Assembly (NCBI GenBank): GCA_028244835.1
Contig: JAOKBJ010000003.1
Coordinates: 1 to 64,000, forward strand
Reading direction: 5' to 3'
Origin: Methylophilaceae bacterium
GTDB lineage: Bacteria > Pseudomonadota > Gammaproteobacteria > Burkholderiales > Methylophilaceae
DNA length: 64,000 nt
Made by a program: the position numbers and the translations under genes. This document shows, one piece after another, positions 1-64,000 of this stretch. The notes beneath the pieces were generated by a model, which did no database searches, was not told the origin of the DNA, and saw only the letters and a list, made by a program, of their open reading frames with translations. Position 1 is the first letter of the stretch. Each line of letters starts with the position of its first letter.

Positions 1-19
1 ATATTAGCAATTTTTAAGG
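1..19. repeat. 19-bp direct repeat, left copy
   Basis: The sequence atattagcaatttttaagg recurs exactly at 2376-2394. The two copies bracket the small-protein cassette. Because this copy starts at base 1, the match may extend beyond the window. It could be a duplicated promoter segment (the right copy lies just upstream of the first cassette gene) or a junction left by insertion or tandem duplication. Confidence 0.6.
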
Positions 20-62
20 TAGGGTAAGCTGAATTTCAGCCACACCAATTAAATACCTTTTC

Positions 63-203
63 TTATAAACTTGCAGACCACCACAAAACAATTTTTAACG
101 CTACAAGAGCAAATATTAATTCTATAATTTCTTTTTCTTCTTGATTGGTTTCTGCCCACCAGATTTGATGGTTTAGATTTTTTAATACTTCACTTTTTTT
201 CAT
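63..203 (-). CDS. Small single-pass membrane protein, 46 aa, unrecognised
   Basis: A complete short reading frame, ATG to TAA, preceded by AGGAG six bases before the ATG, which supports translation. The product starts MKKSEVLKNLNHQIWWAETN, is charged in the middle (QEEKE), and ends with a hydrophobic stretch from about residue 26 to 46 (IIELIFALVALKIVLWW) that would form one membrane helix near the C-terminus. It is the last gene of the minus-strand cassette, about 108 bases after the signal-peptide remnant. No family is recognised. The helix position would suit a tail-anchored or small regulatory membrane protein, but this is inference. Confidence 0.6.
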   Translation of the reverse strand: MKKSEVLKNLNHQIWWAETNQEEKEIIELIFALVALKIVLWWSASL

Positions 204-311
204 GCTGTTCTCCTATTTAGCTACTTTGACAATTGTCTAGGTGTAGCAAGTTGGTTTAAATTACCTATATAGAAATTATATAATTGTATTAAGTGTTATT
301 CATCAAGATTT

Positions 312-356
312 TCATGAGTTAGGTATTAAGAATAAGAGAAAGAATAGTTTTTTCAT
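312..356 (-). pseudogene. Remnant of a third copy of the duplicated exported-protein gene
   Basis: ATG overlaps the stop of the preceding gene as TAATG and encodes only MKKLFFLLFLIPNS before TGA. The first 13 residues match the signal peptides of the two genes at 1175-1513 and 1514-1972 (MKKLLLLLFLIPNLVMA and MKKILLLLFLIPNLVMA), and the DNA is also closely similar. This is best read as the surviving 5' end of a third tandem copy whose body was deleted. A short functional hydrophobic peptide is possible but less likely. Confidence 0.6.
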
Positions 357-1159
357 TACTTATAAAGTTTATATAAAGCATTTTCAAAAGCTACAGCAAG
401 AAGTGGATTCACATTCTCCTTACCCAAACTCTCATTTAAAGCTAACCTTGCCATTAACTGCTGTGTTGCTAAAGATTTAATATAATCTTTGTTTTTAAAG
501 AAATTTAAAGCCACTGAAAATGCTAAGTCATCATGCGAATAGGACATCGGTCCATCATTTAGTTTTTTAGCAATTGCCGCAACCTTTGCTTTAGGAATAA
601 TCTTTCCTAACAGCTGCTCATGTGCCATTTTTATGGATTGATTAAGTGAGGTTTTATTTGGTTTTCCACCTTTAACTTTAGCCGCAGTTGCAAAGTCATC
701 CATCAAGCTCTTTTTATGAGTACCTGATTTTATTAGGGCCTTACCAGATTTAAGAATAACTCTATTCTTAGCATCGCTTGAATTACCATATAGTAAAGCA
801 GCAATAACAAAGGGATAGAACATTTCAGCTAACAATGGAATATCGGTCACCAGTTCCTGAAAGATAATGTATACCCCGACAGGAATAAAGCCTAGAGCAA
901 CAATAATATTAAGAATATTTTTTTGAAGAGAACTCATGATTGACCAAAAGGCACAGTAAGATACTAATGCAGTAAAACCTAGATACACAAATAAAAAACC
1001 AAAAAATTCTTGGAATCCTACTTTGGTGAACCCGTTAGCTGTCTCGTAGAATGTCCCCGACCATGTTGGTCCTTCATGTAAGAAACTTAAATAAGCTATT
1101 GCAATAAAAACTGCAACATTAAAATATCGCCACTGTTTTGCATTATTTTCATTTGCCAT
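356..1159 (-). CDS. Uncharacterised multi-pass membrane protein with soluble C-terminal domain
   Basis: 267 aa; ATG at 1159 with GGAG seven bases upstream. The N-terminal half has about four hydrophobic segments (roughly residues 10-26, 51-75, 81-103 and 107-124). It is followed by a basic, soluble C-terminal half of about 140 residues rich in Lys and Ala (for example KVKGGKPNKTS and KIIPKAKVAAIAKK), probably cytoplasmic. No known family is recognised. It lies 15 bases after the duplicated exported-protein genes on the same strand and is likely cotranscribed. The pairing of small exported proteins with a membrane protein could indicate a transport, envelope or immunity function, but nothing in the sequence decides this. 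Confidence 0.7.
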   Translation of the reverse strand: MANENNAKQWRYFNVAVFIAIAYLSFLHEGPTWSGTFYETANGFTKVGFQEFFGFLFVYLGFTALVSYCAFWSIMSSLQKNILNIIVALGFIPVGVYIIFQELVTDIPLLAEMFYPFVIAALLYGNSSDAKNRVILKSGKALIKSGTHKKSLMDDFATAAKVKGGKPNKTSLNQSIKMAHEQLLGKIIPKAKVAAIAKKLNDGPMSYSHDDLAFSVALNFFKNKDYIKSLATQQLMARLALNESLGKENVNPLLAVAFENALYKLYK

Positions 1160-1174
1160 CCTATCTCTCCAAAA

Positions 1175-1513
1175 TTATTTAGGCACCCCGACTAGGTCCA
1201 AACAAGTCTCATATATTTTTTTTGCTGCAAAATCACTTTTTGCCCTTGCACTTTGCGCTGCACAACTTGAGCGTTCTTGTTCTACACTAGTAGTTCTTTC
1301 TTCGGGTTCTACGTTATAGGTTTCTGCAGCTTTTTGAACAGTAATATAGTCTTCTGTACCCGCTTTATCTGGGTTGACATCTAACCAATCTTGATATTTA
1401 TTTGTTGTTTGCTCTATGGGAGCTGGGGTTATAGTTTCTTTTTTTTTCCATTTTGATTCCTCCGCCATCACCAGATTAGGTATCAAGAATAAGAGTAAGA
1501 GTAGTTTTTTCAT
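1175..1513 (-). CDS. Small exported protein, tandem paralogue B, two conserved Cys
   Basis: 112 aa. The N-terminus MKKLLLLLFLIPNLVMA is a clear Sec signal peptide (cleavage after A17 likely), leaving a mature chain starting EESKWKKK. It shares with its neighbour at 1514-1972 the segment WLDxNPDKAGTEDYITVQKA and a nearly identical C-terminal 42 residues containing Cys84 and Cys104, twenty residues apart and able to form a disulfide in the periplasm. Its ATG directly follows the neighbour's TAA. The WLxxNPxKAGTxxY pattern recalls a motif I associate with phage structural proteins; this is recollection, not a search. Function unknown. Confidence 0.7.
   Translation of the reverse strand: MKKLLLLLFLIPNLVMAEESKWKKKETITPAPIEQTTNKYQDWLDVNPDKAGTEDYITVQKAAETYNVEPEERTTSVEQERSSCAAQSARAKSDFAAKKIYETCLDLVGVPK
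1179..1303. repeat. 125-bp direct repeat, copy 1 (3' end of exported-protein paralogue B)
   Basis: Matches 1521-1645 with a single mismatch (G at 1190 versus T at 1532). It encodes the shared C-terminal part of the two paralogues. Further near-identical blocks are 1328-1387/1757-1816 and the signal-peptide segments ending at 1513 and 1972. Near identity of DNA, not just protein, implies recent duplication or gene conversion. Confidence 0.9.
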
Positions 1514-1972
1514 TTACTTTTTAGGCACCCCTACTAGGTCCAAACAAGTCTCATATATTTTTTTTGCTGCAAAATCACTTTTTGCCCTTGCACTTTGCGC
1601 TGCACAACTTGAGCGTTCTTGTTCTACACTAGTAGTTCTTTCTTCAGTAAGCTCAGGGGGAGGTCCAGCAGCTATAAGAGCTTGTATTTCTTCCTCTGAA
1701 AGCCCAGCAGCTCTAGCAGCTTCTACATTAAAAGTAGGTTGTTTATATTCTTCTAAAGCTTTTTGAACAGTAATATAGTCTTCTGTACCCGCTTTATCTG
1801 GGTTGGCATCTAACCATTTTTGGAATCTTTCTTGGTGGGTCTCAACTACTGTATATTCGCTGGGGTCTAAATCATTAATATTTAGAATTGGAGTTACTTT
1901 TTTTTTCCACTTTGATTCCTCCGCCATCACCAGATTAGGTATTAAGAATAAGAGTAGGAGTATTTTTTTCAT
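1514..1972 (-). CDS. Small exported protein, tandem paralogue A, two conserved Cys
   Basis: 152 aa with signal peptide MKKILLLLFLIPNLVMA. The mature part shares WLDANPDKAGTEDYITVQKA and the C-terminal tail (Cys123 and Cys143) with the 112-aa paralogue. It differs by two extra segments, one after the signal peptide and one of about 35 residues in the middle (around residues 77-109, including GLSEEEIQALIAAG). Its ATG overlaps the TGA of the upstream 75-aa gene as ATGA, indicating translational coupling, and its TAA abuts the ATG of the next copy. No family recognised. It is likely periplasmic, given the signal peptide and cysteine pair. Confidence 0.7.
   Translation of the reverse strand: MKKILLLLFLIPNLVMAEESKWKKKVTPILNINDLDPSEYTVVETHQERFQKWLDANPDKAGTEDYITVQKALEEYKQPTFNVEAARAAGLSEEEIQALIAAGPPPELTEERTTSVEQERSSCAAQSARAKSDFAAKKIYETCLDLVGVPKK
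1521..1645. repeat. 125-bp direct repeat, copy 2 (3' end of exported-protein paralogue A)
   Basis: Partner of 1179-1303 at an offset of 342 bases, with one mismatch. Such a repeat is a ready substrate for RecA-dependent or slippage-driven gain and loss of copies, which fits the truncated third copy at 312-356. Confidence 0.9.
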
Positions 1973-2196
1973 AAGACCAGCTTATCTAATTCATCAGTAA
2001 ACATATATGCGTACAATAATACAATTATGGTTGTAACCAATAAGACGAGTAAAAATTCATTAATACCTTCACGATAGCTTTCATCAGAAATATAAGCCAT
2101 CAAAGTACCAAGAACTAGTAAACCACCAAAAATTGAAGGAATAACTATTAGGAGATTGGTGTGGGCAATCCAATGAAATATATCTGCGAGTGACAT
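1969..2196 (-). CDS. Small two-helix membrane protein, 75 aa, unrecognised
   Basis: Starts MSLADIFHWIAHTN and has two strongly hydrophobic segments, about residues 14-36 and 46-67, joined by a charged loop (SDESYREGINE). Size and helix pattern resemble holins or other small pore or regulator proteins, but no diagnostic motif is present. The stop overlaps the ATG of the exported-protein gene (ATGA). The bases around this start (CTGGTCTTATG) recur exactly at the next start, 1970-1980, suggesting a duplicated junction. It follows the 32-aa gene by 45 bases and belongs to the same minus-strand transcription unit. Confidence 0.6.
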   Translation of the reverse strand: MSLADIFHWIAHTNLLIVIPSIFGGLLVLGTLMAYISDESYREGINEFLLVLLVTTIIVLLYAYMFTDELDKLVL

Positions 2197-2205
2197 AAGA
2201 CCAGT

Positions 2206-2240
2206 TTACCCCCAGACAATTATGTGGGCAAATGGGGTGA
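2206..2240 (-). promoter_or_regulatory. Possible hairpin covering the ribosome binding site of the 75-aa gene
   Basis: On the plus strand ttacccc (2206-2212) and ggggtga (2234-2240) can pair over seven positions with one G-T. In the minus-strand mRNA this would pair the G-rich stretch upstream of the 75-aa start with bases directly after the stop codon of the 32-aa ORF. Translation of the small ORF could therefore open the site. The spacing from the G-run to the ATG is long (12 bases), so this is tentative. Confidence 0.25.
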
Positions 2241-2241
2241 G

Positions 2242-2340
2242 CTAATTAAAGGCTGCTAGTTTGGGAAGTGATAACCTGATAAATCTTTCTGCCATTATAT
2301 ATAAAACTATTACCCATGTTGCTACAGTGGTTGGGTTCAT
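2242..2340 (-). CDS. Very small hydrophobic protein or leader peptide, 32 aa
   Basis: ATG to TAG frame with a strong Shine-Dalgarno GGAGGT five bases before the ATG, the best in this cassette. The product starts MNPTTVATWVIVLYIMAERF and contains one hydrophobic stretch (residues 5-17) followed by a basic amphipathic tail. As the first ORF of the cassette it could be a small membrane protein, a toxin-like peptide, or a translated leader coupled to the 75-aa gene 45 bases downstream. No family recognised. Confidence 0.5.
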   Translation of the reverse strand: MNPTTVATWVIVLYIMAERFIRLSLPKLAAFN

Positions 2341-2375
2341 TTAGTACCTCCATTAATGGTTAACTACATATCTAT

Positions 2376-2394
2376 ATATTAGCAATTTTTAAGG
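2376..2394. repeat. 19-bp direct repeat, right copy
   Basis: Exact copy of bases 1-19. It lies 36 bases upstream of the first cassette start codon (minus strand), where a promoter would be expected. A second copy at the far end of the cassette could mean that another cassette unit begins beyond the left edge of the window. Confidence 0.6.
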
Positions 2395-2433
2395 AGGTAA
2401 AACATTGTCAAAATCATGAGTTTTTAAAACTAG

Positions 2434-2456
2434 ACTGTATACCAAACTGTATACTA
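2434..2456. repeat. Two tandem 11-base repeats with GTATAC core
   Basis: actgtatacca and actgtatacta start 12 bases apart, and each contains the palindrome GTATAC. They sit between the tRNA-Ser 3' end and the cassette, upstream of the cassette genes. Spacing near one helical turn suits an operator or arm-type recombinase sites. No matching regulator or integrase gene is in the window. Confidence 0.4.
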
Positions 2457-2475
2457 TTTTGTTTTATATATAGAG

Positions 2476-2508
2476 AAACCCTTTTAATTTATTGAATATA
2501 AAGGGTTT
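2476..2508 (-). terminator. Inverted repeat downstream of tRNA-Ser, possible terminator
   Basis: aaaccctt (2476-2483) pairs with aagggttt (2501-2508) across a 17-base AT-rich loop, just after the tRNA 3' end in the minus direction. There is no clear U-tract after the stem, so termination is plausible but not certain. Confidence 0.35.
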
Positions 2509-2521
2509 ATTAATATAAATA

Positions 2522-2611
2522 TGGAGGAAGGAGCGGGATTCGAACCCGCGTCAGGTATGAACCTGAACACGCTTTCCAAGCGTGCGACTTAAACCACTCA
2601 TCCACCCTTCC
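2522..2611 (-). tRNA. serV-like: tRNA-Ser (anticodon GGA)
   Basis: A complete cloverleaf on the minus strand. The acceptor GGAAGGG pairs with TCCTTCC; the anticodon stem CACGC/GCGTG encloses loop TTGGAAA (anticodon GGA, reading UCC and UCU). The long variable arm has a perfect 6-bp stem TCAGGT/ACCTGA, diagnostic of class II tRNAs. The T stem is GCGGG/CCCGC with loop TTCGAAT, and CCA is encoded. The discriminator base reads U73 rather than the usual G73 of bacterial serine tRNAs, a small oddity. A near-perfect -10 box lies just upstream. tRNA genes are common integration sites, which matters for the cassette beside it, although no duplicated tRNA end was found. Confidence 0.93.
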
Positions 2612-2620
2612 GAACGATAA

Positions 2621-2626
2621 ATTATA
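2621..2626 (-). promoter_or_regulatory. -10 box of the tRNA-Ser promoter
   Basis: TATAAT on the minus strand, ten bases upstream of the tRNA 5' end. A weak -35 (TTAATC, 2644-2649) lies 17 bases further upstream. The position fits a dedicated tRNA promoter. Confidence 0.45.
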
Positions 2627-2822
2627 TAGCTATTAAATGTATTGATTAAGGTATTTTTATAAAAGAATTTTAATGGTACATCTTGATTTAAAGAGAATAG
2701 CGGTTTATTGTAATGTATAAATAAAATTCGCATGCAAAGTAACACTAAAATTTATTTATTAAATATCTTAAAGATTTTTAATAAATGTACATATCAAGTA
2801 ATTTAAATAATTGGAGGAATCA

Positions 2823-4343
2823 ATGGCATACACAACATTAAATAATCTTGGCATCAAAAGTCCATACAAAGAAAAATATGACAATTTTATTGGGGGAAAA
2901 TGGACTAAACCAGTTGATGGTAAATATTTCGAAAATATTACCCCTATTTCTGGGAAGCCATTCTGTGAGGTTGCTCGATCTAATGAAAAAGACATTGAAT
3001 TAGCTCTAGATGCAGCACATACAGCAAAAGATGCTTGGGGAAAAACAAGTACGACAGAGCGCTCTAACATACTATTAAAAATAGCTGACGTGATGGAGCA
3101 GAATCTTGAGACAATTTCTCTAGCTGAAACTATTGATAATGGTAAGTCTATTAGAGAATGTATAAATGCTGATATCCCTTTAGCCATCGATCATTTTAGA
3201 TACTTTGCAGGCGCTATAAGAGCTCAGGAAGGTAGTATTGGTGAGATTGATAATGATACTATGGCTTATCATTTTCATGAGCCGCTAGGGGTTGTGGGCC
3301 AAATTATCCCATGGAATTTTCCAATTCTCATGGCTGTATGGAAGCTAGCACCAGCACTTGCTGCTGGGAATTGTATTGTTTTAAAGCCAGCAGAACAAAC
3401 ACCCGTATCAATACTAGTTGTAATGGAGCTAATTGCTGACCTTTTACCTGCCGGCACCCTTAATATAGTCAATGGCTTTGGTTTAGAAGCAGGTAAGCCA
3501 CTCGCAAGCTCAAGTCGAATTGCAAAAATTGCCTTTACAGGTGAGACCACTACTGGCCGACTAATTATGCAATATGCATCACAAAATATTATTCCAGTAA
3601 CTCTTGAACTAGGTGGTAAATCTCCTAATATCTTCTTTGAAGATATTATGGAAGCAGATGATGGTATGTTTGATAAGGCACTTGAGGGTTTCACAATGTT
3701 TGCTTTAAATCAGGGGGAAGTTTGTACATGTCCTTCAAGAGCAATCATACAAGAATCTATCTATGATAAATTTATGGAAAGAGCCCTTGAGAGAGTAAAA
3801 GCTATTAAACAAGTAAGCCCTCTTGAAGCAGATAATATGCATGGTGCTCAAGCTTCCAGTGAGCAGATGGAAAAAATTCTATCTTATATTGCTTTGGGAA
3901 AAGAAGAAGGTGCAGAACTTCTTATCGGTGGTAATCGAAAAATTATGGATGGCGAACATGCCGAAGGTTATTACATTGAGCCAACAGTTTTTAAAGGTAA
4001 TAATAAAATGAGAATTTTCCAAGAAGAGATTTTTGGTCCTGTCGTATCGGTGACAACATTTAAAGATGAGGCTGAAGCACTAGAAATTGCAAATGACACT
4101 CTTTATGGGTTAGGTGCTGCAGTTTGGACTAGAGATATGAATACTGCTTTTAGAATGGGTAAAGGTATTCAGGCAGGCCGAGTCTGGACAAATTGTTACC
4201 ATGCCTACCCTGCTCACGCAGCTTTTGGTGGTTACAAACAGTCTGGTATCGGTCGTGAGAATCATAAAATGATGCTTGATCATTACCAACAAACTAAAAA
4301 CTTATTAGTCAGCTATACAGAAACTAAACTTGGTTTCTTTTAG
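2823..4343 (+). CDS. aldB-like: AldB/ExaC-type NAD(P)-dependent aldehyde dehydrogenase
   Basis: 506 aa from the ATG at 2823, which has GGAGG five bases upstream; an upstream TTG at 2811 is in frame but has no such site. ALDH family hallmarks are present: the cofactor-binding IIPWNFP segment, FTGETTTG, the general base Glu262 in LELGGKSPN, and catalytic Cys301 in [11 protein letters not shown]. That last motif is characteristic of the AldB/acetaldehyde dehydrogenase subgroup. It oxidises acetaldehyde or related aldehydes to acids in the cytoplasm. Length is normal. The following DUF779 gene is a frequent partner of this subgroup. Exact substrate cannot be read from the sequence. Confidence 0.92.
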
Positions 4344-4367
4344 AATCAGATTAAATAAGTTTAAAAT

Positions 4368-4397
4368 AAAAGGCAGAAATCTATTCTGCCTTTTTTA
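4368..4397 (+). terminator. Strong rho-independent terminator after the aldehyde dehydrogenase
   Basis: Stem aaaaggcagaa (4368-4378) pairs perfectly with ttctgcctttt (4384-4394) around a 5-base loop and runs into a T-tract (4391-4396). It ends only 8 bases before the DUF779 start codon, so it either ends the dehydrogenase transcript or attenuates read-through into DUF779. Confidence 0.85.
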
Positions 4398-4404
4398 TTA
4401 AATT

Positions 4405-4782
4405 ATGATTACACGAATAACAACAACAGAAGCTGCCAATAATCTTATTGATGAGTTAAAAAATACTCATGGTGATCTTATGTTCCATCAGTCTGGTGGT
4501 TGTTGCGATGGAAGTGCTCCTATGTGCTTTGCTGCTGGGGAATTTTATTTGGGTAATGCTGATGTAGAAATTGGTCATGCTCATGGTACACCATTTTATA
4601 TGAGCTCTTCTCAATTTGAATACTGGGAGCATACACACTTGATACTTGATGCAATTAAAGGAACAGGTGGGCAATTCTCCCTTGAAAGGCCAACAGGATT
4701 AAGATTCATAATTCGTTCAAGACTTTATTCAGATGAGGAGTGGAAATACCTTGAAAAATTCCCTGTAAAAAAATGTGGTTAA
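4405..4782 (+). CDS. DUF779 family protein, partner of aldehyde dehydrogenase
   Basis: 125 aa with the family's conserved features: the HQSGGCCDGSAPMC segment (adjacent Cys pair plus a third Cys) near residues 28-40, and a central IGHAHGTPFYMS region. The family is typically encoded next to AldB-like dehydrogenases, as here, but its biochemical role is not established; a metal- or cofactor-related accessory role is a guess. No Shine-Dalgarno is visible before the ATG, because the preceding bases are the terminator T-tract and an AT-rich spacer. Expression may therefore be low, leaderless or terminator-controlled. Confidence 0.85.
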   Translation: MITRITTTEAANNLIDELKNTHGDLMFHQSGGCCDGSAPMCFAAGEFYLGNADVEIGHAHGTPFYMSSSQFEYWEHTHLILDAIKGTGGQFSLERPTGLRFIIRSRLYSDEEWKYLEKFPVKKCG

Positions 4783-4820
4783 TTAATTAAACTAATCTCA
4801 TAATAAGGTAAAATAAAATT

Positions 4821-4915
4821 GGCGGGTCTCCTCGCATTGTTATTTAGCCAACCTGGTCAGATGCGGAAGCAAGCAGCCACAACTATTGATACAAGTGCCG
4901 GGGGCCAGACTCGCC
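4821..4915 (+). ncRNA. ffs: 4.5S RNA of the signal recognition particle
   Basis: The conserved SRP core is present: GGTCAGATGCGGAAGCA, followed by AGCAGCCA and the GTGCCGGGGG strand of the symmetric and asymmetric loops. Terminal strands ggcgggtct (4821-4829) and agactcgcc (4907-4915) pair to close the hairpin. It binds Ffh for cotranslational membrane targeting. Its place directly upstream of dnaX is a conserved proteobacterial arrangement. Confidence 0.95.
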
Positions 4916-4943
4916 ATTTACTAAACTAACCAGAAGTTAACCT

Positions 4944-6512
4944 ATGTCATATGAAGTATTAGCCCGAAAGTGGCGTCCTAAGTCTTTTGAAGCATTAGTG
5001 GGACAAGATAATACAGTCCAAGCCCTTAGTAATGCTTTGGATAATGACCGTCTTCATCATGCTTATCTGTTCTCAGGTACTCGTGGAGTCGGTAAGACTA
5101 CTCTGGCTAGAATTCTAGCTAAGTCCCTTAACTGTGAACAAAGTGTTTCTTCAAAACCGTGCCAAAAATGCTCTACTTGTATAGACATTGATAAAGGAAG
5201 ATTTATTGATCTTATCGAAGTTGATGCCGCAACTAATACAAAAGTTGAAAGCATGAGAGATCTTCTAGAAAATTCTCAATATGCGCCAACATCTGGACGA
5301 TTCAAAGTCTACATTATTGATGAAGTTCATATGCTGTCCAAGAGCGCATTTAATTCAATGCTTAAAACACTAGAAGAGCCACCGAGTCATGTTAAATTCA
5401 TACTGGCAACAACTGACCCAAAAAAAATTCCAATTACAGTTATTTCTAGATGCCTTCAATTCAATTTAAAACAAATGACTACAGAAAGTATATCTAGTTA
5501 TCTTAAAAATATACTCAAAGAAGAAAAAATAAACGCAGAAAATGAAGCATTAGACATAATATCTAAAGCCGCTCATGGAAGTATGAGAGATGCGCTTTCA
5601 ATACTTGATCAAGCAATTGCTTATTCAGGAATTGAAATTTCAACCGAAAAAATTATTTCAATGCTTGGGACAATTGATGATGTTTTTCTTGTGTCAATAT
5701 TAAATGCATTAGCAGAAGATAATGGGGCTAAGGTGATGAAGCTATCAAAAGAAATGAATCAGAAAAGTATTTCTTTTGATTTAGCCCTCGAAGAGCTGGC
5801 TAGATTAATACATAAAATTTCAATACATCAAATCATTCCAGAAAGCCTCAGTGAATCAAGTTTAAATGGAGAGATAAAAAAATTATCAACTTTATTTACT
5901 GCGGAAAGCCTTCAATTATCATATCAAATAGCTATTAATGGGAGAAAAGATCTAGATCTAGCCCCTGATCAATATACCGGATTCAATATGACACTATTAA
6001 GAATGTTGGCATTTTATCCATCTAGTCAGCCTGTTGCTTCATTTAGCGCTAAAAAAAAAATTGATCCTGAAGTAAATGTTGTAAAAAAAGAGAATAACTT
6101 AGATGTAGATAGTATAGATCATTCTTTTAATGGAGATTGGGAGAAATTAGTTAATAGTTTAAAAATTGGTATTGCAAAGAGCCTTGCACAAGAATGTGCT
6201 CTAGTAAGCTACCAAAATAATAATTTTAACTTATCTTTAAATGAAAACTTCAGTCACCTTAATCAAAATAACTATGTTGATAAGTTAGAAGAGGTGCTTA
6301 CCAATTATTTCAACAAAAAGATTAAAGTGAATATATCGTTGGGCAATGATCTTAAAACACCGTCCTCTCAAAAAAAAATAGAAAGCGATGGATTAATGAA
6401 AACAACGGAGTCTGCTATTATGGACGATAGATTTGTAAAGCAATTAATTAATGATTTTGGTGCTGAAGTTATTGCCTCAAGTATAAAACCAATTAAAAAA
6501 AAGGAAAAATAA
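4944..6512 (+). CDS. dnaX: DNA polymerase III subunit tau/gamma
   Basis: 522 aa, shorter than the 643 aa of E. coli. It is the clamp-loader ATPase of the replisome. Walker A is GTRGVGKT (45-52), the zinc-binding cysteines are Cys64/73/76/79, Walker B/DExx is IIDEVHM (124-130), and the sensor and SRC region follows at ISRC. Domains I-III end near residue 365; the remainder is a shorter, Lys-rich tau tail. An A10 tract at codons 370-373 sits exactly where a gamma product would end (see separate entry). A second A9 run is at 6370-6378. The gene lies 28 bases after ffs and 1 base before ybaB, so ffs-dnaX-ybaB-recR form one unit. Confidence 0.95.
   Translation: MSYEVLARKWRPKSFEALVGQDNTVQALSNALDNDRLHHAYLFSGTRGVGKTTLARILAKSLNCEQSVSSKPCQKCSTCIDIDKGRFIDLIEVDAATNTKVESMRDLLENSQYAPTSGRFKVYIIDEVHMLSKSAFNSMLKTLEEPPSHVKFILATTDPKKIPITVISRCLQFNLKQMTTESISSYLKNILKEEKINAENEALDIISKAAHGSMRDALSILDQAIAYSGIEISTEKIISMLGTIDDVFLVSILNALAEDNGAKVMKLSKEMNQKSISFDLALEELARLIHKISIHQIIPESLSESSLNGEIKKLSTLFTAESLQLSYQIAINGRKDLDLAPDQYTGFNMTLLRMLAFYPSSQPVASFSAKKKIDPEVNVVKKENNLDVDSIDHSFNGDWEKLVNSLKIGIAKSLAQECALVSYQNNNFNLSLNENFSHLNQNNYVDKLEEVLTNYFNKKIKVNISLGNDLKTPSSQKKIESDGLMKTTESAIMDDRFVKQLINDFGAEVIASSIKPIKKKEK
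6051..6064 (+). other. A10 slippage candidate generating a gamma-like DnaX
   Basis: Ten consecutive A (6051-6060) are followed by ttga. One extra A in the transcript, or a -1 ribosomal shift, gives three Lys, Asn and then TGA at 6062-6064. One A fewer gives TTG ATC CTG AAG then TAA at 6073-6075. Either way a product of about 373-376 aa ends after domain III. This resembles the A9 slippage of Thermus dnaX more than the E. coli AAAAAAG site, since no stimulatory hairpin or upstream Shine-Dalgarno is evident. Confidence 0.5.
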
Positions 6513-6513
6513 T

Positions 6514-6822
6514 ATGAGTAAAGGTGGTATGGGTAATTTAATGAAACAAGCTCAAATGATGCAAGCTAATCTAAAAAAAGCACAAGACGAATTGGCTAAC
6601 ATAAATATTGAGGGCTCTTCAGGTAACGGTCTTGTAAAAATATTAATGTCATGTAAGAACGATATAAAAAAAATTGATATTGACCCGAGCTTGCTAGATG
6701 ATAAAGAAATGTTAGAAGATTTAATTATCGTAGCCCTTAAAGATGCATTCCAAAAAATTGAAACTACTAGCAGTGAAAAAATGAATGGTCTTGTTCCTCC
6801 AGGAATGAACTTACCTTTTTAG
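6514..6822 (+). CDS. ybaB: YbaB/EbfC nucleoid-associated protein
   Basis: 102 aa, typical length. It has the Met/Gln-rich N-terminal helix (MGNLMKQAQMMQANLKKAQ) and the conserved ending GLVPPGMNLPF. It forms DNA-binding dimers associated with the nucleoid. It lies between dnaX (1-base gap) and recR (1-base gap), the standard order. Confidence 0.95.
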   Translation: MSKGGMGNLMKQAQMMQANLKKAQDELANINIEGSSGNGLVKILMSCKNDIKKIDIDPSLLDDKEMLEDLIIVALKDAFQKIETTSSEKMNGLVPPGMNLPF

Positions 6823-6823
6823 T

Positions 6824-7420
6824 ATGAAGAAAATTGAAATACTTGAAAACCTTGTCGATGCCTTAAAAATTCTACCTGGTATTGGGCCAAAATCGGCACT
6901 AAGGATGACATACTACTTGCTTCAAAGAAATAGAAATGGTGCTCAAAATATTTCCAAATCTATTTCAAATGCACTTGAACAGCTAATGCATTGTGAGCTA
7001 TGTAATAACTTTTCAGAAGAGCCACAATGCTCAATTTGCTTATCAAACAAACGTGATGCAAATACTATTTGTATAGTAGAAATGCCAACGGACTTATTAA
7101 TGCTAGAAGAAACTCATTCATATAATGGGCTTTATTTTATCCTAATGGGTAGATTATCGCCTCTTGATGCGGTTGGTCCAAATGAAATTCACTTAAGTAA
7201 ACTTATAAAAAGAATAAAAAATTCAAATATTAAAGAAATGATTCTTGCAACAAATTTCACTGTTGAAGGTAATGCTACAGCACAATATATAAAAGAATTA
7301 TTTAAAGATTTAGATATTAAAACTTCTCGTATAGCGCGTGGATTACCAATGGGAGGAGAAATAGAATATGTTGATAGCGGGACCCTAGCCCAAGCTATTG
7401 TTGAACGAAAGACCATCTAA
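6824..7420 (+). CDS. recR: Recombination mediator protein RecR
   Basis: 198 aa. N-terminal helix-hairpin-helix (LKILPGIGPKSA, about residues 14-25), a four-Cys zinc finger (C57, C60, C69, C72 in CELCNNFSEEPQCSIC), then a Toprim domain starting IVEMPTDLL and ending in GLPMGGEIEYVD. It acts with RecO/RecF to load RecA on gapped DNA. Its 3' end overlaps the convergent phosphatase gene by 36 bases, an unusually long coding overlap for a tail-to-tail pair. Confidence 0.95.
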   Translation: MKKIEILENLVDALKILPGIGPKSALRMTYYLLQRNRNGAQNISKSISNALEQLMHCELCNNFSEEPQCSICLSNKRDANTICIVEMPTDLLMLEETHSYNGLYFILMGRLSPLDAVGPNEIHLSKLIKRIKNSNIKEMILATNFTVEGNATAQYIKELFKDLDIKTSRIARGLPMGGEIEYVDSGTLAQAIVERKTI

Positions 7421-8056
7421 ACTAATAACTTCTGATGGGCTATGGATAATATAATCAGGTTGCCAATCTTTGATTGAGTCTGAACTTTTTAAATATCCAT
7501 AGCATGCTAATACTGATTTAATTTTTGCAGATTGAGCAGATAAGATATCGCGATACCCATCACCAACATAAATTACATTTGATATATTTACATCAAGCAA
7601 TCTACACGCTTCAATTAATAGTTCAGGAGATGGTTTTGATTTAAAACCATCATCATCCCCACACATTAGAACGGAACATCTCTTGGTAAGTTGATGATGT
7701 TTCATAATGTTCTCGGCAAAATATCTTGGCTTATTTGTAACAATACCCCATGTCATACCATTATCTTCTAAACGTAATATCAAATTCTCAATACCATCAA
7801 ACAATAATGGGTTTTTTAAAAATTGTTCATTATAAATACTTAAAAATTCTTTAGATAATAAATCAAAATCATCCCTCTCCTCATCAAACCTAAGCCTAAG
7901 AAAAGCTTTTATGCCATCAGAAGCGATTTCACGACCTACCTCATAAGATATATTGGATTTACGATTATTTTGATAAACAATATTAGCTGTTTGAATAAGA
8001 TCAAAAGCAGTATCAACAAAAGTACCGTCTAAATCAAAAAGAACTGTACTAATCAA
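7385..8056 (-). CDS. mupP-like: HAD phosphatase, MupP/Gph type
   Basis: About 223 aa from a TTG at 8056 that has AAGGG six bases upstream and gives MISTVLFDLDGTFVDT, the normal family N-terminus. A TTG at 8077 is an alternative but lies inside ubiG. HAD motifs: DLDGT (nucleophile Asp), the WGIVTNKP segment, and VGDGYRDI. Annotation as phosphoglycolate phosphatase would be routine, but the order deaminase-ubiG-HAD matches Pseudomonas PA3170-PA3172, where the HAD protein is MupP, the N-acetylmuramic acid 6-phosphate phosphatase of peptidoglycan recycling. The spacing and C-terminal YGYL...PSEVI features also recall MupP. Either substrate is possible. Confidence 0.82.
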   Translation of the reverse strand: MISTVLFDLDGTFVDTAFDLIQTANIVYQNNRKSNISYEVGREIASDGIKAFLRLRFDEERDDFDLLSKEFLSIYNEQFLKNPLLFDGIENLILRLEDNGMTWGIVTNKPRYFAENIMKHHQLTKRCSVLMCGDDDGFKSKPSPELLIEACRLLDVNISNVIYVGDGYRDILSAQSAKIKSVLACYGYLKSSDSIKDWQPDYIIHSPSEVISLDGLSFNNSLG

Positions 8057-8057
8057 T

Positions 8058-8765
8058 TTAACCCTTAACTTCAACAATATAATTTACAGAGGTATCATCA
8101 CCCAATTTATAGGTTTGCAAAAAAGGATTATATGACATTCCAGTAATGCTTTTAAAATCTAACTGCTTCATCAAACACCAGTCCCGAAGTTCAGCAGGAG
8201 TTATAAATTTACTATACTCATGTGTTCCTTTAGGCAATAAATTTAGTATGTATTCAGCACCAATAATTGCAAATAAAAATGATTTTGGGTTTCTATTAAT
8301 TGTTGAGAAAAATATAGTCCCTCCAGGCTTAATTAGAGCCGCACATTTGTTTATAATAGATGAAGGGTCTGGGACATGTTCAAGCATTTCTAGACAAGTA
8401 ATTACATCAAATTTTTCATTACTAATTTTATAATAATCTTCTATATTCAATTGTTTATAGTCAATATTTAAATTAGATTCTTTCATGTGTAACTTAGCTA
8501 TTTTGATAACATTTTCACCTTGATCTATACCTGTAACCTTAGCTCCTTCTTTTGCAAGTGATTCTGATAATATTCCACCCCCACAACCAACATCAAGAAC
8601 TTTTGCTGAAGATAGGTTAACCTTACTTGCTATAAAATTTAATCTCAATGGGTTAATTTGGTGTAAAGGTTTAAATTCACTAGTTTTATCCCACCACTTA
8701 TGAGCTAATAAATTAAACTTCTCCACTTCATTATGATCTATATTTTCTTTAATTTTCTCTGCCAT
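8058..8765 (-). CDS. ubiG: Ubiquinone biosynthesis O-methyltransferase UbiG
   Basis: 235 aa. It contains the family N-terminus (EVEKFNLLAHKWWDKTSEFKPLHQINPLR), SAM-binding motif I VLDVGCGGGILSE (about 56-68), and the EMLEHVPDP segment. It methylates the two hydroxyls of ubiquinone intermediates at the membrane. The 5' end overlaps the deaminase gene by 28 bases and no clear ribosome binding site is seen, so translation is probably coupled. The presence of ubiG implies ubiquinone-based respiration. Confidence 0.94.
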   Translation of the reverse strand: MAEKIKENIDHNEVEKFNLLAHKWWDKTSEFKPLHQINPLRLNFIASKVNLSSAKVLDVGCGGGILSESLAKEGAKVTGIDQGENVIKIAKLHMKESNLNIDYKQLNIEDYYKISNEKFDVITCLEMLEHVPDPSSIINKCAALIKPGGTIFFSTINRNPKSFLFAIIGAEYILNLLPKGTHEYSKFITPAELRDWCLMKQLDFKSITGMSYNPFLQTYKLGDDTSVNYIVEVKG

Positions 8766-10066
8766 TTTTTTGCCATTTGTATTATTCTTTCTTCATCGAT
8801 ATTAACTAATTTTTTATCCTTAAGCTTTATCTTCCCATCAATCCAAACATAACTAACATCTGTCCTACTTGAACTATACACAAGAGTGCTTATTGGATTA
8901 TATAAAGGTTGATTTTCAATTGCACTTAAATCTATTGCTACCAAATCTGCTTTCTTGTTTTTTTCAATTGATCCTATTGTTGAATCCAGTCCCAATGTTT
9001 TAGCTCCATTAATTGTTGCCATTTTTATCGCTTCTTTAGCTGGAATTAATTCTGGAGATTTTGTGGTTCCTTTAATCAACAGTGCAGCTAAACGCATTTC
9101 CCCCATTATATCTAACCTATTATTACTTGCAGAGCTATCGGTGCCCAAACTAACAGTTAAGTTTTGTTTTAGCATTTTTGCAACATCAGCAATTCCACTT
9201 CCTAACTTCATATTAGAAGATGGATTGTGAGCAATGCTAACTTTATTTTTAGCCAGTATGTCCATATCCTGATCATTTAAATATACACAATGTGCTGCCA
9301 TTAGCGATGGGCCAATAATTCCTAAATTATTTAATCTCTGCACAGGAGTTATTCCGTATTTATCTATACTTTGATCAATCTCCCATTGAGTTTCATGTAA
9401 ATGTGTATGAATATTAATATTTAACTCTTCTGAATAAGTGTTAATGAGAGTAAAAGCTTCATTAGAAACAGAATATGGTGCATGCGGTGCTATAGAAGTT
9501 GTAATTAACTCTTCATTCCTCCATTTATCTCTAAATTCAAATCCTTTTACCAAGTAATCTTCAGGGTCTGTAGCATAATTTGTAGGAAAATCTAAAACAA
9601 CCAATCCAATATTGCTTCGCACCCCTAGCTCTTTAACCGCTTCAGCAGTTGCCTCTGGGAAGAAATACATATCATTAAAAGTTGTAACTCCTGATTTTAT
9701 CATTTCTGACAAAGCTAAAATTGAACCATCTTTAACAAATGAAGAGTTAACAAATTCTTTTTCTGCAGGCCATATATGATTATTTAACCAATCCTGTAAA
9801 GAGAGGTCGTCAGCAAAGCCTTTAAACAGACTCATTGCTGCATGTGTATGAGTGTTAATCAAGCCAGGGATAAGGATATGGTCAGTTAATTGATAGTTAT
9901 TATTAGCTTCGTACTCATCAAATACTTTATTTTGAGGGAGTAGATCAATAACTTTATCATTTTCAATTACTACTGCATAATCGGAAAGTAATTGGTCTTC
10001 TGGGCCAGCTGTAAAAATCCAAGAAGCAGAAATAATGACGGACGCATTTTTTTTGATATCTTTCAT
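8738..10066 (-). CDS. mtaD-like: Amidohydrolase, 5-methylthioadenosine/S-adenosylhomocysteine deaminase family
   Basis: 442 aa of the TRZ/ATZ amidohydrolase superfamily. Metal ligands are visible in NTHTHAAMSLFKG (HxH), in the THLHET and AHCVYL segments, and in GTDSSASNN. The sequence fits enzymes that deaminate methylthioadenosine or S-adenosylhomocysteine; the close family also includes guanine and triazine hydrolases, so substrate is inferred. Its place upstream of ubiG suits removal of adenosyl by-products of SAM-dependent methylation. It follows purA by 36 bases on the same strand. Confidence 0.88.
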   Translation of the reverse strand: MKDIKKNASVIISASWIFTAGPEDQLLSDYAVVIENDKVIDLLPQNKVFDEYEANNNYQLTDHILIPGLINTHTHAAMSLFKGFADDLSLQDWLNNHIWPAEKEFVNSSFVKDGSILALSEMIKSGVTTFNDMYFFPEATAEAVKELGVRSNIGLVVLDFPTNYATDPEDYLVKGFEFRDKWRNEELITTSIAPHAPYSVSNEAFTLINTYSEELNINIHTHLHETQWEIDQSIDKYGITPVQRLNNLGIIGPSLMAAHCVYLNDQDMDILAKNKVSIAHNPSSNMKLGSGIADVAKMLKQNLTVSLGTDSSASNNRLDIMGEMRLAALLIKGTTKSPELIPAKEAIKMATINGAKTLGLDSTIGSIEKNKKADLVAIDLSAIENQPLYNPISTLVYSSSRTDVSYVWIDGKIKLKDKKLVNIDEERIIQMAKKWQRKLKKI

Positions 10067-10102
10067 TGAACAAAAATCCCTGTCGCCTTATAAGCTTTAT
10101 GT

Positions 10103-11422
10103 CTATTCAAATGGATGTTTAAGTAATATTGTTTCATCACGCTCAGGCCCTGTGGATACAATATGAATTGGTACACCGCATAAATCTTGAAGTTTCAATA
10201 AGTAACTCTGGGCATTATCAGGTAATTTATTCCAATCTTTAACCCCAAAAGTACTTTCATGCCAACCTGGCATATCGATAAGTATTGGATCACAATCAGC
10301 AACTTGTTCAGAACCTAGAGGGAGCAGATCATGATGTACTCCATTTAAAGTATAGCCTATACAAATTTTAAGGGAATCAATACCGTCTAAAACATCTAAC
10401 TTGGTAATGCATAATCCACTCAAGCCATTAATCATTGCAGATCTTTTTAATGCAGCGGCATCAAACCAGCCACATCTTCTTTTTCTTTGTGTAACTGTTC
10501 CAAATTCTTTACCCTTAATTGACATATGGCTGCCTGGCGATGAAGTCTGCTCAATATCAAGCTCACTAGGAAAAGGTCCTCCACCGACTCTTGTAGTATA
10601 AGCTTTTGTGATGCCAAGAATATAATCCAACATCTGGGGCCCTACTCCCGAACCAGCTGAAGCCTGGCCTGCAACACAGTTTGAAGAAGTAACAAAAGGG
10701 TATGTTCCATGATCCACATCTAATAACGCACCTTGAGCGCCCTCAAATAGAATTTTTTTGCCTTCAGAGTTTAATTTATGCAACTGATCTGAAACGTCAC
10801 ATACTATAGGTTTGATAAATTCAGCTTGAGCATAAATTTCATCTAATTGCTTAGTAAAATCTACAGGCTTTGTTTTAAGGTAATTTTGAAGAACAAAATT
10901 ATGAAAATCTAATATATCTTTTAGTTTATCACTTAACTTAACAGGATTAAGAAGGTCGTAGACTTTTAGAGATCGTCTTGCAACCTTATCTTCATATGCT
11001 GGGCCAATACCCTTTCCCGTTGTGCCAATTTTTTTATCTTCATCTTTGATCGCTTCTCGAGCCTGATCTAACAATATATGGTAATTTAAAATCAATGGGC
11101 AACCATAGCTAACGAACAAACGATTTTTAACATCGATGCCATCTTTTTCAAGGTTAGTAACTTCATTCTCAAGATGATTAATGTCAAGAACAACACCATT
11201 CCCAATAAAACATTTTATTTGGGCCCTAATAATTCCTGATGGGACAAGATTTAATTTATATTCTTTTTGCGATGAGCCTTGTCCGATAACTAAAGTATGG
11301 CCGGCATTATGGCCTCCTTGAAATCTTACAACTGCGTCAGCATGATTAGTTAACCAATCAACAATTTTACCTTTTCCTTCATCGCCCCATTGAGTTCCAA
11401 TAACTACTACATTTTTTGTCAT
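10103..11422 (-). CDS. purA: Adenylosuccinate synthetase
   Basis: 439 aa, full length. It shows the P-loop-like [15 protein letters not shown] with the catalytic Asp, GGHNAGHT (catalytic His), [14 protein letters not shown], the GTP-binding TKLDVLDG and the C-terminal GPERDETI. It converts IMP, aspartate and GTP to adenylosuccinate in AMP synthesis. It lies 11 bases downstream of hisZ, a pairing conserved in beta- and gammaproteobacteria. Confidence 0.97.
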
Positions 11423-11433
11423 ATTTAAATTCT

Positions 11434-12384
11434 TTAAACTTTCATTTGGTTAATAATAAATCTTAAATCCATTGAAAAACCTGTTGCCGCCCGGCTGTTT
11501 TTAATATTGTCATAACGGCCACCTTGCGCAATAGCGGTAGAATAGCTTGGTGAATAAGCAGAAAAAATAAGTCCTGAGTGATACTGATAACCTCGAATAT
11601 CCGAAAAATCAAAACTTATCTTAATTCCTGTACCTATCAAAATCTCATATAGAGATTTTAATTTATCAACTGTAGATTTAATTGTTTTATTTCCAGGAAT
11701 TAATTTCACAATTTGATCTAAAACATTTTTATCCCCATAAAGATCTGTTAATTCGACCAACTGCTCACTCATAACATTTTTGCTATAATTTTTGAGAGTT
11801 TTTCTAAGCGCACCCTTATCTTTTATCATTAAGGCTTCAGCAATAAAAATTTTATCTTCTTCTGACAACTCTAACTCCGATATTAATTGGTTATAAATAT
11901 CTAAGTGATTTATATCTAAAGTGATGTCTCTAATATTCAATAATTTAAGAGAATTAATTAAAATTGTTTGAACTTCAATGTCTGCTGCAATATCTAAACT
12001 ACCGAAATATTCAATTCCGACCTGATAAAGCTCTCTTGATTGAGATAAAGCAGTTTTAGTCCTAAGAACAGGCCCTGCGTAACATAATTTATTTAGATCG
12101 CCCTCTTGCATTAATTGAGAATCAATTCGTGAGGTTTGTGTTGTTAAGTCGGAACTGACCCCCATCATCCTTCCAGATAATTGATCTACAACTTTAAAAG
12201 TGTCTAAATCAAGATCTTTGCCAAAAGCATTTAGGGAGTCTGCATACTCAAGTAATGAAGGGATGACCAACTCATATCCATTCTTGGCATATAAATCTAG
12301 TAATTTCCTTCTATAACTTTCGAGTAGTTTTGCTTGTCTAGGCAGTAAGTCTTCTACATTTTCTGGGAGGAGCCATTGAGACAT
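11434..12384 (-). CDS. hisZ: ATP phosphoribosyltransferase regulatory subunit HisZ, short form
   Basis: 316 aa from ATG at 12384 ([18 protein letters not shown]); a TTG at 12399 is in frame but lies within the DUF2065 gene. It has the class II HisRS-like fold ([40 protein letters not shown]) without aminoacylation ability. It partners the short form of HisG in histidine synthesis; hisG is not in this window. It ends about 60-70 residues earlier than typical HisZ proteins, directly after the ATGFSxDLR motif, and purA starts 11 bases later. The shortening may be real or a relic of C-terminal loss. Confidence 0.88.
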
Positions 12385-12388
12385 AAGG

Positions 12389-12574
12389 TTACTTTCCAAT
12401 AAATATTATAATTATGCCTATAAGAATAGATAAAAGTCCATAAAATCTAATTTGACCAGTTTTAAATTTAACCATCTTACTAAAAGTATCTTTCCATACC
12501 TCAGGCAAAGCTAAGGGAAAAATTCCTTCAAAAATCAAAACTAAGCCAAGCGCCATATATATAGTGTCTTGCAA
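12389..12574 (-). CDS. yjeT: DUF2065 (YjeT-like) small membrane protein
   Basis: 61 aa from a TTG start that aligns with the family N-terminus (MQDTIYMALGLVLIFEGIFP). It has two hydrophobic helices with PEVWKDTFSKM between. Function is unknown, but the gene is regularly found between hflC and hisZ/purA, as here. It starts directly after the hflC stop. Confidence 0.88.
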   Translation of the reverse strand: MQDTIYMALGLVLIFEGIFPLALPEVWKDTFSKMVKFKTGQIRFYGLLSILIGIIIIFIGK

Positions 12575-13447
12575 TTATTTTTTACTTGGCCCACGGAGAT
12601 ATTTAAAGAAATCGGAATTAGGATCAAGCACCATAATATCTTCTTTCCCACTAAAACTTTTCCTATAAGCTTCAAGGCTTCTATAAAAATCATAGAATTC
12701 TTTATTTTTAGAGAAGGTATTAGCGTAAATTCTTGATGCCTTTGCATCTCCCTCACCTTTAATTTTTTGAGCATCACGATAAGCTTCAGTAATAATTATA
12801 TCTCGCTCTCTTTCTGCTTCAGCACGAATTTTTTCAGAATCTGCGAAACCTTGCGACCTTAATTCATTTGCTACAGCTTTTCTTTCTGCATTCATTCTCT
12901 GATATACAGACTCACTAACTTCTTGAGGTAAATCAACCCTTCTTAATCGAACATCAATAATTTCAATTCCTATTTGCCTTGAATCTCTATCAGCTCTTTC
13001 TTTTAAAATATCCATAATTTCAGACCGCTCTCCCGAAACTACCTCTAAAATAGTTCGTTTACCGAATTCAGCCCTTAAGCCGTCATTTACTGTTTGTGAC
13101 AATCTTCTTTCAGCCTGTCTCTCATCACCATTAACTGAAACATAATATTGAGATGGGTCGATAATTCTCCATTTAATATAAGAATCTACCAAAACATTCT
13201 TCTTTTCACTTGTAATAAAACGATCTGGTTGCGGCGGATCATAGGTCATTATTCTTTTTTCAAAGAATCTAACATTATCAATTAAAGGCGCTTTTAAATA
13301 AATCCCAGGCTTATCTTTAACTGATACGATTTCTCCCAACCTAAATACAAGCGCGTGTTCTCTTTGGTCAACAGTGAAGGTTGCTAAGGTTAAAACAATT
13401 AGTAATAAAATTATGGCAGCAGCTACTTTGGATATATTTTTCATCAT
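12575..13447 (-). CDS. hflC: HflC, subunit of the HflKC complex regulating FtsH
   Basis: 290 aa. One N-terminal membrane anchor (about residues 6-25), then a SPFH/band-7 domain (FTVDQREHALVFRLGEIV onward) and a coiled helical region with RAEAERERDIIITEAYRDAQKIKGEGDA. With HflK it forms a membrane cage around FtsH protease. It starts directly after the hflK stop, so expression is coupled. Confidence 0.95.
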   Translation of the reverse strand: MMKNISKVAAAIILLLIVLTLATFTVDQREHALVFRLGEIVSVKDKPGIYLKAPLIDNVRFFEKRIMTYDPPQPDRFITSEKKNVLVDSYIKWRIIDPSQYYVSVNGDERQAERRLSQTVNDGLRAEFGKRTILEVVSGERSEIMDILKERADRDSRQIGIEIIDVRLRRVDLPQEVSESVYQRMNAERKAVANELRSQGFADSEKIRAEAERERDIIITEAYRDAQKIKGEGDAKASRIYANTFSKNKEFYDFYRSLEAYRKSFSGKEDIMVLDPNSDFFKYLRGPSKK

Positions 13448-14701
13448 TTACCTTGCGTCCCTTTCTCTCGCATTAAATGCTCCGCGAGATCTTTCTGTGA
13501 TTGAATTAATAACATCAGAAGCAGATGTTCCACCATCACTTCTTTGGTTAGATGCTTGTGTTTGATCTTGATCATCTGATGAGGATCTATTTTGGTTAAT
13601 AAGCTTATCTAGTGGAAGATACAATAAGCTATTGGACCCTTTTTGATCAACAATGACTTTAGATACAGATGACATTATTTTTTCCTGAGTCTCTAAGAAT
13701 AATCGGTTTCTAGTCACTTCTGGAGCTCTTGTATATTCTGTTAAGATTTGATCAAAACGACTGGCATTACCCTTAGCTTCATTTTCAATTGCAGCTTTAT
13801 AACCATTTGACTCTGCTATAAGTCTAGATGCAGTACCTCGAGCTTTAGGAACAATATCATTCGCATACGCTTGCCCCTCGTTCTTCTGTCTTTCCAAATC
13901 TTGTTTTGCCTTAACAGCATCATCAAAAGCAGCTTGAACCTGCTCTGGTGGTTGTGCATTCTGCATTGTTACACTTGTTATGTTAATTCCAGACTTGTAT
14001 CGATCTAGAATATCTTGCATCAAGGTCTTAGTTTTAATTGCAATTTCTTCCCGACCTTCATATAAAACATAATCCATTTTACTCTTACCCACTACTTCTC
14101 TAATTGCTGTTTCAGCAGCCCCTCTGACAGAGTTTTCGACAGATCGATTATTAAACAAGTAATCTTGAACTGACTTAAGGTTATATTGAACAGCAAATTG
14201 CAGATCTATAATATTTTCATCACCTGTTAACATTAAGGATTCTCTTAATTCTTGGGATGTGCCCCCTGCGCCAGATGATCTATAGCCTACCTCATTGGTT
14301 CGGACTTGTTCTTGATTCACAACCTCCACAGTCTCAACTGGATAAGGAATGTGCCACCTTGGTCCAGGTTGGGTTATTTCTGTATTCTTACCAAATCTAA
14401 GAACAACACCCCTTGAGCCTTGGTCCACTATATAAAATCCAGTCGCCATCCAAATTAAGAATACTACTAAAATAATGGTACCAGTTGGGATGCTATTAGA
14501 GCCTGAGTTTATTGGCTGTTTGCCATTGCCTGAACTCCCGTTACTACCATTATTGCTTGTATTTGACTTGATATTAAATACATTATCAATTTTTTTTCTA
14601 AGATCAACAAATAATTCATCAAGATCTGGTGGGCCATCATTACTAGCGCCTAAAATATTTCTTGGTGAGAGTTTTTTTAAAATATTACGCATAGTTTCCA
14701 T
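13448..14701 (-). CDS. hflK: HflK, subunit of the HflKC complex regulating FtsH
   Basis: 417 aa. The Gly/Asn/Ser-rich cytosolic N-terminus (about residues 20-70) is typical of HflK, followed by one membrane helix (about 75-92) and a band-7 domain (FYIVDQGSRGVVLRFGKNTEI). The C-terminal tail is Gln/Ser/Asp-rich. The ATG overlaps the hflX 3' end by 17 bases; a second ATG nine bases on is also possible. Confidence 0.95.
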   Translation of the reverse strand: METMRNILKKLSPRNILGASNDGPPDLDELFVDLRKKIDNVFNIKSNTSNNGSNGSSGNGKQPINSGSNSIPTGTIILVVFLIWMATGFYIVDQGSRGVVLRFGKNTEITQPGPRWHIPYPVETVEVVNQEQVRTNEVGYRSSGAGGTSQELRESLMLTGDENIIDLQFAVQYNLKSVQDYLFNNRSVENSVRGAAETAIREVVGKSKMDYVLYEGREEIAIKTKTLMQDILDRYKSGINITSVTMQNAQPPEQVQAAFDDAVKAKQDLERQKNEGQAYANDIVPKARGTASRLIAESNGYKAAIENEAKGNASRFDQILTEYTRAPEVTRNRLFLETQEKIMSSVSKVIVDQKGSNSLLYLPLDKLINQNRSSSDDQDQTQASNQRSDGGTSASDVINSITERSRGAFNARERDAR

Positions 14702-15806
14702 TTCTTCCGTTAGTTAGTGTTTGATTTTGTTCGACCATTGCTTGCTTTAAAAATTCAATTCCATTGCCTGTTTTTGCTGAAAGCTGAATGTGATTGATTT
14801 TACCATAGACATCTCTATCACAGCTTGTTTTTAAGTTAATTTTATCAATTTGATTAAGAACTAAAATTTGAGGTAGCTCATGTGCATTTATTTCTTCCAA
14901 TATCTTTCCTACCTCCTTAATTTGTTCAGCTTTATTTTCATTACTTATATCAACTACATGTATTAATAAGTCTGAGTCAGTTACCTCTTCTAAAGTTGAC
15001 TTAAATGCTTCAATTAGTGTTGTAGGCAAGTTCTTTATAAATCCCACTGTATCTGAAACAACAACACTATGTCCGGGCTCTATGAATAACTTTCTAGAAG
15101 TAGTATCTAACGTTGCAAATAACTTATCTTCCGAAAGTATTGATTCGTGTGTTAGATAATTAAATAGAGTAGATTTACCTGCATTTGTATACCCAACAAT
15201 TGCAACACTTAATGCTTGTGATCTTTTTCGAGCACGGCGCTGCATCCCTCTTTGTTGAGCTAATTTTCTTAATTTTTCTTTAAGTTGCTTGATTCGCAGC
15301 CCTAACATTCTCTTATCCAGCTCGATTTGCTTCTCCCCTGGCCCGCCTCTTACACCAATACCTCCTTTTTGCCTTTCCAAGTGACTCCATCCTTTAACAA
15401 GTCTTGTAGACAGATGGGCAAGATGAGCTAATTCTACCTGAAGCTTTCCTTCGTAAGTTTTTGCACGAAGTGAAAATATGTAAAGTATTAGAGCAGTTCT
15501 ATCATAAACTCGCATTTCAGTCATTTTTTCAATATTTCTTTCTTGAGATGGAGTTAGTTCGTGATTAAATATGAGTGTATTGGCTTTCAATGTTTCTTTC
15601 ATCAACAATATTTCTTCTATCTTGCCGGAACCAATAAAATATTTTGTATGTGGATTTGATCTTTTGCTTGCGACCAACTCAGATACATTGAATCCTGCGC
15701 TAACTGTTAGTTGTTTTATTTCGTGAATATCTTCTTTGATGTCAAAGCCACCAAAATCTAAACTAACAACAATCGCATTATCACCAAGCTGGGGTCTATC
15801 AAACAT
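14685..15806 (-). CDS. hflX: Ribosome-associated GTPase HflX
   Basis: 373 aa. N-terminal HflX domain ending in the Gly-rich GGIGVRGGPGEKQIE, then a GTPase domain with G1 GYTNAGKST, G3 DTVGF, and G4 NQID. It splits or rescues stalled ribosomes. The start overlaps the hfq stop by one base. The hfq-hflX-hflK-hflC order is conserved in proteobacteria. Confidence 0.95.
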   Translation of the reverse strand: MFDRPQLGDNAIVVSLDFGGFDIKEDIHEIKQLTVSAGFNVSELVASKRSNPHTKYFIGSGKIEEILLMKETLKANTLIFNHELTPSQERNIEKMTEMRVYDRTALILYIFSLRAKTYEGKLQVELAHLAHLSTRLVKGWSHLERQKGGIGVRGGPGEKQIELDKRMLGLRIKQLKEKLRKLAQQRGMQRRARKRSQALSVAIVGYTNAGKSTLFNYLTHESILSEDKLFATLDTTSRKLFIEPGHSVVVSDTVGFIKNLPTTLIEAFKSTLEEVTDSDLLIHVVDISNENKAEQIKEVGKILEEINAHELPQILVLNQIDKINLKTSCDRDVYGKINHIQLSAKTGNGIEFLKQAMVEQNQTLTNGRNGNYA

Positions 15807-16036
15807 TAATTAGAATCTGATACTTCTAGATTTATTGTTTGTGACGGCACAATTGTTGATATGGAATGCTTGTATATTAGCTGGGGAGTATTTCCACTTA
15901 GGACTATTACATACTGATCAAATGATTTCACTTGCCCTTGAAGCTTTATCCCATTTAACAAATAAACTGAGACAGGAACATTATCTTTGATAATTTGATT
16001 TAAGAATGAATCTTGGAGGTTTGTATTTTTTTCCAT
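15806..16036 (-). CDS. hfq: RNA chaperone Hfq
   Basis: 76 aa, slightly short. Sm1 motif region [25 protein letters not shown] and the Sm2 motif YKHSIST are intact, with the distal-face residues largely kept. The C-terminal tail is short, about 12 residues. It mediates small RNA-mRNA pairing. It lies 6 bases after gltX. Confidence 0.96.
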
Positions 16037-16042
16037 AGTTTT

Positions 16043-17437
16043 TTATTCTAAAATAACACTAATTCTTTTTTTAACAACTTCAATACCAACTATGAAAATT
16101 ATACTCCCAATACTTGGCGTATTATCAGTTCCAGTAATTATAACTCTTAAGGGCATTGCAATTTCAGGAAATCTTATATCTTCATACTTTACGAAAGCTT
16201 TTATAAATTTATCTACGTCATCATTGGTCCAATTTACTTTTTCTAGCTCCCCAACAAAGGCCCTTATAAGGCTCTTTGATTTCTCGCTTAAATACTTATT
16301 TTTTAACTCGTCTGATACCTTGATGTCTTGAAAGAAAAATAGAATGTCATCTGCAAACGTATTAAGGTTTTTTTCTCTATCTTGATAAAGTTTTATAGCA
16401 TCATTTAATATATCTGTTTCAACTCTACTAACCCCCCTATCTATCAATCTAGGTTTTATTAAGGCAGCTAATTTATCAACTGGTTCATTTTTAATATAAT
16501 GATTATTAATCCAATCCAATTTCTCTTTGTCAAATTGGGCAGCTGAAGACGTGATGTGATCAAAATCAAACCATTCCGCTAATTCAGATAAAGAGAAAAT
16601 TTCATCATCTCCATGGCTCCAGCCTAGTCTCGCTAAATAATTTGTAACGGCTTCAGGAAGATATCCATCATCTCTAAATTGCATAACACTTGCTGCACCA
16701 TGACGCTTAGACATCTTTTGCCCATCAGAAGCTAGAATCATGGATAAGTGAGCATATTGAGGAATGGGTGCGTTAAGTGCTTTTAATAGATTTATTTGAC
16801 GTGGAGTGTTGTTTACATGGTCATCACCTCTGATTACATGTGTTACCTTCATATCCCAATCATCAACAACAACGCAAAAATTATAAGTTGGGGTACCATC
16901 AGGTCTTGCAATAATCAAATCATCTAATTCTTCATTTTTTATTGCAACTTCACCTTTAACTAAATCTTTCCAATTAATCTCTCCATTTTGTGGTGTTTTA
17001 AAACGAATAACTGGTTGAACATTATCTGGAATATCTGGCAGATTTTTATTTTCTTCAGGCCGCCAACGACCATCATATTTCGGCTTTATTCCCTGACTTA
17101 CTTGCAGTTCTCTTAACTGATCTAACTCTGCCTTGCTTGTATAGCAATAATAGGCATCTCCTTGATCTAATAAAGCTTTTATTAACTCTTTATACCTGTC
17201 GAATCTCTGAGTTTGAAAAATAATATCATCATCATGATCTAATTTGAGCCATTTCATTCCATTTTTAATTATTTCAACTGCTTCTTGTGTTGATCTTTCA
17301 ACATCAGTGTCTTCTATTCGTAAAATAAATTTACCTTTATTTTTTTTTGCGTAAGCCCAAGAAAACAATGCAGTTCTTATTCCACCAATATGAAGATATC
17401 CTGTAGGACTTGGGGCAAATCGCGTAACTATTTCCAT
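16043..17437 (-). CDS. gltX: Glutamate--tRNA ligase
   Basis: 464 aa class I synthetase. The HIGH-like motif is HIGGIRTAL (residues 17-25) and the KMSKR motif is QKMSKRHG (about 238-245). Rossmann core and helical anticodon-binding domain are of normal length. It sits between rimO (7-base gap) and hfq, so translation and RNA functions are grouped in the 13-gene run. Confidence 0.96.
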   Translation of the reverse strand: MEIVTRFAPSPTGYLHIGGIRTALFSWAYAKKNKGKFILRIEDTDVERSTQEAVEIIKNGMKWLKLDHDDDIIFQTQRFDRYKELIKALLDQGDAYYCYTSKAELDQLRELQVSQGIKPKYDGRWRPEENKNLPDIPDNVQPVIRFKTPQNGEINWKDLVKGEVAIKNEELDDLIIARPDGTPTYNFCVVVDDWDMKVTHVIRGDDHVNNTPRQINLLKALNAPIPQYAHLSMILASDGQKMSKRHGAASVMQFRDDGYLPEAVTNYLARLGWSHGDDEIFSLSELAEWFDFDHITSSAAQFDKEKLDWINNHYIKNEPVDKLAALIKPRLIDRGVSRVETDILNDAIKLYQDREKNLNTFADDILFFFQDIKVSDELKNKYLSEKSKSLIRAFVGELEKVNWTNDDVDKFIKAFVKYEDIRFPEIAMPLRVIITGTDNTPSIGSIIFIVGIEVVKKRISVILE

Positions 17438-17444
17438 ACTTTAC

Positions 17445-18779
17445 TCACTTTTTAATTGGGCCTGCAAATAAATCATAATCTTCTGCACGATTTATTTTAA
17501 CATCTAGCATGTCACCTGGTTGCAAACCCTCTGGTGTTTCTAAAAAAATATGGCCATCGATATCAGGGGCATTTGCATAAGACCTTGCAATTGCATGAGA
17601 TGAATTTACTTCATCAATTAGAACAGTTTGAATACTTCCAACCTTGTCTTTTAGCTTCTTAAAGCTAATCTTTGATTGAAGCTCCATCAGTCTGTTATAC
17701 CTTTCTTGCTTTATCTCTTCACTTACATTCCCAGATAACAAATTTGCCGTTGCGCCATCAACATTGGAATATTTAAAACAACCTACCCTTTCTAACTGAG
17801 CATCTTCAATAAATTGTAGGAGTTCATTAAATTGAGCATCCGTTTCCCCAGGAAAACCAACAATAAAAGTACTACGAATAGCAATCTCTGGACAAATATT
17901 TCTCCACTCCAGTATTCTTTCCAGATTATTTTCAGAATTAGCAGGTCTCTTCATTCTCTTTAAAACTTCATGATTTGCATGTTGAAAGGGCACATCAATA
18001 TATGGCAAAATTTTTCCATTTGACATTAAAGAAATAATTTTATCCACATGTGGGTATGGGTAAACATAATGTAAGCGAATCCATACACCCAGCTCTCCTA
18101 GATTCTTAGCCAGGTCGTAAAGATTGCTCTTGATTGGCTTACCATCCCAAAATCCAGTTCTATACTTAATGTCTACACCGTAAGCGCTTGTATCTTGTGA
18201 GATAATTAATAACTCTGAAACACCAGAATCAACTAATCTCTCAGCTTCATTCATCACATTGCCAATAGGTCTACTTACTAATTTTCCCCTCATTGAAGGG
18301 ATAATACAAAAACTACATTTATGATTACATCCTTCTGAAATTTTAATATATGAATAATGATTTGGGGTTAACCTAACTCCTTGAGGGGGAATTAAGTCAA
18401 CATATGGATCATGTGGTTTTGGAATATGTTGATGGACAGCATCCATTACTTCTGAAAATGCTTCCGAGCCAGTTATTGCCAAAAGATTATTAAACCGTGC
18501 CTCAATAATATGTCTTTTTTCGCCTAAACAACCCATAACAATTACATTACCATTTTCATTAAGAGCTTCATCAATTGCATCTAAAGACTCATCTATGGCA
18601 CTATCAATAAAACCACACGTGTTAACTATAACAAGTCCTGCATCTTTATAATCACTAGCAATATCATAACCTTCAGATCTGACTTGACTCAGAACCTTCT
18701 CTGTATCAGAACCTGCTTTTGGGCATCCAAGCGATACAAAACCAATTTTTGGTGAATGGTGTTCGAGTTTTGTTGTCAT
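17445..18779 (-). CDS. rimO: Ribosomal protein uS12 methylthiotransferase RimO
   Basis: 444 aa from ATG at 18779, one base after the stop of the upstream transporter gene; a TTG 33 bases upstream is in frame but lies within that gene. N-terminal UPF0004 domain with three cysteines for one cluster ([10 protein letters not shown] and the NTCGF and MGCLGE segments), then the radical-SAM CNHKCSFC, and a C-terminal TRAM domain. It adds methylthio to Asp in uS12. The first motif has A-G in place of the common N-L after GCPK. Confidence 0.94.
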
Positions 18780-18780
18780 C

Positions 18781-19542
18781 TTAATGCAAGAAGGTATGGA
18801 AAAAGTAAACAATCATCACACCTATAAGAATCATGGCAATTTGCATTGATGACTCTTTTATTTCAGTTCTTTTATGCAATCCTGGAATAAGGTCAGATAT
18901 AGCAACATATATCAAGTTTGATGCTGTAAAGGCTAACAAAACAGGAAGTATTTCGCCAGCGGAATCAATTAAAATATATGTGATTACAGCTCCAATAGTC
19001 ATTGTGAGATTTGCAACAACATTTAACAAGATGGCTTTATTTTTTTTAAGGCCTTTATTCACAAATATGGATATATTCCCCATCTCCTGTGGTATTTGAT
19101 GAGCATAAATCGCTAAAGCAGTAACTAATCCTAATTCAAATTCATATATGAATGCGCTAGCTATAAGTATTCCATCTATAAAATTATGCGATAAATCACC
19201 TATCAGAAGGAGACTTCCACTTTTGTTGTGTTTAAGTTGTGTGTCATATGAATGAGTTTCACAATGATCTCCGTGACAATGACGCCAAATTAATAACTTT
19301 TCTAAGGAGAAAAATACTAGTAAACCAATTAATACTATAAACATAGTGTCATGTGAATCAGTGGCTTGTTCTAATGCATGAGGGAGTATTTCAAGAAAGA
19401 CGGCACCAAGCATAGTTCCTACCGACAAACTTACCATATTCGTAACAATATTGACGTTAGCCTTTTTAAAGAATAGAAAAGCGAATAATAAGCTTAAAAA
19501 TCCTCCTGCAAGGCAAGTGCCAATAATCCAAAAAAGTGTCAT
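18781..19542 (-). CDS. ZIP family metal transporter
   Basis: 253 aa, about eight hydrophobic segments. The paired metal-binding helices are clear: HNFIDG in one and HQIPQEMG in the next. The cytosolic loop between them and the N-terminal helices is His/Cys-rich ([11 protein letters not shown]), as expected for a zinc or iron importer. It is the first gene of the long minus-strand run ending at the HAD phosphatase. Metal specificity cannot be assigned. Confidence 0.9.
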
Positions 19543-19603
19543 AAAAAGTTCCCTGCTAAAAAAAGAAAGATATTATAAATTGTTAGGACTAAAGAAGATA
19601 TAG

Positions 19604-20341
19604 CTAACTATCAATCCAAAGTAATGATGCCATTCGACCAGTTTTTCCATCTCGACGATATGAAAAAAACTTTTTTTGATCTCTAAAAGTACAAAAATTT
19701 TCTGTTATACCTGCTCCAGAAATATTTGTAATATCTAGATAATTAAGTTTTAGCTTAGCCGCGTTAGCAAGATCTAAATAGTATCTATTATTTAAAAATT
19801 TAAATGCTTTTTTAGTATTTCTATCTTTCTGTAAAAATAAATCATAGATATCATTACCTACCTCAAATGATTCTTGACCAATACAAGGCCCTAACCATAT
19901 GATAATTTCTGATGGTGAACGAATCTTGTCAAGAGTTTTCTCAATCACTCCATTCAACATTCCTTTCCAGCCAGCATGTATTAGAGCAACAAAGCTACCA
20001 TCAAAGTTAGTCACAAAAATTGGCAAGCAATCTGCAGTTTTAACTGCACATACAATTTTTTTGTGATACGTATAACTAGCATCACAATTTAATATTTTTT
20101 TAGATGGAAGTTCTTCAGATTTATCTGAGTGAATTTGATTTAACCAAATTGGATCAGATGGTAGTATATTTAATAAATTATTATAATTAACTTCACCATG
20201 TTCCTTAGTCTCGCCCGCATTGTTTTTCAAATTCAAAGAAGAGTATTTTTCTAAACTAATAGCAACATTTCGAGTAGTTTGAATTGCTCTTATATTTTCT
20301 GGAACTGGCCATTTAGGGATTATAAAAGCTTCATTCATCAT
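19604..20341 (-). CDS. pgeF: Purine nucleoside phosphorylase/laccase-domain protein PgeF (YfiH)
   Basis: About 245 aa. Hallmarks are VKTADCLPIFV, LIHAGWKGMLNGVIE and WLGPCIGQESFEVG, giving the Cys and His zinc ligands. The family edits peptidoglycan precursors in E. coli and has purine nucleoside activity in other bacteria. Two adjacent ATG codons (20341 and 20338) are possible starts; both overlap the end of rluD, the conserved neighbour. Confidence 0.92.
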   Translation of the reverse strand: MMNEAFIIPKWPVPENIRAIQTTRNVAISLEKYSSLNLKNNAGETKEHGEVNYNNLLNILPSDPIWLNQIHSDKSEELPSKKILNCDASYTYHKKIVCAVKTADCLPIFVTNFDGSFVALIHAGWKGMLNGVIEKTLDKIRSPSEIIIWLGPCIGQESFEVGNDIYDLFLQKDRNTKKAFKFLNNRYYLDLANAAKLKLNYLDITNISGAGITENFCTFRDQKKFFSYRRDGKTGRMASLLWIDS

Positions 20342-21389
20342 CAAATTCTAGATCTCCATTATCCTCATAAACTTGTTCACCGCTAACATAAAAATCTTTA
20401 TTTATTTTAAAACTCTCTTCTGATAAATCTTGTTCAGATTCTTCCCTTATTAATTCTAATAAATTCTTCATATCATCAGGGAGGTCTACTTCCCATTTAA
20501 GAGATTTTTTAGTTATTGGATGAATAAGTCCTAATGCTTTTGCATGAAGGGCTTGTCGTTCAAATTTAAGTGTTTTATTTTTAAAATTTTCTGTCATGGC
20601 TTTTGTGGGAATAATTTTTTTTAACCCATATGAAGGGTCTCCAACGATGGGAGATTTGTTATCTTGCATGTGAACTCTAATCTGATGAGTTCTTCCAGTT
20701 TTAAGAATACATTTTAAATAGGTATGAATACTGAATCTTTCCAATACTTCATAATGTGTAACTGCTTCTTTGCCATTAATATTATTAATAGCCATCTTTA
20801 CCCTAATATGTGGATGCCTCCCAATTGGTTTATTAATAACTCCACTTTTAACCATAACTTGTCCCCAAACTATAGCCCTATATTCTCTATAAACACTTTT
20901 ACTCTGTAGTTGCTTTACTAAATTAAATTGAGCTACTTCGTTTTTTGCAACTACCATCAAGCCAGTTGTATTTTTATCTAATCTATGAACAATACCTGCC
21001 CTTGGTAATTTATAATTTTTAGGGAAATGATATAAAATCCCATTTAGAAGTGTACCGGACCAATTTCCGGCAGCTGGATGAACAACTAAATTAGCTGGCT
21101 TATTAATTACCAAAATATCTTCATCATCATAAACAATATCTATAGCTATATCCTCAGGTTCAAACTGATTGGCTTGCTCCTCAGGTTGAATGTCAACATC
21201 AATGAGCTCACCACCAATTAATTTTCTTTTGGTTGTAAATTTTTCTGAATCGATCTTGATAAAGCCTTTTTTAATCCAGGATTGAATTTTAGCTCTAGAA
21301 TATTCTGGCATTAATTCATGTATAACTGAATCTGATCTCTGGCCAACATATTTATTAGCTACTACAAAATTTTTTTTGTTTATTGCCAT
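20331..21389 (-). CDS. rluD: 23S rRNA pseudouridine synthase RluD
   Basis: 352 aa. N-terminal S4 domain (RSDSVIHELMPEYSRAKIQSWIKKG), then the catalytic motif GIVHRLDKNTTGLMVVAK with the essential Asp, and TGRTHQIRVH. It modifies helix 69 of 23S rRNA. The acidic C-terminal extension of about 40 residues (EESEQDLSEES... to DDE) is longer than usual. It is divergent from bamD across only 39 bases, a conserved pairing. Confidence 0.95.
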   Translation of the reverse strand: MAINKKNFVVANKYVGQRSDSVIHELMPEYSRAKIQSWIKKGFIKIDSEKFTTKRKLIGGELIDVDIQPEEQANQFEPEDIAIDIVYDDEDILVINKPANLVVHPAAGNWSGTLLNGILYHFPKNYKLPRAGIVHRLDKNTTGLMVVAKNEVAQFNLVKQLQSKSVYREYRAIVWGQVMVKSGVINKPIGRHPHIRVKMAINNINGKEAVTHYEVLERFSIHTYLKCILKTGRTHQIRVHMQDNKSPIVGDPSYGLKKIIPTKAMTENFKNKTLKFERQALHAKALGLIHPITKKSLKWEVDLPDDMKNLLELIREESEQDLSEESFKINKDFYVSGEQVYEDNGDLEFDDE

Positions 21390-21393
21390 AATG

Positions 21394-21399
21394 TATAAT
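21394..21399 (+). promoter_or_regulatory. Perfect -10 box upstream of bamD
   Basis: TATAAT lies 29 bases before the bamD ATG in the 39-base gap shared with rluD. No good -35 hexamer is at the right distance; it would fall in the 5' end of rluD. Confidence 0.35.
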
Positions 21400-21428
21400 T
21401 TACGCGTTATTAAATATTTTAAGCATAT

Positions 21429-22238
21429 ATGAAATTATTATTCTCGTTAATTTTATCAGTAATACTTAGTGGATGTTTCATTTTCGGTGACCCAACTGAG
21501 CTAGATGAAACAGAGGGTCGTTCAGATCAATGGATTATTAATGAAGCAGAATACTTTGCTAGTAGTAAAGACTGGCCTAAGGCAATATCTTTTCTTGAGC
21601 GTGGCGAACAAAGATTCCCTAATTCAAAATTAGCTCCTCAATTTAAGCTTAATTTAGCTTATGCCTATAGAGAATTTTATAAAACTGCTGAAGCAACAGC
21701 GATGATAAATAAGTTCATACGTGCTCATCCAAATCATCCATCAATGGATTACGCTTATTATTTTAGAGGAATAATCTTATTCAAAGATAAAGGTTTCTTT
21801 AAAAAAATAGTTATGCAAGATATTAGTGATAGAGATATTCAACAGTTAACTCAAAGTTTTAATGCATTTAAGGAGTTAACAAAAAAATTTCCTAAAAGTA
21901 AATATTACGAAGATTCAGTTGGTCGAATGACATATTTAATGAATAAAATCTCGGAATATGAATTACATGTTGCTCGTTTCTATATGAGACGGGCTGCCTA
22001 TGTTGCAGCTTTAAATAGGGCTAAATATGTTATCGAAAATTATAATCAATCAGTGCATCAGGAAGAAGCATTAGTCCTTATGGTTAGCTGCTACGAACAT
22101 TTAGGTATTGAAGATTTAAGAAAAGATACAGAAAGAATATTAAACAAAAATTATCCTAATACGAAGTTTAATGCACAAAAAATTATTAACAGAAAGAGAG
22201 AGTGGTGGAAATTTTGGGATAGTCTAATTAACCCTTAA
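21429..22238 (+). CDS. bamD: Outer membrane assembly lipoprotein BamD
   Basis: 269 aa. Lipoprotein signal peptide with lipobox LSGC (Cys16), then TPR-like repeats: YFASSKDWPKAISFLERGEQRFPNS near residue 38 begins the first. It is part of the BAM complex that inserts beta-barrel proteins. Its 3' end overlaps der by four bases. The presence of bamB close by on the opposite strand is fitting. Confidence 0.94.
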   Translation: MKLLFSLILSVILSGCFIFGDPTELDETEGRSDQWIINEAEYFASSKDWPKAISFLERGEQRFPNSKLAPQFKLNLAYAYREFYKTAEATAMINKFIRAHPNHPSMDYAYYFRGIILFKDKGFFKKIVMQDISDRDIQQLTQSFNAFKELTKKFPKSKYYEDSVGRMTYLMNKISEYELHVARFYMRRAAYVAALNRAKYVIENYNQSVHQEEALVLMVSCYEHLGIEDLRKDTERILNKNYPNTKFNAQKIINRKREWWKFWDSLINP

Positions 22239-23647
22239 TTAACTTGCTTCTTTTTCATTTTTTCGCGGAAGGCTGTTTCTTCTCTTCTTCTTGAAACAAG
22301 GCCAGTTTTTTTATTACCAGCTTGAGCTCTATCTTCAAAAGGATTAGTTGAGTTCTTTAGCTGAATTCTCAGAGGTGTGCCTGTTAAATCAAAAGCTTTG
22401 CGATAAAATGATTCCAAAAATCTAATATAATCTTGCTTTACCCCATCCAAGTGATTGCCATGAATAATAACAGTTGGTGGATTCATTCCACCCTGATGAG
22501 CATATTTTAATTTAGGTCTAATTCCTTTAACTATAGAAGGAGTATGGCTTAGTAGGGCATTTGCTAAGACAGAATTAAGTTGAGGTGTTGTAAATTTAGT
22601 TTGAGCAGCTTTGTGCGCTTTTATAATTGACTTCATTAGCAGCGGAAAACCATCTTGATTTAGGGCTGATATAAAAACTTTTTCAGCAAATTTCACAAAT
22701 GGTAATTTTTTGTCAATATCACTTTTCAATTTTTCACGTTCATATTCAGAAACAGAATCCCACTTATTTAAAGCAATAACTAATGATTTGCCACTCTCTA
22801 AAATAAACCCAAGAATGTGCATATCTTGAGCTGAAATGCCATCTTTAGCATCAACTACAAGAACTGCTACATTTGCAAAATTTATTGCATTTAAAGTCTT
22901 AATAACTGAAAATTTTTCTACAGATTCAAAAACCTTACCTTTTTTTCTTATCCCAGCTGTATCAGTTAAAATAAATTTTTCTTTACCCCAATTAAAATCG
23001 ACTGACACTGCATCCCTAGTTGTACCAGGTTTATCAAAGGCAATAAAACGGTCTTCGCCCAATAAAGAGTTAATCAAAGTAGATTTCCCAACGTTTGGTC
23101 GACCTACAATCGAAATTTTTGGGTACTTATTATCTGCATCATCATAAGTTCCTGCTTCACTGCTTTGTTGAGATATAAAATCTTTAAGGCCAGAGATGCC
23201 ATCACCATGCGCTGATGAAATTTTATGGATATTCTTAAATCCGAGCTTATAGAATTCTGCTAAAGCATTTTCATCAAGCATGCCTTCAGATTTATTTACC
23301 AACAACATCTTCTGCTTATCATTTTTTCTGATGATTTCAGCAATATGTTGATCTATAGAATGAAGGCCTGCCCTAGCATCGACAATTAGAAGCACAATAT
23401 CACTTTCATCTATTGCTAATTTCGTTTGTATAGCCATCTCTTTTTGAATACCGACTTTCTTGTCTGGTTCAAACCCACCTGTATCAACAAGGATGTAATC
23501 ATCTTCGCCAATAGTTAACTTACCATAATGTCTATCCCTGGTTAATCCAGGCATATCTGCCACAATTGCATCACGAGTTTTAGTTAATCGATTATACAAA
23601 CTTGATTTACCAACATTTGGTCGACCTACAAGTACAATAGTTTTCAT
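22235..23647 (-). CDS. der: Ribosome assembly GTPase Der (EngA)
   Basis: 470 aa with two tandem GTPase domains: GRPNVGKSSLYN near residue 8 and GRPNVGKSTLIN near 182. Each is followed by a DTGG/DTAG switch and NK(S/W)D-type specificity motifs (the first reads NKSE, slightly degenerate). The C-terminal KH-like domain includes RIQLKNSTNPF. It matures the 50S subunit. It follows bamB by 18 bases. Confidence 0.96.
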   Translation of the reverse strand: MKTIVLVGRPNVGKSSLYNRLTKTRDAIVADMPGLTRDRHYGKLTIGEDDYILVDTGGFEPDKKVGIQKEMAIQTKLAIDESDIVLLIVDARAGLHSIDQHIAEIIRKNDKQKMLLVNKSEGMLDENALAEFYKLGFKNIHKISSAHGDGISGLKDFISQQSSEAGTYDDADNKYPKISIVGRPNVGKSTLINSLLGEDRFIAFDKPGTTRDAVSVDFNWGKEKFILTDTAGIRKKGKVFESVEKFSVIKTLNAINFANVAVLVVDAKDGISAQDMHILGFILESGKSLVIALNKWDSVSEYEREKLKSDIDKKLPFVKFAEKVFISALNQDGFPLLMKSIIKAHKAAQTKFTTPQLNSVLANALLSHTPSIVKGIRPKLKYAHQGGMNPPTVIIHGNHLDGVKQDYIRFLESFYRKAFDLTGTPLRIQLKNSTNPFEDRAQAGNKKTGLVSRRREETAFREKMKKKQVN

Positions 23648-23665
23648 CTCTTATCTATTTCCAAT

Positions 23666-25123
23666 TTAGAAAAGCCAATCAAGAATACCTTCCTTTTTTT
23701 TATTTTTATCAAAAACTCGATGTTTTTTATTTTTACTCGACTTCTTCTCTTCTTCATCAAGTACTTCTTCGTCAACCAAACCTTCTTCACTATCATCAAA
23801 AACCTGATGTTTTTTATTTTTACTCGGCTTATTTTTATTTTTATCAAGTACTTCCAATTCCTCAGTATATTCCTTGTTAAAAATTCTATGTTTCTTTTCA
23901 TTGTTGGAATTATCATTTATAGGTATTTCTATAGGTAATTCAGTTTCAATTAACTCACCAACTTTTATAGATATAATTTCCCCAGCTGCGGACATTAGAA
24001 TAATCAATGAATCATCTACCTGAATTATATTATTTAATATTTGAGAATCATCTAACTTAATTCTTGCTAAAATAGATCCATTAGCAATACTCAAAAAATG
24101 AATATATCCATCATAGTCGCCAAATACAATATAATCTTTAATTAGCGTTCCGGTTCTAATTCTTCTTGATTTCAAAGCTCCTTGACGCCATATTGTTTCA
24201 CCATCATCCTTATTTAATGCATAAATAGAGCCAGTATCGTGTGAAATAAACAAACTAAAGCCATTAAAAGCCATGCCATAAAAACTTGAAAATGGTCGAG
24301 TCCAAATAGTTTTACCATTTCTGCGATTTAAGGATGATATATCTCCATTGGTTGTAACCCCATAAATTACAGGCCCATCAATAATTGGATGGCTTGTTAT
24401 ATCATTTGCTCTTTCAATGTCTGTAGCACCTTTTGCACGTGAGATATTAGATTCCCAAACTAAGCCACCAGTAGGGCTATCAATCGCAATTAATTTTCCA
24501 CCAGGCAAGCCAAGATAGACAACCTTGTCTGAATAAGCTAATTTTCCTTCAGATTTAAAAGTTAAAGGTGGAATTGCCGCTTGATATTTCCATATAACAG
24601 AGCCGTCCTTAGTGTTGAGTTGAACAACTTTGTAACTATTAATTTTTACAACTATTTTTGAATCATAGATTATTGGCAATGAATTAACTACGCCTCCTAA
24701 TAAAACTTTCCAAATTAACTCTCCATCGTGGTCCATACACCATAAAAAACCATCAATAGTTGAGAAAAAAATATTTTCAGTGTCGCCAGATATTCCTGAG
24801 GCTATAGTAATTTCAACATTTTTTTCCCATAAAATATCTCCAGTTTCGATATTTAATTTTTTTATTGTTCCATCAGATGTAGCAGTAAATAAAAAATCAT
24901 CAGCATTAAAAATATCGAAATTTTCTCCGTTATGTTCACCGATAGTTTTTTTCCACATTACTTCAAGGTCAACAGAAATATTTTTTTTAAGATCTTTTAA
25001 GGGGGTAGGAATATCTACATACTCATTGCCAAAATAAGTTTCCTCAATTTGGTCATGAAGCTCTTGAACAGGGCCAAAGAAACAACTACTTAGAAGAAAG
25101 GCAATTAAAAAACCAAATTTCAT
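23666..25123 (-). CDS. bamB: Outer membrane assembly lipoprotein BamB with repeat-bearing tail
   Basis: 485 aa, against roughly 390 for typical BamB. Lipoprotein signal peptide with lipobox LSSC (Cys14). Propeller blades are marked by GDILWEKN, GSVIWKYQ, GGLVWESN, GKTIWTRP and GETIWRQG. After residue 406 comes a low-complexity, Lys/Glu-rich extension of 79 residues with three copies of a KKHRVFD-like motif (separate entry). It is a scaffold in the BAM complex. It overlaps yfgM by four bases. Confidence 0.92.
   Translation of the reverse strand: MKFGFLIAFLLSSCFFGPVQELHDQIEETYFGNEYVDIPTPLKDLKKNISVDLEVMWKKTIGEHNGENFDIFNADDFLFTATSDGTIKKLNIETGDILWEKNVEITIASGISGDTENIFFSTIDGFLWCMDHDGELIWKVLLGGVVNSLPIIYDSKIVVKINSYKVVQLNTKDGSVIWKYQAAIPPLTFKSEGKLAYSDKVVYLGLPGGKLIAIDSPTGGLVWESNISRAKGATDIERANDITSHPIIDGPVIYGVTTNGDISSLNRRNGKTIWTRPFSSFYGMAFNGFSLFISHDTGSIYALNKDDGETIWRQGALKSRRIRTGTLIKDYIVFGDYDGYIHFLSIANGSILARIKLDDSQILNNIIQVDDSLIILMSAAGEIISIKVGELIETELPIEIPINDNSNNEKKHRIFNKEYTEELEVLDKNKNKPSKNKKHQVFDDSEEGLVDEEVLDEEEKKSSKNKKHRVFDKNKKKEGILDWLF
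23669..23905 (-). repeat. C-terminal charged repeat region of BamB
   Basis: Residues 407-485 contain KKHRIFN (410-416), KKHQVFD (437-443) and KKHRVFD (466-472), the last two preceded by SKNK. Between them are acidic stretches such as DEEVLDEEEK. The DNA repeats accordingly and is prone to copy-number change. Confidence 0.8.
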
Positions 25124-25743
25124 TTGCCAATAGAATCTATTTTATTTTGTAATATTTTTCGCATGTCACCTCGGCCTTTATAGGACTGAAGACTATCAAG
25201 ATATGACTTACTTGCCTCTTCTTTATTACCCTGCTTTAAATAAATATCACCAATAATATCTTTTGCTAGAGTCTGAAAGCCGATTGTATTGATCTTTTTT
25301 GCTGATGACATTGCTTCGTCTAATTTATTGGTTACAAAATATAAATTAGCCAAATTATAATATGCCATTGACTGAATTGATTCTTCAGCTGCATTTTCAG
25401 ATGCCCAAATCAATTCTTTAATAGCTTCTTCATTTTTACTATCTTGGGAATACAATTTTGAAAGATATACAGCAGACCTTGCCGCATAAGGAGTATTGCT
25501 ATAGTTCTGCTTGAGTAAATCTATTTTTTCTTTAATTCCGTCTATATCAACTCTTTTTTTAACTAATATTTCTTGATATAGCTCAGAAGCTTCTTCTGTT
25601 TTTTTTATTTTTTGATCTGTATAAAAGCCGTAAGCAAAATAAACTCCAAAAAAAACTACGAAACCAGAAATAATTAAATATTTATATGAATTCCAAATAT
25701 TTTGTATTTTCTCAACTTGCTCTTCTTCTGTGTCTAAAGCCAT
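25120..25743 (-). CDS. yfgM: YfgM-like TPR protein, periplasmic chaperone partner of SecYEG
   Basis: 207 aa. Short cytosolic N-terminus (MALDTEEEQVEKIQNIWNSY), one membrane helix (about residues 22-42), then a periplasmic TPR region (YYNLANLYFVTNKLDEAMS, LAKDIIGDIYLKQGNKEEA). The gene order hisS-(ABC)-yfgM-bamB-der matches proteobacteria except for the ABC insertion. Confidence 0.9.
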   Translation of the reverse strand: MALDTEEEQVEKIQNIWNSYKYLIISGFVVFFGVYFAYGFYTDQKIKKTEEASELYQEILVKKRVDIDGIKEKIDLLKQNYSNTPYAARSAVYLSKLYSQDSKNEEAIKELIWASENAAEESIQSMAYYNLANLYFVTNKLDEAMSSAKKINTIGFQTLAKDIIGDIYLKQGNKEEASKSYLDSLQSYKGRGDMRKILQNKIDSIGK

Positions 25744-25744
25744 C

Positions 25745-26545
25745 TTATTTCCTTTTTGATAGATTTCCTGGGATTGACGCTAATAACTCTTTTGTATATT
25801 TAGTTTTTGGTTTGCTGAAAATTATATCAGTTTTTCCTTGCTCAATAAGTTTTCCATCCTTCATTACAATAACTTCATCTGCAATATGTCGAACTATTCT
25901 CAAGTCATGAGTTATAAAAAGATAAGTTAAGCCGAACTCTTTTTGCAATGATTTAAGAAGTTGAACAATTTGTGCTTGAACTGAAACATCTAGTGCTGAT
26001 ACTGGTTCATCGCATATAACCAGTTCGGGTTCTAAGATTAATGCTCGTGCAATCCCTATCCTTTGTCTCTGACCTCCTGAAAATTGATGGGGATATTTTA
26101 AAAGGTCTCCCTCAACAAGGCCAACTCTTTTTATCATACTTAGTATTTTGGAATATTGCATTGCAGAATCACCGATATCATGAATTTTTAAAGGCTCTTC
26201 CATAATTTTTATTATTTTCATTCTTGGATTTAACGAAGCATACGGATCTTGGAAAATCATTTGTATATTTTTTCTAGTTCGTTTTAGCTCTTCGCCATTG
26301 ATTGTTCGTATATTTTTATCTTTAAAAATAATCGAGCCTTTATCAATTTCAACTAATCGAATTAGGCTTTTTGCAAGTGTAGATTTTCCACTTCCAGACT
26401 CACCAACAACAGCAAGTGTAATACCTTTTTTAATGCTAATAGATATATTATCTAATGCCTGAATTGAGGAGCGAGTTCTGGAGAAAAAGCCCTCCGTTTT
26501 AACAAATTCTTTTGATAAGTTTTTAGCTTCTAATAAGGCTGTCAT
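25745..26545 (-). CDS. Oligopeptide-type ABC transporter ATP-binding protein (second half, OppF/YejF-C-like)
   Basis: 266 aa. Walker A GESGSGKST, Q-loop QDPYASLNPRM, signature FSGGQRQRIGIARAL, Walker B LVICDEPVSALD, and the C-terminal KYTKELLASIPG resembling the oligopeptide HPY tail. Lies one base before yfgM and six bases after its partner ATPase. No permease or binding-protein gene is nearby. It may be half of a split YejF-like protein. Confidence 0.9.
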   Translation of the reverse strand: MTALLEAKNLSKEFVKTEGFFSRTRSSIQALDNISISIKKGITLAVVGESGSGKSTLAKSLIRLVEIDKGSIIFKDKNIRTINGEELKRTRKNIQMIFQDPYASLNPRMKIIKIMEEPLKIHDIGDSAMQYSKILSMIKRVGLVEGDLLKYPHQFSGGQRQRIGIARALILEPELVICDEPVSALDVSVQAQIVQLLKSLQKEFGLTYLFITHDLRIVRHIADEVIVMKDGKLIEQGKTDIIFSKPKTKYTKELLASIPGNLSKRK

Positions 26546-26551
26546 ATGCTA

Positions 26552-27385
26552 TTAACCCATCACTCTTTTTAAAGCAGAGTAATCTATTGGTTTTAAATCT
26601 TTTTTACCTTTAGAATCAGGGACACAATCAAGTAGAGCTTTGGTATAAGGATGTTTTGGATTTTTTAATACATTTGAAACATTTCCTTGTTCAACAATTT
26701 CACCTTGATACATTACAGCTACATCATCAGCAATATCGTTTACGACGCCAAAATCATGAGTAATAAAAAGCATGGTCATTTTATATTTAATTTTCAAATT
26801 GTGTAAAAGATTTAAAATTTGAGCTTGAACAGTAACATCCAATGCAGTCGTTGGTTCGTCAGCAATTAATAATTTAGGTGAGCACGAAATTGCCATAGCA
26901 ATCATAACTCTTTGCCTTTGCCCCCCTGAAAGCTCATCTGGATAACTATTTATTCTATCTGTTGGGATGCCTACAATATTAAGCAACTCTTCAACGCGCA
27001 TACTTAGATCAGCTTTATTTAATTTTTCATGCACATCAATTGCTTCCTTAATTTGATAGCCAATTGTAAGGACGGGATTGAGAGAGGTCATTGGCTCTTG
27101 AAAAATCATTGCAATATCCTTACCCCTCTTCTTTCTTATCTCTTCTTTAGTTAGACTAAGCAAATTAATGCCTTCAAAAACTATATTTCCAGACATATTT
27201 AACTGCGGGGATAGTAGCTGCATAACTGATAAAGCCGTTAAACTTTTTCCACTCCCAGACTCACCAACAATACATGTAGTTTTACCTTTTTCTAGGCTTA
27301 AAGAAATATTTTTTACGAGTTTAAACCTAGAATTTTTATTAGAATAAACTTTTAAGTTATTGATTTTTAGTATATTATTTTTCAA
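26552..27385 (-). CDS. Oligopeptide-type ABC transporter ATP-binding protein (first half, OppD/YejF-N-like)
   Basis: 277 aa. Walker A GESGSGKSL, Q-loop QEPMTSLNPVL, signature LSGGQRQRVMIAMAI, Walker B LLIADEPTTALD, and a C-terminal KHPYTKALLDCVP typical of peptide-transporter ATPases. Its start overlaps the end of hisS by 11 bases. Together with the next gene it totals about the length of the two-domain YejF ATPase. The membrane subunits must be elsewhere. Confidence 0.9.
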   Translation of the reverse strand: MKNNILKINNLKVYSNKNSRFKLVKNISLSLEKGKTTCIVGESGSGKSLTALSVMQLLSPQLNMSGNIVFEGINLLSLTKEEIRKKRGKDIAMIFQEPMTSLNPVLTIGYQIKEAIDVHEKLNKADLSMRVEELLNIVGIPTDRINSYPDELSGGQRQRVMIAMAISCSPKLLIADEPTTALDVTVQAQILNLLHNLKIKYKMTMLFITHDFGVVNDIADDVAVMYQGEIVEQGNVSNVLKNPKHPYTKALLDCVPDSKGKKDLKPIDYSALKRVMG

Positions 27386-28652
27386 AATTTATTTTATCTT
27401 TAATATATAGAGATAGGGTTTGCTCGTCGACACTCTCTTGGATTCCATCTTTGCGAATAAGTTTTACTTGAATTTTTTTATTATCAGCTTCCTGATCTCC
27501 AATTATTAAAGCAACTTTTGCCCCACTTTTATCAGCTTTTTTCATTTGAGATTTAAAGCTAGATCCCTCTATATTTAAACTTACTTTTAGCTCCTCATTT
27601 CTTAATTTTTCGGCAATAAAAAAAGCAAATGGTCTCGCCATCTCGCCAAGATTTACAATATAAACATCGGGTAATATATTATTATTATTTTTATTTAAAT
27701 CTTCAAGTAATAAGATTATTCTTTCTATCCCAATTGCGAAGCCACATGCTGAAGTTGGGTTACCACCTATTCTTTCAACTAAAAAATCATACCGACCTCC
27801 TCCTGCAATAGTTCCCTGACTTCCTAAGTCACTTGATACCCATTCAAACACAGTACGATTATAGTAATCTAGCCCTCTTACGAGCCTTGTATTTATTTTA
27901 AAAGGCAAGTTATGACTTTTGAGAATACTGCAAAGATTTTCAAAATGTTGCTTTGCTTCATTTGATAAATAATCAATAAGCTTGGGAGCAGAATTCAACA
28001 TAGATTGCATTTCTTTATTTTTACTATCTAATATTCTTAAAGGATTTTCATGCAAGCGCCTTAAAGCATCATCATCTAAAACTTCTCTATTGTCCTCAAA
28101 ATACTCAATTAACTTTTTTCTATAAATAACCCTATCATTTGGGTCTCCAATTGAATTTAGTTCCAAGGTAATGTTCTTTAGGCCTAATGATTTCCAAAGC
28201 CTTGCTAGCAATAATATTTGCTCTGCATCAGACTCTGGCTTTTCAAAACCAAACGCCTCAACTCCAACCTGATGAAATTGCCTTTGTCTTCCCTTTTGAA
28301 CATTTTCATGTCTAAACATAGCCCCTCGATAAAATAACTTCACAGGCCCATTGTAAGTAAGGCTATTTTCAACAACCGCCCTCACGCACCCTGCAGTTCC
28401 TTCAGGCCTTAGAGTTAATTTGTCTTTATTTAGATGGTCTTCCCAGCTATACATTTCTTTTTCGACAATATCGGTATGAGATCCAACACTCTCAACAAAT
28501 AATCCAGTTGGCTCAACTAGAGGAAGCCCTATCTCTTGATAATGGTATTGATCTAAAACAGATAACACTTTCTCTTCAAAAAAACGGCACAACCTTTGCC
28601 TTTCTGGTAAGACATCATAAAAACCTTTCAATGTTTGAAATTTTTTAGCCAT
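27375..28652 (-). CDS. hisS: Histidine--tRNA ligase
   Basis: 425 aa class II synthetase. It has the N-terminal LKGFYDVLPE, motif 2 LFYRGAMFRHENVQKGRQRQFHQ, and the His-specific LVRGLDYYNRTVFE and GGGRYDFLVERIGG. A C-terminal anticodon-binding domain follows. It overlaps the downstream ATPase gene by 11 bases and follows ispG by 2 bases. Confidence 0.96.
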   Translation of the reverse strand: MAKKFQTLKGFYDVLPERQRLCRFFEEKVLSVLDQYHYQEIGLPLVEPTGLFVESVGSHTDIVEKEMYSWEDHLNKDKLTLRPEGTAGCVRAVVENSLTYNGPVKLFYRGAMFRHENVQKGRQRQFHQVGVEAFGFEKPESDAEQILLLARLWKSLGLKNITLELNSIGDPNDRVIYRKKLIEYFEDNREVLDDDALRRLHENPLRILDSKNKEMQSMLNSAPKLIDYLSNEAKQHFENLCSILKSHNLPFKINTRLVRGLDYYNRTVFEWVSSDLGSQGTIAGGGRYDFLVERIGGNPTSACGFAIGIERIILLLEDLNKNNNNILPDVYIVNLGEMARPFAFFIAEKLRNEELKVSLNIEGSSFKSQMKKADKSGAKVALIIGDQEADNKKIQVKLIRKDGIQESVDEQTLSLYIKDKINFEK

Positions 28653-28654
28653 TT

Positions 28655-29878
28655 TTATTTTTTTCTGCTTATCCGGTAGTTTTTGTCAACGTATGTATCG
28701 ATTATATCTATAAACTCAACTCCGATATTATCACCTTTTAAAGTAACTGTTTTTATTCCATCTACAAACACTGGAGCAACTGGTATTTCACCGGTTCCAG
28801 GCAGGCTTATCCCTAAATTTGCCATTTTTGATTCACCAGGCCCATTTACAACGCAACCCATAACTGCAACAGTCATTTCTTCAACACCTTGATATTTATC
28901 TTTCCATCGAGGCATACTTTCTCTAAGGTACCCTTGTATATCTCCAGCTAATTTCTGAAAAAAGGTTGAAGTTGTTCTTCCGCATCCAGGGCAAGCTATT
29001 ACAATTGGTGAAAAAGCACGAATGCCCATTGTTTGAAGTAATTCTTGAGCAACAATTACTTCTTTTGCTCTAGACTCATTGGGCGCTGGGGTTAGCGATA
29101 TACGGATAGTATCCCCAATTTTATTTTGTAAGAGATATCCCATTGCCGCCGATGAAGCAACTATTCCTTTTGTTCCTATTCCAGCCTCAGTTAACCCAAG
29201 ATGGAGTGGATAATTACATCGTTTTGATAGATTTGTGTAAACCTCAATTAAATCTTGCACATCACTTACCTTGCAAGAAACAATTATTTTATTTTCGGAT
29301 AATCCTAAATCTTTTGCCCGGTTAGCACTGTCAATAACTGAGAGGATAAGCGCTTCTTTCATAACTGACTTTGCTGAAATAGGCTGCTTTAAAAGAGCAT
29401 TTTTATCCATAAGTACCTTAAGCATTTCTTGGTCTAAACTTCCCCAATTCACACCAATTCTGATGGGCTTATCATGATCAATTGCTATTTTAATCATTGT
29501 AGCAAACTGATCATCACCCTTGATGCCCCTACCAACATTGCCAGGATTAATCCTATATTTATCAAGCGCGCCAGCGCATTCAGAAAACTTTTTTAATAGC
29601 TTATGCCCGTTATAATGAAAATCTCCTATTAAAGGTACATTACAACCCATAGCCAATAAATCTTGCTTTATGCCATATACCTCTTTAGCAGCTTCTTCAT
29701 CGTTTACTGTAATTCTCACAAGCTCTGAACCTGCTCTCCATAATTCATTTACTTGATTAACAGTAGATTTACGATTAGCTGTATCAGTATTTGTCATTGA
29801 TTGAACAACAGTTGGAGCTCCACCTCCAACGGCTACAGGCCCAACAAAAACTTGCAATCTATTTTTATTTATTTTCAT
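28655..29878 (-). CDS. ispG: 4-hydroxy-3-methylbut-2-en-1-yl diphosphate synthase IspG
   Basis: 407 aa. N-terminal TIM barrel ([10 protein letters not shown] onward) and C-terminal [4Fe-4S] domain with CPGCGR and GCVVNGPGE ligands. It works in the MEP isoprenoid pathway. It is longer than the 372-aa E. coli enzyme, with an insertion between the barrel and cluster parts that is seen in many alpha- and betaproteobacteria. The usual rodZ or pilus gene between ispG and rlmN is absent; the gap is 5 bases. Confidence 0.96.
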
Positions 29879-29883
29879 TTCTT

Positions 29884-30984
29884 TTAAATGTTACGTACAA
29901 AAGATATTTTTTCACTTCTTTTAGTTTTATCTTGAACCTGTCCAGCTAATTGCCCACAAGCAGCATCAATATCTTCGCCTCTTGTTTTTCTTATAGTAGT
30001 TATAATACCCTCATCAGCTAAAACCTCTTTAAATCTGATCATTGTTTTTTTATCAGAACATTTATATCCACTGTTTGGAAAAGAGTTAAAAGGAATAAGA
30101 TTAAATTTACAAGGCACATCTTTTACTAAATCAATTAATTCTTTTGCTTGAGCTATAGAGTCATTTACCCCTTTGAGCATTACATATTCGAAAGTAACGA
30201 AATCTCGAGGAGCAAATTCAATATATCGTAAACATGCTGACATTAAATCTTTTAAAGGATATTTTTTGTTTATTGGTACAAGCGCATCTCGCAAATTATT
30301 ATTTGGGGCATGAAGAGAAACCGCTAAAGCTACAGGGCAATCTATCCTAAGCTTATCCATTGCAGGAACAAGACCACTTGTAGAAAGAGTAACTTTTCTT
30401 CGACTAAGGCCATAAACTTGGTCATCCAGCATCATTTCTAATGAATACACTACATTGTTATAATTGGTTAAAGGCTCACCCATTCCCATCAAAACTACAT
30501 TTGAAATAATACGTTTTTCAAGGTTTAAATGGCTGTAATTTTTCTGCTTCCTAAGTAGTTTATTTGCTAGCCATAATTGACCAATAATTTCTCCTGAAGT
30601 AAGATTCCTATTAAAGCCTTGCCTACCTGTAGAACAAAAAGTGCATTCTAAAGCGCAACCAACTTGAGATGAAATACAAAGAGTGCCACGATCTTCTTCA
30701 GGAATAAAAACAGTTTCAATTCCATTACTTGCTCCAACATTAAGTAACCATTTTCTTGTTCCATCTAAAGATAGCTCATCAAGATTGATCTCGGGTATTT
30801 GAATGTTAGCGTTATTTGTAAGTGTGTTCTGAAATGATTTTGCAACATCTGTCATTGCTCCAAAATTATTTTCATTAAAGTAATATATCCAACGCAAAAG
30901 TTGTTTTGCACGATATGGTTTATGACCAAACTGTTCAATATATTTAGTTAATTGTTCGCGATTAAACTCAAGTAAGTTATCCAA
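29884..30984 (-). CDS. rlmN: Dual-specificity 23S rRNA/tRNA adenine-C2 methyltransferase RlmN
   Basis: 366 aa radical-SAM enzyme. Cluster motif CTFCSTG, preceded by [17 protein letters not shown]; and the C-terminal [11 protein letters not shown] holding the methyl-carrier Cys. It methylates A2503 of 23S rRNA and A37 of some tRNAs. It follows ndk by 8 bases, a conserved pairing. Confidence 0.96.
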
Positions 30985-30992
30985 GAATTATT

Positions 30993-31397
30993 TTAACCAA
31001 AGAAATGATCAATCTCGATACCTGCATTCTCGAGCGAATCAGAACCATGCACTGCGTTAGCATCAATGCTATCTGCAAAATCAGCTCTTATAGTTCCAGC
31101 ATCGGCTTCTTTAGGGTTAGTTGCACCCATTAATTCACGATTTAAAGAAACAGCATTATCCCCTTCAAGCACCTGAATCATAACGGGTCCTGAAATCATA
31201 AAGCTAACAAGGTCATTAAAAAAAGGTCTATCCTTATGGACCTCATAAAAACCCTCTGCTTCCTCTTGGGTTAGAGATATCATTTGAGCTTGAATAATTT
31301 TTAAGCCTGCCTTTTCAAAGCGACTGTAAATTTCACCAATAACATTCTTTTTAACTGCATCGGGCTTAATAATTGATAAAGTTTTTTCAATTGTCAT
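30993..31397 (-). CDS. ndk: Nucleoside diphosphate kinase
   Basis: 134 aa from the second of two close ATGs (31397), which has GGAG eight bases upstream; the ATG at 31403 is only one base from that site. [18 protein letters not shown] is the signature N-terminus, and the catalytic His lies in NAVHGSDS. It is the first gene of the ndk-to-der minus-strand run; 31404-31545 is a shared promoter-bearing gap with the divergent trhO gene. Confidence 0.96.
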
Positions 31398-31545
31398 ACA
31401 CATTCTCCATTATTTATTTTACATCTTGTAAAGAGCGTTAAAATAACATTTTTTACTAATAAAATAAATGACTTATGTTGCTATTAACACTCCATTCAAT
31501 TTAAACATGGCATACAATATTTAAATTTATATTATATAGTTAATT

Positions 31546-32481
31546 ATGGCTTTATTTTTCACTACAGCGTTTTATCATTTTGTTACCATTAATGACATCA
31601 AGAATATGCAAAGCATTATTCAAGATTATTGCGATAGAACATCAATTAAAGGCACTATACTAATTGCTAATGAGGGTATTAATGGAACGATTTCTGGTAA
31701 AGAAAAAGAAATTTTAGAATTTCATAAATTTATCAAATATGACCAAATATTTTCTAACGTATTTCAGCTCTTAGAATATAAAAGTTCCTGGTCAAATAAC
31801 AATCCTTTTTATAGGATGAAGGTTAGACTAAAAAAAGAAATAGTAGCACTTGGGATTCCTGAAGTTAGCCCAACTAAAAAGGTGGGGACCTATGTAAAAC
31901 CTGAAGAATGGAACAGCTTGATAAGTGATCCTGATATTATTCTTATTGATACTAGAAATGGATATGAGGTAGATATAGGTACCTTCAAAAATGCTATAAA
32001 TCCCAAAACATCCTCCTTTAGAGAATTTCCAGAATATGTAAAAAAAAATCTTAATTCAAAAAAAAATAAGAAGGTTGCAATGTTTTGTACGGGTGGTATT
32101 CGTTGCGAAAAAGCAAGCTCATATATGATGGAAGAAGGATTTGATGAGGTATATCACCTGCAAGGCGGTATTTTAAAATATCTTGAAAAAGTTCCAGAAA
32201 AAGATAGCTTGTGGCAAGGAGAATGTTTTGTTTTTGATCAAAGGGTTGCTGTAACTAACGGATTAAGAGAGGGTAAATATAATCAATGTTTTGCTTGTCG
32301 TCACCCATTGTCACCAGAAGAAATTCACTCTGAAAAATATATTGAAGGTATTTCATGTTGTTATTGCATCAATAAAATCTCTAAAGAAAAAAAAGCTAAT
32401 TTAAAAGAAAGACAAAAACAAATTAGCCTCGCAAAAGCCAGAGGAGATGATCACATAGGGAAAATTATTAAAAAAAAATGA
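31546..32481 (+). CDS. trhO: tRNA uridine(34) hydroxylase TrhO (YceA), rhodanese family
   Basis: 311 aa. N-terminal region with LIANEGINGTISG, a rhodanese domain (about residues 120-220) with the active-site loop CTGGIRCEK, and a C-terminal Cys-rich segment (CFACRHPLSPEE, CCYC) that probably binds zinc. It hydroxylates U34 of certain tRNAs in an oxygen-dependent way. No strong ribosome binding site precedes the ATG, so the start is the first in-frame ATG fitting the family. Confidence 0.94.
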   Translation: MALFFTTAFYHFVTINDIKNMQSIIQDYCDRTSIKGTILIANEGINGTISGKEKEILEFHKFIKYDQIFSNVFQLLEYKSSWSNNNPFYRMKVRLKKEIVALGIPEVSPTKKVGTYVKPEEWNSLISDPDIILIDTRNGYEVDIGTFKNAINPKTSSFREFPEYVKKNLNSKKNKKVAMFCTGGIRCEKASSYMMEEGFDEVYHLQGGILKYLEKVPEKDSLWQGECFVFDQRVAVTNGLREGKYNQCFACRHPLSPEEIHSEKYIEGISCCYCINKISKEKKANLKERQKQISLAKARGDDHIGKIIKKK

Positions 32482-32590
32482 GGCTCTTAAATATAAATAG
32501 CAAGTTTAAAAATTTTCATATATTTCTATGTCATTGCTTCGTAATTACTCTAAATAAGATCAATACATTATAATAAAAAATAATATCAAT

Positions 32591-33607
32591 ATGAAGAAAA
32601 AAATGACAAAAATAAGTTGGGCAATATTAGGTGCTGCAAGAGTCAATGAAAGGCTTATTCCAGCAATTATTAAAAGCAAGCAAGCTAAATTAGTCGCTAT
32701 TGGGAGCCGCAGGCAAAATGCAGCAGAAGAATGTATTAAAAAATATGCTCCGGAATGTATACAAGAAATAGAATTCCATTCAGGTTTCGATTCAATACTA
32801 AGCAATAAAGAAATAGATGTGATTTATATTCCCTTATCTAATGAAGAGCACACAGAAACAGCATTAAAAGCAATTAGAAATAAAAAACATGTTCTTGTTG
32901 AAAAGCCAATGGCGATTAAGTCAAAAGAAGTTCAGCTGCTCATAGATGAGGCAAAAGAGAATAATGTAAAAATTATGGAAGGCTTTATGTATGCATTTCA
33001 CCCTCAATTTGATCGTATTCAAAATATTATTCAATCCAATATTTTAGGGGAAGTAAATTATGCCCACTCAATGTTTTCATTCCCCATTAAGCCTGCTAGG
33101 CATTACCGTATAAATCGAACAATTGAAAACGGTGGTGGTGCACTTTGGGACATAGGTCCATATGCAATTCACACCATAAGGAGTTGTTTTAAAGAAAATC
33201 CCATAAGGGTATATGGGCAATCCAAACTAAATGAGCATGGTGCAGATATATCCACTACAGGAATGATAGATTTTGGTTTAAATAAAAAAGCAACGTTTGA
33301 TATTAGTTTTGAGTGTATTCGTCGTTCTGAATTCGAAGTCTATGGTCCAAATGGACGATTAAAATGTCCTTTAGTTTGGCAGCCAGATAATTTACCCGCT
33401 AAGATTATTTACTCAACAGAAAAATCAGGGCTTAAAGAAGAGACGGTGCCGACAGCAAACCACTTTGATTTAGAAATAGAGCATTTTAATTCCGCCATCA
33501 TTCAGGATAAAAAATTAAAATTAAGTGGTACGGATGCAATATGGAATTCAAAAACACTTGAAGCTATTCAAAAGAGCATCTTAACTAACGAATGGGTAAC
33601 TTTATAA
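32591..33607 (+). CDS. Gfo/Idh/MocA-family oxidoreductase
   Basis: 338 aa. N-terminal Rossmann fold (ISWAILGAARVNERL), the family motif EKPMAIKSKEV, and the catalytic-region GGGALWDIGPYAIHTIR. Such enzymes are NAD(P)-dependent sugar dehydrogenases or reductases. ATG at 32603 is an alternative start. It precedes a HAD phosphatase and the RfaH-like gene on the same strand, beside the polysaccharide locus, so a role in sugar metabolism is likely. Confidence 0.9.
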   Translation: MKKKMTKISWAILGAARVNERLIPAIIKSKQAKLVAIGSRRQNAAEECIKKYAPECIQEIEFHSGFDSILSNKEIDVIYIPLSNEEHTETALKAIRNKKHVLVEKPMAIKSKEVQLLIDEAKENNVKIMEGFMYAFHPQFDRIQNIIQSNILGEVNYAHSMFSFPIKPARHYRINRTIENGGGALWDIGPYAIHTIRSCFKENPIRVYGQSKLNEHGADISTTGMIDFGLNKKATFDISFECIRRSEFEVYGPNGRLKCPLVWQPDNLPAKIIYSTEKSGLKEETVPTANHFDLEIEHFNSAIIQDKKLKLSGTDAIWNSKTLEAIQKSILTNEWVTL

Positions 33608-33608
33608 C

Positions 33609-34247
33609 ATGGGTAAATATTGGATATTTGATTTTGACGGTACATTAGTTGATTCTGAAAATCCAATCAAACAATGTTATATAAAAGTAACTAGAGCCAT
33701 AGCTCCTTCGAGTTTAAAAAATGCTGAAAACATATTAATAGGTCCGACATTACAAGAAACAACAAAATTAATACTGGGCTCAAAAAACTCAAACCAATAT
33801 GAAAGATTTATAACACTATTTAAAAAAGAATATGATGAAAACCTCCTATTAGAGACTAAACCGTACTTAGGTGTATTAGAGACATTGAAACAAATGATTC
33901 AACGCGGAGATAAATTAGCAATTGCAACAAATAAAAGACAGGAAGCGACACTAAAACTTATTGATTATTACGGCTGGAATGATTACTTTCATTGGGTTGG
34001 TTGTGTTAATGAAAAAAAACAAGAAATAAAAAATAAAAATGAATTAGTTACATTTTACATTAAAAATAATCCTCAATTTTCAGATGCTTATTTTGTTGGA
34101 GATACAGAGAATGATGGGTCTGCCGCAATGCAGAATAAACTTAAATTTATTAAAGTTAATTATGGTTATGGGCAAAAACAAAAATGGATTAATATTGATG
34201 TTCATAGCTCTATCGATAATTTTAATGAATTAACAAATATCAAATAA
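33609..34247 (+). CDS. HAD-family hydrolase (phosphatase)
   Basis: 212 aa. HAD motifs: DFDGTLVDSEN (nucleophile Asp), IATNKR, and FVGDTENDGSAA. The cap is of the small alpha-helical type seen in Gph/YqaB-like enzymes. One base after the oxidoreductase, so coexpressed. The substrate, probably a sugar phosphate, is not identifiable. Confidence 0.88.
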   Translation: MGKYWIFDFDGTLVDSENPIKQCYIKVTRAIAPSSLKNAENILIGPTLQETTKLILGSKNSNQYERFITLFKKEYDENLLLETKPYLGVLETLKQMIQRGDKLAIATNKRQEATLKLIDYYGWNDYFHWVGCVNEKKQEIKNKNELVTFYIKNNPQFSDAYFVGDTENDGSAAMQNKLKFIKVNYGYGQKQKWINIDVHSSIDNFNELTNIK

Positions 34248-34252
34248 AAATT

Positions 34253-34759
34253 ATGAGTTGGTTTGTAATACACACTAAGCCAAATGAAGAGAAAAAAGCA
34301 TTGGCAAATTTAATTAACCAAGAATTTACTTGCTATATGCCAATGTATTCAAAAGAAATAATTACTAAAAAAAAGATTAAAATTACCCCATCCCCCCTAT
34401 TCCCCAGATATCTTTTTATTGAAGTGAATGATGAGTCAATCCAAAAAAATATTGGGTTAATTAGATCGACTTTAGGTGTTCATCAACTTCTTAAGATAGG
34501 GGAAAATCCAATTAAAATAAGTGCTGAGATTATTATAGAATTAAAATCAGCAGAAAAACATAGGTCTGAAAAAATAAAAAACTATTTTGAACAAGGTGAG
34601 CAAGTTGAAATTCAATCAGGGCCCTATAAAGGAATTAAAGCAATATTTGAATGTGAAGATGCAGATAAAAGAGCTATTCTATTTTTTGAACTTATGCAAA
34701 AATCAACAAAAATCTCTGTTGATAAAGTAAACATAAAAAAAATTAACAAAATTACTTAG
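34253..34759 (+). CDS. rfaH-like: RfaH/NusG-type transcription antiterminator
   Basis: 168 aa. NGN domain (SWFVIHTKPNEEKKALANLINQEF..., PLFPRYLFIEV) and a C-terminal KOW-like region (FEQGEQVEIQSGPYKGIKAIFE). Length and N-terminus fit RfaH rather than housekeeping NusG. RfaH allows RNA polymerase to complete long cell-surface operons. It lies directly next to the 29-kb polysaccharide locus and overlaps its last gene tail-to-tail by 8 bases. The operon promoter, where an ops element would lie, is beyond the window. Confidence 0.88.
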   Translation: MSWFVIHTKPNEEKKALANLINQEFTCYMPMYSKEIITKKKIKITPSPLFPRYLFIEVNDESIQKNIGLIRSTLGVHQLLKIGENPIKISAEIIIELKSAEKHRSEKIKNYFEQGEQVEIQSGPYKGIKAIFECEDADKRAILFFELMQKSTKISVDKVNIKKINKIT

Positions 34760-36599
34760 AAATTTTGTAGTCCCTAACCCACCGTTTTAATTCTTTTTTG
34801 ATTTTCATTTCATCCATGCCAGATGTCTGATTAATCCATTCAATAATTGCTTTATTTGAAAAATTTTTCTCTAAATTTGATGTAGCAGCTATTCTTATTT
34901 TTTTATGTATTGTTGGCTTAGTTAACTCGTGGTCGGCTAATAATTCTTCAAAAAGTTTTTCTCCCGGACGTAATCCTGTGAATTTTATTTTAATTTCATC
35001 TTTATGAAGCCCCGATAGGCCAATCATATCTTTAGCTAAATCTAATATTTTAATTGGCTTACCCATCTCAAGCACAAATATCTCAGCACCTAACCCCATC
35101 ATACCTGCTTGCAATACAAGTTGAGATGCTTCGGAGATAGACATGAAATATCTAGTTATATCACGATGAGTGACAGTAACTGGACCACCCATTTCAATTT
35201 GTTTTTTAAATAATGGTATTACACTCCCACTACTACCAAGAACATTCCCAAACCTTACTGTAATAAACTCAGTGCCAGTTTCAGACTGAAGGTTTTGACA
35301 TAAAATCTCTGCTAAGCGCTTACTTGCACCCATTACATTTGTTGGGTTGATCGCCTTATCTGTTGACACTAAAACAAACTTTTTAACATTAAATTTTTTA
35401 CATATATTAGCAATTATAAAAGTACCTTTTGCATTATTTATTAATACTTCTGATACATTTTCAGTTTCCATAAGGGGAACATGTTTATAGGCTGCCACAT
35501 GAAAAACCAGACTAGGTATGTGCCTATGAAACAAATCTGTAATACGCTTCTCATTTTTTATATCTGCCACAACAAAAAAAATTTTAGTTTTAGACTGACT
35601 ATAAATTGACTGTTCAAGTTGGTACAAAGCAGCCTCTGAAATATCAACGCAGAAAACAGTCTTTGGTTTAAATTTTAATACTTGACGCGTAAGTTCTGAT
35701 CCAATTGATCCTCCAGCTCCAGAAATCATGACAATATCATTTTGAATTAATTTTTTTAAGCCAGAATTATCTAAATTAACTGCATCTCTTCCAAGTAAAT
35801 CTTCAACATCAACCTGTCTGATTTGTGACACACTTAATCGACCACTACTTAAATCTTCGAAATTCGGGATAGTTAATAATTCAAGATCTAGGTCTTTAAT
35901 TATATTTAAAGCAATTTTTCTCTCTTCGAAATCAGAAGATGGCATAGCTATTATGGCAGTTTCAATCTTTAATTTTTTATATAGCTTAGGGAGCAATTTA
36001 ATATCGCCCAAAATTTTTACCCCAGATATCTCCCTACCCTTTAGTGAAATATCACTACCTAGTAGACCTAGAAGATGCCAATTTGGATTTCTTGCAAGAG
36101 TTTTGACTAAAAGCACACCTTCTTTACTAGTCCCCAAAACAATAGCATTTTTTGGTTTAATTGATGTAACACCATATTCTTTATATTCCCTTAAGCCCCT
36201 ATATATAATTCGACTTCCAAATAAGAATAATATTAAGAGTAGAGGATTTAAAATAATAATTGAGCGAGGTATTACAGGTTGCTGCGTGTAAAAAAATGTA
36301 AAGTATATGGCGAGAACTAAAGATGAGCAAAATATAGCTAAAGCTATTGTTCTTATATCAATAATACTTGAATGTCTCCATGAAGCTCTATGAATTCTAA
36401 AGCCTAGGAATATTATTACTTGAACAATTAAAGCTGCACTTAAGTTGCTCATCATTGAGATATGTTGAGCATCAGGAATTTCAAAATTAAATCTAATAAT
36501 ATAAGCAGCTATCCATGCTGAAGCAATTACAATTAAATCATGAATAAAAACAATTGAATTCCTATTTTTTACTATTAGATGTTTAATTTTATTAATCAT
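34752..36599 (-). CDS. wbpM-like: Nucleoside-diphosphate-sugar 4,6-dehydratase, WbpM/PglF type
   Basis: 615 aa. About four N-terminal membrane helices, a first Rossmann-like domain (NAIVLGTSKEGVLL), then an extended-SDR catalytic domain with GAGGSIGSELTRQ and active-site STDKAINPTNVMGASKR (the usual Tyr is replaced by Met in this family). It makes UDP-4-keto-6-deoxy-GlcNAc from UDP-GlcNAc, a precursor of bacillosamine, QuiNAc, FucNAc and pseudaminic or legionaminic acids. Last gene of the locus, overlapping wbpL-like by 8 bases. Confidence 0.93.
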   Translation of the reverse strand: MINKIKHLIVKNRNSIVFIHDLIVIASAWIAAYIIRFNFEIPDAQHISMMSNLSAALIVQVIIFLGFRIHRASWRHSSIIDIRTIALAIFCSSLVLAIYFTFFYTQQPVIPRSIIILNPLLLILFLFGSRIIYRGLREYKEYGVTSIKPKNAIVLGTSKEGVLLVKTLARNPNWHLLGLLGSDISLKGREISGVKILGDIKLLPKLYKKLKIETAIIAMPSSDFEERKIALNIIKDLDLELLTIPNFEDLSSGRLSVSQIRQVDVEDLLGRDAVNLDNSGLKKLIQNDIVMISGAGGSIGSELTRQVLKFKPKTVFCVDISEAALYQLEQSIYSQSKTKIFFVVADIKNEKRITDLFHRHIPSLVFHVAAYKHVPLMETENVSEVLINNAKGTFIIANICKKFNVKKFVLVSTDKAINPTNVMGASKRLAEILCQNLQSETGTEFITVRFGNVLGSSGSVIPLFKKQIEMGGPVTVTHRDITRYFMSISEASQLVLQAGMMGLGAEIFVLEMGKPIKILDLAKDMIGLSGLHKDEIKIKFTGLRPGEKLFEELLADHELTKPTIHKKIRIAATSNLEKNFSNKAIIEWINQTSGMDEMKIKKELKRWVRDYKISK

Positions 36600-37623
36600 T
36601 TTTTATATTATTAAGTAGATGCTTAGACCACATTATATCTACAAATCTGAATATTAAGCCAAAGGATGAAAATATTAAAATAAAGGTGAAGAAGGTGATT
36701 TCCTGAGTATTAAATATTGCTGCGAAGACTCCAAGAATACCTACACAAATCATTATTGCATACGAAAATATTGCTACTTGTTTATGAGAATAGCCTATGA
36801 GTATAGCTCTTTGATAATAATGACTTCTATGAGCCTCTGTTAAAGACTCTTTTTTAATAAATCTTTTTAATAAGGTAATGCTTGAATCGATTATAAATGG
36901 AGAAAAAACAATTAATGGAAACCATGCTGGCCATAATAGTTTATACCAGCCAATTATACCTAAAGCTCCACATAAAAAACCTAATGGAATAGATCCGGTA
37001 TCGCCCATAAATATTTTAGCAGGAGGAAAATTAAAAAATAAAAAGCTAGTACATGCAGCAATTATAATAATATTTATAATTGCAAAATTTAGGTCACCTA
37101 AAATAATAGATAAAACTGCATAACAACTAAAACCAATAACTGACATACCTGCTGCTAAGCCATCTGATCCATCCATGAAGTTATATAAATTTATTACCCA
37201 AACAAGAAAAAACAATAAAATAATAAAAAATAGATAGTTACTCAGTAAGTCGAAAGTAAAAAGAAATGTAAAGGCAGTTAAAAAATGAACAGCTAAACGA
37301 ACAAGTGGCTTAATAGTTATGAGGGCATCCAAAAAAGATAAAGTAATTAAAACTAATAGAAATGGAAGTAGGTAGAGTAACTCTGGGGAATATAGGGTAG
37401 CTGAAAACGTGATCGAAGACATAATAGCAAGACCCCCTAGCCTAGGAATTGGTGCAGCATGAAGTGATCGCTGATTCGGTATATCAAGAAACTGATTGAA
37501 TCTTTTAGAGTTCAGGATGAACCAAGTGAGTAAGGTTGCAACTGAGAGCGTTGTAAAAAATGCTAAAAGAAATTCTTTAGAATAGAAAAAATTGAAGAAA
37601 ATGTTGGAATCCATTTGTGTCAT
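36592..37623 (-). CDS. wbpL-like: Undecaprenyl-phosphate glycosyl-1-phosphate transferase, WecA/WbpL family
   Basis: 343 aa, about ten membrane helices. MraY/WecA family motifs: RLGGLAIM, the magnesium-binding NLYNFMDGSDGLAAG and KIFMGDTGSIPLGF, and the C-terminal HRSHYYQRAI. It starts the repeat unit by placing a sugar-1-phosphate on undecaprenyl phosphate. Coupled with the dehydratase, the pair mirrors wbpL-wbpM at the end of Pseudomonas O-antigen loci. Confidence 0.94.
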   Translation of the reverse strand: MTQMDSNIFFNFFYSKEFLLAFFTTLSVATLLTWFILNSKRFNQFLDIPNQRSLHAAPIPRLGGLAIMSSITFSATLYSPELLYLLPFLLVLITLSFLDALITIKPLVRLAVHFLTAFTFLFTFDLLSNYLFFIILLFFLVWVINLYNFMDGSDGLAAGMSVIGFSCYAVLSIILGDLNFAIINIIIIAACTSFLFFNFPPAKIFMGDTGSIPLGFLCGALGIIGWYKLLWPAWFPLIVFSPFIIDSSITLLKRFIKKESLTEAHRSHYYQRAILIGYSHKQVAIFSYAIMICVGILGVFAAIFNTQEITFFTFILIFSSFGLIFRFVDIMWSKHLLNNIKND

Positions 37624-37671
37624 TTTATCAGAGGAATGAAGGCAATGGATTAAGCATCGATTAGAAATTGA

Positions 37672-38796
37672 CTAGGTTAAGTTATGCTGATAAAAATCTT
37701 TCCAGTGTTTAACTAATATTTTTGAATCAAACTCACTTATTGCCCTTTTTTTTGCTGCCTTACCAAGATTAGCAACTAACTTTCTGTCATTAAATACAGC
37801 TATCATTAATCTGGTTATCTCTTTCAAGTCATTTGGCTCATGCGCTAAGCCAGTATTATTTCGAACAATTGCATCAGATAAGCCATATATGTTTGAAACA
37901 ATTGAAGGCAGTCCGCTAGCTGCAGCCTCAATTACAACATTCCCAAACCCTTCACGATAGCTTGGTAAACAAAGTATATCGGATGCAGCTAAATAATCTT
38001 GGGGAGATGAGGTTGCCCCAGAAAATATAATATTTGATTGATTGCTCTTAAATTTAGTTGAAATATCTTCCTCATCCGGACCAATTAAAAGCAAATATGC
38101 AGATTTTAAATCTGCTGATTTAAATGAATTAATTAAGTCGTATACACCCTTATCCGAATTTAAGCGTCCAAGAAATATAAAAACAAAGGAAGCTGGTGGT
38201 ATTTTAAGTTTATTACGTAATGTTACTTTTACTTTTGTATTTGGTTTAAATTTTAATAAATCAACACCGGATACTGAGCCACTTCCAAAAACTAATGACT
38301 TAACTTTTTTTAAAACATTCTCTTTAACAAGAAAATTATATTGGGACTTGCTGTCAACAATATTTTGAGTAGATAACATACCTATTAATTTATCAATTAA
38401 CTTTAAAAATGATTTAGATAGTCCTGTCTTAGTCGCCCAAACTTGCCCAGTAAAACAATGCACCCTTACAGGGATAAATGTTAAAAATGAAGCGGCCATT
38501 GCTAGTAAGCCAGCTTTGGGTGTGATTGAATGAACAGCATCATATCTTTTAATCAAAAATAAATATGCTAACTGAATAAGTGAAAGAAAATCTGAAATAA
38601 TACTAATTTTCCTTGAAAAATTAATATTAACTAATTTAACATCTAATTCTTGATCAATTAAGAATTTAGGGTTTTTAAGCTTAACAACAACTGTCAAATC
38701 GTAATATTTAGATAGCTCTTTTAAATGGCTTACTAAGAATGCACTTACTGCAAATTCAGCAGTTGCTATAAAACATATGGACTTCCTATTTCCCAT
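37672..38796 (-). CDS. Glycosyltransferase family 4
   Basis: 374 aa, GT-B fold. C-terminal nucleotide-sugar-binding features are FVFIFLGRLNSDKGVYDL and the EX7E-like segment EGFGNVVIEAAASGLPSIVS. The N-terminus (ICFIATAEFAVSAFLVSHLKEL) resembles WbpK/CapM-type polysaccharide transferases. Overlaps the next upstream GT2 gene by 11 bases. Donor and acceptor unknown. Confidence 0.9.
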   Translation of the reverse strand: MGNRKSICFIATAEFAVSAFLVSHLKELSKYYDLTVVVKLKNPKFLIDQELDVKLVNINFSRKISIISDFLSLIQLAYLFLIKRYDAVHSITPKAGLLAMAASFLTFIPVRVHCFTGQVWATKTGLSKSFLKLIDKLIGMLSTQNIVDSKSQYNFLVKENVLKKVKSLVFGSGSVSGVDLLKFKPNTKVKVTLRNKLKIPPASFVFIFLGRLNSDKGVYDLINSFKSADLKSAYLLLIGPDEEDISTKFKSNQSNIIFSGATSSPQDYLAASDILCLPSYREGFGNVVIEAAASGLPSIVSNIYGLSDAIVRNNTGLAHEPNDLKEITRLMIAVFNDRKLVANLGKAAKKRAISEFDSKILVKHWKDFYQHNLT

Positions 38797-39496
38797 AAAT
38801 TATTCTTCGAATTAGAGCTATGATTAGATTTATTCGGTCAGGAATAATTTTAAGAATACTCCTCCGTTTCATTGTAGATACGTTACTCTCATGTCGATTG
38901 TAGACAATCAAAGGGGTTGCAATAAAAATAACCCTAAATCTATAAAACTTAGCTAAAATTCCAATCCACGCGTCATGAAATATTCCTTTTTTATGTGGGA
39001 TTGGTAATATTTTTTTTAAAATACTTCGCCTGAAAGACATACAGCAACCTGTGTATGTGTTGCTAAATATATTCTTGAATAAACCACTTGAACTTCCAAT
39101 CTGCTCAAATAGAGAATTAGTAACTATGCTCCCACCTTGCTTAATTTTTGCATCATGAACTAACAAATCAATTTTGTTAGATAGAAAAAAATTTCTTACA
39201 AAAGAAACCTTATTTTCTAACCAGTCATCATCTTGGTCACTTAGAAGAATGATGTCTCCTTTAGCAATTTTTAATGCCCTATTAAATGTACCGACCACTC
39301 CAATATTCTTAATATTTTTAAATAATTTGATCCGAGGATCTTTAATACTTTCTATAATATTAACTGTGTTATCAAAAGAACAGTCATCAACAATAACTAA
39401 CTGATCACTTTTGGCTAGCTGACTCAGTATTGATGTTATTTGATTTTTAATAAATTTAGAGCCGTTATAAGACGCCATACAAACACTAATTTTCAA
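38786..39496 (-). CDS. Glycosyltransferase family 2
   Basis: 236 aa, GT-A fold. VCMASYNGSKFIKNQITSIL at the N-terminus, VDDCSFDNT, and the DxD-type LSDQDDDW near residue 85. C-terminal HDAW segment at about residue 172. A single-domain transferase typical of rhamnosyl or related transfer in O-antigen loci; substrate unknown. Confidence 0.9.
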   Translation of the reverse strand: MKISVCMASYNGSKFIKNQITSILSQLAKSDQLVIVDDCSFDNTVNIIESIKDPRIKLFKNIKNIGVVGTFNRALKIAKGDIILLSDQDDDWLENKVSFVRNFFLSNKIDLLVHDAKIKQGGSIVTNSLFEQIGSSSGLFKNIFSNTYTGCCMSFRRSILKKILPIPHKKGIFHDAWIGILAKFYRFRVIFIATPLIVYNRHESNVSTMKRRSILKIIPDRINLIIALIRRIIYGK

Positions 39497-39513
39497 AATT
39501 TAATCCTTACTAT

Positions 39514-40485
39514 TTAGTTATTATTTTTTTTAGCGACCAAGGTCCAGTGCCAACAAAAATTTCTTATGATTGGTATAGATAAAATTAACTCATCTATATA
39601 AATAAGTATTTTTTGGAGAAAGGTTGGTATTTTAATTACTTTATGACTTGGTAGTTTGCTATTAATAATCGAAAGTATTGTATGAATGAAGCCAAGTAAA
39701 AACCATATTCTTTGAATTTTCACTAATTTTAAATTAGATTCATTAAGAAACAATTTAAAATCAGAATAGGAAAATCCCTCAGTTTCTGAATCTCCTATTG
39801 AAATACCTGAATGTTTAGATTTTAGATACTTATCTAATCTAATTATTTTCTTAACAAAGCGAATAAATGGATAAAAACTAAAATAAGGCCAGCTATTAGG
39901 CTCAACCCCAATGATTAATAGCCCTCCAGGCCTTAAAGTTCTTCTTGCCTCTTTGAAAAAATTAATTGGCGAGGGGAGATGGTGTAAAGTAGCTACAATT
40001 AAAATTGCGTCTAAACTATTATCATTACATGGTATTTTTTCTGCATCAGACACAACATAAACTGTTTGAGAATTAATTTTCTTATTATCTTTTGCAAGCT
40101 TTACCATTCCGAATGATATATCACTTTGAATAACGGTTATTCCCGAATTGTTAATAAGATTAGCATCATTTCCATCCGCAGATCCTACCTCCAGTAGAAT
40201 AGAATTTTTATCAAGTGTATTCACTATATTTAAGTATTTTTCAATGTAGTGGGTTACATGATAGGAATCAATCATATTTATTTCAGCATATTGATGAGCC
40301 TCTTGATCATGATATGCAGCTTCTAAAACTTTAAATTCTTCTAGATTTTGAGGAAGTAAAATAGGAATGTCATCTTTAATTTCATATTTATTAGAACATT
40401 TAACACATTGTAATTCTGTGCCAGTATTTTTATGTAATTGGCTCTTACACTCTGGACAAACTAAAAAATCTAAATTATTTATCAT
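39514..40485 (-). CDS. SAM-dependent methyltransferase with N-terminal zinc ribbon
   Basis: 323 aa. N-terminal Trm112-like zinc ribbon (CPECKSQL...CVKCSNKYEI), then a class I methyltransferase domain (LEVGSADGND, IVATLHHLPSP) and a hydrophobic C-terminal part. Such proteins modify sugars or act in surface-glycan loci. No exact target is apparent. Confidence 0.87.
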   Translation of the reverse strand: MINNLDFLVCPECKSQLHKNTGTELQCVKCSNKYEIKDDIPILLPQNLEEFKVLEAAYHDQEAHQYAEINMIDSYHVTHYIEKYLNIVNTLDKNSILLEVGSADGNDANLINNSGITVIQSDISFGMVKLAKDNKKINSQTVYVVSDAEKIPCNDNSLDAILIVATLHHLPSPINFFKEARRTLRPGGLLIIGVEPNSWPYFSFYPFIRFVKKIIRLDKYLKSKHSGISIGDSETEGFSYSDFKLFLNESNLKLVKIQRIWFLLGFIHTILSIINSKLPSHKVIKIPTFLQKILIYIDELILSIPIIRNFCWHWTLVAKKNNN

Positions 40486-40508
40486 TTAATTCCTTTTATG
40501 TTTAGAGA

Positions 40509-41615
40509 CTAGTTCTTAAACTTTTTTTGTAGTCCTTTGCTAATTTCTTCTGCTACCCAAATACTATGGTCAATCTTTCCGGAAAAAACTTCAATATAAT
40601 TATTAGTCTCTGTAATTAATGAAGGGCGCGCATCGCTATGGTCTCTTCTTGGAAGAACCATTCTTGGTCCTTCAAGAAAATCTATAAGTTTAGAATTTTC
40701 TAAAACAGGTATAAGTTTTTTACATTGACCAATCATTGTTTCAAAATATTTTTGTTTGTTTATTTTGCTCAAAGGTGAGGTTTTCTTCGAAAGCCAATTT
40801 AAATCTAACTTAGTTCTTACTTCAGAAGCAATTACCGATAAATCAACATGATATAAAAGAAAGTTATTAGACTTTCCATGCGGCAAAATAGTCAAAAATG
40901 GTCCATCCATAATTGTTATTCCAATTTTATCAATATCTAATTCAATTATTGGAACGACAGTGTATTCATATTGCCTTTCAGGAACTAAGATCCCCAACTG
41001 TTCAGTTAAGTAGTTACTTGCTCCATATGTTGCATTAACAACAACCTGTGCTTCTATTTCATCTCCAGAATGTGTTTTTATATTAAATACATTATTTTTC
41101 TTACTTATCTCAACGACTCTGGTTACTAATGAGATATCAATATTATTATTTTTAATATTTTCTTTTACTATTTCGCGAAGCAAGTCACAGTCATACACAA
41201 CCTCATTACACGAAATTCCTTTTTTTACCCCTTTTGTCTTGATTGGTAAGTCATCGCTATTAATTTTTTTAAAGGGGACACCTAATTGAGTACAAAAATT
41301 TAAATACTTATCAAAATTTGTAAGTGAATTATTGTCAGCAATAAAATAAGTATTTAAAAAATTAGACTGAATGCATCTTTCATACTTTTTCTTAAATGAA
41401 TCGAATCCTCTGATTGACTGAATACCAGTCTCGATATCTCTTGGATAATGAAATCCGAGGTGTAACCTATTCTGATTATTCATTGAGGCGCCTAAAAGAA
41501 TATCTTCGTTTGCCTCAAAGACTTTAACTGAAAGGCCTAAATTGGAAGCCATCAAAGAAATTTCAGCCCCAAAAATTCCACAGCCAATAATAACAATATC
41601 GACATTTTTTTTCAT
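40509..41615 (-). CDS. FAD-dependent oxidoreductase (DAO family)
   Basis: 368 aa. N-terminal dinucleotide-binding motif VDIVIIGCGIFGAEISL and a C-terminal GPRMVLPRRD segment as in D-amino-acid oxidase-like enzymes. In a glycan cluster it may oxidise a sugar or amino-sugar derivative. Preceded by an SDR gene with a 16-base gap. Confidence 0.85.
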   Translation of the reverse strand: MKKNVDIVIIGCGIFGAEISLMASNLGLSVKVFEANEDILLGASMNNQNRLHLGFHYPRDIETGIQSIRGFDSFKKKYERCIQSNFLNTYFIADNNSLTNFDKYLNFCTQLGVPFKKINSDDLPIKTKGVKKGISCNEVVYDCDLLREIVKENIKNNNIDISLVTRVVEISKKNNVFNIKTHSGDEIEAQVVVNATYGASNYLTEQLGILVPERQYEYTVVPIIELDIDKIGITIMDGPFLTILPHGKSNNFLLYHVDLSVIASEVRTKLDLNWLSKKTSPLSKINKQKYFETMIGQCKKLIPVLENSKLIDFLEGPRMVLPRRDHSDARPSLITETNNYIEVFSGKIDHSIWVAEEISKGLQKKFKN

Positions 41616-41631
41616 TTATAAGAATAGTAGA

Positions 41632-42402
41632 TTAAAGTGAAAAACCATCATCAATAATTAAATTTTGACCAGTTATGAATTTAGATGCATCGGATAAAAG
41701 AAAAATGAGTGTACTTGCAACGTCAAGAGGATCTAACATTCCTTTTTGTGAGCAAAAAGAATTGTATGATCGAATAAATGATTCTGGTTGATTATCTAGT
41801 ATCCCGCCAGGGCTTAAGCAATTAACTCTGATATTGTCTTTTTTAAAATATTGTGCAAAATATTTAGTCATTTGGATAATGGATGCTTTTATTGCTGCAT
41901 ATTCAACAGGCATTGTCATCGCTGTATCCTCATAGAGCTCGAAGCGAGGAGACAAAGTTCCATATACAGAGCCGATATTTATAATATTTCCACCCTTATG
42001 ATTTTTAAAGAAAATTCCAAACTGTTGGGATGTTAAAAAATAACCTCCAACATGAGTGGATATGTTTTCAGAAAAGTCTTCATAACTGACATCTTCAATT
42101 TGCTTTCCATAATTCTTGTTCTTTGGGTAAGCATTATTAACGATACAATCTATTCCACCATATCTTTTAGAAATATCTTTAATTAGAGAATTAATTGATG
42201 ACTTATTGGTAATATCCATATTGGCGGCATAAAAATGATTTGGATACTTAACTTTTATTTTATCTATAAAGTCCTGAGCTAATGAAGTATTAATATCAGT
42301 TAAAATAGCTATTCCGCCATAGTCTAATATTTCTTTTATAAATGCTTTCCCCAGAAGTCCAGAGCCACCGGTTACGACGATAACCTTGTTATTTAAAATC
42401 AA
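41632..42402 (-). CDS. Short-chain dehydrogenase/reductase
   Basis: 256 aa classical SDR: cofactor motif VTGGSGLLGKAF (TGxxxGxG-like), NNAYP in place of NNAG, and catalytic Ser-Tyr-Lys in NIGSVYG...EYAAIKASI. C-terminal GQNLIIDDGFSL is typical. Related SDRs occur in nonulosonic-acid clusters (PtmA-like), so it may act on a precursor of the NeuB pathway; this is inference. Confidence 0.88.
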   Translation of the reverse strand: MILNNKVIVVTGGSGLLGKAFIKEILDYGGIAILTDINTSLAQDFIDKIKVKYPNHFYAANMDITNKSSINSLIKDISKRYGGIDCIVNNAYPKNKNYGKQIEDVSYEDFSENISTHVGGYFLTSQQFGIFFKNHKGGNIINIGSVYGTLSPRFELYEDTAMTMPVEYAAIKASIIQMTKYFAQYFKKDNIRVNCLSPGGILDNQPESFIRSYNSFCSQKGMLDPLDVASTLIFLLSDASKFITGQNLIIDDGFSL

Positions 42403-42407
42403 AATTT

Positions 42408-43346
42408 TTACCCCACTATTTTCTTAAAATAATTAATTGTTTCTTTAAGCCCGTCATCTAGACTTACGGAAGGCACCCAATCAAGCTCTGTTTTTGCTTT
42501 AGTTAAATCAGGTTGTCTCTGACGAGGGTCATCTAATGGCAATGGCTTAAATATAAGTTTAGATTTTGAGTTGGTAAGGTTTAAAACTTTTTCTGCTAAC
42601 TCAATCATAGTGAATTCTAAATTATTACCAAGATTTATAGGGCCATTAATATCCGATGGTGAGTTCATAAATTTTGTAATGCCATTAATAAGATCATCAA
42701 CATAACAAAAGCTTCGCGTTTGCTCCCCTTTTCCATAAATAGTTATATCTTCACCCGTTAGCGCTTGAACTATAAAATTACTGACTACTCTTCCATCAAA
42801 TGGATTCATTTTTGGGCCATATGTGTTAAAAATTCGTGCTACTTTAATCTCTAAATCATATTGGCGGTGATAATCGAAAAATAACGTCTCAGCACAACGC
42901 TTTCCTTCATCATAACAACTCCTAATGCCAATTGGATTGACCCGACCCCAATAACCTTCTGTTTGTGGATGAACTTCAGGGTCGCCATAAACTTCAGAAG
43001 TTGAAGCCTGTAAAATTCTCGCATTAGTTCGTTTCGCAAGGCCCAACATATTTATTGCCCCATGAACACATGTTTTAGTAGTTTGACTTGGATCTTTTTG
43101 ATAGTGGATTGGGCTTGCTGGACAGGCTAGATTATAAATTTGGTCTACTTCAGTATAAAAAGGTAAAGTAACCTCATGTCTAGTGGCTTCGAAAAATGGA
43201 TTCTTTAGTAACTCTGCAATATTATCTTTGGAGCCTGTCGAATAATTATCAATACATAACACATCATAATTGTTATTTAACAACTTCTCACATAAATGCG
43301 AGCCTAAAAACCCTGCTCCACCTGTAACTAAAACTTTAGTTTTCAT
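42408..43346 (-). CDS. uxs: UDP-glucuronate decarboxylase (UDP-xylose synthase)
   Basis: 312 aa extended [18 protein letters not shown] at the N-terminus, the UXS-specific [29 protein letters not shown] and the catalytic SCYDEGKR. It converts UDP-glucuronate to UDP-xylose. UDP-glucose dehydrogenase, which would supply the substrate, is not in the window. Confidence 0.93.
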
Positions 43347-43363
43347 ATTTTTCCCAAGGGCTT

Positions 43364-44245
43364 TTATTTAAATTTATATTGCTTTAATTTTTCTTTTCTT
43401 GTTAGCTTGTAAGCATCAAGACCAATTGATTCTTCTCCAGGCCTTGGAAGAACATAAGCAACAACCTCTTCAAGAAAGCCCATTCTAACTCTAGCATTAT
43501 AAATTCTAAGGACTAAATCAATATCCCAAACTTGATTCCAATCCTTACGCCAGCAATTTAAGTTATATTTCATTCCTTTTAAATAAGATCTATATAGCCA
43601 TGTTGAAACACCACCAATTTTTGAGCTATTTATGCTAGTAGTTCTTGTGTAATAATTATCTAGAGCCATTCGCCCTTGGACTACTTTTCTTTTTCCAAAA
43701 CGTTCTTCTTCGTAAAGGCCGGAAACAAATTCATAATCCCCGTCCATAGCAAATGTTAAGAGTTTTTCAATATGGTCTTTTGTCCATGTGTCGTCGTCAT
43801 CCAATCGGGTTATCCATGATCCAGCAGCTAAATCCATAGCTTTGTTAGCAGGAGCAGCCCCGCCAACAAACCAATGATTTTCAATATTTTGCGGATAACG
43901 TCTTTCTCTTTTTTTCATATTATAGAATTTTAATCTTGGATCTTTTATTCGGGATAATAATTCTTCCGTATCATCAGTGCAACAATCTCCAACAACAATT
44001 AATTCGATATTTTTATACGATTGAGACAATGCTGATTTTACTGCTCGCTCAATTAAGATTGATCCTCTATTAAAAGTTGGTACACAAATACTTACGAGTG
44101 GTTTTTTGTTTGTTTGTATATAATCTTTTTCGAATCTTAAGCGTGCATATTTAACCTTGATTGGTTCTGTAGCCGCAAACCAAAAATTATTAAAGTGTGA
44201 TATTAATTTATCATTAATAGTTCGCTTGCAATTATTAACGGACAT
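43364..44245 (-). CDS. Glycosyltransferase family 2
   Basis: About 293 aa. A leading 50 residues precede the GT-A core ([29 protein letters not shown] as the DxD). ATG at 44245 has a GGCGGT upstream and is preferred; the ATG at 44257 has none. Both lie within the end of the SDR gene, whose frame is different. Donor unknown. Confidence 0.88.
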
Positions 44246-44936
44246 ATTGACCGCCATTTAAATCAATGCAAGCGCCATTTAGGTGACTCCAATGGTCTTC
44301 GCATAGATCATAAATAATTTTAGCTAAATCATCTTGATTCAATAACTTGCCAGAATTTACTTGTTTCTTGTGGGATTCTTGCCTATCAAAAGTCATATTC
44401 TTAAACATTGTGCTATCTTGAACTAACCCAGGTGCAATAGCATTAATAGTAGCTCCAGTAGGTAGGCTTGGCAATACTGACTTAACAAAAGAGAGCAACG
44501 CTCCCTTTGAAGCTGCATAAAAAGGATCATAGCTACCTTTTTGACCTGATATTGAAGACATTAAAAGTAGTTTTGATTTTGTTGATAGCAAAGGAATTAT
44601 ATTTCGAATTAACTTTGCTTGGCCAGTAAAGTTAATTGATAGAACCTTATCAATCTCTTCAAAAGTATATTCCAATAAATTTTTGCCAGGTAGAATACCA
44701 ACTAATGAGATTAAAATATCAATAGTAATTTTTTCTGAAATTAATTTTTCAGAAAATTCAATAATACTTTTATTATTATCTAAATCAACACAAAATAATT
44801 CATTATTCTTGGAGGTATTAGCAGGGCTACCCTCTGAAAAATAAGTTGATATAATTTTATTATTTTTATTATTAAATTGATTAAAAATTGCTTTTCCAAT
44901 GCTTGAAGATCCGCCTAAAATAACAATTGTTCTCAT
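44235..44936 (-). CDS. Short-chain dehydrogenase/reductase
   Basis: 233 aa classical SDR. ILGGSSSIGKAIF cofactor motif, SSISGQKGSYDPFYAASKGA with Ser-Tyr-Lys, and the C-terminal [14 protein letters not shown]. It may belong to the nonulosonate block. It overlaps the GT2 gene at its 3' end. Confidence 0.88.
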   Translation of the reverse strand: MRTIVILGGSSSIGKAIFNQFNNKNNKIISTYFSEGSPANTSKNNELFCVDLDNNKSIIEFSEKLISEKITIDILISLVGILPGKNLLEYTFEEIDKVLSINFTGQAKLIRNIIPLLSTKSKLLLMSSISGQKGSYDPFYAASKGALLSFVKSVLPSLPTGATINAIAPGLVQDSTMFKNMTFDRQESHKKQVNSGKLLNQDDLAKIIYDLCEDHWSHLNGACIDLNGGQYVR

Positions 44937-44941
44937 AATAT

Positions 44942-46087
44942 TTACCTTAAAGTTTTGCCATGTGAATTAACCCCAATAATGCTAAGGGATGCATCTTTGA
45001 AAATTTTTCCAGTATTGCTTTCAATCCAAGTCAAAATATCAGAAGCATAACGTGGAGCACAAATAACTAATAGATCTGCCTGTAAAAAATTTTCAACACA
45101 TTTTATGGGCTGACTTACCCCAATACCATCTAATATTAAATCGTCTTTTCGACGAGGATCAGAATCAACAACAATAGCTTTATCTGAAAATTTATAATCT
45201 TTAATTAAGGATCTAAGAAGGTCTGTTACCCCCCATAAAATAATTTTTTTACCATCCTTGGTTAATTGATTCATTTTCTTTCTTAAATTAGTTAAATGAA
45301 TATCGTTATTATGAATTTGTTTTAAAGCCCCGGCTATGTATTTCCTCGCCTCAATAAATTCGTTTTTATATTCTTTTTTACAAGGTATATCTACTCCCTC
45401 TTTTTTAAATATGGCCACAAATCCATGTGGCCTACTGGCATTATTATCGGTGTCAATAAGACTGAAGCCAATCTTCTCGGCAATTAAATTTAAAGAAGAG
45501 ATTGTGAAATGATTAACATGATCAGGCTCTTGGAGAAGGAGGTTGTCAGGGTAAAGCTTTAAATTAGGTACTTCGCAAATCATAACTCCTCCTCGCTTTA
45601 AAGCACTAAAGCAATTTAATAGAAATTGCTTTATATCTAGGACATGCTCTAATACATCATAATGAGATATTACATCAACTGATTCATTTAAAGTATTGAT
45701 ATCAATAGATTTATTTTTTAAATCTTTAGTAGCTTCAATTGAGTGTAGTTGGTTGAAATATTTACTACATCTTCGGTGAAACTCCCCTGGAGCATCTCCT
45801 CCAATTTCAACAAAAATTCCATCTGGGACTTTATATTTGTCTAGAATTCGAAGTCTTTCTTCAATTGAATAAGGTAAACTTATTTCCTTATAGCTAGTAT
45901 TTCCATCCCCATAATATTTCATTAGATCATCACTATTCGGACTTGGTGATGAAAAACAAAATCCACAATTACGACAAATGGAAACGTTTACTGGAAACTC
46001 CCATGTGCTTGAACTTTTAACAATAATACTTTTATTTGACCACATTAATTCTAGGTCTGAACCACCACAGCAATTACATAATCTCAT
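44942..46087 (-). CDS. Methyltransferase with N-terminal zinc site and C-terminal Rossmann-like domain
   Basis: About 381 aa from ATG at 46087, which places the CNCCGG zinc motif at residues 4-9; a TTG at 46123 with AAAGGA upstream is an alternative. Zinc-binding ligands CNCC...CRNCGFC, a SAM-binding central part (VEIGGDAPGE, SHYDVLEHV) and a C-terminal Rossmann-like domain with ILWGVTDLLRSL. The architecture matches sugar C- or O-methyltransferases of the TylC3/NovU kind. Target not assignable. Confidence 0.82.
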   Translation of the reverse strand: MRLCNCCGGSDLELMWSNKSIIVKSSSTWEFPVNVSICRNCGFCFSSPSPNSDDLMKYYGDGNTSYKEISLPYSIEERLRILDKYKVPDGIFVEIGGDAPGEFHRRCSKYFNQLHSIEATKDLKNKSIDINTLNESVDVISHYDVLEHVLDIKQFLLNCFSALKRGGVMICEVPNLKLYPDNLLLQEPDHVNHFTISSLNLIAEKIGFSLIDTDNNASRPHGFVAIFKKEGVDIPCKKEYKNEFIEARKYIAGALKQIHNNDIHLTNLRKKMNQLTKDGKKIILWGVTDLLRSLIKDYKFSDKAIVVDSDPRRKDDLILDGIGVSQPIKCVENFLQADLLVICAPRYASDILTWIESNTGKIFKDASLSIIGVNSHGKTLR

Positions 46088-46127
46088 TTCTGTTTGAAGG
46101 TGAATTATTTTATTTTTTGGCAATCTT

Positions 46128-46823
46128 TCAATTCCTTTTTTTAAACAAATATTCAGCAAATTCAAAATCAATCAATGTGTCTATGTCTAATGATGTTTCT
46201 TTCTTAACAATAACTTGTCGAACTCGACCTTCAAACATATTCTTTTTGTTTAAAACAAAAGATGGTCTTGCTGCATAAGCAACGGTTGTAATATCAAATG
46301 TTTTAGGGCAATCCTGTCTTCTACTTATAACTTTCTTACTCGGCATAAATAAGTCAACATACCCATTTAACCCTTCTTTTACGATATTAAAAAAAGGGCT
46401 TCGATATGGATCAGTAACAGTAATTACCATATCAGTATCATTTTTTTGATATTCATCAATTACATTATTAATATCTTCAACATCTCTTAATGGGGCTGTA
46501 GTAGGTATAGATAGCATTAAATCAGGGAGGCATCCATCAGTAATTTTAAGATATTTTAATCCATGCTGCCAAGAAAGCCATTCTGGTGATTCGTCAGTTG
46601 CTAACTCCAAAGGTCTCATAAAAGGAACCTCAGCACCATATTCCTTTGCAATCCTAGCTATTTCATCTGAGTCAGTTGAAACTATAACTCTACCAATCCT
46701 ATTTACTTTTTTTGCATGCTCAATTGACCAAGCTATAAGAGGCTTTCCATTTAAAATCTTTATATTTTTATCAGGAAGACCTTTTGATCCACCTCTAGCA
46801 AAAATGAAAGCAGTAATATTCAT
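46128..46823 (-). CDS. neuA-like: CMP-nonulosonate (NeuA-like) cytidylyltransferase
   Basis: 231 aa. N-terminal nucleotide-binding ARGGSKGLPDKNIK, STDSDEIARIA and the LSIPTTAPLRDVEDI segment are hallmarks of acylneuraminate cytidylyltransferases. It activates a nine-carbon keto-sugar acid to its CMP form. Overlaps the downstream methyltransferase if its upstream TTG is used, and overlaps the Gfo/Idh gene by four bases. Confidence 0.92.
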   Translation of the reverse strand: MNITAFIFARGGSKGLPDKNIKILNGKPLIAWSIEHAKKVNRIGRVIVSTDSDEIARIAKEYGAEVPFMRPLELATDESPEWLSWQHGLKYLKITDGCLPDLMLSIPTTAPLRDVEDINNVIDEYQKNDTDMVITVTDPYRSPFFNIVKEGLNGYVDLFMPSKKVISRRQDCPKTFDITTVAYAARPSFVLNKKNMFEGRVRQVIVKKETSLDIDTLIDFEFAEYLFKKRN

Positions 46824-47812
46824 TTAACCTTTACCCTTTTCCCAGAAGAAGAAGCATCTTTAATGCTTTCTACAATATTTAAAACTTCAACGCCATCTTG
46901 AAAAGAAATCATCGGGCGTTCTTTTTTATTTACACATTCAATAAAATGCAACCACTCTTCTTTATAGCTTTGGTCTAGATTGGTCTCACCTTTATATACA
47001 TTCTTCCATCCATCACTATTTGCTTCGAATAAGTCAACCTGATCGTTCAACCCATTCCACCTTAAGCTTCCTTTCTCACCAATTACATGGCACATTCTAA
47101 CCTTATCGTGCCGAATAAAATCTAAACTTAATGATGCAACTAAATTAGTATTTTTAAACGCTATAAGGATATTTACATTATCTTCCACATCAATATCAAG
47201 CATACTTTGTTTGCTTAATTGAGCTTGAACAAATTCTACATCACCAAAAATCCACCTCAAGTAATCTAATTCATGGCTAAGTTCAAGCAAAACACCACCT
47301 CCAAGAATTTTTTGAGCTGAAACCGTCTTTCTGTAATCTTTATCTCGCCAACTTGGCAGATATTGTCCCACCTCACTTCTAACAGAATAAAGATTTCCAA
47401 TAAAATTATCATCTATCAAGTCCTTAAACTTGTTCAATGAAGAAAGGTATCGTAAATTATATCCAACCATTAATACACAGTTATTTTTCACTGCTTCATG
47501 ATTTAACTCCTCTAAGCCTTCATGTGTGTTTGATATTGGTTTTTCAACTAGCACATGCACACCCGCCTGAACCAAAGCTAAAGAAATTTCAACATGAGTC
47601 GATGCAGGGCCACAAACAATAGCTATTTGAGGGTTAAATTGCATTACATCACTTAAAGCAAAGAATACTTTATTAGCTCCTTTTGGGATTTCTTTAGTTT
47701 CTTGATGTCTTAGAATTGCAATCGTACTATCTGGAAAAATCTCTCTAGCAATTCTTGAATGTCTTAACCCAATACTTCCGAGACCAACAATTAATATTTT
47801 TTTAATGCTCAC
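46820..47812 (-). CDS. Gfo/Idh/MocA-family oxidoreductase, nonulosonate block
   Basis: 330 aa. NAD(P)-binding ILIVGLGSIGLRHSRIA, EKPISNTHEGLEEL and the LELSHELDYLRWIFG catalytic helix. Similar genes accompany NeuA/NeuB in several glycan loci, where their role is not fully settled. The ATG is 8 bases after the aminotransferase fusion gene. Confidence 0.9.
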   Translation of the reverse strand: MSIKKILIVGLGSIGLRHSRIAREIFPDSTIAILRHQETKEIPKGANKVFFALSDVMQFNPQIAIVCGPASTHVEISLALVQAGVHVLVEKPISNTHEGLEELNHEAVKNNCVLMVGYNLRYLSSLNKFKDLIDDNFIGNLYSVRSEVGQYLPSWRDKDYRKTVSAQKILGGGVLLELSHELDYLRWIFGDVEFVQAQLSKQSMLDIDVEDNVNILIAFKNTNLVASLSLDFIRHDKVRMCHVIGEKGSLRWNGLNDQVDLFEANSDGWKNVYKGETNLDQSYKEEWLHFIECVNKKERPMISFQDGVEVLNIVESIKDASSSGKRVKVK

Positions 47813-47820
47813 AGGGTTTT

Positions 47821-49278
47821 TTATTTGAACCTTTCTAACTCATTTATAACAATTTGTGCAATATGATCAATCTCATCAAAAGTTAGCCCTGGTGAAGATG
47901 GAAGGTTAATTGTAGAAGTACCTAAGAATGATGAAATTGGATAATCGCTTCCATTAGAATATTTCTGATAAGGTGGCATTTTATGTAAAGGATAAAATCC
48001 TGGTCTTGCATCGATTCCCCTATCGCTTAGCGCCTTTAATAATTTGTCTCTTTTTTTCTCAGTAAATTCACTTACTACAAGTGTGTATAGCCAATAAGAA
48101 TTTTCTGACCAACTGTTCTTTGGTAACAATAATAACTGGCTATTTGATTTAAAATTTTTATCGTACCTTTGAAAAACATTTTTTCTTTTTAATAAAAAAT
48201 TATTTATTTTTTTAAGTTGAGCGACACCAATTGATGCCTGCATATTAGTCATTCTAAAATTAACGCCAGCAAATTCATGCCAATACTTTTTTTGCGGACT
48301 CATTCCATGATCCCTCATAATTTTTGCTTTATCAGCTGTTTTTTTATCCTTAAAAACTACCATACCACCCTCTCCAGTAGTGATTAGTTTATTAGCAAAA
48401 AAACTAAAGCAAGTAGCATCACCATCTCTACCTATCAATCTTTTCTTGTAAGTTCCGCCAAGGGCCTCTGCGCAATCCTCTACAATATGTAAATTATTAT
48501 TTTTAGCGATTTTGTTAATTTCATCTATATGTGCTGATTGTCCATACAAGTGGACAGGCATAATTGCTTTTGTATTTTTATTTATTGCTGCCTCAATAGC
48601 TTTTAAGCTTAAAGTCCATGTTTCAGGATCAACATCTACAAGGACTGGAATGGCGCCAACATGAATAATTGCATTTATTGAGGCTCCAAAAGTAAAATTT
48701 GGAACTATAACTTCATCATTGGCTCCGATATCTAAAGCCAACATACCTAACTGTAAAGCTGCCGTTCCACTTGAGACAGCAACAGCATGGCCACCATTTA
48801 AATAACCACTAAAACCAACTTCGAATTCCTTAATAAATCTTCCTTGTGAAGATATCCATCCAGTATTTGCACATTCTAGAAGATTGTTAATTTCTTCGTC
48901 ACCGATATCAGGCTGTAATATTGGAAATTTCCTTACACGTGAAGAAGTTGAAAAATCAACCACATTCATATCATTATCCACCAAAGGTACGCATTTAATA
49001 TTGTGATGAAATAGAGTCCAAATTTCACTTATCTGGCAATCAAAAGGAAGGTAATGTGGTTTTTTATTGTAGAAATCTGAATTTTTTTCGATCATTTTAG
49101 GTAAAGATGTTTCTTTTAAAATAACTCTTCGTGAATCGCCATCTGAAAATGAACCTATCAATTTCTTATTGGAATCAATAAAAAATATGATTCCTAACCC
49201 ATTTATTTCAATAGTTTTAAGAGCTTCTTTGAAGTCTATAGGTAGCTCAACAAATAAATTATCAATATTAATTTTCAT
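47821..49278 (-). CDS. CBS-domain / DegT-family aminotransferase fusion
   Basis: 485 aa, about 110 longer than a standard DegT/DnrJ/EryC1 enzyme. Residues 1-115 read like a CBS pair: FKEALKTIEINGLGIIFFID...GSFSDGDSRRVILK, then LPFDCQISEIWTLFHHNIKCVPLVD. This resembles the CBS module normally fused to PtmE-type nucleotidyltransferases of legionaminic acid loci. Residues 116-485 are a PLP aminotransferase with SSGTAALQL, EDCAEALGG and Lys297 in FFANKLITTGEGG. It likely aminates a 4-keto sugar for the NeuB pathway (LegC/PseC-like). The fusion is unusual. Confidence 0.9.
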   Translation of the reverse strand: MKINIDNLFVELPIDFKEALKTIEINGLGIIFFIDSNKKLIGSFSDGDSRRVILKETSLPKMIEKNSDFYNKKPHYLPFDCQISEIWTLFHHNIKCVPLVDNDMNVVDFSTSSRVRKFPILQPDIGDEEINNLLECANTGWISSQGRFIKEFEVGFSGYLNGGHAVAVSSGTAALQLGMLALDIGANDEVIVPNFTFGASINAIIHVGAIPVLVDVDPETWTLSLKAIEAAINKNTKAIMPVHLYGQSAHIDEINKIAKNNNLHIVEDCAEALGGTYKKRLIGRDGDATCFSFFANKLITTGEGGMVVFKDKKTADKAKIMRDHGMSPQKKYWHEFAGVNFRMTNMQASIGVAQLKKINNFLLKRKNVFQRYDKNFKSNSQLLLLPKNSWSENSYWLYTLVVSEFTEKKRDKLLKALSDRGIDARPGFYPLHKMPPYQKYSNGSDYPISSFLGTSTINLPSSPGLTFDEIDHIAQIVINELERFK

Positions 49279-50126
49279 TTTATATTTAATTTTAATTTAG
49301 TAAGTTTGCGCTGCTCTAGCAATAGATTTATATCTGGACTATACACCTCGATACTAATATAATTTATTGAAGGGTTAATGTACCTCCAAAACCATGCTTC
49401 TGAATTAAAAGGGTTGTTAGTGTCAGATAAGCCATTATTATCACTTAAATGGTAGCCACCAATCCTATTCTCACACAATTGGAACATCTTCTTAGGGTTA
49501 TAGTTTAATGAATTCGCGGATACTTTTAAATGGGCTACATCAATTAATAGTTTTACACCCTCTGGAAGATTATTAAGCAACTCATTACATTCTTCAGGGG
49601 CGCACATTAATAATGGATTACTACTAAATTCTAGAGAGTTATTTTTTGATAACACATTATTTTCAATCATAAGGGTGATGCCTAAATTTTTTGCAATTTC
49701 ATACAATTTTTTTACCCTTGAAACAAATAATTCTTTAGATTTATCTCTATTATATAATTTTCTATCAGCAATCTTTTTTCCAAGCTCATTTACGCCAGGA
49801 TCTAATAAAAAACCAGCATGAAAACTATAATGATCAGATCCAATTATTGAGCACCACTCAAGTGCTTTTAAAACATGTTTGTAACTCCTCTCTCCAACTT
49901 CAGCATCTAATGACCCTAAATTTAATACAAATGGTTTTTCAGGTGGTGGAAAATAATTATGAATTTGAAAATTAACTTTTTGAGAGAGAACAAGAATTTC
50001 GTCTAACAAGCTTTTCGAGTGCATGCCCCCAGATAATTCAATATCTTTTATTCCATAGGAAAATAATTCTTCTGAAAATTGAGCAGCTGTTTTATTTTTA
50101 ATTCCGCCTGTAGATATATATATCAT
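49275..50126 (-). CDS. Sugar phosphate isomerase/epimerase-like TIM-barrel protein
   Basis: 283 aa of the AP-endonuclease-2/xylose-isomerase-like family. Likely metal ligands: HAGF near residue 104, MIENN, LIDVAHLKVS and GYHLSDNN. In nonulosonate loci such proteins may isomerise or epimerise a sugar precursor, but the reaction is not established. Overlaps the fusion gene by four bases (ATGA). Confidence 0.85.
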   Translation of the reverse strand: MIYISTGGIKNKTAAQFSEELFSYGIKDIELSGGMHSKSLLDEILVLSQKVNFQIHNYFPPPEKPFVLNLGSLDAEVGERSYKHVLKALEWCSIIGSDHYSFHAGFLLDPGVNELGKKIADRKLYNRDKSKELFVSRVKKLYEIAKNLGITLMIENNVLSKNNSLEFSSNPLLMCAPEECNELLNNLPEGVKLLIDVAHLKVSANSLNYNPKKMFQLCENRIGGYHLSDNNGLSDTNNPFNSEAWFWRYINPSINYISIEVYSPDINLLLEQRKLTKLKLNIK

Positions 50127-50141
50127 ATTGATTTTATAATG

Positions 50142-51152
50142 TCACAATTCAATTATTTGATCTTCGTTAAAATCTTTTTTTGCTTTTTGTCCGATTACTT
50201 TATTCCAATTAATTGGAGATATTCCTTTTCCAGAACGTTTTGCAATAATATTAGAACTTGTAAATAACTCTCCAGACTTAATAAATTTAGAGGCAACAAT
50301 AAACTTTCTTGCAATATTAATATTCTTTATTTCACTAGTAGAGGGATTTTTTTTTCCGTCTCCTAGCGCCTTTTCTATTCTACGAATGCCATCAATCATC
50401 ATGGTTAATTCATTAGGCTCTAAGCTAGATTTGTGGTCCGGCCCTTCCATATTTCGATCCAAAGTAAAATGTTTTTCAATTACGCTTGCGCCAAGAGCGA
50501 CTGCTGAGATTGGGACAACAATTCCTTCAGTATGATCTGAGTATCCAAATTTAAGATTAAACTCTCTACCAAGTGTCTTCATTGCTAGTAAATTTACTTC
50601 ATCAATCGGACAAGGGTATTCTGAAGTTGCATGCAAAATAGTCAAATCAGTTTTATCAACACCTTCGTTAAGTAATATTTTTACTGCTGACCTAACCTCT
50701 TCCAATGTTGACATACCAGTTGATAAAATTACTTTCTTGTTTAATCCTGCAATTTTTTTAAGGTATGGATAGTTAGTTATTTCACCGCTAGGGATTTTAA
50801 AAATAGGAAGTTTTAAACTATTAAGCAAGTCAATACTTTCATGATCAAATGGAGTTGATAAAAATATAATATTATTATCACAATACTTAATAAGTTCGTA
50901 ATGAGCATTTTTATCTAACTCAAGACTTTTAATCATTTCAAATTGAGATTCATCATTTGTAGTATTTTTCTTTTGGTAGTCCGCCTTCTCCATGCCTTTG
51001 CAAACTAAATTTTCAGCTTTAAAAGTCTGAAACTTTACTGCATCTGCTCCAGAACTAACTGCAGCATCAACCAATTTTTTTGCAATTTCAACTGAACCGT
51101 TATGATTAACTCCAGCTTCTGCAATAATAAATGTTTTATTAATATGTTTCAT
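50142..51152 (-). CDS. neuB-like: NeuB-family nonulosonic acid synthase
   Basis: 336 aa. N-terminal TIM barrel with IAEAGVNHNGSVEIAKKLVDAA, AVKFQTFKAENLV, KIPSGEITNYPYLKKIA and GYSDHTEG; C-terminal SAF (antifreeze-like) domain from about residue 280 (ARKFIVASKFIKSGE...). It condenses phosphoenolpyruvate with an amino sugar to give a sialic-, legionaminic- or pseudaminic-type acid. Which one depends on unseen specificity. One-base overlap with the neuD-like gene. Confidence 0.94.
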   Translation of the reverse strand: MKHINKTFIIAEAGVNHNGSVEIAKKLVDAAVSSGADAVKFQTFKAENLVCKGMEKADYQKKNTTNDESQFEMIKSLELDKNAHYELIKYCDNNIIFLSTPFDHESIDLLNSLKLPIFKIPSGEITNYPYLKKIAGLNKKVILSTGMSTLEEVRSAVKILLNEGVDKTDLTILHATSEYPCPIDEVNLLAMKTLGREFNLKFGYSDHTEGIVVPISAVALGASVIEKHFTLDRNMEGPDHKSSLEPNELTMMIDGIRRIEKALGDGKKNPSTSEIKNINIARKFIVASKFIKSGELFTSSNIIAKRSGKGISPINWNKVIGQKAKKDFNEDQIIEL

Positions 51153-51766
51153 TAACCCGTAAACCTTGATTTATCTTTAAGATCTTTCCTAATAGACAGA
51201 CCCATACCAATTGTACAATTCTTACCAATTGAAATATTATCTTTAACGCACGTTGAGCTACCAATAAAAGTTCCTGAACCAATCTTTACATTTCCATTTA
51301 ATGTAGAATTTGTTGAAATATGACAGCCATCTTCAATCTGAACATCATGCTCAATTAATGCTCTTGAATTAATTATACAACCATCACCAATTCTAACTCC
51401 TGCATTAATTATCACCCCATGCATAATGATATTTCCTTTTCCAATATCAGCATGCTTTGAAACATAAGCGTTAGGTGAGATAATAGTTGGGATGATAAAG
51501 CCTAGAGCTAATACTCTGCTATAAATATTATTTCTTTTGTCTGTATCAATCTGTCCAATTGCAATAAGAGCATTTTTATATTGCTTAAGTAATTCGGATA
51601 AATCTTTATCTACTCCAAAAACCCTGTGTCCGCAGACAATCTTTCCTAACTCCTCTTCAATCCCAATCAAGCCAGCAATTTTAAATTTATCTTGCTGCTC
51701 TATAATATCAATACAAGATATTGCATGACCGCCCGCTCCTATTAGTATTATTTCTGATTTACTCAT
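51152..51766 (-). CDS. neuD-like: NeuD-like sugar O-/N-acyltransferase
   Basis: 204 aa. N-terminal Rossmann-like half (IILIGAGGHAISCIDIIEQQ) and C-terminal left-handed parallel beta helix with hexapeptide repeats (IGKGNIIMHGVIINAGVRIGDGCIINSR...). It acetylates the amino sugar or nonulosonic acid. The gene directly precedes the synthase. Confidence 0.92.
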   Translation of the reverse strand: MSKSEIILIGAGGHAISCIDIIEQQDKFKIAGLIGIEEELGKIVCGHRVFGVDKDLSELLKQYKNALIAIGQIDTDKRNNIYSRVLALGFIIPTIISPNAYVSKHADIGKGNIIMHGVIINAGVRIGDGCIINSRALIEHDVQIEDGCHISTNSTLNGNVKIGSGTFIGSSTCVKDNISIGKNCTIGMGLSIRKDLKDKSRFTG

Positions 51767-51779
51767 AAGTATTTTTCCA

Positions 51780-53525
51780 TTATATTTTCCCGACTATCTC
51801 TTTGTAAGTCCCTGATCTTAATACCCTTCCCTCTTCTAACTCAATAACTTGGTTACACTTTTTAAGTGTTGTAAGTCTATGAGCAATAATTAAGATTGTA
51901 ATATCAGGATTAAGATTAAAAATATTATCTATTACTTTAAGCTCAGTTTGGTCATCTAAAGCACTTGTAGCCTCATCGAAAATAATTACATCTGTTTGTT
52001 TGTATAAAGCTCTAGCAATTCCAATACGCTGCCTTTGTCCACCTGAAAGTCTAACTCCTCTTTCGCCAACTAAGGTATCGTATTTTAAGGACCACGACTC
52101 AATAGTTTGAGAAATTTGAGATTTTTTTGCACATTCAGAAACTAATTCATGGTCAATTTCATCAAGTGGAACACCAAAGGCAATATTTTCTAAAATTGTC
52201 GTATCTGCTAAAAAAATATTTTGAGGTACATGTGAAATATGAAGCTGCCAAGAGCGATAATTTTTAGATGTAATTAATTGGTCATCAATAAACAACTGGC
52301 CATCTTCTGGAATTAATAATCCCATTATAATATCTATCAAAGTACTTTTACCACTTCCAGTTGTTCCAATTAATCCAACTTTCTCTCCTTTATTTATTTT
52401 ACAACTAAAGCCCTTGATAATGGATGGGGTGTCGGGACTGTAGCGAAAATCTAAATTTTGTAGTCGAATATAATTATCAAATTTTATCAAAGAAGGTGAA
52501 GGGAGGTTGTAGTATTCTGGTAATGATTGGTTAAGATAAAATAAAACATCTTTAAGTAAGGCACTACAACCAATTATCGATGTCCAGCTAGCATAAACTT
52601 GTTGCAGTAATGGTAATAATCTTTGTGCGGCAAGAGCAAAAACACCAAGCACAGGTATTGCTTTATTTATCCCATCTGAACTCAGTGCTAGATAATAAGC
52701 TACCGAGGCTAAAATAGTGATTCCAAAGGCCTCAACTATAAATCGTGGGGTTTGACCAATAATTGTTATACCAGCTTGAGCCTTTCTTAAAGGCAAATCA
52801 ACTTCTCTAAAAATTCTACAGTAGACTTCTTGTGTACCATCAATCAGAACATCTCTAATACCGCCAAACCCTTCCTGTAATGACTGAATTAATAAATTTG
52901 ATTTCTTACTAATATTATCACTATCCGTTAGTAACCTTTTTTTTGTTAAGAACAAAATAAAGGCATAAGTCGCAGCAAATCCAAAAGTTGCAATAATTGC
53001 AACTAAGGGATCAATTAATAAAAGAGTTATAAAGATTGCACTTAATATAATGCTTGCACTGATAATTAATAAAATTGGTAAAATAACTTGAGTAACAATC
53101 ATTCCTGTTTTGTTTGTTATTCCTGATATAAATTCACTACTATTTTGCGAAACATGTGCGGAATATGGTAAATAAAGTGAATGTCTGTAAACAGAGATAC
53201 TGATATCTGCCCCTATCGCAAAACCAAAACGAGTCTGAGTCCACAACAAAATTAATCTCATAATGCCAGATATTATTGCCGCGATTATAAATATAAGCGT
53301 CATTGGAAATAATAGCTCAGATGAATTTTGAATATTTAATTTATTAAAAAATGGTTGTAAGGATTGGATATCTAAAATTCTATCTGGTGCAGTCAAGGCA
53401 CCTAAGAAAGGTAAGACTGCTCCAATACTTACAATCTCCGCAAATGAAACAAGAATAGTTAATAAAATAAGTGCTAATAACTGGCCTTTTCTTTTTTTTG
53501 GGATATGACGCCAAAAATTTTTCAA
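51780..53525 (-). CDS. ABC transporter, fused permease and ATPase (PglK/MsbA-like flippase)
   Basis: 581 aa. Six-helix permease N-terminus (residues about 15-310), then an ATPase with Walker A GTTGSGKST, signature LSGGQRQRIGIARAL and Walker B VIIFDEATSALD. As the only flippase-like protein seen, it probably moves lipid-linked oligosaccharides across the inner membrane. No wzx or wzy gene is evident in the window. Confidence 0.92.
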   Translation of the reverse strand: MKNFWRHIPKKRKGQLLALILLTILVSFAEIVSIGAVLPFLGALTAPDRILDIQSLQPFFNKLNIQNSSELLFPMTLIFIIAAIISGIMRLILLWTQTRFGFAIGADISISVYRHSLYLPYSAHVSQNSSEFISGITNKTGMIVTQVILPILLIISASIILSAIFITLLLIDPLVAIIATFGFAATYAFILFLTKKRLLTDSDNISKKSNLLIQSLQEGFGGIRDVLIDGTQEVYCRIFREVDLPLRKAQAGITIIGQTPRFIVEAFGITILASVAYYLALSSDGINKAIPVLGVFALAAQRLLPLLQQVYASWTSIIGCSALLKDVLFYLNQSLPEYYNLPSPSLIKFDNYIRLQNLDFRYSPDTPSIIKGFSCKINKGEKVGLIGTTGSGKSTLIDIIMGLLIPEDGQLFIDDQLITSKNYRSWQLHISHVPQNIFLADTTILENIAFGVPLDEIDHELVSECAKKSQISQTIESWSLKYDTLVGERGVRLSGGQRQRIGIARALYKQTDVIIFDEATSALDDQTELKVIDNIFNLNPDITILIIAHRLTTLKKCNQVIELEEGRVLRSGTYKEIVGKI

Positions 53526-53551
53526 AAGAAAAATTGTTGATTCTTTTTTAA

Positions 53552-54673
53552 TTATCTTGACTCCAAAAAAGTAAGGATATTATCAGCTACGCGTTCCCAT
53601 GTAATATTTTGAGTCCATTTTTTTCCATCTTTAATAAGCTTATTTCGTAGTAAGTCATCACTCATTGCAATGCGTAAAATTTTAGAAGTATTAAGAATAT
53701 TTGTTGGATCATCAATAATTAAACCATTACCACCAATAGCATCTTTCAATAAAGGCGAGGTAATAACTGGGGTACCTGATTGCATGGCTTCTTTAAGCAT
53801 AAGAGCTTCGCCATCCACCGTGGAAGTACAAATATAAGAATGAGCGGCCTGATAAAGTGCGGGTAAATCCTCATCCTCGATCCAAGGGATATAAAGAGCA
53901 TGCTTCTCTTCTATCATTTCTTTCATCATGCCTTCGATATTAATGTACGGTTGAGTGTAATTTCTTCCAACTAAAACAAATGAAAAATCATTGTATTCAT
54001 TCTTGAGTTGCTTAAAAGCATTTATTATTACATCTATATTACGACGATTTTGAATTACACCCATTGATAAAATAAACTTTGAAGGTAATTTATATTTCAC
54101 AGTGATACGATTAATTTCAGATTTGTTACGCTTCGCTGTGAATTTCTTATCAGCTGCAAGATAAACTGTTGAAATATTTTGAGGTCTAACTTTATAGTAT
54201 TTTTCAATTTGCTTAGCATCAAATGTCGAAGCAGTTATTACCCCAGCTGCACATCCGCATGATTTACGCGAAAAATAATCCAAAGAAATGCGGTGCCTCC
54301 AAGAATAATGTTCAGGGTGTGTGCTGTATGAAATATCCCAAGCAGCAACGACAATCTTGACTGATCGAAGTAATAAAGGTGCGCTATAACCTGTTGCAAA
54401 AAAAAGATCTAAATTATCTTTTTTAAGCTGACTGGGCATTAAAAATTGCTCGGCAACAATACGGTGAATACGAAGTAACTTTGGCCCCTTAAGTAATTTT
54501 AGTTCAAAATTTGGATGGCGCAAAAAATTATCATCCGGAATATAATTTTGGAAATATAAGACAAAATGATGCTTATCCCCTCCTCTTTGCCAGATTTTCA
54601 GAATGTTTAGGACGATACGTGCAACACCGCCCCGACGCCACTCTAGCACTCTAGCATCTATTCCGATCTTCAC
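53552..54673 (-). CDS. Glycosyltransferase family 4
   Basis: 373 aa. The N-terminus MKIGIDARVLEWRRGGVARIVLNIL is typical of GT4 mannosyl- or rhamnosyltransferases; C-terminal GT-B features KFILSMGVIQNRRNID and the EALMLKEAMQSGTPVITSP segment. Donor sugar unknown; GDP-mannose made by ManC is a possible donor. Confidence 0.9.
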   Translation of the reverse strand: MKIGIDARVLEWRRGGVARIVLNILKIWQRGGDKHHFVLYFQNYIPDDNFLRHPNFELKLLKGPKLLRIHRIVAEQFLMPSQLKKDNLDLFFATGYSAPLLLRSVKIVVAAWDISYSTHPEHYSWRHRISLDYFSRKSCGCAAGVITASTFDAKQIEKYYKVRPQNISTVYLAADKKFTAKRNKSEINRITVKYKLPSKFILSMGVIQNRRNIDVIINAFKQLKNEYNDFSFVLVGRNYTQPYINIEGMMKEMIEEKHALYIPWIEDEDLPALYQAAHSYICTSTVDGEALMLKEAMQSGTPVITSPLLKDAIGGNGLIIDDPTNILNTSKILRIAMSDDLLRNKLIKDGKKWTQNITWERVADNILTFLESR

Positions 54674-54694
54674 TTATCTCTACCTTTGTTCATA

Positions 54695-55459
54695 TTAGTT
54701 ATTAGTTTCAGGTTTTTGTAATACTATATAGTGGGTGTAATACCAATTTTTAATTAAACTATTTCTGACCAAATAACCTTTTTTACTAGAAACTAGTGGC
54801 CAAATCTTTGTTGGATAGGGATTAAATGCGCCTGAATCAATACAAATATATCCAATATTTTGGAAGTCAGAAATAACTTCTCTTGTGCTTTTTTTTTGAA
54901 TATCCATTCCCATACGTTTTTTTAAGGCAGGATAGCCACCTCTCAATAGCCAAGGTAAATAAACTGCTGAAAAAAGACGGTAATTATGATGTGTTATAAA
55001 TAGCTTTCCACCAGGTTTTAATGAGGCATATATTTTAGAAAAAATAAAATTAAACATCTCTTTATTTAAAAACTCAATCAAAGAAATTGAAATGGCGTGA
55101 TCAAATGTATTTTCTCTCAACTTGGAAATATCCCGATCAAATAGAAGGCCTCGAAATTTAGAAGCGTTTTTTTTGGCATTAATCTTTGAATAAATCAGGT
55201 TATTTTTTAAAATATCAACGCCTGTTACAAAGGCCCTTGGAAATAAAGCAAAAGCCCATAATGAATTTCCACATCCCCAATCTAAGATGTTTAAGTCATT
55301 ATTATCTCTTATGGGCTTGATATTTTCTCTAACAATCAACCTCATTGTTGATAAATTGTAAGTACTAACCTTTGTTCTATTAAAATAGTCATCTGCAGAG
55401 ATCGGGTACAAATTTTTATTTAATTCTGCTGAAAATAATTTTGATGTTTTAATCAGCAT
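54695..55459 (-). CDS. Class I SAM-dependent methyltransferase
   Basis: 254 aa. SAM motif I LDWGCGNSLWAFALFP and the acidic GVDILKNN segment, followed by ISLIEFLNKEMF and KPGGKLFITHHN. The target is probably a sugar or glycan end, from context. Nothing more specific is visible. Confidence 0.85.
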   Translation of the reverse strand: MLIKTSKLFSAELNKNLYPISADDYFNRTKVSTYNLSTMRLIVRENIKPIRDNNDLNILDWGCGNSLWAFALFPRAFVTGVDILKNNLIYSKINAKKNASKFRGLLFDRDISKLRENTFDHAISISLIEFLNKEMFNFIFSKIYASLKPGGKLFITHHNYRLFSAVYLPWLLRGGYPALKKRMGMDIQKKSTREVISDFQNIGYICIDSGAFNPYPTKIWPLVSSKKGYLVRNSLIKNWYYTHYIVLQKPETNN

Positions 55460-55467
55460 ATTATTTT

Positions 55468-56574
55468 CTATACTTCTAAAATATCTTTAATTTGATCAAC
55501 TACAAAGTTGATCTGTGTATCCGTTAAACTCATACTTGATGGTAAATAAAAACCTTGTCTAGAAGAATTATAAGTCACCGGAAATTCCTCATTTCGATAC
55601 AAGCCTTTATCAAGAAGTGCTGGTTGCTCATGAAGGCCAATGAAAAAAGGCCGTGTTTCAACTCCACGAGAAAAAAGTTCAGCCATCATCTTCTCAGCAT
55701 CCCATCCTGTTGACTCATCAAGCTCAACAGCATACATCCAATAAACCATTTTAGCCCATGGCTTTTCTATTTGCGCTCTTATACCCGGGATCGGATCGAG
55801 TAACTCCCTATATCGAGCTCCATTAGCCCTCTTAATTTCTACAAACTCATCAATACGTTCTAATTGAGCTATACCTATTGCTCCTTGCATGTTTGTCATA
55901 CGTAAGTTATTACCTAGCTCTGTATGATAAAAACGACGGTCAGGTCTAAAACATAGATTTCTATAGCTACGAGCTCGATCTGCCATTTTATCATCGGAGG
56001 TCATTACCATTCCTCCTTCACCTGTTGTTACTATTTTATTAGCATAAAGTGAAAATGCTGAAATATGACCAATCCCACCACATCTCTTTTCTTTATAAAG
56101 TGCTCCGGCAACTTGCGAAGCATCCTCAATAACTTTCAAATTATATTTCTTAGCTAAATCTAAAATTGGATCAATATCGCATGGGTGTCCGTACATGTGA
56201 ATGGCCATAATAGCTTTTGTACGTGAAGTAATTTTTGATTCGATCTGGTCAACATTAATATTCCAGGTAAGTGGCTCAATATCAACTAATACTGGTTTTG
56301 CGCCAAAGCGTAACGCAACAATTGCACAGGAAATGATTGTAAAAGAAGGCATAATAACTTCGTCACCCTCTTTAAGATCTATTGCAAAAATAGCAGCTTC
56401 TAGTGCAGCTGTTCCATTTGTAACAGCAATACCATGATTCATTCCAATAAAATTAGAGAAGTTTTCTTCGAATTTTTTTACATAAGGACCTTCAGATATC
56501 CAACCTGACTCAATGCATTCAATTAAAAGTTCTTTTTCACGCCCATCAACTAAAGGTAAATTTACTGGTATCAT
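55468..56574 (-). CDS. DegT/DnrJ/EryC1-family sugar aminotransferase
   Basis: 368 aa. PLP Lys180 in YANKIVTTGEGGMV, TNGTAALEA, EDASQVAGA and the LRMTNMQGAIG motif. Resembles perosamine/GDP-4-keto-sugar aminotransferases. The preceding genes supply GDP-4-keto-6-deoxymannose, so a perosamine-type product is possible; a role with the cupin and C-methyltransferase on a dTDP or UDP sugar is the other option. Confidence 0.92.
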   Translation of the reverse strand: MIPVNLPLVDGREKELLIECIESGWISEGPYVKKFEENFSNFIGMNHGIAVTNGTAALEAAIFAIDLKEGDEVIMPSFTIISCAIVALRFGAKPVLVDIEPLTWNINVDQIESKITSRTKAIMAIHMYGHPCDIDPILDLAKKYNLKVIEDASQVAGALYKEKRCGGIGHISAFSLYANKIVTTGEGGMVMTSDDKMADRARSYRNLCFRPDRRFYHTELGNNLRMTNMQGAIGIAQLERIDEFVEIKRANGARYRELLDPIPGIRAQIEKPWAKMVYWMYAVELDESTGWDAEKMMAELFSRGVETRPFFIGLHEQPALLDKGLYRNEEFPVTYNSSRQGFYLPSSMSLTDTQINFVVDQIKDILEV

Positions 56575-56609
56575 TAATTAGCATCTCCTGGTTATAATTA
56601 TTAAAAGAA

Positions 56610-56999
56610 TTATGAATCGAAGGTCTCGTGAAGTGGAGATATTCTAAAAGTATCTTCTTCATAACGACCACCACCTCTTGGTCCCTTAGTTAAAATAAGT
56701 AATACAGAATTACCATCAACACCATGAATTGAATGTCTTTCCATAACAGGTGACTCAAGCATATCACCTGCTTTTAAGATAGACTTTTCAACATTTTGAT
56801 TTGGCATTTGTGTATATGCTATAACTTCACCAGATAAAACATAAGAATATTGAATAGAATCTTTATGATAATGATTCCCTCTTATAGAACCATTGGTAAT
56901 AGTTATTAACGTGACGCAATCTACAACGACTTGTTGGAGTATGTCTGATATTGCTCCTCTTTCATCCTGGTGAGCAACTTTTATTTTATGAATTATCAT
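56610..56999 (-). CDS. Cupin-fold sugar-modification protein
   Basis: 129 aa. The cupin metal motif is GNHYHKDSIQYSYVLSGE, with a second strand VMERHSIHGV. It may be a sugar isomerase or epimerase like WxcM/FdtA, or a scaffolding cupin. It sits between the aminotransferase and the C-methyltransferase, suggesting work on the same sugar. Confidence 0.85.
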   Translation of the reverse strand: MIIHKIKVAHQDERGAISDILQQVVVDCVTLITITNGSIRGNHYHKDSIQYSYVLSGEVIAYTQMPNQNVEKSILKAGDMLESPVMERHSIHGVDGNSVLLILTKGPRGGGRYEEDTFRISPLHETFDS

Positions 57000-57019
57000 T
57001 ATGTTTATTCCTTTTTTAA

Positions 57020-58249
57020 TTAAACAATTTTTGGTTTAGGTATTGGTATGATAAATTTACCCCCAGCATTTTTAAAATCCGAAAGATTTTCCATAATTTC
57101 ATCAGAAAAATTCCAAGCCAGCACTAAAGCAAAATCAATTTTTTTTTCACGGAGTTTTTCATCTGAAAAAATTGGTATATGTGCGCCGGGAGAATATTTA
57201 CCAATCTTAAGAGGAGATTTTTCAGTTATAAAATCTATAATATTAGAATCAATATCACAATAATTCAATAAAGTCATTCCCTTTGCGGGTGCACTAACTG
57301 CAACTATAGTCTTGCCAGTTTTTTTAATCCCTAAAAGAAGCTCGCGTAATTCTTTTTTATGTTCTTGCACTTGCTCACTAAATTTATTTAATCTCGAAAT
57401 ATCAAATAAACTAGCTTTTTCCTCTTTTTCAATAATTTGATTAACAGAATTTGTTATATCATGTTCGCCTTTTCTGCAAACAAATATTCTTATTGAGCCC
57501 CCATGAATTAAAACTTCTTCAACATCAAATACTTCAAAACCAAAACGATTAAACAATGAGTTTAAAGGCTTTACTGAGAGATATAATAAGTGCTCATGAT
57601 AAATTGTGTCGTACTCTAAAGCCTCAATAAGATTTAAAAAATGGGGTCCTTCAATTACAAACATTCCATCCTTTGTCAATAATGAATCTACTGCCTTCAT
57701 TAGGCTTTCAAGATCATCAATATGAGCAAAAACATTTGTTATATTAATAACTGAGGCTTGACCCTTATTTGAAACAATTTTTTTTGCTAAATCAGGGGTT
57801 ATAAAATCATTAATTGTTTCAACTCCATTTTCATTTGCACTAGCAGCTATATGTTTTGAAGGTTCAATACCCAACACTTTGCATCCTCTTTTTTGATAAG
57901 CACCCAATAAAACGCCGACATTACTCCCTACATCAATTACTAAGTCATCAGAACTTAATTCTGCTTTTTTCACAACACTTTCTCCAAATTGATCAAAATG
58001 AAGTCGGCCTGTTTTAGTGGTTGATGATTCGTATGGATAATCATTTTGAAATAAAATTTTGGGGTCAACTGTATAGTTCAACTGTGAAATTCCACAATCA
58101 TCACAAAGACAAACTTCTAATGGATAAACAGGGTCATTTAGAGACTTTAACTCTACCTTGATGAAAGCATCAGCTGCTGGTGTTAGCCCTAAGTTTAAGT
58201 AGTCTGTGAGAGAGTTACCGTTACAAATTCGACATTTTTTTAATTTCAT
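57020..58249 (-). CDS. Sugar C-methyltransferase (TylC3/NovU-like)
   Basis: 409 aa with the three-part architecture: N-terminal zinc site (CRICNGN...CLCDDCGI), central SAM domain (VIDVGSNVGVLLGAYQKRG, IHGGSIRIF) and C-terminal Rossmann-like domain (VSAPAKGMTLLNYC). The catalytic HEHLLYLS segment is present. It adds a methyl to C3 of a 4-keto-deoxysugar, giving a branched sugar. The presence of a second similar protein at 44942-46087 makes two in one locus. Confidence 0.9.
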   Translation of the reverse strand: MKLKKCRICNGNSLTDYLNLGLTPAADAFIKVELKSLNDPVYPLEVCLCDDCGISQLNYTVDPKILFQNDYPYESSTTKTGRLHFDQFGESVVKKAELSSDDLVIDVGSNVGVLLGAYQKRGCKVLGIEPSKHIAASANENGVETINDFITPDLAKKIVSNKGQASVINITNVFAHIDDLESLMKAVDSLLTKDGMFVIEGPHFLNLIEALEYDTIYHEHLLYLSVKPLNSLFNRFGFEVFDVEEVLIHGGSIRIFVCRKGEHDITNSVNQIIEKEEKASLFDISRLNKFSEQVQEHKKELRELLLGIKKTGKTIVAVSAPAKGMTLLNYCDIDSNIIDFITEKSPLKIGKYSPGAHIPIFSDEKLREKKIDFALVLAWNFSDEIMENLSDFKNAGGKFIIPIPKPKIV

Positions 58250-58388
58250 ATTATGTAGCCTTATAAATAATAGTATTTAGTTTTTTCGGAAGTTGATGAT
58301 GGTTTTAATATTTCATAAACGTGTTCAAACATAATTATTACTTCTAAATTTTGCTCAGCAACATAATAATATAATTTACAAAAGTCCA

Positions 58389-59666
58389 TTAAAGTAATGA
58401 GGCGCAAGCGCCCTTCGATTTCTTATGGTTAGAACGTAAACTAAGGGCAAGATTTCCAATTCTTTTTGCACACTGGCCATCGTGACGATATAACCAATCA
58501 GAAACTAACTTATCACGAGTATGCTTATGCTTATTGATCAAAATTGTGTGTTTAGATATTGAAACAAGTTTAAAAATATCACGAATCTCCTCGGGAGAAG
58601 CTGGAGCAAAAACAACACCAGTATCGATGCAAGTATTACTCCAAACCCAACCAGGAAAAGCAGGACAAACAACAAGTTTGTCTAACAATATTGCATCCAT
58701 AGCCGTCGTTGATCCGAAAGAAACAAAGCAATCACATATCTTGGTTAGAGGTCGAATGTCTTGCTTTTGATCAATAAAGATAATGTTAGGATTATCTGAG
58801 GCAAATGACTTAGTTTCATTTTGATTCTCTTCAGGATGAGCTTTAACAATGAGATAGACATTTTTAAAACTGTCTACGGAATCAAAAACTGCCCTTTTCA
58901 TTGCCTCAAGAAGCTCAGCATCATTATTAAGCTTATTATAACTTCCTAATATAAAAGTAGAAGCAAGCAATATTATGCGGGCATTTTTAGGAATACCAAA
59001 TTTCTTCTTTATAGATTTAGCTTCAGAATCACTAGAATTAAATAAGCTATCACTTCGTGGCGCTCCAGTCACAAATATTTTATCAGAAGCAATACCATGT
59101 GAGATCAGAGTCTTTTTGAAATGTTTTCCCCACACAGCCACACAATCTGCGGGGAAAAAACGCCATTCAATTGCGGCAGAGTTAGTCAGTCCATGTTGTA
59201 GAGCTAAACAAGGGATTTGTAAATTCTTACATTGCAGCAAATAAATTCTAGTCCGTGGATCATGAATGTCAGTAGCAATTACTAATGAAGGGCGATGTTT
59301 TTCTAGAATAAATTTAGAAATTACACCTTGTCTAATTAATGTCGAGAGTTCGCCAATGAATAATCTATTCAAGGCTCGCTGAATACTTTTTTTAAAGCCT
59401 GGCGCGCTAGTGTCAATAATTTTTTCCAAAGCTTTTGAGTTATTAAAATTTTTCTTAATCAACTTTAATTGTCTATTTAAAATGCTTGTCTTTAAACTTA
59501 ACTCATCATTCCAAAAATCCCATATTGTTCTGCGCAATTCGTTAGAATTTAAAGTACCCTCAGCAATTGGCCATTTTCTATCTCTAAGTGACATTATTTG
59601 CATATTTTTTTGATCAGCAAGATAGCGTATAACCGGCTGCATTACATCACGACTCTGCTGAGGCAT
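58389..59666 (-). CDS. Capsule/surface polysaccharide transferase-like protein, start uncertain
   Basis: 425 aa from the first ATG. The C-terminal region (KFGIPKNARIILLAST, LIVKAHPEEN, CFVSFGSTTAMDAILLDKLVV) resembles the GT-B fold of CDP-glycerol glycerophosphotransferase and capsule-export proteins such as KpsC/S. Upstream, about 110 more in-frame codons encode a plausible N-terminal domain but contain no ATG, GTG or TTG (next entry). So the chosen start is only the first canonical one, and the natural protein is probably about 535 aa or is an N-terminally damaged relic. Confidence 0.78.
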   Translation of the reverse strand: MPQQSRDVMQPVIRYLADQKNMQIMSLRDRKWPIAEGTLNSNELRRTIWDFWNDELSLKTSILNRQLKLIKKNFNNSKALEKIIDTSAPGFKKSIQRALNRLFIGELSTLIRQGVISKFILEKHRPSLVIATDIHDPRTRIYLLQCKNLQIPCLALQHGLTNSAAIEWRFFPADCVAVWGKHFKKTLISHGIASDKIFVTGAPRSDSLFNSSDSEAKSIKKKFGIPKNARIILLASTFILGSYNKLNNDAELLEAMKRAVFDSVDSFKNVYLIVKAHPEENQNETKSFASDNPNIIFIDQKQDIRPLTKICDCFVSFGSTTAMDAILLDKLVVCPAFPGWVWSNTCIDTGVVFAPASPEEIRDIFKLVSISKHTILINKHKHTRDKLVSDWLYRHDGQCAKRIGNLALSLRSNHKKSKGACASLL

Positions 59667-60032
59667 AAATTCAAGACAAAGAATTCTATTAGATAAAGAT
59701 TTTCCATTATATCTATCACTATGCTTATAAAGGTGTACAAGGTCTCGAATAAAGTATTTTGATTTAACAAGAATAGGTTTAGTTAATTGTGTTAAGAATT
59801 CACTGTAACCACACTTACCAAAGGCAGATGGTATATAACGACTTGCTAATTCAGATGCAAAAACATCCCAATAAGGTATACCGTCAATTGTTAGTGATTG
59901 AGAAAGTGATCGTCCGTCAGAAAGTATGGCGCTACCAATTGATTTAACAATCTTTTCAGATCGAAAAATAACGTCATCAATATGAGGAATATTTTTTTTT
60001 AAATTTTTAATGTTGATAAAGCTTCGAATGCA
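59667..60032 (-). other. In-frame coding-like extension without a canonical start codon
   Basis: The frame of the gene at 58389-59666 stays open to a TGA at 60033-60035. All 122 codons lack ATG, GTG and TTG. The section from about 59990 reads as ordinary protein, for example SLTIDGIPYWDVFASELASR and GKCGYSEFLTQLTKP. The colD-like gene ends at 59999, inside an A9 tract on the coding strand. Possible explanations are a rare ATT start, slippage at the A9 tract, a sequencing indel, or loss of the start codon. Confidence 0.65.
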
Positions 60033-61171
60033 TCACTGATTGAGTAATGCTGATTACCAATAAACAATCCATGTTTATCAAGATATTCAGCATTTTTTAA
60101 ATCGCCATAAACCTCATAATCAAAAAATTTGATAACTTCATTTTTAAGAAAATTACCAGTTACAATTGGCCTAATTTCAAATCCTAAATGATTTAACTTA
60201 TTCACTAATTCTTTTCTTGTTAAAGAACTGTCCGGCCTAATGATAATACTAAAACCAAACCAACTACTCATTCCAACTTCTTTTTGAATTAGTAAATCAG
60301 AGTGGTTAAATAAAGTTTCTACAAATAATTTAGCATTTTTACGTCGCTCAGAAATGATTATAGGTAATTTTTTAACCTGTTCAACACCTAATGCTCCTTC
60401 AAGCTCCAAGGGTCGAACATTATAGCCAGGCAACACAAACCGGAAAGACTCTTCGAGTAAGTCCTCGCTTTTATCATCGCAAATTAAATTTTTGACTGGG
60501 AGGTCACGTGTCCACCCATGCGATCTTAGAGAAATAAGTATTTGATATAACTCTTCATCATCTGTAACTATTGTCCCGCCCTCCATAGTTGAAATATGAT
60601 GGCTATAAAATGAACTAAATGTACCCATTACTCCAAAAGTTCCAGCCTTTTTATTATTAAATGTTGCCCCCATTGATTCGCAATTATCTTCCAATAAAAT
60701 TATATTCTTTTCTTGTATTATTCTATTAATAAAATCAAAATCATTTGGATTTCCAAGCAAGTTAACTGCTAAAACTACCCTTGTTTTATTTGTAATTGCT
60801 GACTCTAACTGAGCTAAATCATAATTAAGTGTTTCGATATCTATATCAACAAACTTGATTTTTAAACCATATTGATAAAGAGGATAATAAGTAGTGCTCC
60901 AAGATACAGCTGGGACAATAACCTCATCCCCTCTTTTTAATTTTAATTTAGAATTTTTGGTATAAAAAAGAGCTGCGATCATTAATAAGTTTGCAGATGA
61001 TCCTGAATTTACCATTACAGCATGATCGCTACCAATATACTTTGAAAAGTTTTTTTCAAATAACTTTACATGTTTACCCATAGTGAAATCGCCTGATGCA
61101 ATAACATTTTGCATCGCATCAATTTCTTTTTGATCCCAAGTCGTTGTTGCTAGTGGATATTTGAAGCTCAT
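59999..61171 (-). CDS. colD-like: ColD-like GDP-4-keto-6-deoxymannose 3-dehydratase
   Basis: 390 aa, DegT-fold PLP enzyme. In place of the Schiff-base lysine it has His-His (residues 191-192, FSSFYSHHISTMEGGT), the hallmark of 3-dehydratases such as ColD, whose length is also close to 390. EDNCESMGAT and NVRPLELEGA are the other family motifs. With gmd and an Fcl/ColC-like gene directly upstream it should convert GDP-4-keto-6-deoxymannose to the 3,6-dideoxy product en route to GDP-L-colitose. The overlap with the upstream reductase gene is four bases. Confidence 0.9.
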   Translation of the reverse strand: MSFKYPLATTTWDQKEIDAMQNVIASGDFTMGKHVKLFEKNFSKYIGSDHAVMVNSGSSANLLMIAALFYTKNSKLKLKRGDEVIVPAVSWSTTYYPLYQYGLKIKFVDIDIETLNYDLAQLESAITNKTRVVLAVNLLGNPNDFDFINRIIQEKNIILLEDNCESMGATFNNKKAGTFGVMGTFSSFYSHHISTMEGGTIVTDDEELYQILISLRSHGWTRDLPVKNLICDDKSEDLLEESFRFVLPGYNVRPLELEGALGVEQVKKLPIIISERRKNAKLFVETLFNHSDLLIQKEVGMSSWFGFSIIIRPDSSLTRKELVNKLNHLGFEIRPIVTGNFLKNEVIKFFDYEVYGDLKNAEYLDKHGLFIGNQHYSISDAFEALSTLKI

Positions 61172-62100
61172 TTAGCCATCTCTTTTAAATAAAATTCATA
61201 CGTTTTTTGAAGCCCATCTTCAAGACTTGTCTTTGGATGCCACCCTAACTTAGTTTGTATATCTATATTAACTACCTTACGTATCATTCCTACCGGCTTA
61301 GTTGTATCATGGGTTAAGGCTCCATTAAAACCAATAACTTTAGCTACTTTTTTATAATATTCATCAATTGTTATATCAACACCTAACCCAATATTTATAT
61401 ATTTAGGCAACTCATCAAATTTATTGATTGACCAAATTAGTGCGTCAGCTAGATCACCTGCATACATAAATTCACGCCGCGCCATACCATCACCCCAGAC
61501 TTCAACTTCGTTTGCATCATTTTTTTTTGCCTGATGAACCTTGTGAATTACTGCTGCAACTAAATGCGAATAATCATCTTGAAATTTATCAAATTTCCCG
61601 TAAAGATTGCATGGTATTAAGGTTTTATAAATAAAACTACTATCTTCATTTGACACATATTCACATAATCGTGCTGTAGCTAATTTTGCAATTGAATATC
61701 CCTCATTGGTTTCCTCTAATTTTCCTGTCATAAGCATATCTTCTTTAAGGGGCTCAGAAATATTGGCTGGGTACATGCAAGAGCTACCAATATTAATTAA
61801 CTTTTTAATTCCTGATTTATAAGCAGCCATAACAATATTTCTGCCCATATCTAAATTATCTACTAAAAAGTTTACGGGCTCCCTCAGGTTTGCCTGAATG
61901 CCACCTATTTTTCCAGCTGCATGAATAATCATCTCAGGTTTGTATTTTAAAAGATAATTTTCTACCTTTTCAAAATTCCGAAGATCTAACTCATTTGATC
62001 TGGGTGAAATAATATCGTACGAAGATATACCTGGATGTTCAAGCAAATTTTGGCCAACCATGCCGCCGGAGCCAGTCAATAAAATAGTTTTTTTAGGCAT
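61168..62100 (-). CDS. colC-like: Fcl/ColC-like GDP-sugar epimerase/reductase
   Basis: 310 aa extended SDR. GSGGMVGQNLLEH cofactor motif, AAGKIGGIQANLREP, INIGSSCMYP, and the catalytic NEGYSIAKLA. It is in the GDP-L-fucose synthase family. Beside a ColD-type enzyme it is more likely the ColC step producing GDP-L-colitose, although fucose synthase activity cannot be ruled out. Confidence 0.9.
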   Translation of the reverse strand: MPKKTILLTGSGGMVGQNLLEHPGISSYDIISPRSNELDLRNFEKVENYLLKYKPEMIIHAAGKIGGIQANLREPVNFLVDNLDMGRNIVMAAYKSGIKKLINIGSSCMYPANISEPLKEDMLMTGKLEETNEGYSIAKLATARLCEYVSNEDSSFIYKTLIPCNLYGKFDKFQDDYSHLVAAVIHKVHQAKKNDANEVEVWGDGMARREFMYAGDLADALIWSINKFDELPKYINIGLGVDITIDEYYKKVAKVIGFNGALTHDTTKPVGMIRKVVNIDIQTKLGWHPKTSLEDGLQKTYEFYLKEMAK

Positions 62101-62108
62101 ATAAAAAG

Positions 62109-63194
62109 TTACTCATTGTAATCAGGGGTTCTATAACCATGTTTTTTGGTTAATTCATCTCTTTGAGCTGCGCTAAGATCTTCTTGAACCATCTCTGAAA
62201 CTAAGGAATTAAAGTTAATCTTTGGTTTCCAGCCTAACTTCTTCATTGCTTTTGATGCGTCACCAAGAAGCGTTTCAACTTCAGTTGGCCTGTAATATCT
62301 TGAATCAACAGCGACTATTATGTTCCCCGATGAATCGTAACCTTTTTCATCCTTACCTTTTCCTTTCCAGGTTATTTTAATATCTAATTCTTTTGCTGCT
62401 GCATTTACAAAATCGCGCACGCTGTATTGAGATCCGGTTGCTATGACAAAATCTTCTGGTGTTTTTTGTTGAAGCATTAACCATTGCATTTCAACATAAT
62501 CTTTTGCATGCCCCCAATCACGTAAAGCGTTCATATTTCCAAGATATAAACAATCTTGAAGTCCTAATTTAATCCTAGCCAAAGCTCTGGTTATTTTTCG
62601 TGTTACAAATGTTTCGCCTCGCATTGGGCTCTCATGATTAAACAAAATACCATTACAAGCAAAAATACCATACGCTTCTCGATAATTTACTGTTATCCAG
62701 TGTGCATATAATTTAGCTGCCGCATATGGACTTCTTGGATAAAATGGCGTTGTTTCTTTTTGGGGTGTTTCTTGAACCAAGCCATATAGCTCGGATGTTG
62801 AGGCCTGGTAAAATTTAGTCTTTTTTTCCAAACCTAAAATACGAATTGCCTCAAGTATTCTAAGAGGTCCCAAAGCATCAGAATTAGCTGTGTATTCAGG
62901 CTCTTCAAATGAAACAGCAACATGGCTTTGTGCTGCTAGGTTATAAATTTCATCTGGCTTTACCTTTTGAATAATTTGAGTAAGACTTAGTGAATCAGTC
63001 ATGTCTCCATGATGTAGATGAAATGGTCTTCCTTTTTCATGTGGGTCATGAAATAAATGATCAACTCTTGAGGTGTTAAAAGAGGAACTTCGGCGTTTCA
63101 TGCCATGCACTTCATATCCTTTGTCTAATAAAAATTCTGACAGATAAGCTCCGTCTTGTCCTGTTACACCTGTAATTAAAGCAATTTTAGTCAT
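62109..63194 (-). CDS. gmd: GDP-mannose 4,6-dehydratase
   Basis: 361 aa from ATG at 63194, with AAGGA six bases upstream. N-terminal [17 protein letters not shown], the STSELYG(L) active-site Ser/Thr, and [15 protein letters not shown] with catalytic Tyr and Lys. [17 protein letters not shown] is diagnostic of Gmd. It makes GDP-4-keto-6-deoxymannose, the branch point for fucose, rhamnose, perosamine and colitose. Eight-base overlap with manC. Confidence 0.96.
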
Positions 63195-64000
63195 TTGTAT
63201 TCCTTCCATAGTTATCTTCTATACGCTCAATATCATCTTCACCTAAATATTCTCCTGATTGCACCTCAATTATCTCTAAAGGTATCTTCATCGGATTAGA
63301 TAATCGATGTAACTCTCCTAATGGTATAAAGGTAGACTCATTTTCTGTCAATACGACCTCTTTATCGCCATTTTCTACTTTAGCAGTCCCTTTAACCACT
63401 ACCCAATGCTCGGCTCTTTTTGAATGTTTTTGAAGGCTCAAGCTTGCCCCTGGATTAACCTGGATTCTTTTAACCTTAAAATTTTTCCCTTCATCAATGG
63501 TCATATACCAACCCCATGGCCGATGCACTTTTGAATTGTAAACACCTTCAGTTCTTTTTTTCGAATTAAGCTTGTTAACTATATCTTTAACGCCCTGACT
63601 ATTATTTCTGTTTGCCACTAAAACAGCATCAGCAGTTTCTACAATTATAATATCTTTCACTCCAACTGCCCCTACCAGCCTATGGGTCGAATGTATAAAT
63701 GAATCTTTCGTGTCTTCAGTAACCACATCTCCATGAGTTACATTACCCTTTTCATTTTTATCTTCAAAAGACCATAATGAATCCCATGAGCCTAAATCAC
63801 TCCAGCCCGCATTTAGAGGAACTACTTTAAGAGGAATACCGGCAGCATTGCACTTCTCAATGACTGCATAGTCAATTGATTCACTTGGTATTTTGGAAAA
63901 ATTTTCTTTGTCAGGCCTAATAAACTGATTATCTTTTATGTTTTTTTCGAAAGCATTTAAGGTTGCCTCAAAAATATCCGGACTTAAAGACCTTATTGTA
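63187..64000 (-). CDS. manC: Mannose-1-phosphate guanylyltransferase / mannose-6-phosphate isomerase, partial
   Basis: The 3' part of the gene, open through the window edge; about 270 residues visible. It contains [11 protein letters not shown] and the [17 protein letters not shown] end of the guanylyltransferase domain, then [13 protein letters not shown] and the cupin-like isomerase domain with [18 protein letters not shown]. It supplies GDP-mannose to Gmd. The transcription start and any RfaH-dependent ops site must lie beyond base 64000. Confidence 0.95.

Follow-up and report, generated by a model that had tools for sequence, protein, structure and literature searches.

The minus strand of the window, the whole stretch of 64,000 nucleotides from a marine bacterium analysed here, carries an open reading frame at 47821..49278 that starts with ATG and runs uninterrupted for 485 amino acid (AA) residues, encoding a fusion of a CBS pair (residues ~1-118; 48925..49278) to a DegT/DnrJ/EryC1/StrS aminotransferase domain (47824..48924), hereafter CBS-DegT. 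The gene belongs to a row on this strand with the order NeuD-NeuB-TIM-[CBS-DegT]-MocA-cytidylyltransferase-methyltransferase-SDR-glycosyltransferase, and the shared strand together with gaps of -44 to +15 bases suggests that the genes from NeuD to the glycosyltransferase are probably one operon. Upstream of the fusion are a NeuD/PglD-type sugar N-acetyltransferase (51152..51766; TIGR03570, 196.1 bits, cut-off 160.8), a NeuB-type nonulosonate synthase (50142..51152; TIGR03569, 500.5 bits, above the cut-off of 399.65) and a xylose-isomerase-like TIM-barrel protein of 283 AA (49275..50126; PF01261), the module partner of CBS-DegT. Downstream are a Gfo/Idh/MocA oxidoreductase (46820..47812; family matches), which we take to be PtmF-like by position, a CMP-nonulosonate cytidylyltransferase (46128..46823; PF02348), for which the nearest NCBIfam model is PseF, matched below its cut-off, a methyltransferase-domain protein (44942..46171) that is kept in congeners, and a short-chain dehydrogenase (SDR; 44235..44936; family match), presumably PtmA-like by position. 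The names PtmA, PtmE, PtmF, LegB, LegC and LegG are used here for the roles that we assume to lie behind them. No LegB, LegC or LegG homologue lies beside the fusion in this operon, and a search of the window's genome (81% complete) for the NeuC/LegG family gave no match above the cut-off, with a weak one at 58770-59129.

Elsewhere in the window, the gene at 34752-36599 presumably encodes a WbpM-type UDP-GlcNAc 4,6-dehydratase. An RfbH-like DegT, below the RfbH family cut-off, is followed at ~61-63 kb by genes that we take to encode GDP-fucose synthase and GMD, and with this row (59999-63218) the island would contain a second route to deoxysugars. A small SRP RNA (4821-4918, plus strand) and a tRNA (2525-2611, minus strand) were found with Rfam near the left end.

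Two loci picked from among the congeners for carrying a homologous locus, L048 (genome G004) and L049 (genome G002), have flanks homologous to those of the window, with identities in L048 and L049, respectively, of 96% and 66% for the ABC transporter, 77% and 74% for NeuD, 72% and 69% for MocA and 79% and 71% for the cytidylyltransferase, and of ~72% for the methyltransferase. In both, LegB-like and LegC-like genes sit between the ABC gene and NeuD, while NeuB (53-55%), a NeuC/LegG-like gene, a CBS-nucleotidyltransferase and an amidotransferase-like trio lie between NeuD and MocA; such neighbourhood labels (NeuC, LegB, TIM and the like) come from purpose-built small HMMs and BLAST rather than a curated library. 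Because the flanks are orthologous and the contents differ, the TIM and CBS-DegT genes of the window occupy the place of the relatives' legionaminic-type set, in what looks like cassette exchange within a surface-polysaccharide island. The trio (L048:7731-10468, and in L049) consists of amidotransferase-like, HisF-like and HisH-like genes, a combination known from the making of acetamidino groups, and none of them is in the window's operon. Its 435-AA protein in L048 gave no Pfam match, and we take it to be amidotransferase-like partly from its annotated homologues in L060 and L063.

Two domains in one reading frame

The initial annotation had described about 115 residues with CBS-like repeats ahead of a complete PLP aminotransferase with its lysine, and both parts of this reading stood up. 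The aminotransferase part belongs to the DegT family, as evidenced by a PF01041 match at residues 124-477 (400.7 bits against a cut-off of 19.8) and by the PLP lysine Lys297 (48388-48390) within SFFANK (residues 292-297), which is invariant across a six-sequence alignment. The LegC-family model TIGR04181 gave 336.9 bits, below its cut-off of 420 bits, so that by this model the enzyme does not qualify as LegC. Its best solved relatives in a PDB sequence search are proteins called perosamine synthetases (E 7e-95); these align only from query residue 116 onward, and across all 57 distinct solved sequences that the full-length query matched, no alignment extends into the residues before 103. The enzyme thus resembles LegC and the perosamine synthetases in its complete, lysine-bearing DegT domain, but differs from them in the LegC score and in the N-terminal part that the solved enzymes lack. 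Pfam found no nucleotidyltransferase domain (PF00483) in the window protein, which is therefore not PtmE, whereas the congener protein has this domain; nor did Pfam find an SIS domain (PF01380), so that the protein is not KdsD, and a separate protein with SIS and CBS domains is encoded in the same genome.

Detection of the CBS part by Pfam was marginal. PF00571 matched residues 68-107 with 22.2 bits, below the curated cut-off of 24, and CBS-DegT was not among the matches of a whole-genome PF00571 search, while six of eight intact relatives scanned passed the cut-off (33.7 to 47.8 bits). However, the NCBIfam model kpsF (KpsF/KdsD family) matched residues 13-107 (E 9.6e-7), a profile built on six CBS-DegT-type proteins found many solved CBS proteins, and AlphaFold2 modelling of residues 1-123, the structure prediction that had been proposed as a check, gave a CBS pair (pLDDT 92.5, pTM 0.84). 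Matches of this model to CBS pairs cover residues 2-123, and the first and second in the PDB by Foldseek are 4o9k (E 4e-8) and 3k2v (E 7e-8), the CBS pairs of arabinose-5-phosphate isomerases (KdsD). The kpsF match, the six-sequence profile and the AlphaFold2 model settle the point left by Pfam: by predicted fold and sequence profile, residues 1 to ~118 are a two-repeat CBS pair (Bateman module).

PLP enzymes with a CBS pair have a precedent in cystathionine beta-synthase, which is described as a fold type II enzyme controlled by a C-terminal CBS pair with AdoMet as effector (PMC9081730); the CBS pair of the window protein is N-terminal.

Recurrence and origin of the fusion

No description of a CBS-DegT enzyme was found in the open-access literature searched, nor was any paper containing both 'CBS domain' and 'legionaminic', in line with the initial annotation, whose author knew of no described enzyme of this kind. 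The architecture is not a one-off, however, as the fusion was collected in 32 distinct loci, all of which carry a NeuB-type synthase gene on the stretch concerned; known parts are here in a recurrent combination for which we found no description. Eleven of these loci have NeuC and 21, including the window, have the TIM gene without NeuC; none has both and none has neither (L071, a copy of L043 on the same contig and the source of one TIM-scan query row, was left out). For the 11 NeuC-type loci the fusion, rather than NeuC, was the search criterion, and their link to NeuC is therefore not built in; most of the TIM-type loci were collected through TIM, the window, G159 and Azospirillum being exceptions. 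That the fusion arose by accident in a single genome, or through faulty gene prediction, might be read from the 24 same-genus genomes searched, where nothing matched over both parts, and from the TIM partner gene, present in one of 31 genus genomes, the window's own. Against this stand the uninterrupted frame and the same domain order in 32 distinct loci; this recurrence refutes an accident, which we regard as practically out of the question. Since it is present in 31 other distinct loci, plus L163, the fusion is confirmed as real and not an artefact of a single assembly.

The fusion was found in at least 3 of 41 relatives' genomes (the own genome, G029 and G040), in at least 5 of 369 genomes of the class, with domains confirmed, and in at least 5 of 398 of the phylum, where a sixth is degraded, the own genome being counted each time; the class-level figure is a lower bound, as one query sequence was used. 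CBS-DegT also occurs on plasmids, in Azospirillum, Roseovarius and a rhodobacterium. Five of the 12 plasmid records that reached 80% coverage were inspected (H1, H2, H4, H11 and H14), and the E. coli plasmid match H4 was rejected, since its annotated DegT is unfused and follows gmd, and what looked like coverage of the N-terminus extends into gmd. The match listing of Citrobacter H3 is identical to that of H4. Two further candidates were not counted among the 32. In L095, the CBS part scores 21.1 bits and so stays under the cut-off. In L062 (S. fredii; 11875-13365) the DegT is extended at its N-terminus, but Pfam gives no CBS match in the extension, which also lacks the DGD motif, and neither NeuB nor TIM was matched in the vicinity. 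The neighbours of this DegT include GHMP kinase and GlcNAc-2-epimerase-like genes, and its extension may be a degenerate form of the CBS module that lies away from NeuB loci.

The trees, that of NeuB included, were of a quick kind without bootstrap, and for both AU tests, once the first tree was known, five rows (one duplicate and four long branches) were removed and L062, L095 and L087 were placed in the groups. In the DegT trees the NeuC-type fusions form one clade (100, starred) inside a set with unfused LegC-position enzymes (99, starred); it is these NeuC-linked fusions, and not the window's enzyme, that cluster with the LegC-position enzymes. The window's DegT groups instead with two SAR11 fusions and with L087, a TIM-linked enzyme without CBS (99, starred). 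This nested position suggests that CBS was likely lost in L087 and that catalysis may proceed without need of the CBS part. The AU test speaks against all CBS-DegT fusions having arisen once (p 0.019) but does not reject one origin for the TIM-linked ones (p 0.587). Together with the CBS-nucleotidyltransferase found at the same place in the two congeners, the result against one origin of all fusions fits the domain shuffling proposed earlier. The tree of the CBS domain itself is poorly resolved, with 8 of 48 inner branches starred, the domain being too short to date transfers.

A shared motif in the CBS modules

PtmE of the Campylobacter legionaminic acid pathway, attributed to Schoenhofen and colleagues in 2009, is said to join CBS to a nucleotidyltransferase. 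The initial annotation had likened the window's CBS part to this module, now moved to an aminotransferase in a nonulosonate locus, and the likeness is borne out by a common DGDxRR motif, which reads DGDSRR at residues 46-51 of the window protein (49126..49143, minus strand) and is a signature shared by KdsD, PtmE-like and other ulosonate-pathway CBS modules. Like PtmE, the window protein carries this module at the N-terminus of an enzyme of a NeuB locus, and two congeners have a CBS-nucleotidyltransferase between the orthologous flanks; unlike PtmE, its catalytic domain is DegT, and its operon has the TIM-barrel gene and no LegB/LegC/LegG homologue beside the fusion. KdsD/KpsF/GutQ arabinose-5-phosphate isomerases, which belong to an ulosonate pathway with a CMP-activated product, likewise have a CBS pair with TDGDLRR, and 4o9k, 3k2v and 3fna are among the nearest folds; their CBS pair follows an SIS domain, whereas that of the window precedes DegT.

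In the own genome, two of five CBS proteins (four found by Pfam, with CBS-DegT added) have DGDxRR, namely KdsD and CBS-DegT. When Pfam-CBS matches were sampled across 12 genomes of the class, among them the own one, the motif turned up in 13 of 13 distinct KdsD and in none of 31 other CBS proteins. This sample comprises 30 loci that are the best matches listed and 20 that were hand-picked, most of the latter being 280-410 AA frames. A protein was called KdsD if BLAST matched it to the SIS portion of the own-genome KdsD, and the 31 others are a manual count that leaves out duplicates and antisense frames as well as L124, whose frame was not assigned. A TDGDLRR-type motif is found at the same place in the solved KdsD CBS pairs, of which we take 3k2v and 4o9k to hold CMP-Kdo. 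Among fused modules, DGDxRR is present in 31 of 32 CBS-DegT, 10 of 10 CBS-nucleotidyltransferases, three of three CBS-GHMP kinases (two confirmed by Pfam, the third near-identical in the tree), the single CBS-NeuB-TIM and one of two CBS-dehydrogenases, the exceptions being the CBS-DegT of L084 (TEGDIRR) and the CBS-dehydrogenase of L085. In 46 modules, which between them have six kinds of catalytic partner, invariance is limited to G47, D48 and R51, with D46, R50 and P98 close to it; most modules read TDGD[LIV]RR and that of the window SDGDSRR. Since CBS labelling relied on an HMM made from modules that carry the motif, and loci L091-L104 came in through a CBS profile, selection is biased toward the motif; counts from the TIM-seeded loci and the Pfam-seeded sample are less subject to this bias.

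These counts bear on what the module senses. It might be an ordinary adenine-nucleotide (energy) sensor that tunes sugar synthesis to AMP/ATP, and by fold this reading fares well: the KdsD pairs, with VIA Z scores of 13.4 (4o9k) and 13.1 (3k2v), are tied with several other CBS pairs, and AMP-bound 4gqy (12.5) and ATP-bound IMPDH 7pmz (12.7) lie within the tie limit of 1 from 4o9k. The absence of DGDxRR from all 31 other CBS proteins of the Pfam-seeded sample, set against its near-constant presence in CBS-DegT and CBS-nucleotidyltransferases, and the tie to one pathway class, which is not expected of a general energy sensor, make it improbable. The motif and the closest folds, tied as these are by Z score, favour a CMP-ulosonate over a free nucleotide as the predicted ligand, and the effectors AMP, ATP or CMP named in the initial annotation were too unspecific. 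Its interpretation is partly borne out and can be given a narrower form.

A structural role in oligomer assembly or in contact with TIM, NeuB or NeuD, or a ligand-free remnant, would explain why the window's module is divergent and under the Pfam cut-off, and would agree with L087, which has no CBS, with the L062 N-extension and with the low score of L095. But the most conserved residues of the 46 modules make up the charged DGDxRR loop, kept across unrelated catalytic partners, and we give this explanation little credit. A predicted sensor for the CMP-activated end product remains our preferred reading of the module.

Such a sensor would not be universal. NeuB and a CBS module occur together in 43 loci. 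In 42 of them the module is single, and L086 has two modules along with two NeuB genes; L075, L077, L078 and L080, however, combine one module with two NeuB genes, so that 'one per cassette' does not hold strictly. The NeuB loci L074, L083, L087 and L088 have no CBS module, their TIM gene being accompanied by a CBS-less DegT, which indicates that feedback is not general.

The TIM-barrel partner and a possible pathway

Absence of NeuC and presence of the TIM gene, neither of which the initial annotation mentions, are at least as unusual as the CBS-DegT fusion. The TIM protein belongs to the xylose-isomerase-like TIM barrels (PF01261, 49.2 bits against a cut-off of 31.1), and in 27 sequences E155, D196 and H199 are invariant and H226 is at least 90% conserved. 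A PDB sequence search gave a best E of only 0.34, whereas a fold search with the AlphaFold2 model (pLDDT 96.4) gave matches, with 3wqo as a D-tagatose-3-epimerase/xylose-isomerase-type barrel (Z 26.0, 2.4 A over 245 residues) and YcjR (6wn6) among the Foldseek matches. It shares the fold of the D-tagatose 3-epimerase-like and YcjR-type epimerases, but at ~20% identity at most among the matches listed, and is found with NeuB. From the modelled fold it may act on a free sugar as an epimerase, on a 3-keto sugar as YcjR, or otherwise; no described function of this gene was found.

The gene is present in 1 of 31 genus genomes, the own one, and in 2 of 300 of the order, own included; the other, G907, repeats the set as NeuB-NeuD-TIM-CBS-DegT-cytidylyltransferase. 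Scanning a species-genome collection gave at least 25 loci, a lower bound because an exact match to either of two short peptide patterns was required, from Pelagibacteraceae, SAR116, Gammaproteobacteria, Planctomycetes, Desulfobacterales, Marinimicrobia and Flavobacteriales, among others. CBS-DegT accompanies TIM in 19 of these 25 TIM-seeded loci, a CBS-dehydrogenase in two and DegT without CBS in four; NeuB is present in 24 (the exception, L085, is a short contig) and NeuC in one, in a second cassette. Gene fusions of NeuB-TIM (L097) and CBS-NeuB-TIM (L102) tie TIM to the NeuB step. In the NeuB tree, the window's NeuB groups with those of L067 and of the congeners (93), and the larger set around them (95, starred) comprises 16 NeuC-linked and two TIM-linked sequences. 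This position within a mostly NeuC-linked set suggests that TIM can replace NeuC while NeuB remains of the same kind.

From these data, we consider the chances about even that CBS-DegT is a PLP-dependent sugar aminotransferase under feedback control in the making of a nonulosonic (sialic-acid-like) acid, with the CBS pair as the sensor of the CMP-activated end product. DegT would add an amino group to a 4-keto sugar, which NeuD would then acetylate, and the TIM-barrel isomerase/epimerase would stand in for the hydrolysing 2-epimerase NeuC/LegG in supplying the substrate of NeuB. Through the DGDxRR loop, the CBS pair would bind the CMP-activated end product and turn the aminotransferase down, so that an early enzyme of the pathway would be controlled by its product; we infer a position at the pathway entry or an early step.

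The substrate could be of another kind, as the closeness of the DegT domain to perosamine synthetases makes a GDP-linked 2-hydroxy sugar also possible. A perosamine-synthetase-type enzyme would act on GDP-4-keto-6-deoxymannose, and the product of the locus would be a 5-hydroxy (Kdn-like) 7-amino nonulosonate that needs no N-acetyl-sugar 2-epimerisation. Besides the solved relatives, this is consistent with a gmd-linked enzyme 40% identical to that of the window, with the putative GMD and GDP-fucose synthase genes mentioned above, and with the TIM fold, which is that of D-tagatose 3-epimerase-like proteins and xylose isomerases acting on 2-hydroxy sugars. It is countered by the clustering of the window's NeuB with those of the congeners' legionaminic-type loci (support 93 and 95) and by the putative WbpM-type dehydratase gene, and appears to us rather unlikely. 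As it concerns the substrate, it is compatible with either view of the CBS part.

Returning to end-product control, modules of this kind are found on a nucleotidyltransferase, DegT, a sugar dehydrogenase, a GHMP kinase, NeuB-TIM and, in the Kdo pathway, KdsD. The recurrence of the fusion and this range of partners suggest a portable end-product sensor, and the picture would be of one movable sensor per pathway, on an enzyme taken as early, with feedback by the CMP-sugar end product as the simplest common denominator. In its full form, the DGDxRR CBS pair would be a portable sensor of CMP-ulosonic acids, repeatedly joined to the carbon-committing enzyme of each pathway (the SIS isomerase for Kdo, the nucleotidyltransferase, two DegT lines, the nucleotide-sugar dehydrogenase, the GHMP kinase and NeuB), and the window would in addition hold an undescribed NeuC-less cassette, with a TIM-barrel isomerase/epimerase in place of the hydrolysing 2-epimerase; we offer this combined proposal tentatively, at somewhat less than even chances. 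If true, one motif would predict CMP-sugar end-product feedback across Kdo, legionaminic and related pathways and mark the controlled step in each new cluster, and it would provide a defined allosteric switch for surface-sugar engineering. The recurrent NeuC-less NeuB-TIM-CBS-DegT cassette, which ranges over several marine plankton lineages and other phyla up to Flavobacteriales, would indicate a way of making sialic-acid-like sugars that has gone unrecognised.

Several further arrangements were seen in these loci. The CBS-dehydrogenase fusions (L085:4816-6522 and L086:10855-12561), of the UDP-glucose/GDP-mannose type, lie directly after the TIM gene. CBS-GHMP kinase fusions (L096:8907-10406, L097:8903-10399 and L098) come from genomes of 7-8 Mb in another class of the same phylum, and in L097 the next gene (10403-12340) is a NeuB-SAF-TIM fusion. 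In L102 (7472-9805, minus strand), a single frame of ~750-777 AA combines CBS, NeuB, SAF and xylose-isomerase-like TIM domains. TIM-barrel genes with an HNYFP motif are found in NeuC-less NeuB loci of several phyla (49275-50126 in the window; L065-L089 and L163). In two SAR11 single-cell contigs the NeuB frames are split or shortened (L083:7462-8492 and L087:9297-9989), being errors or pseudogenes.
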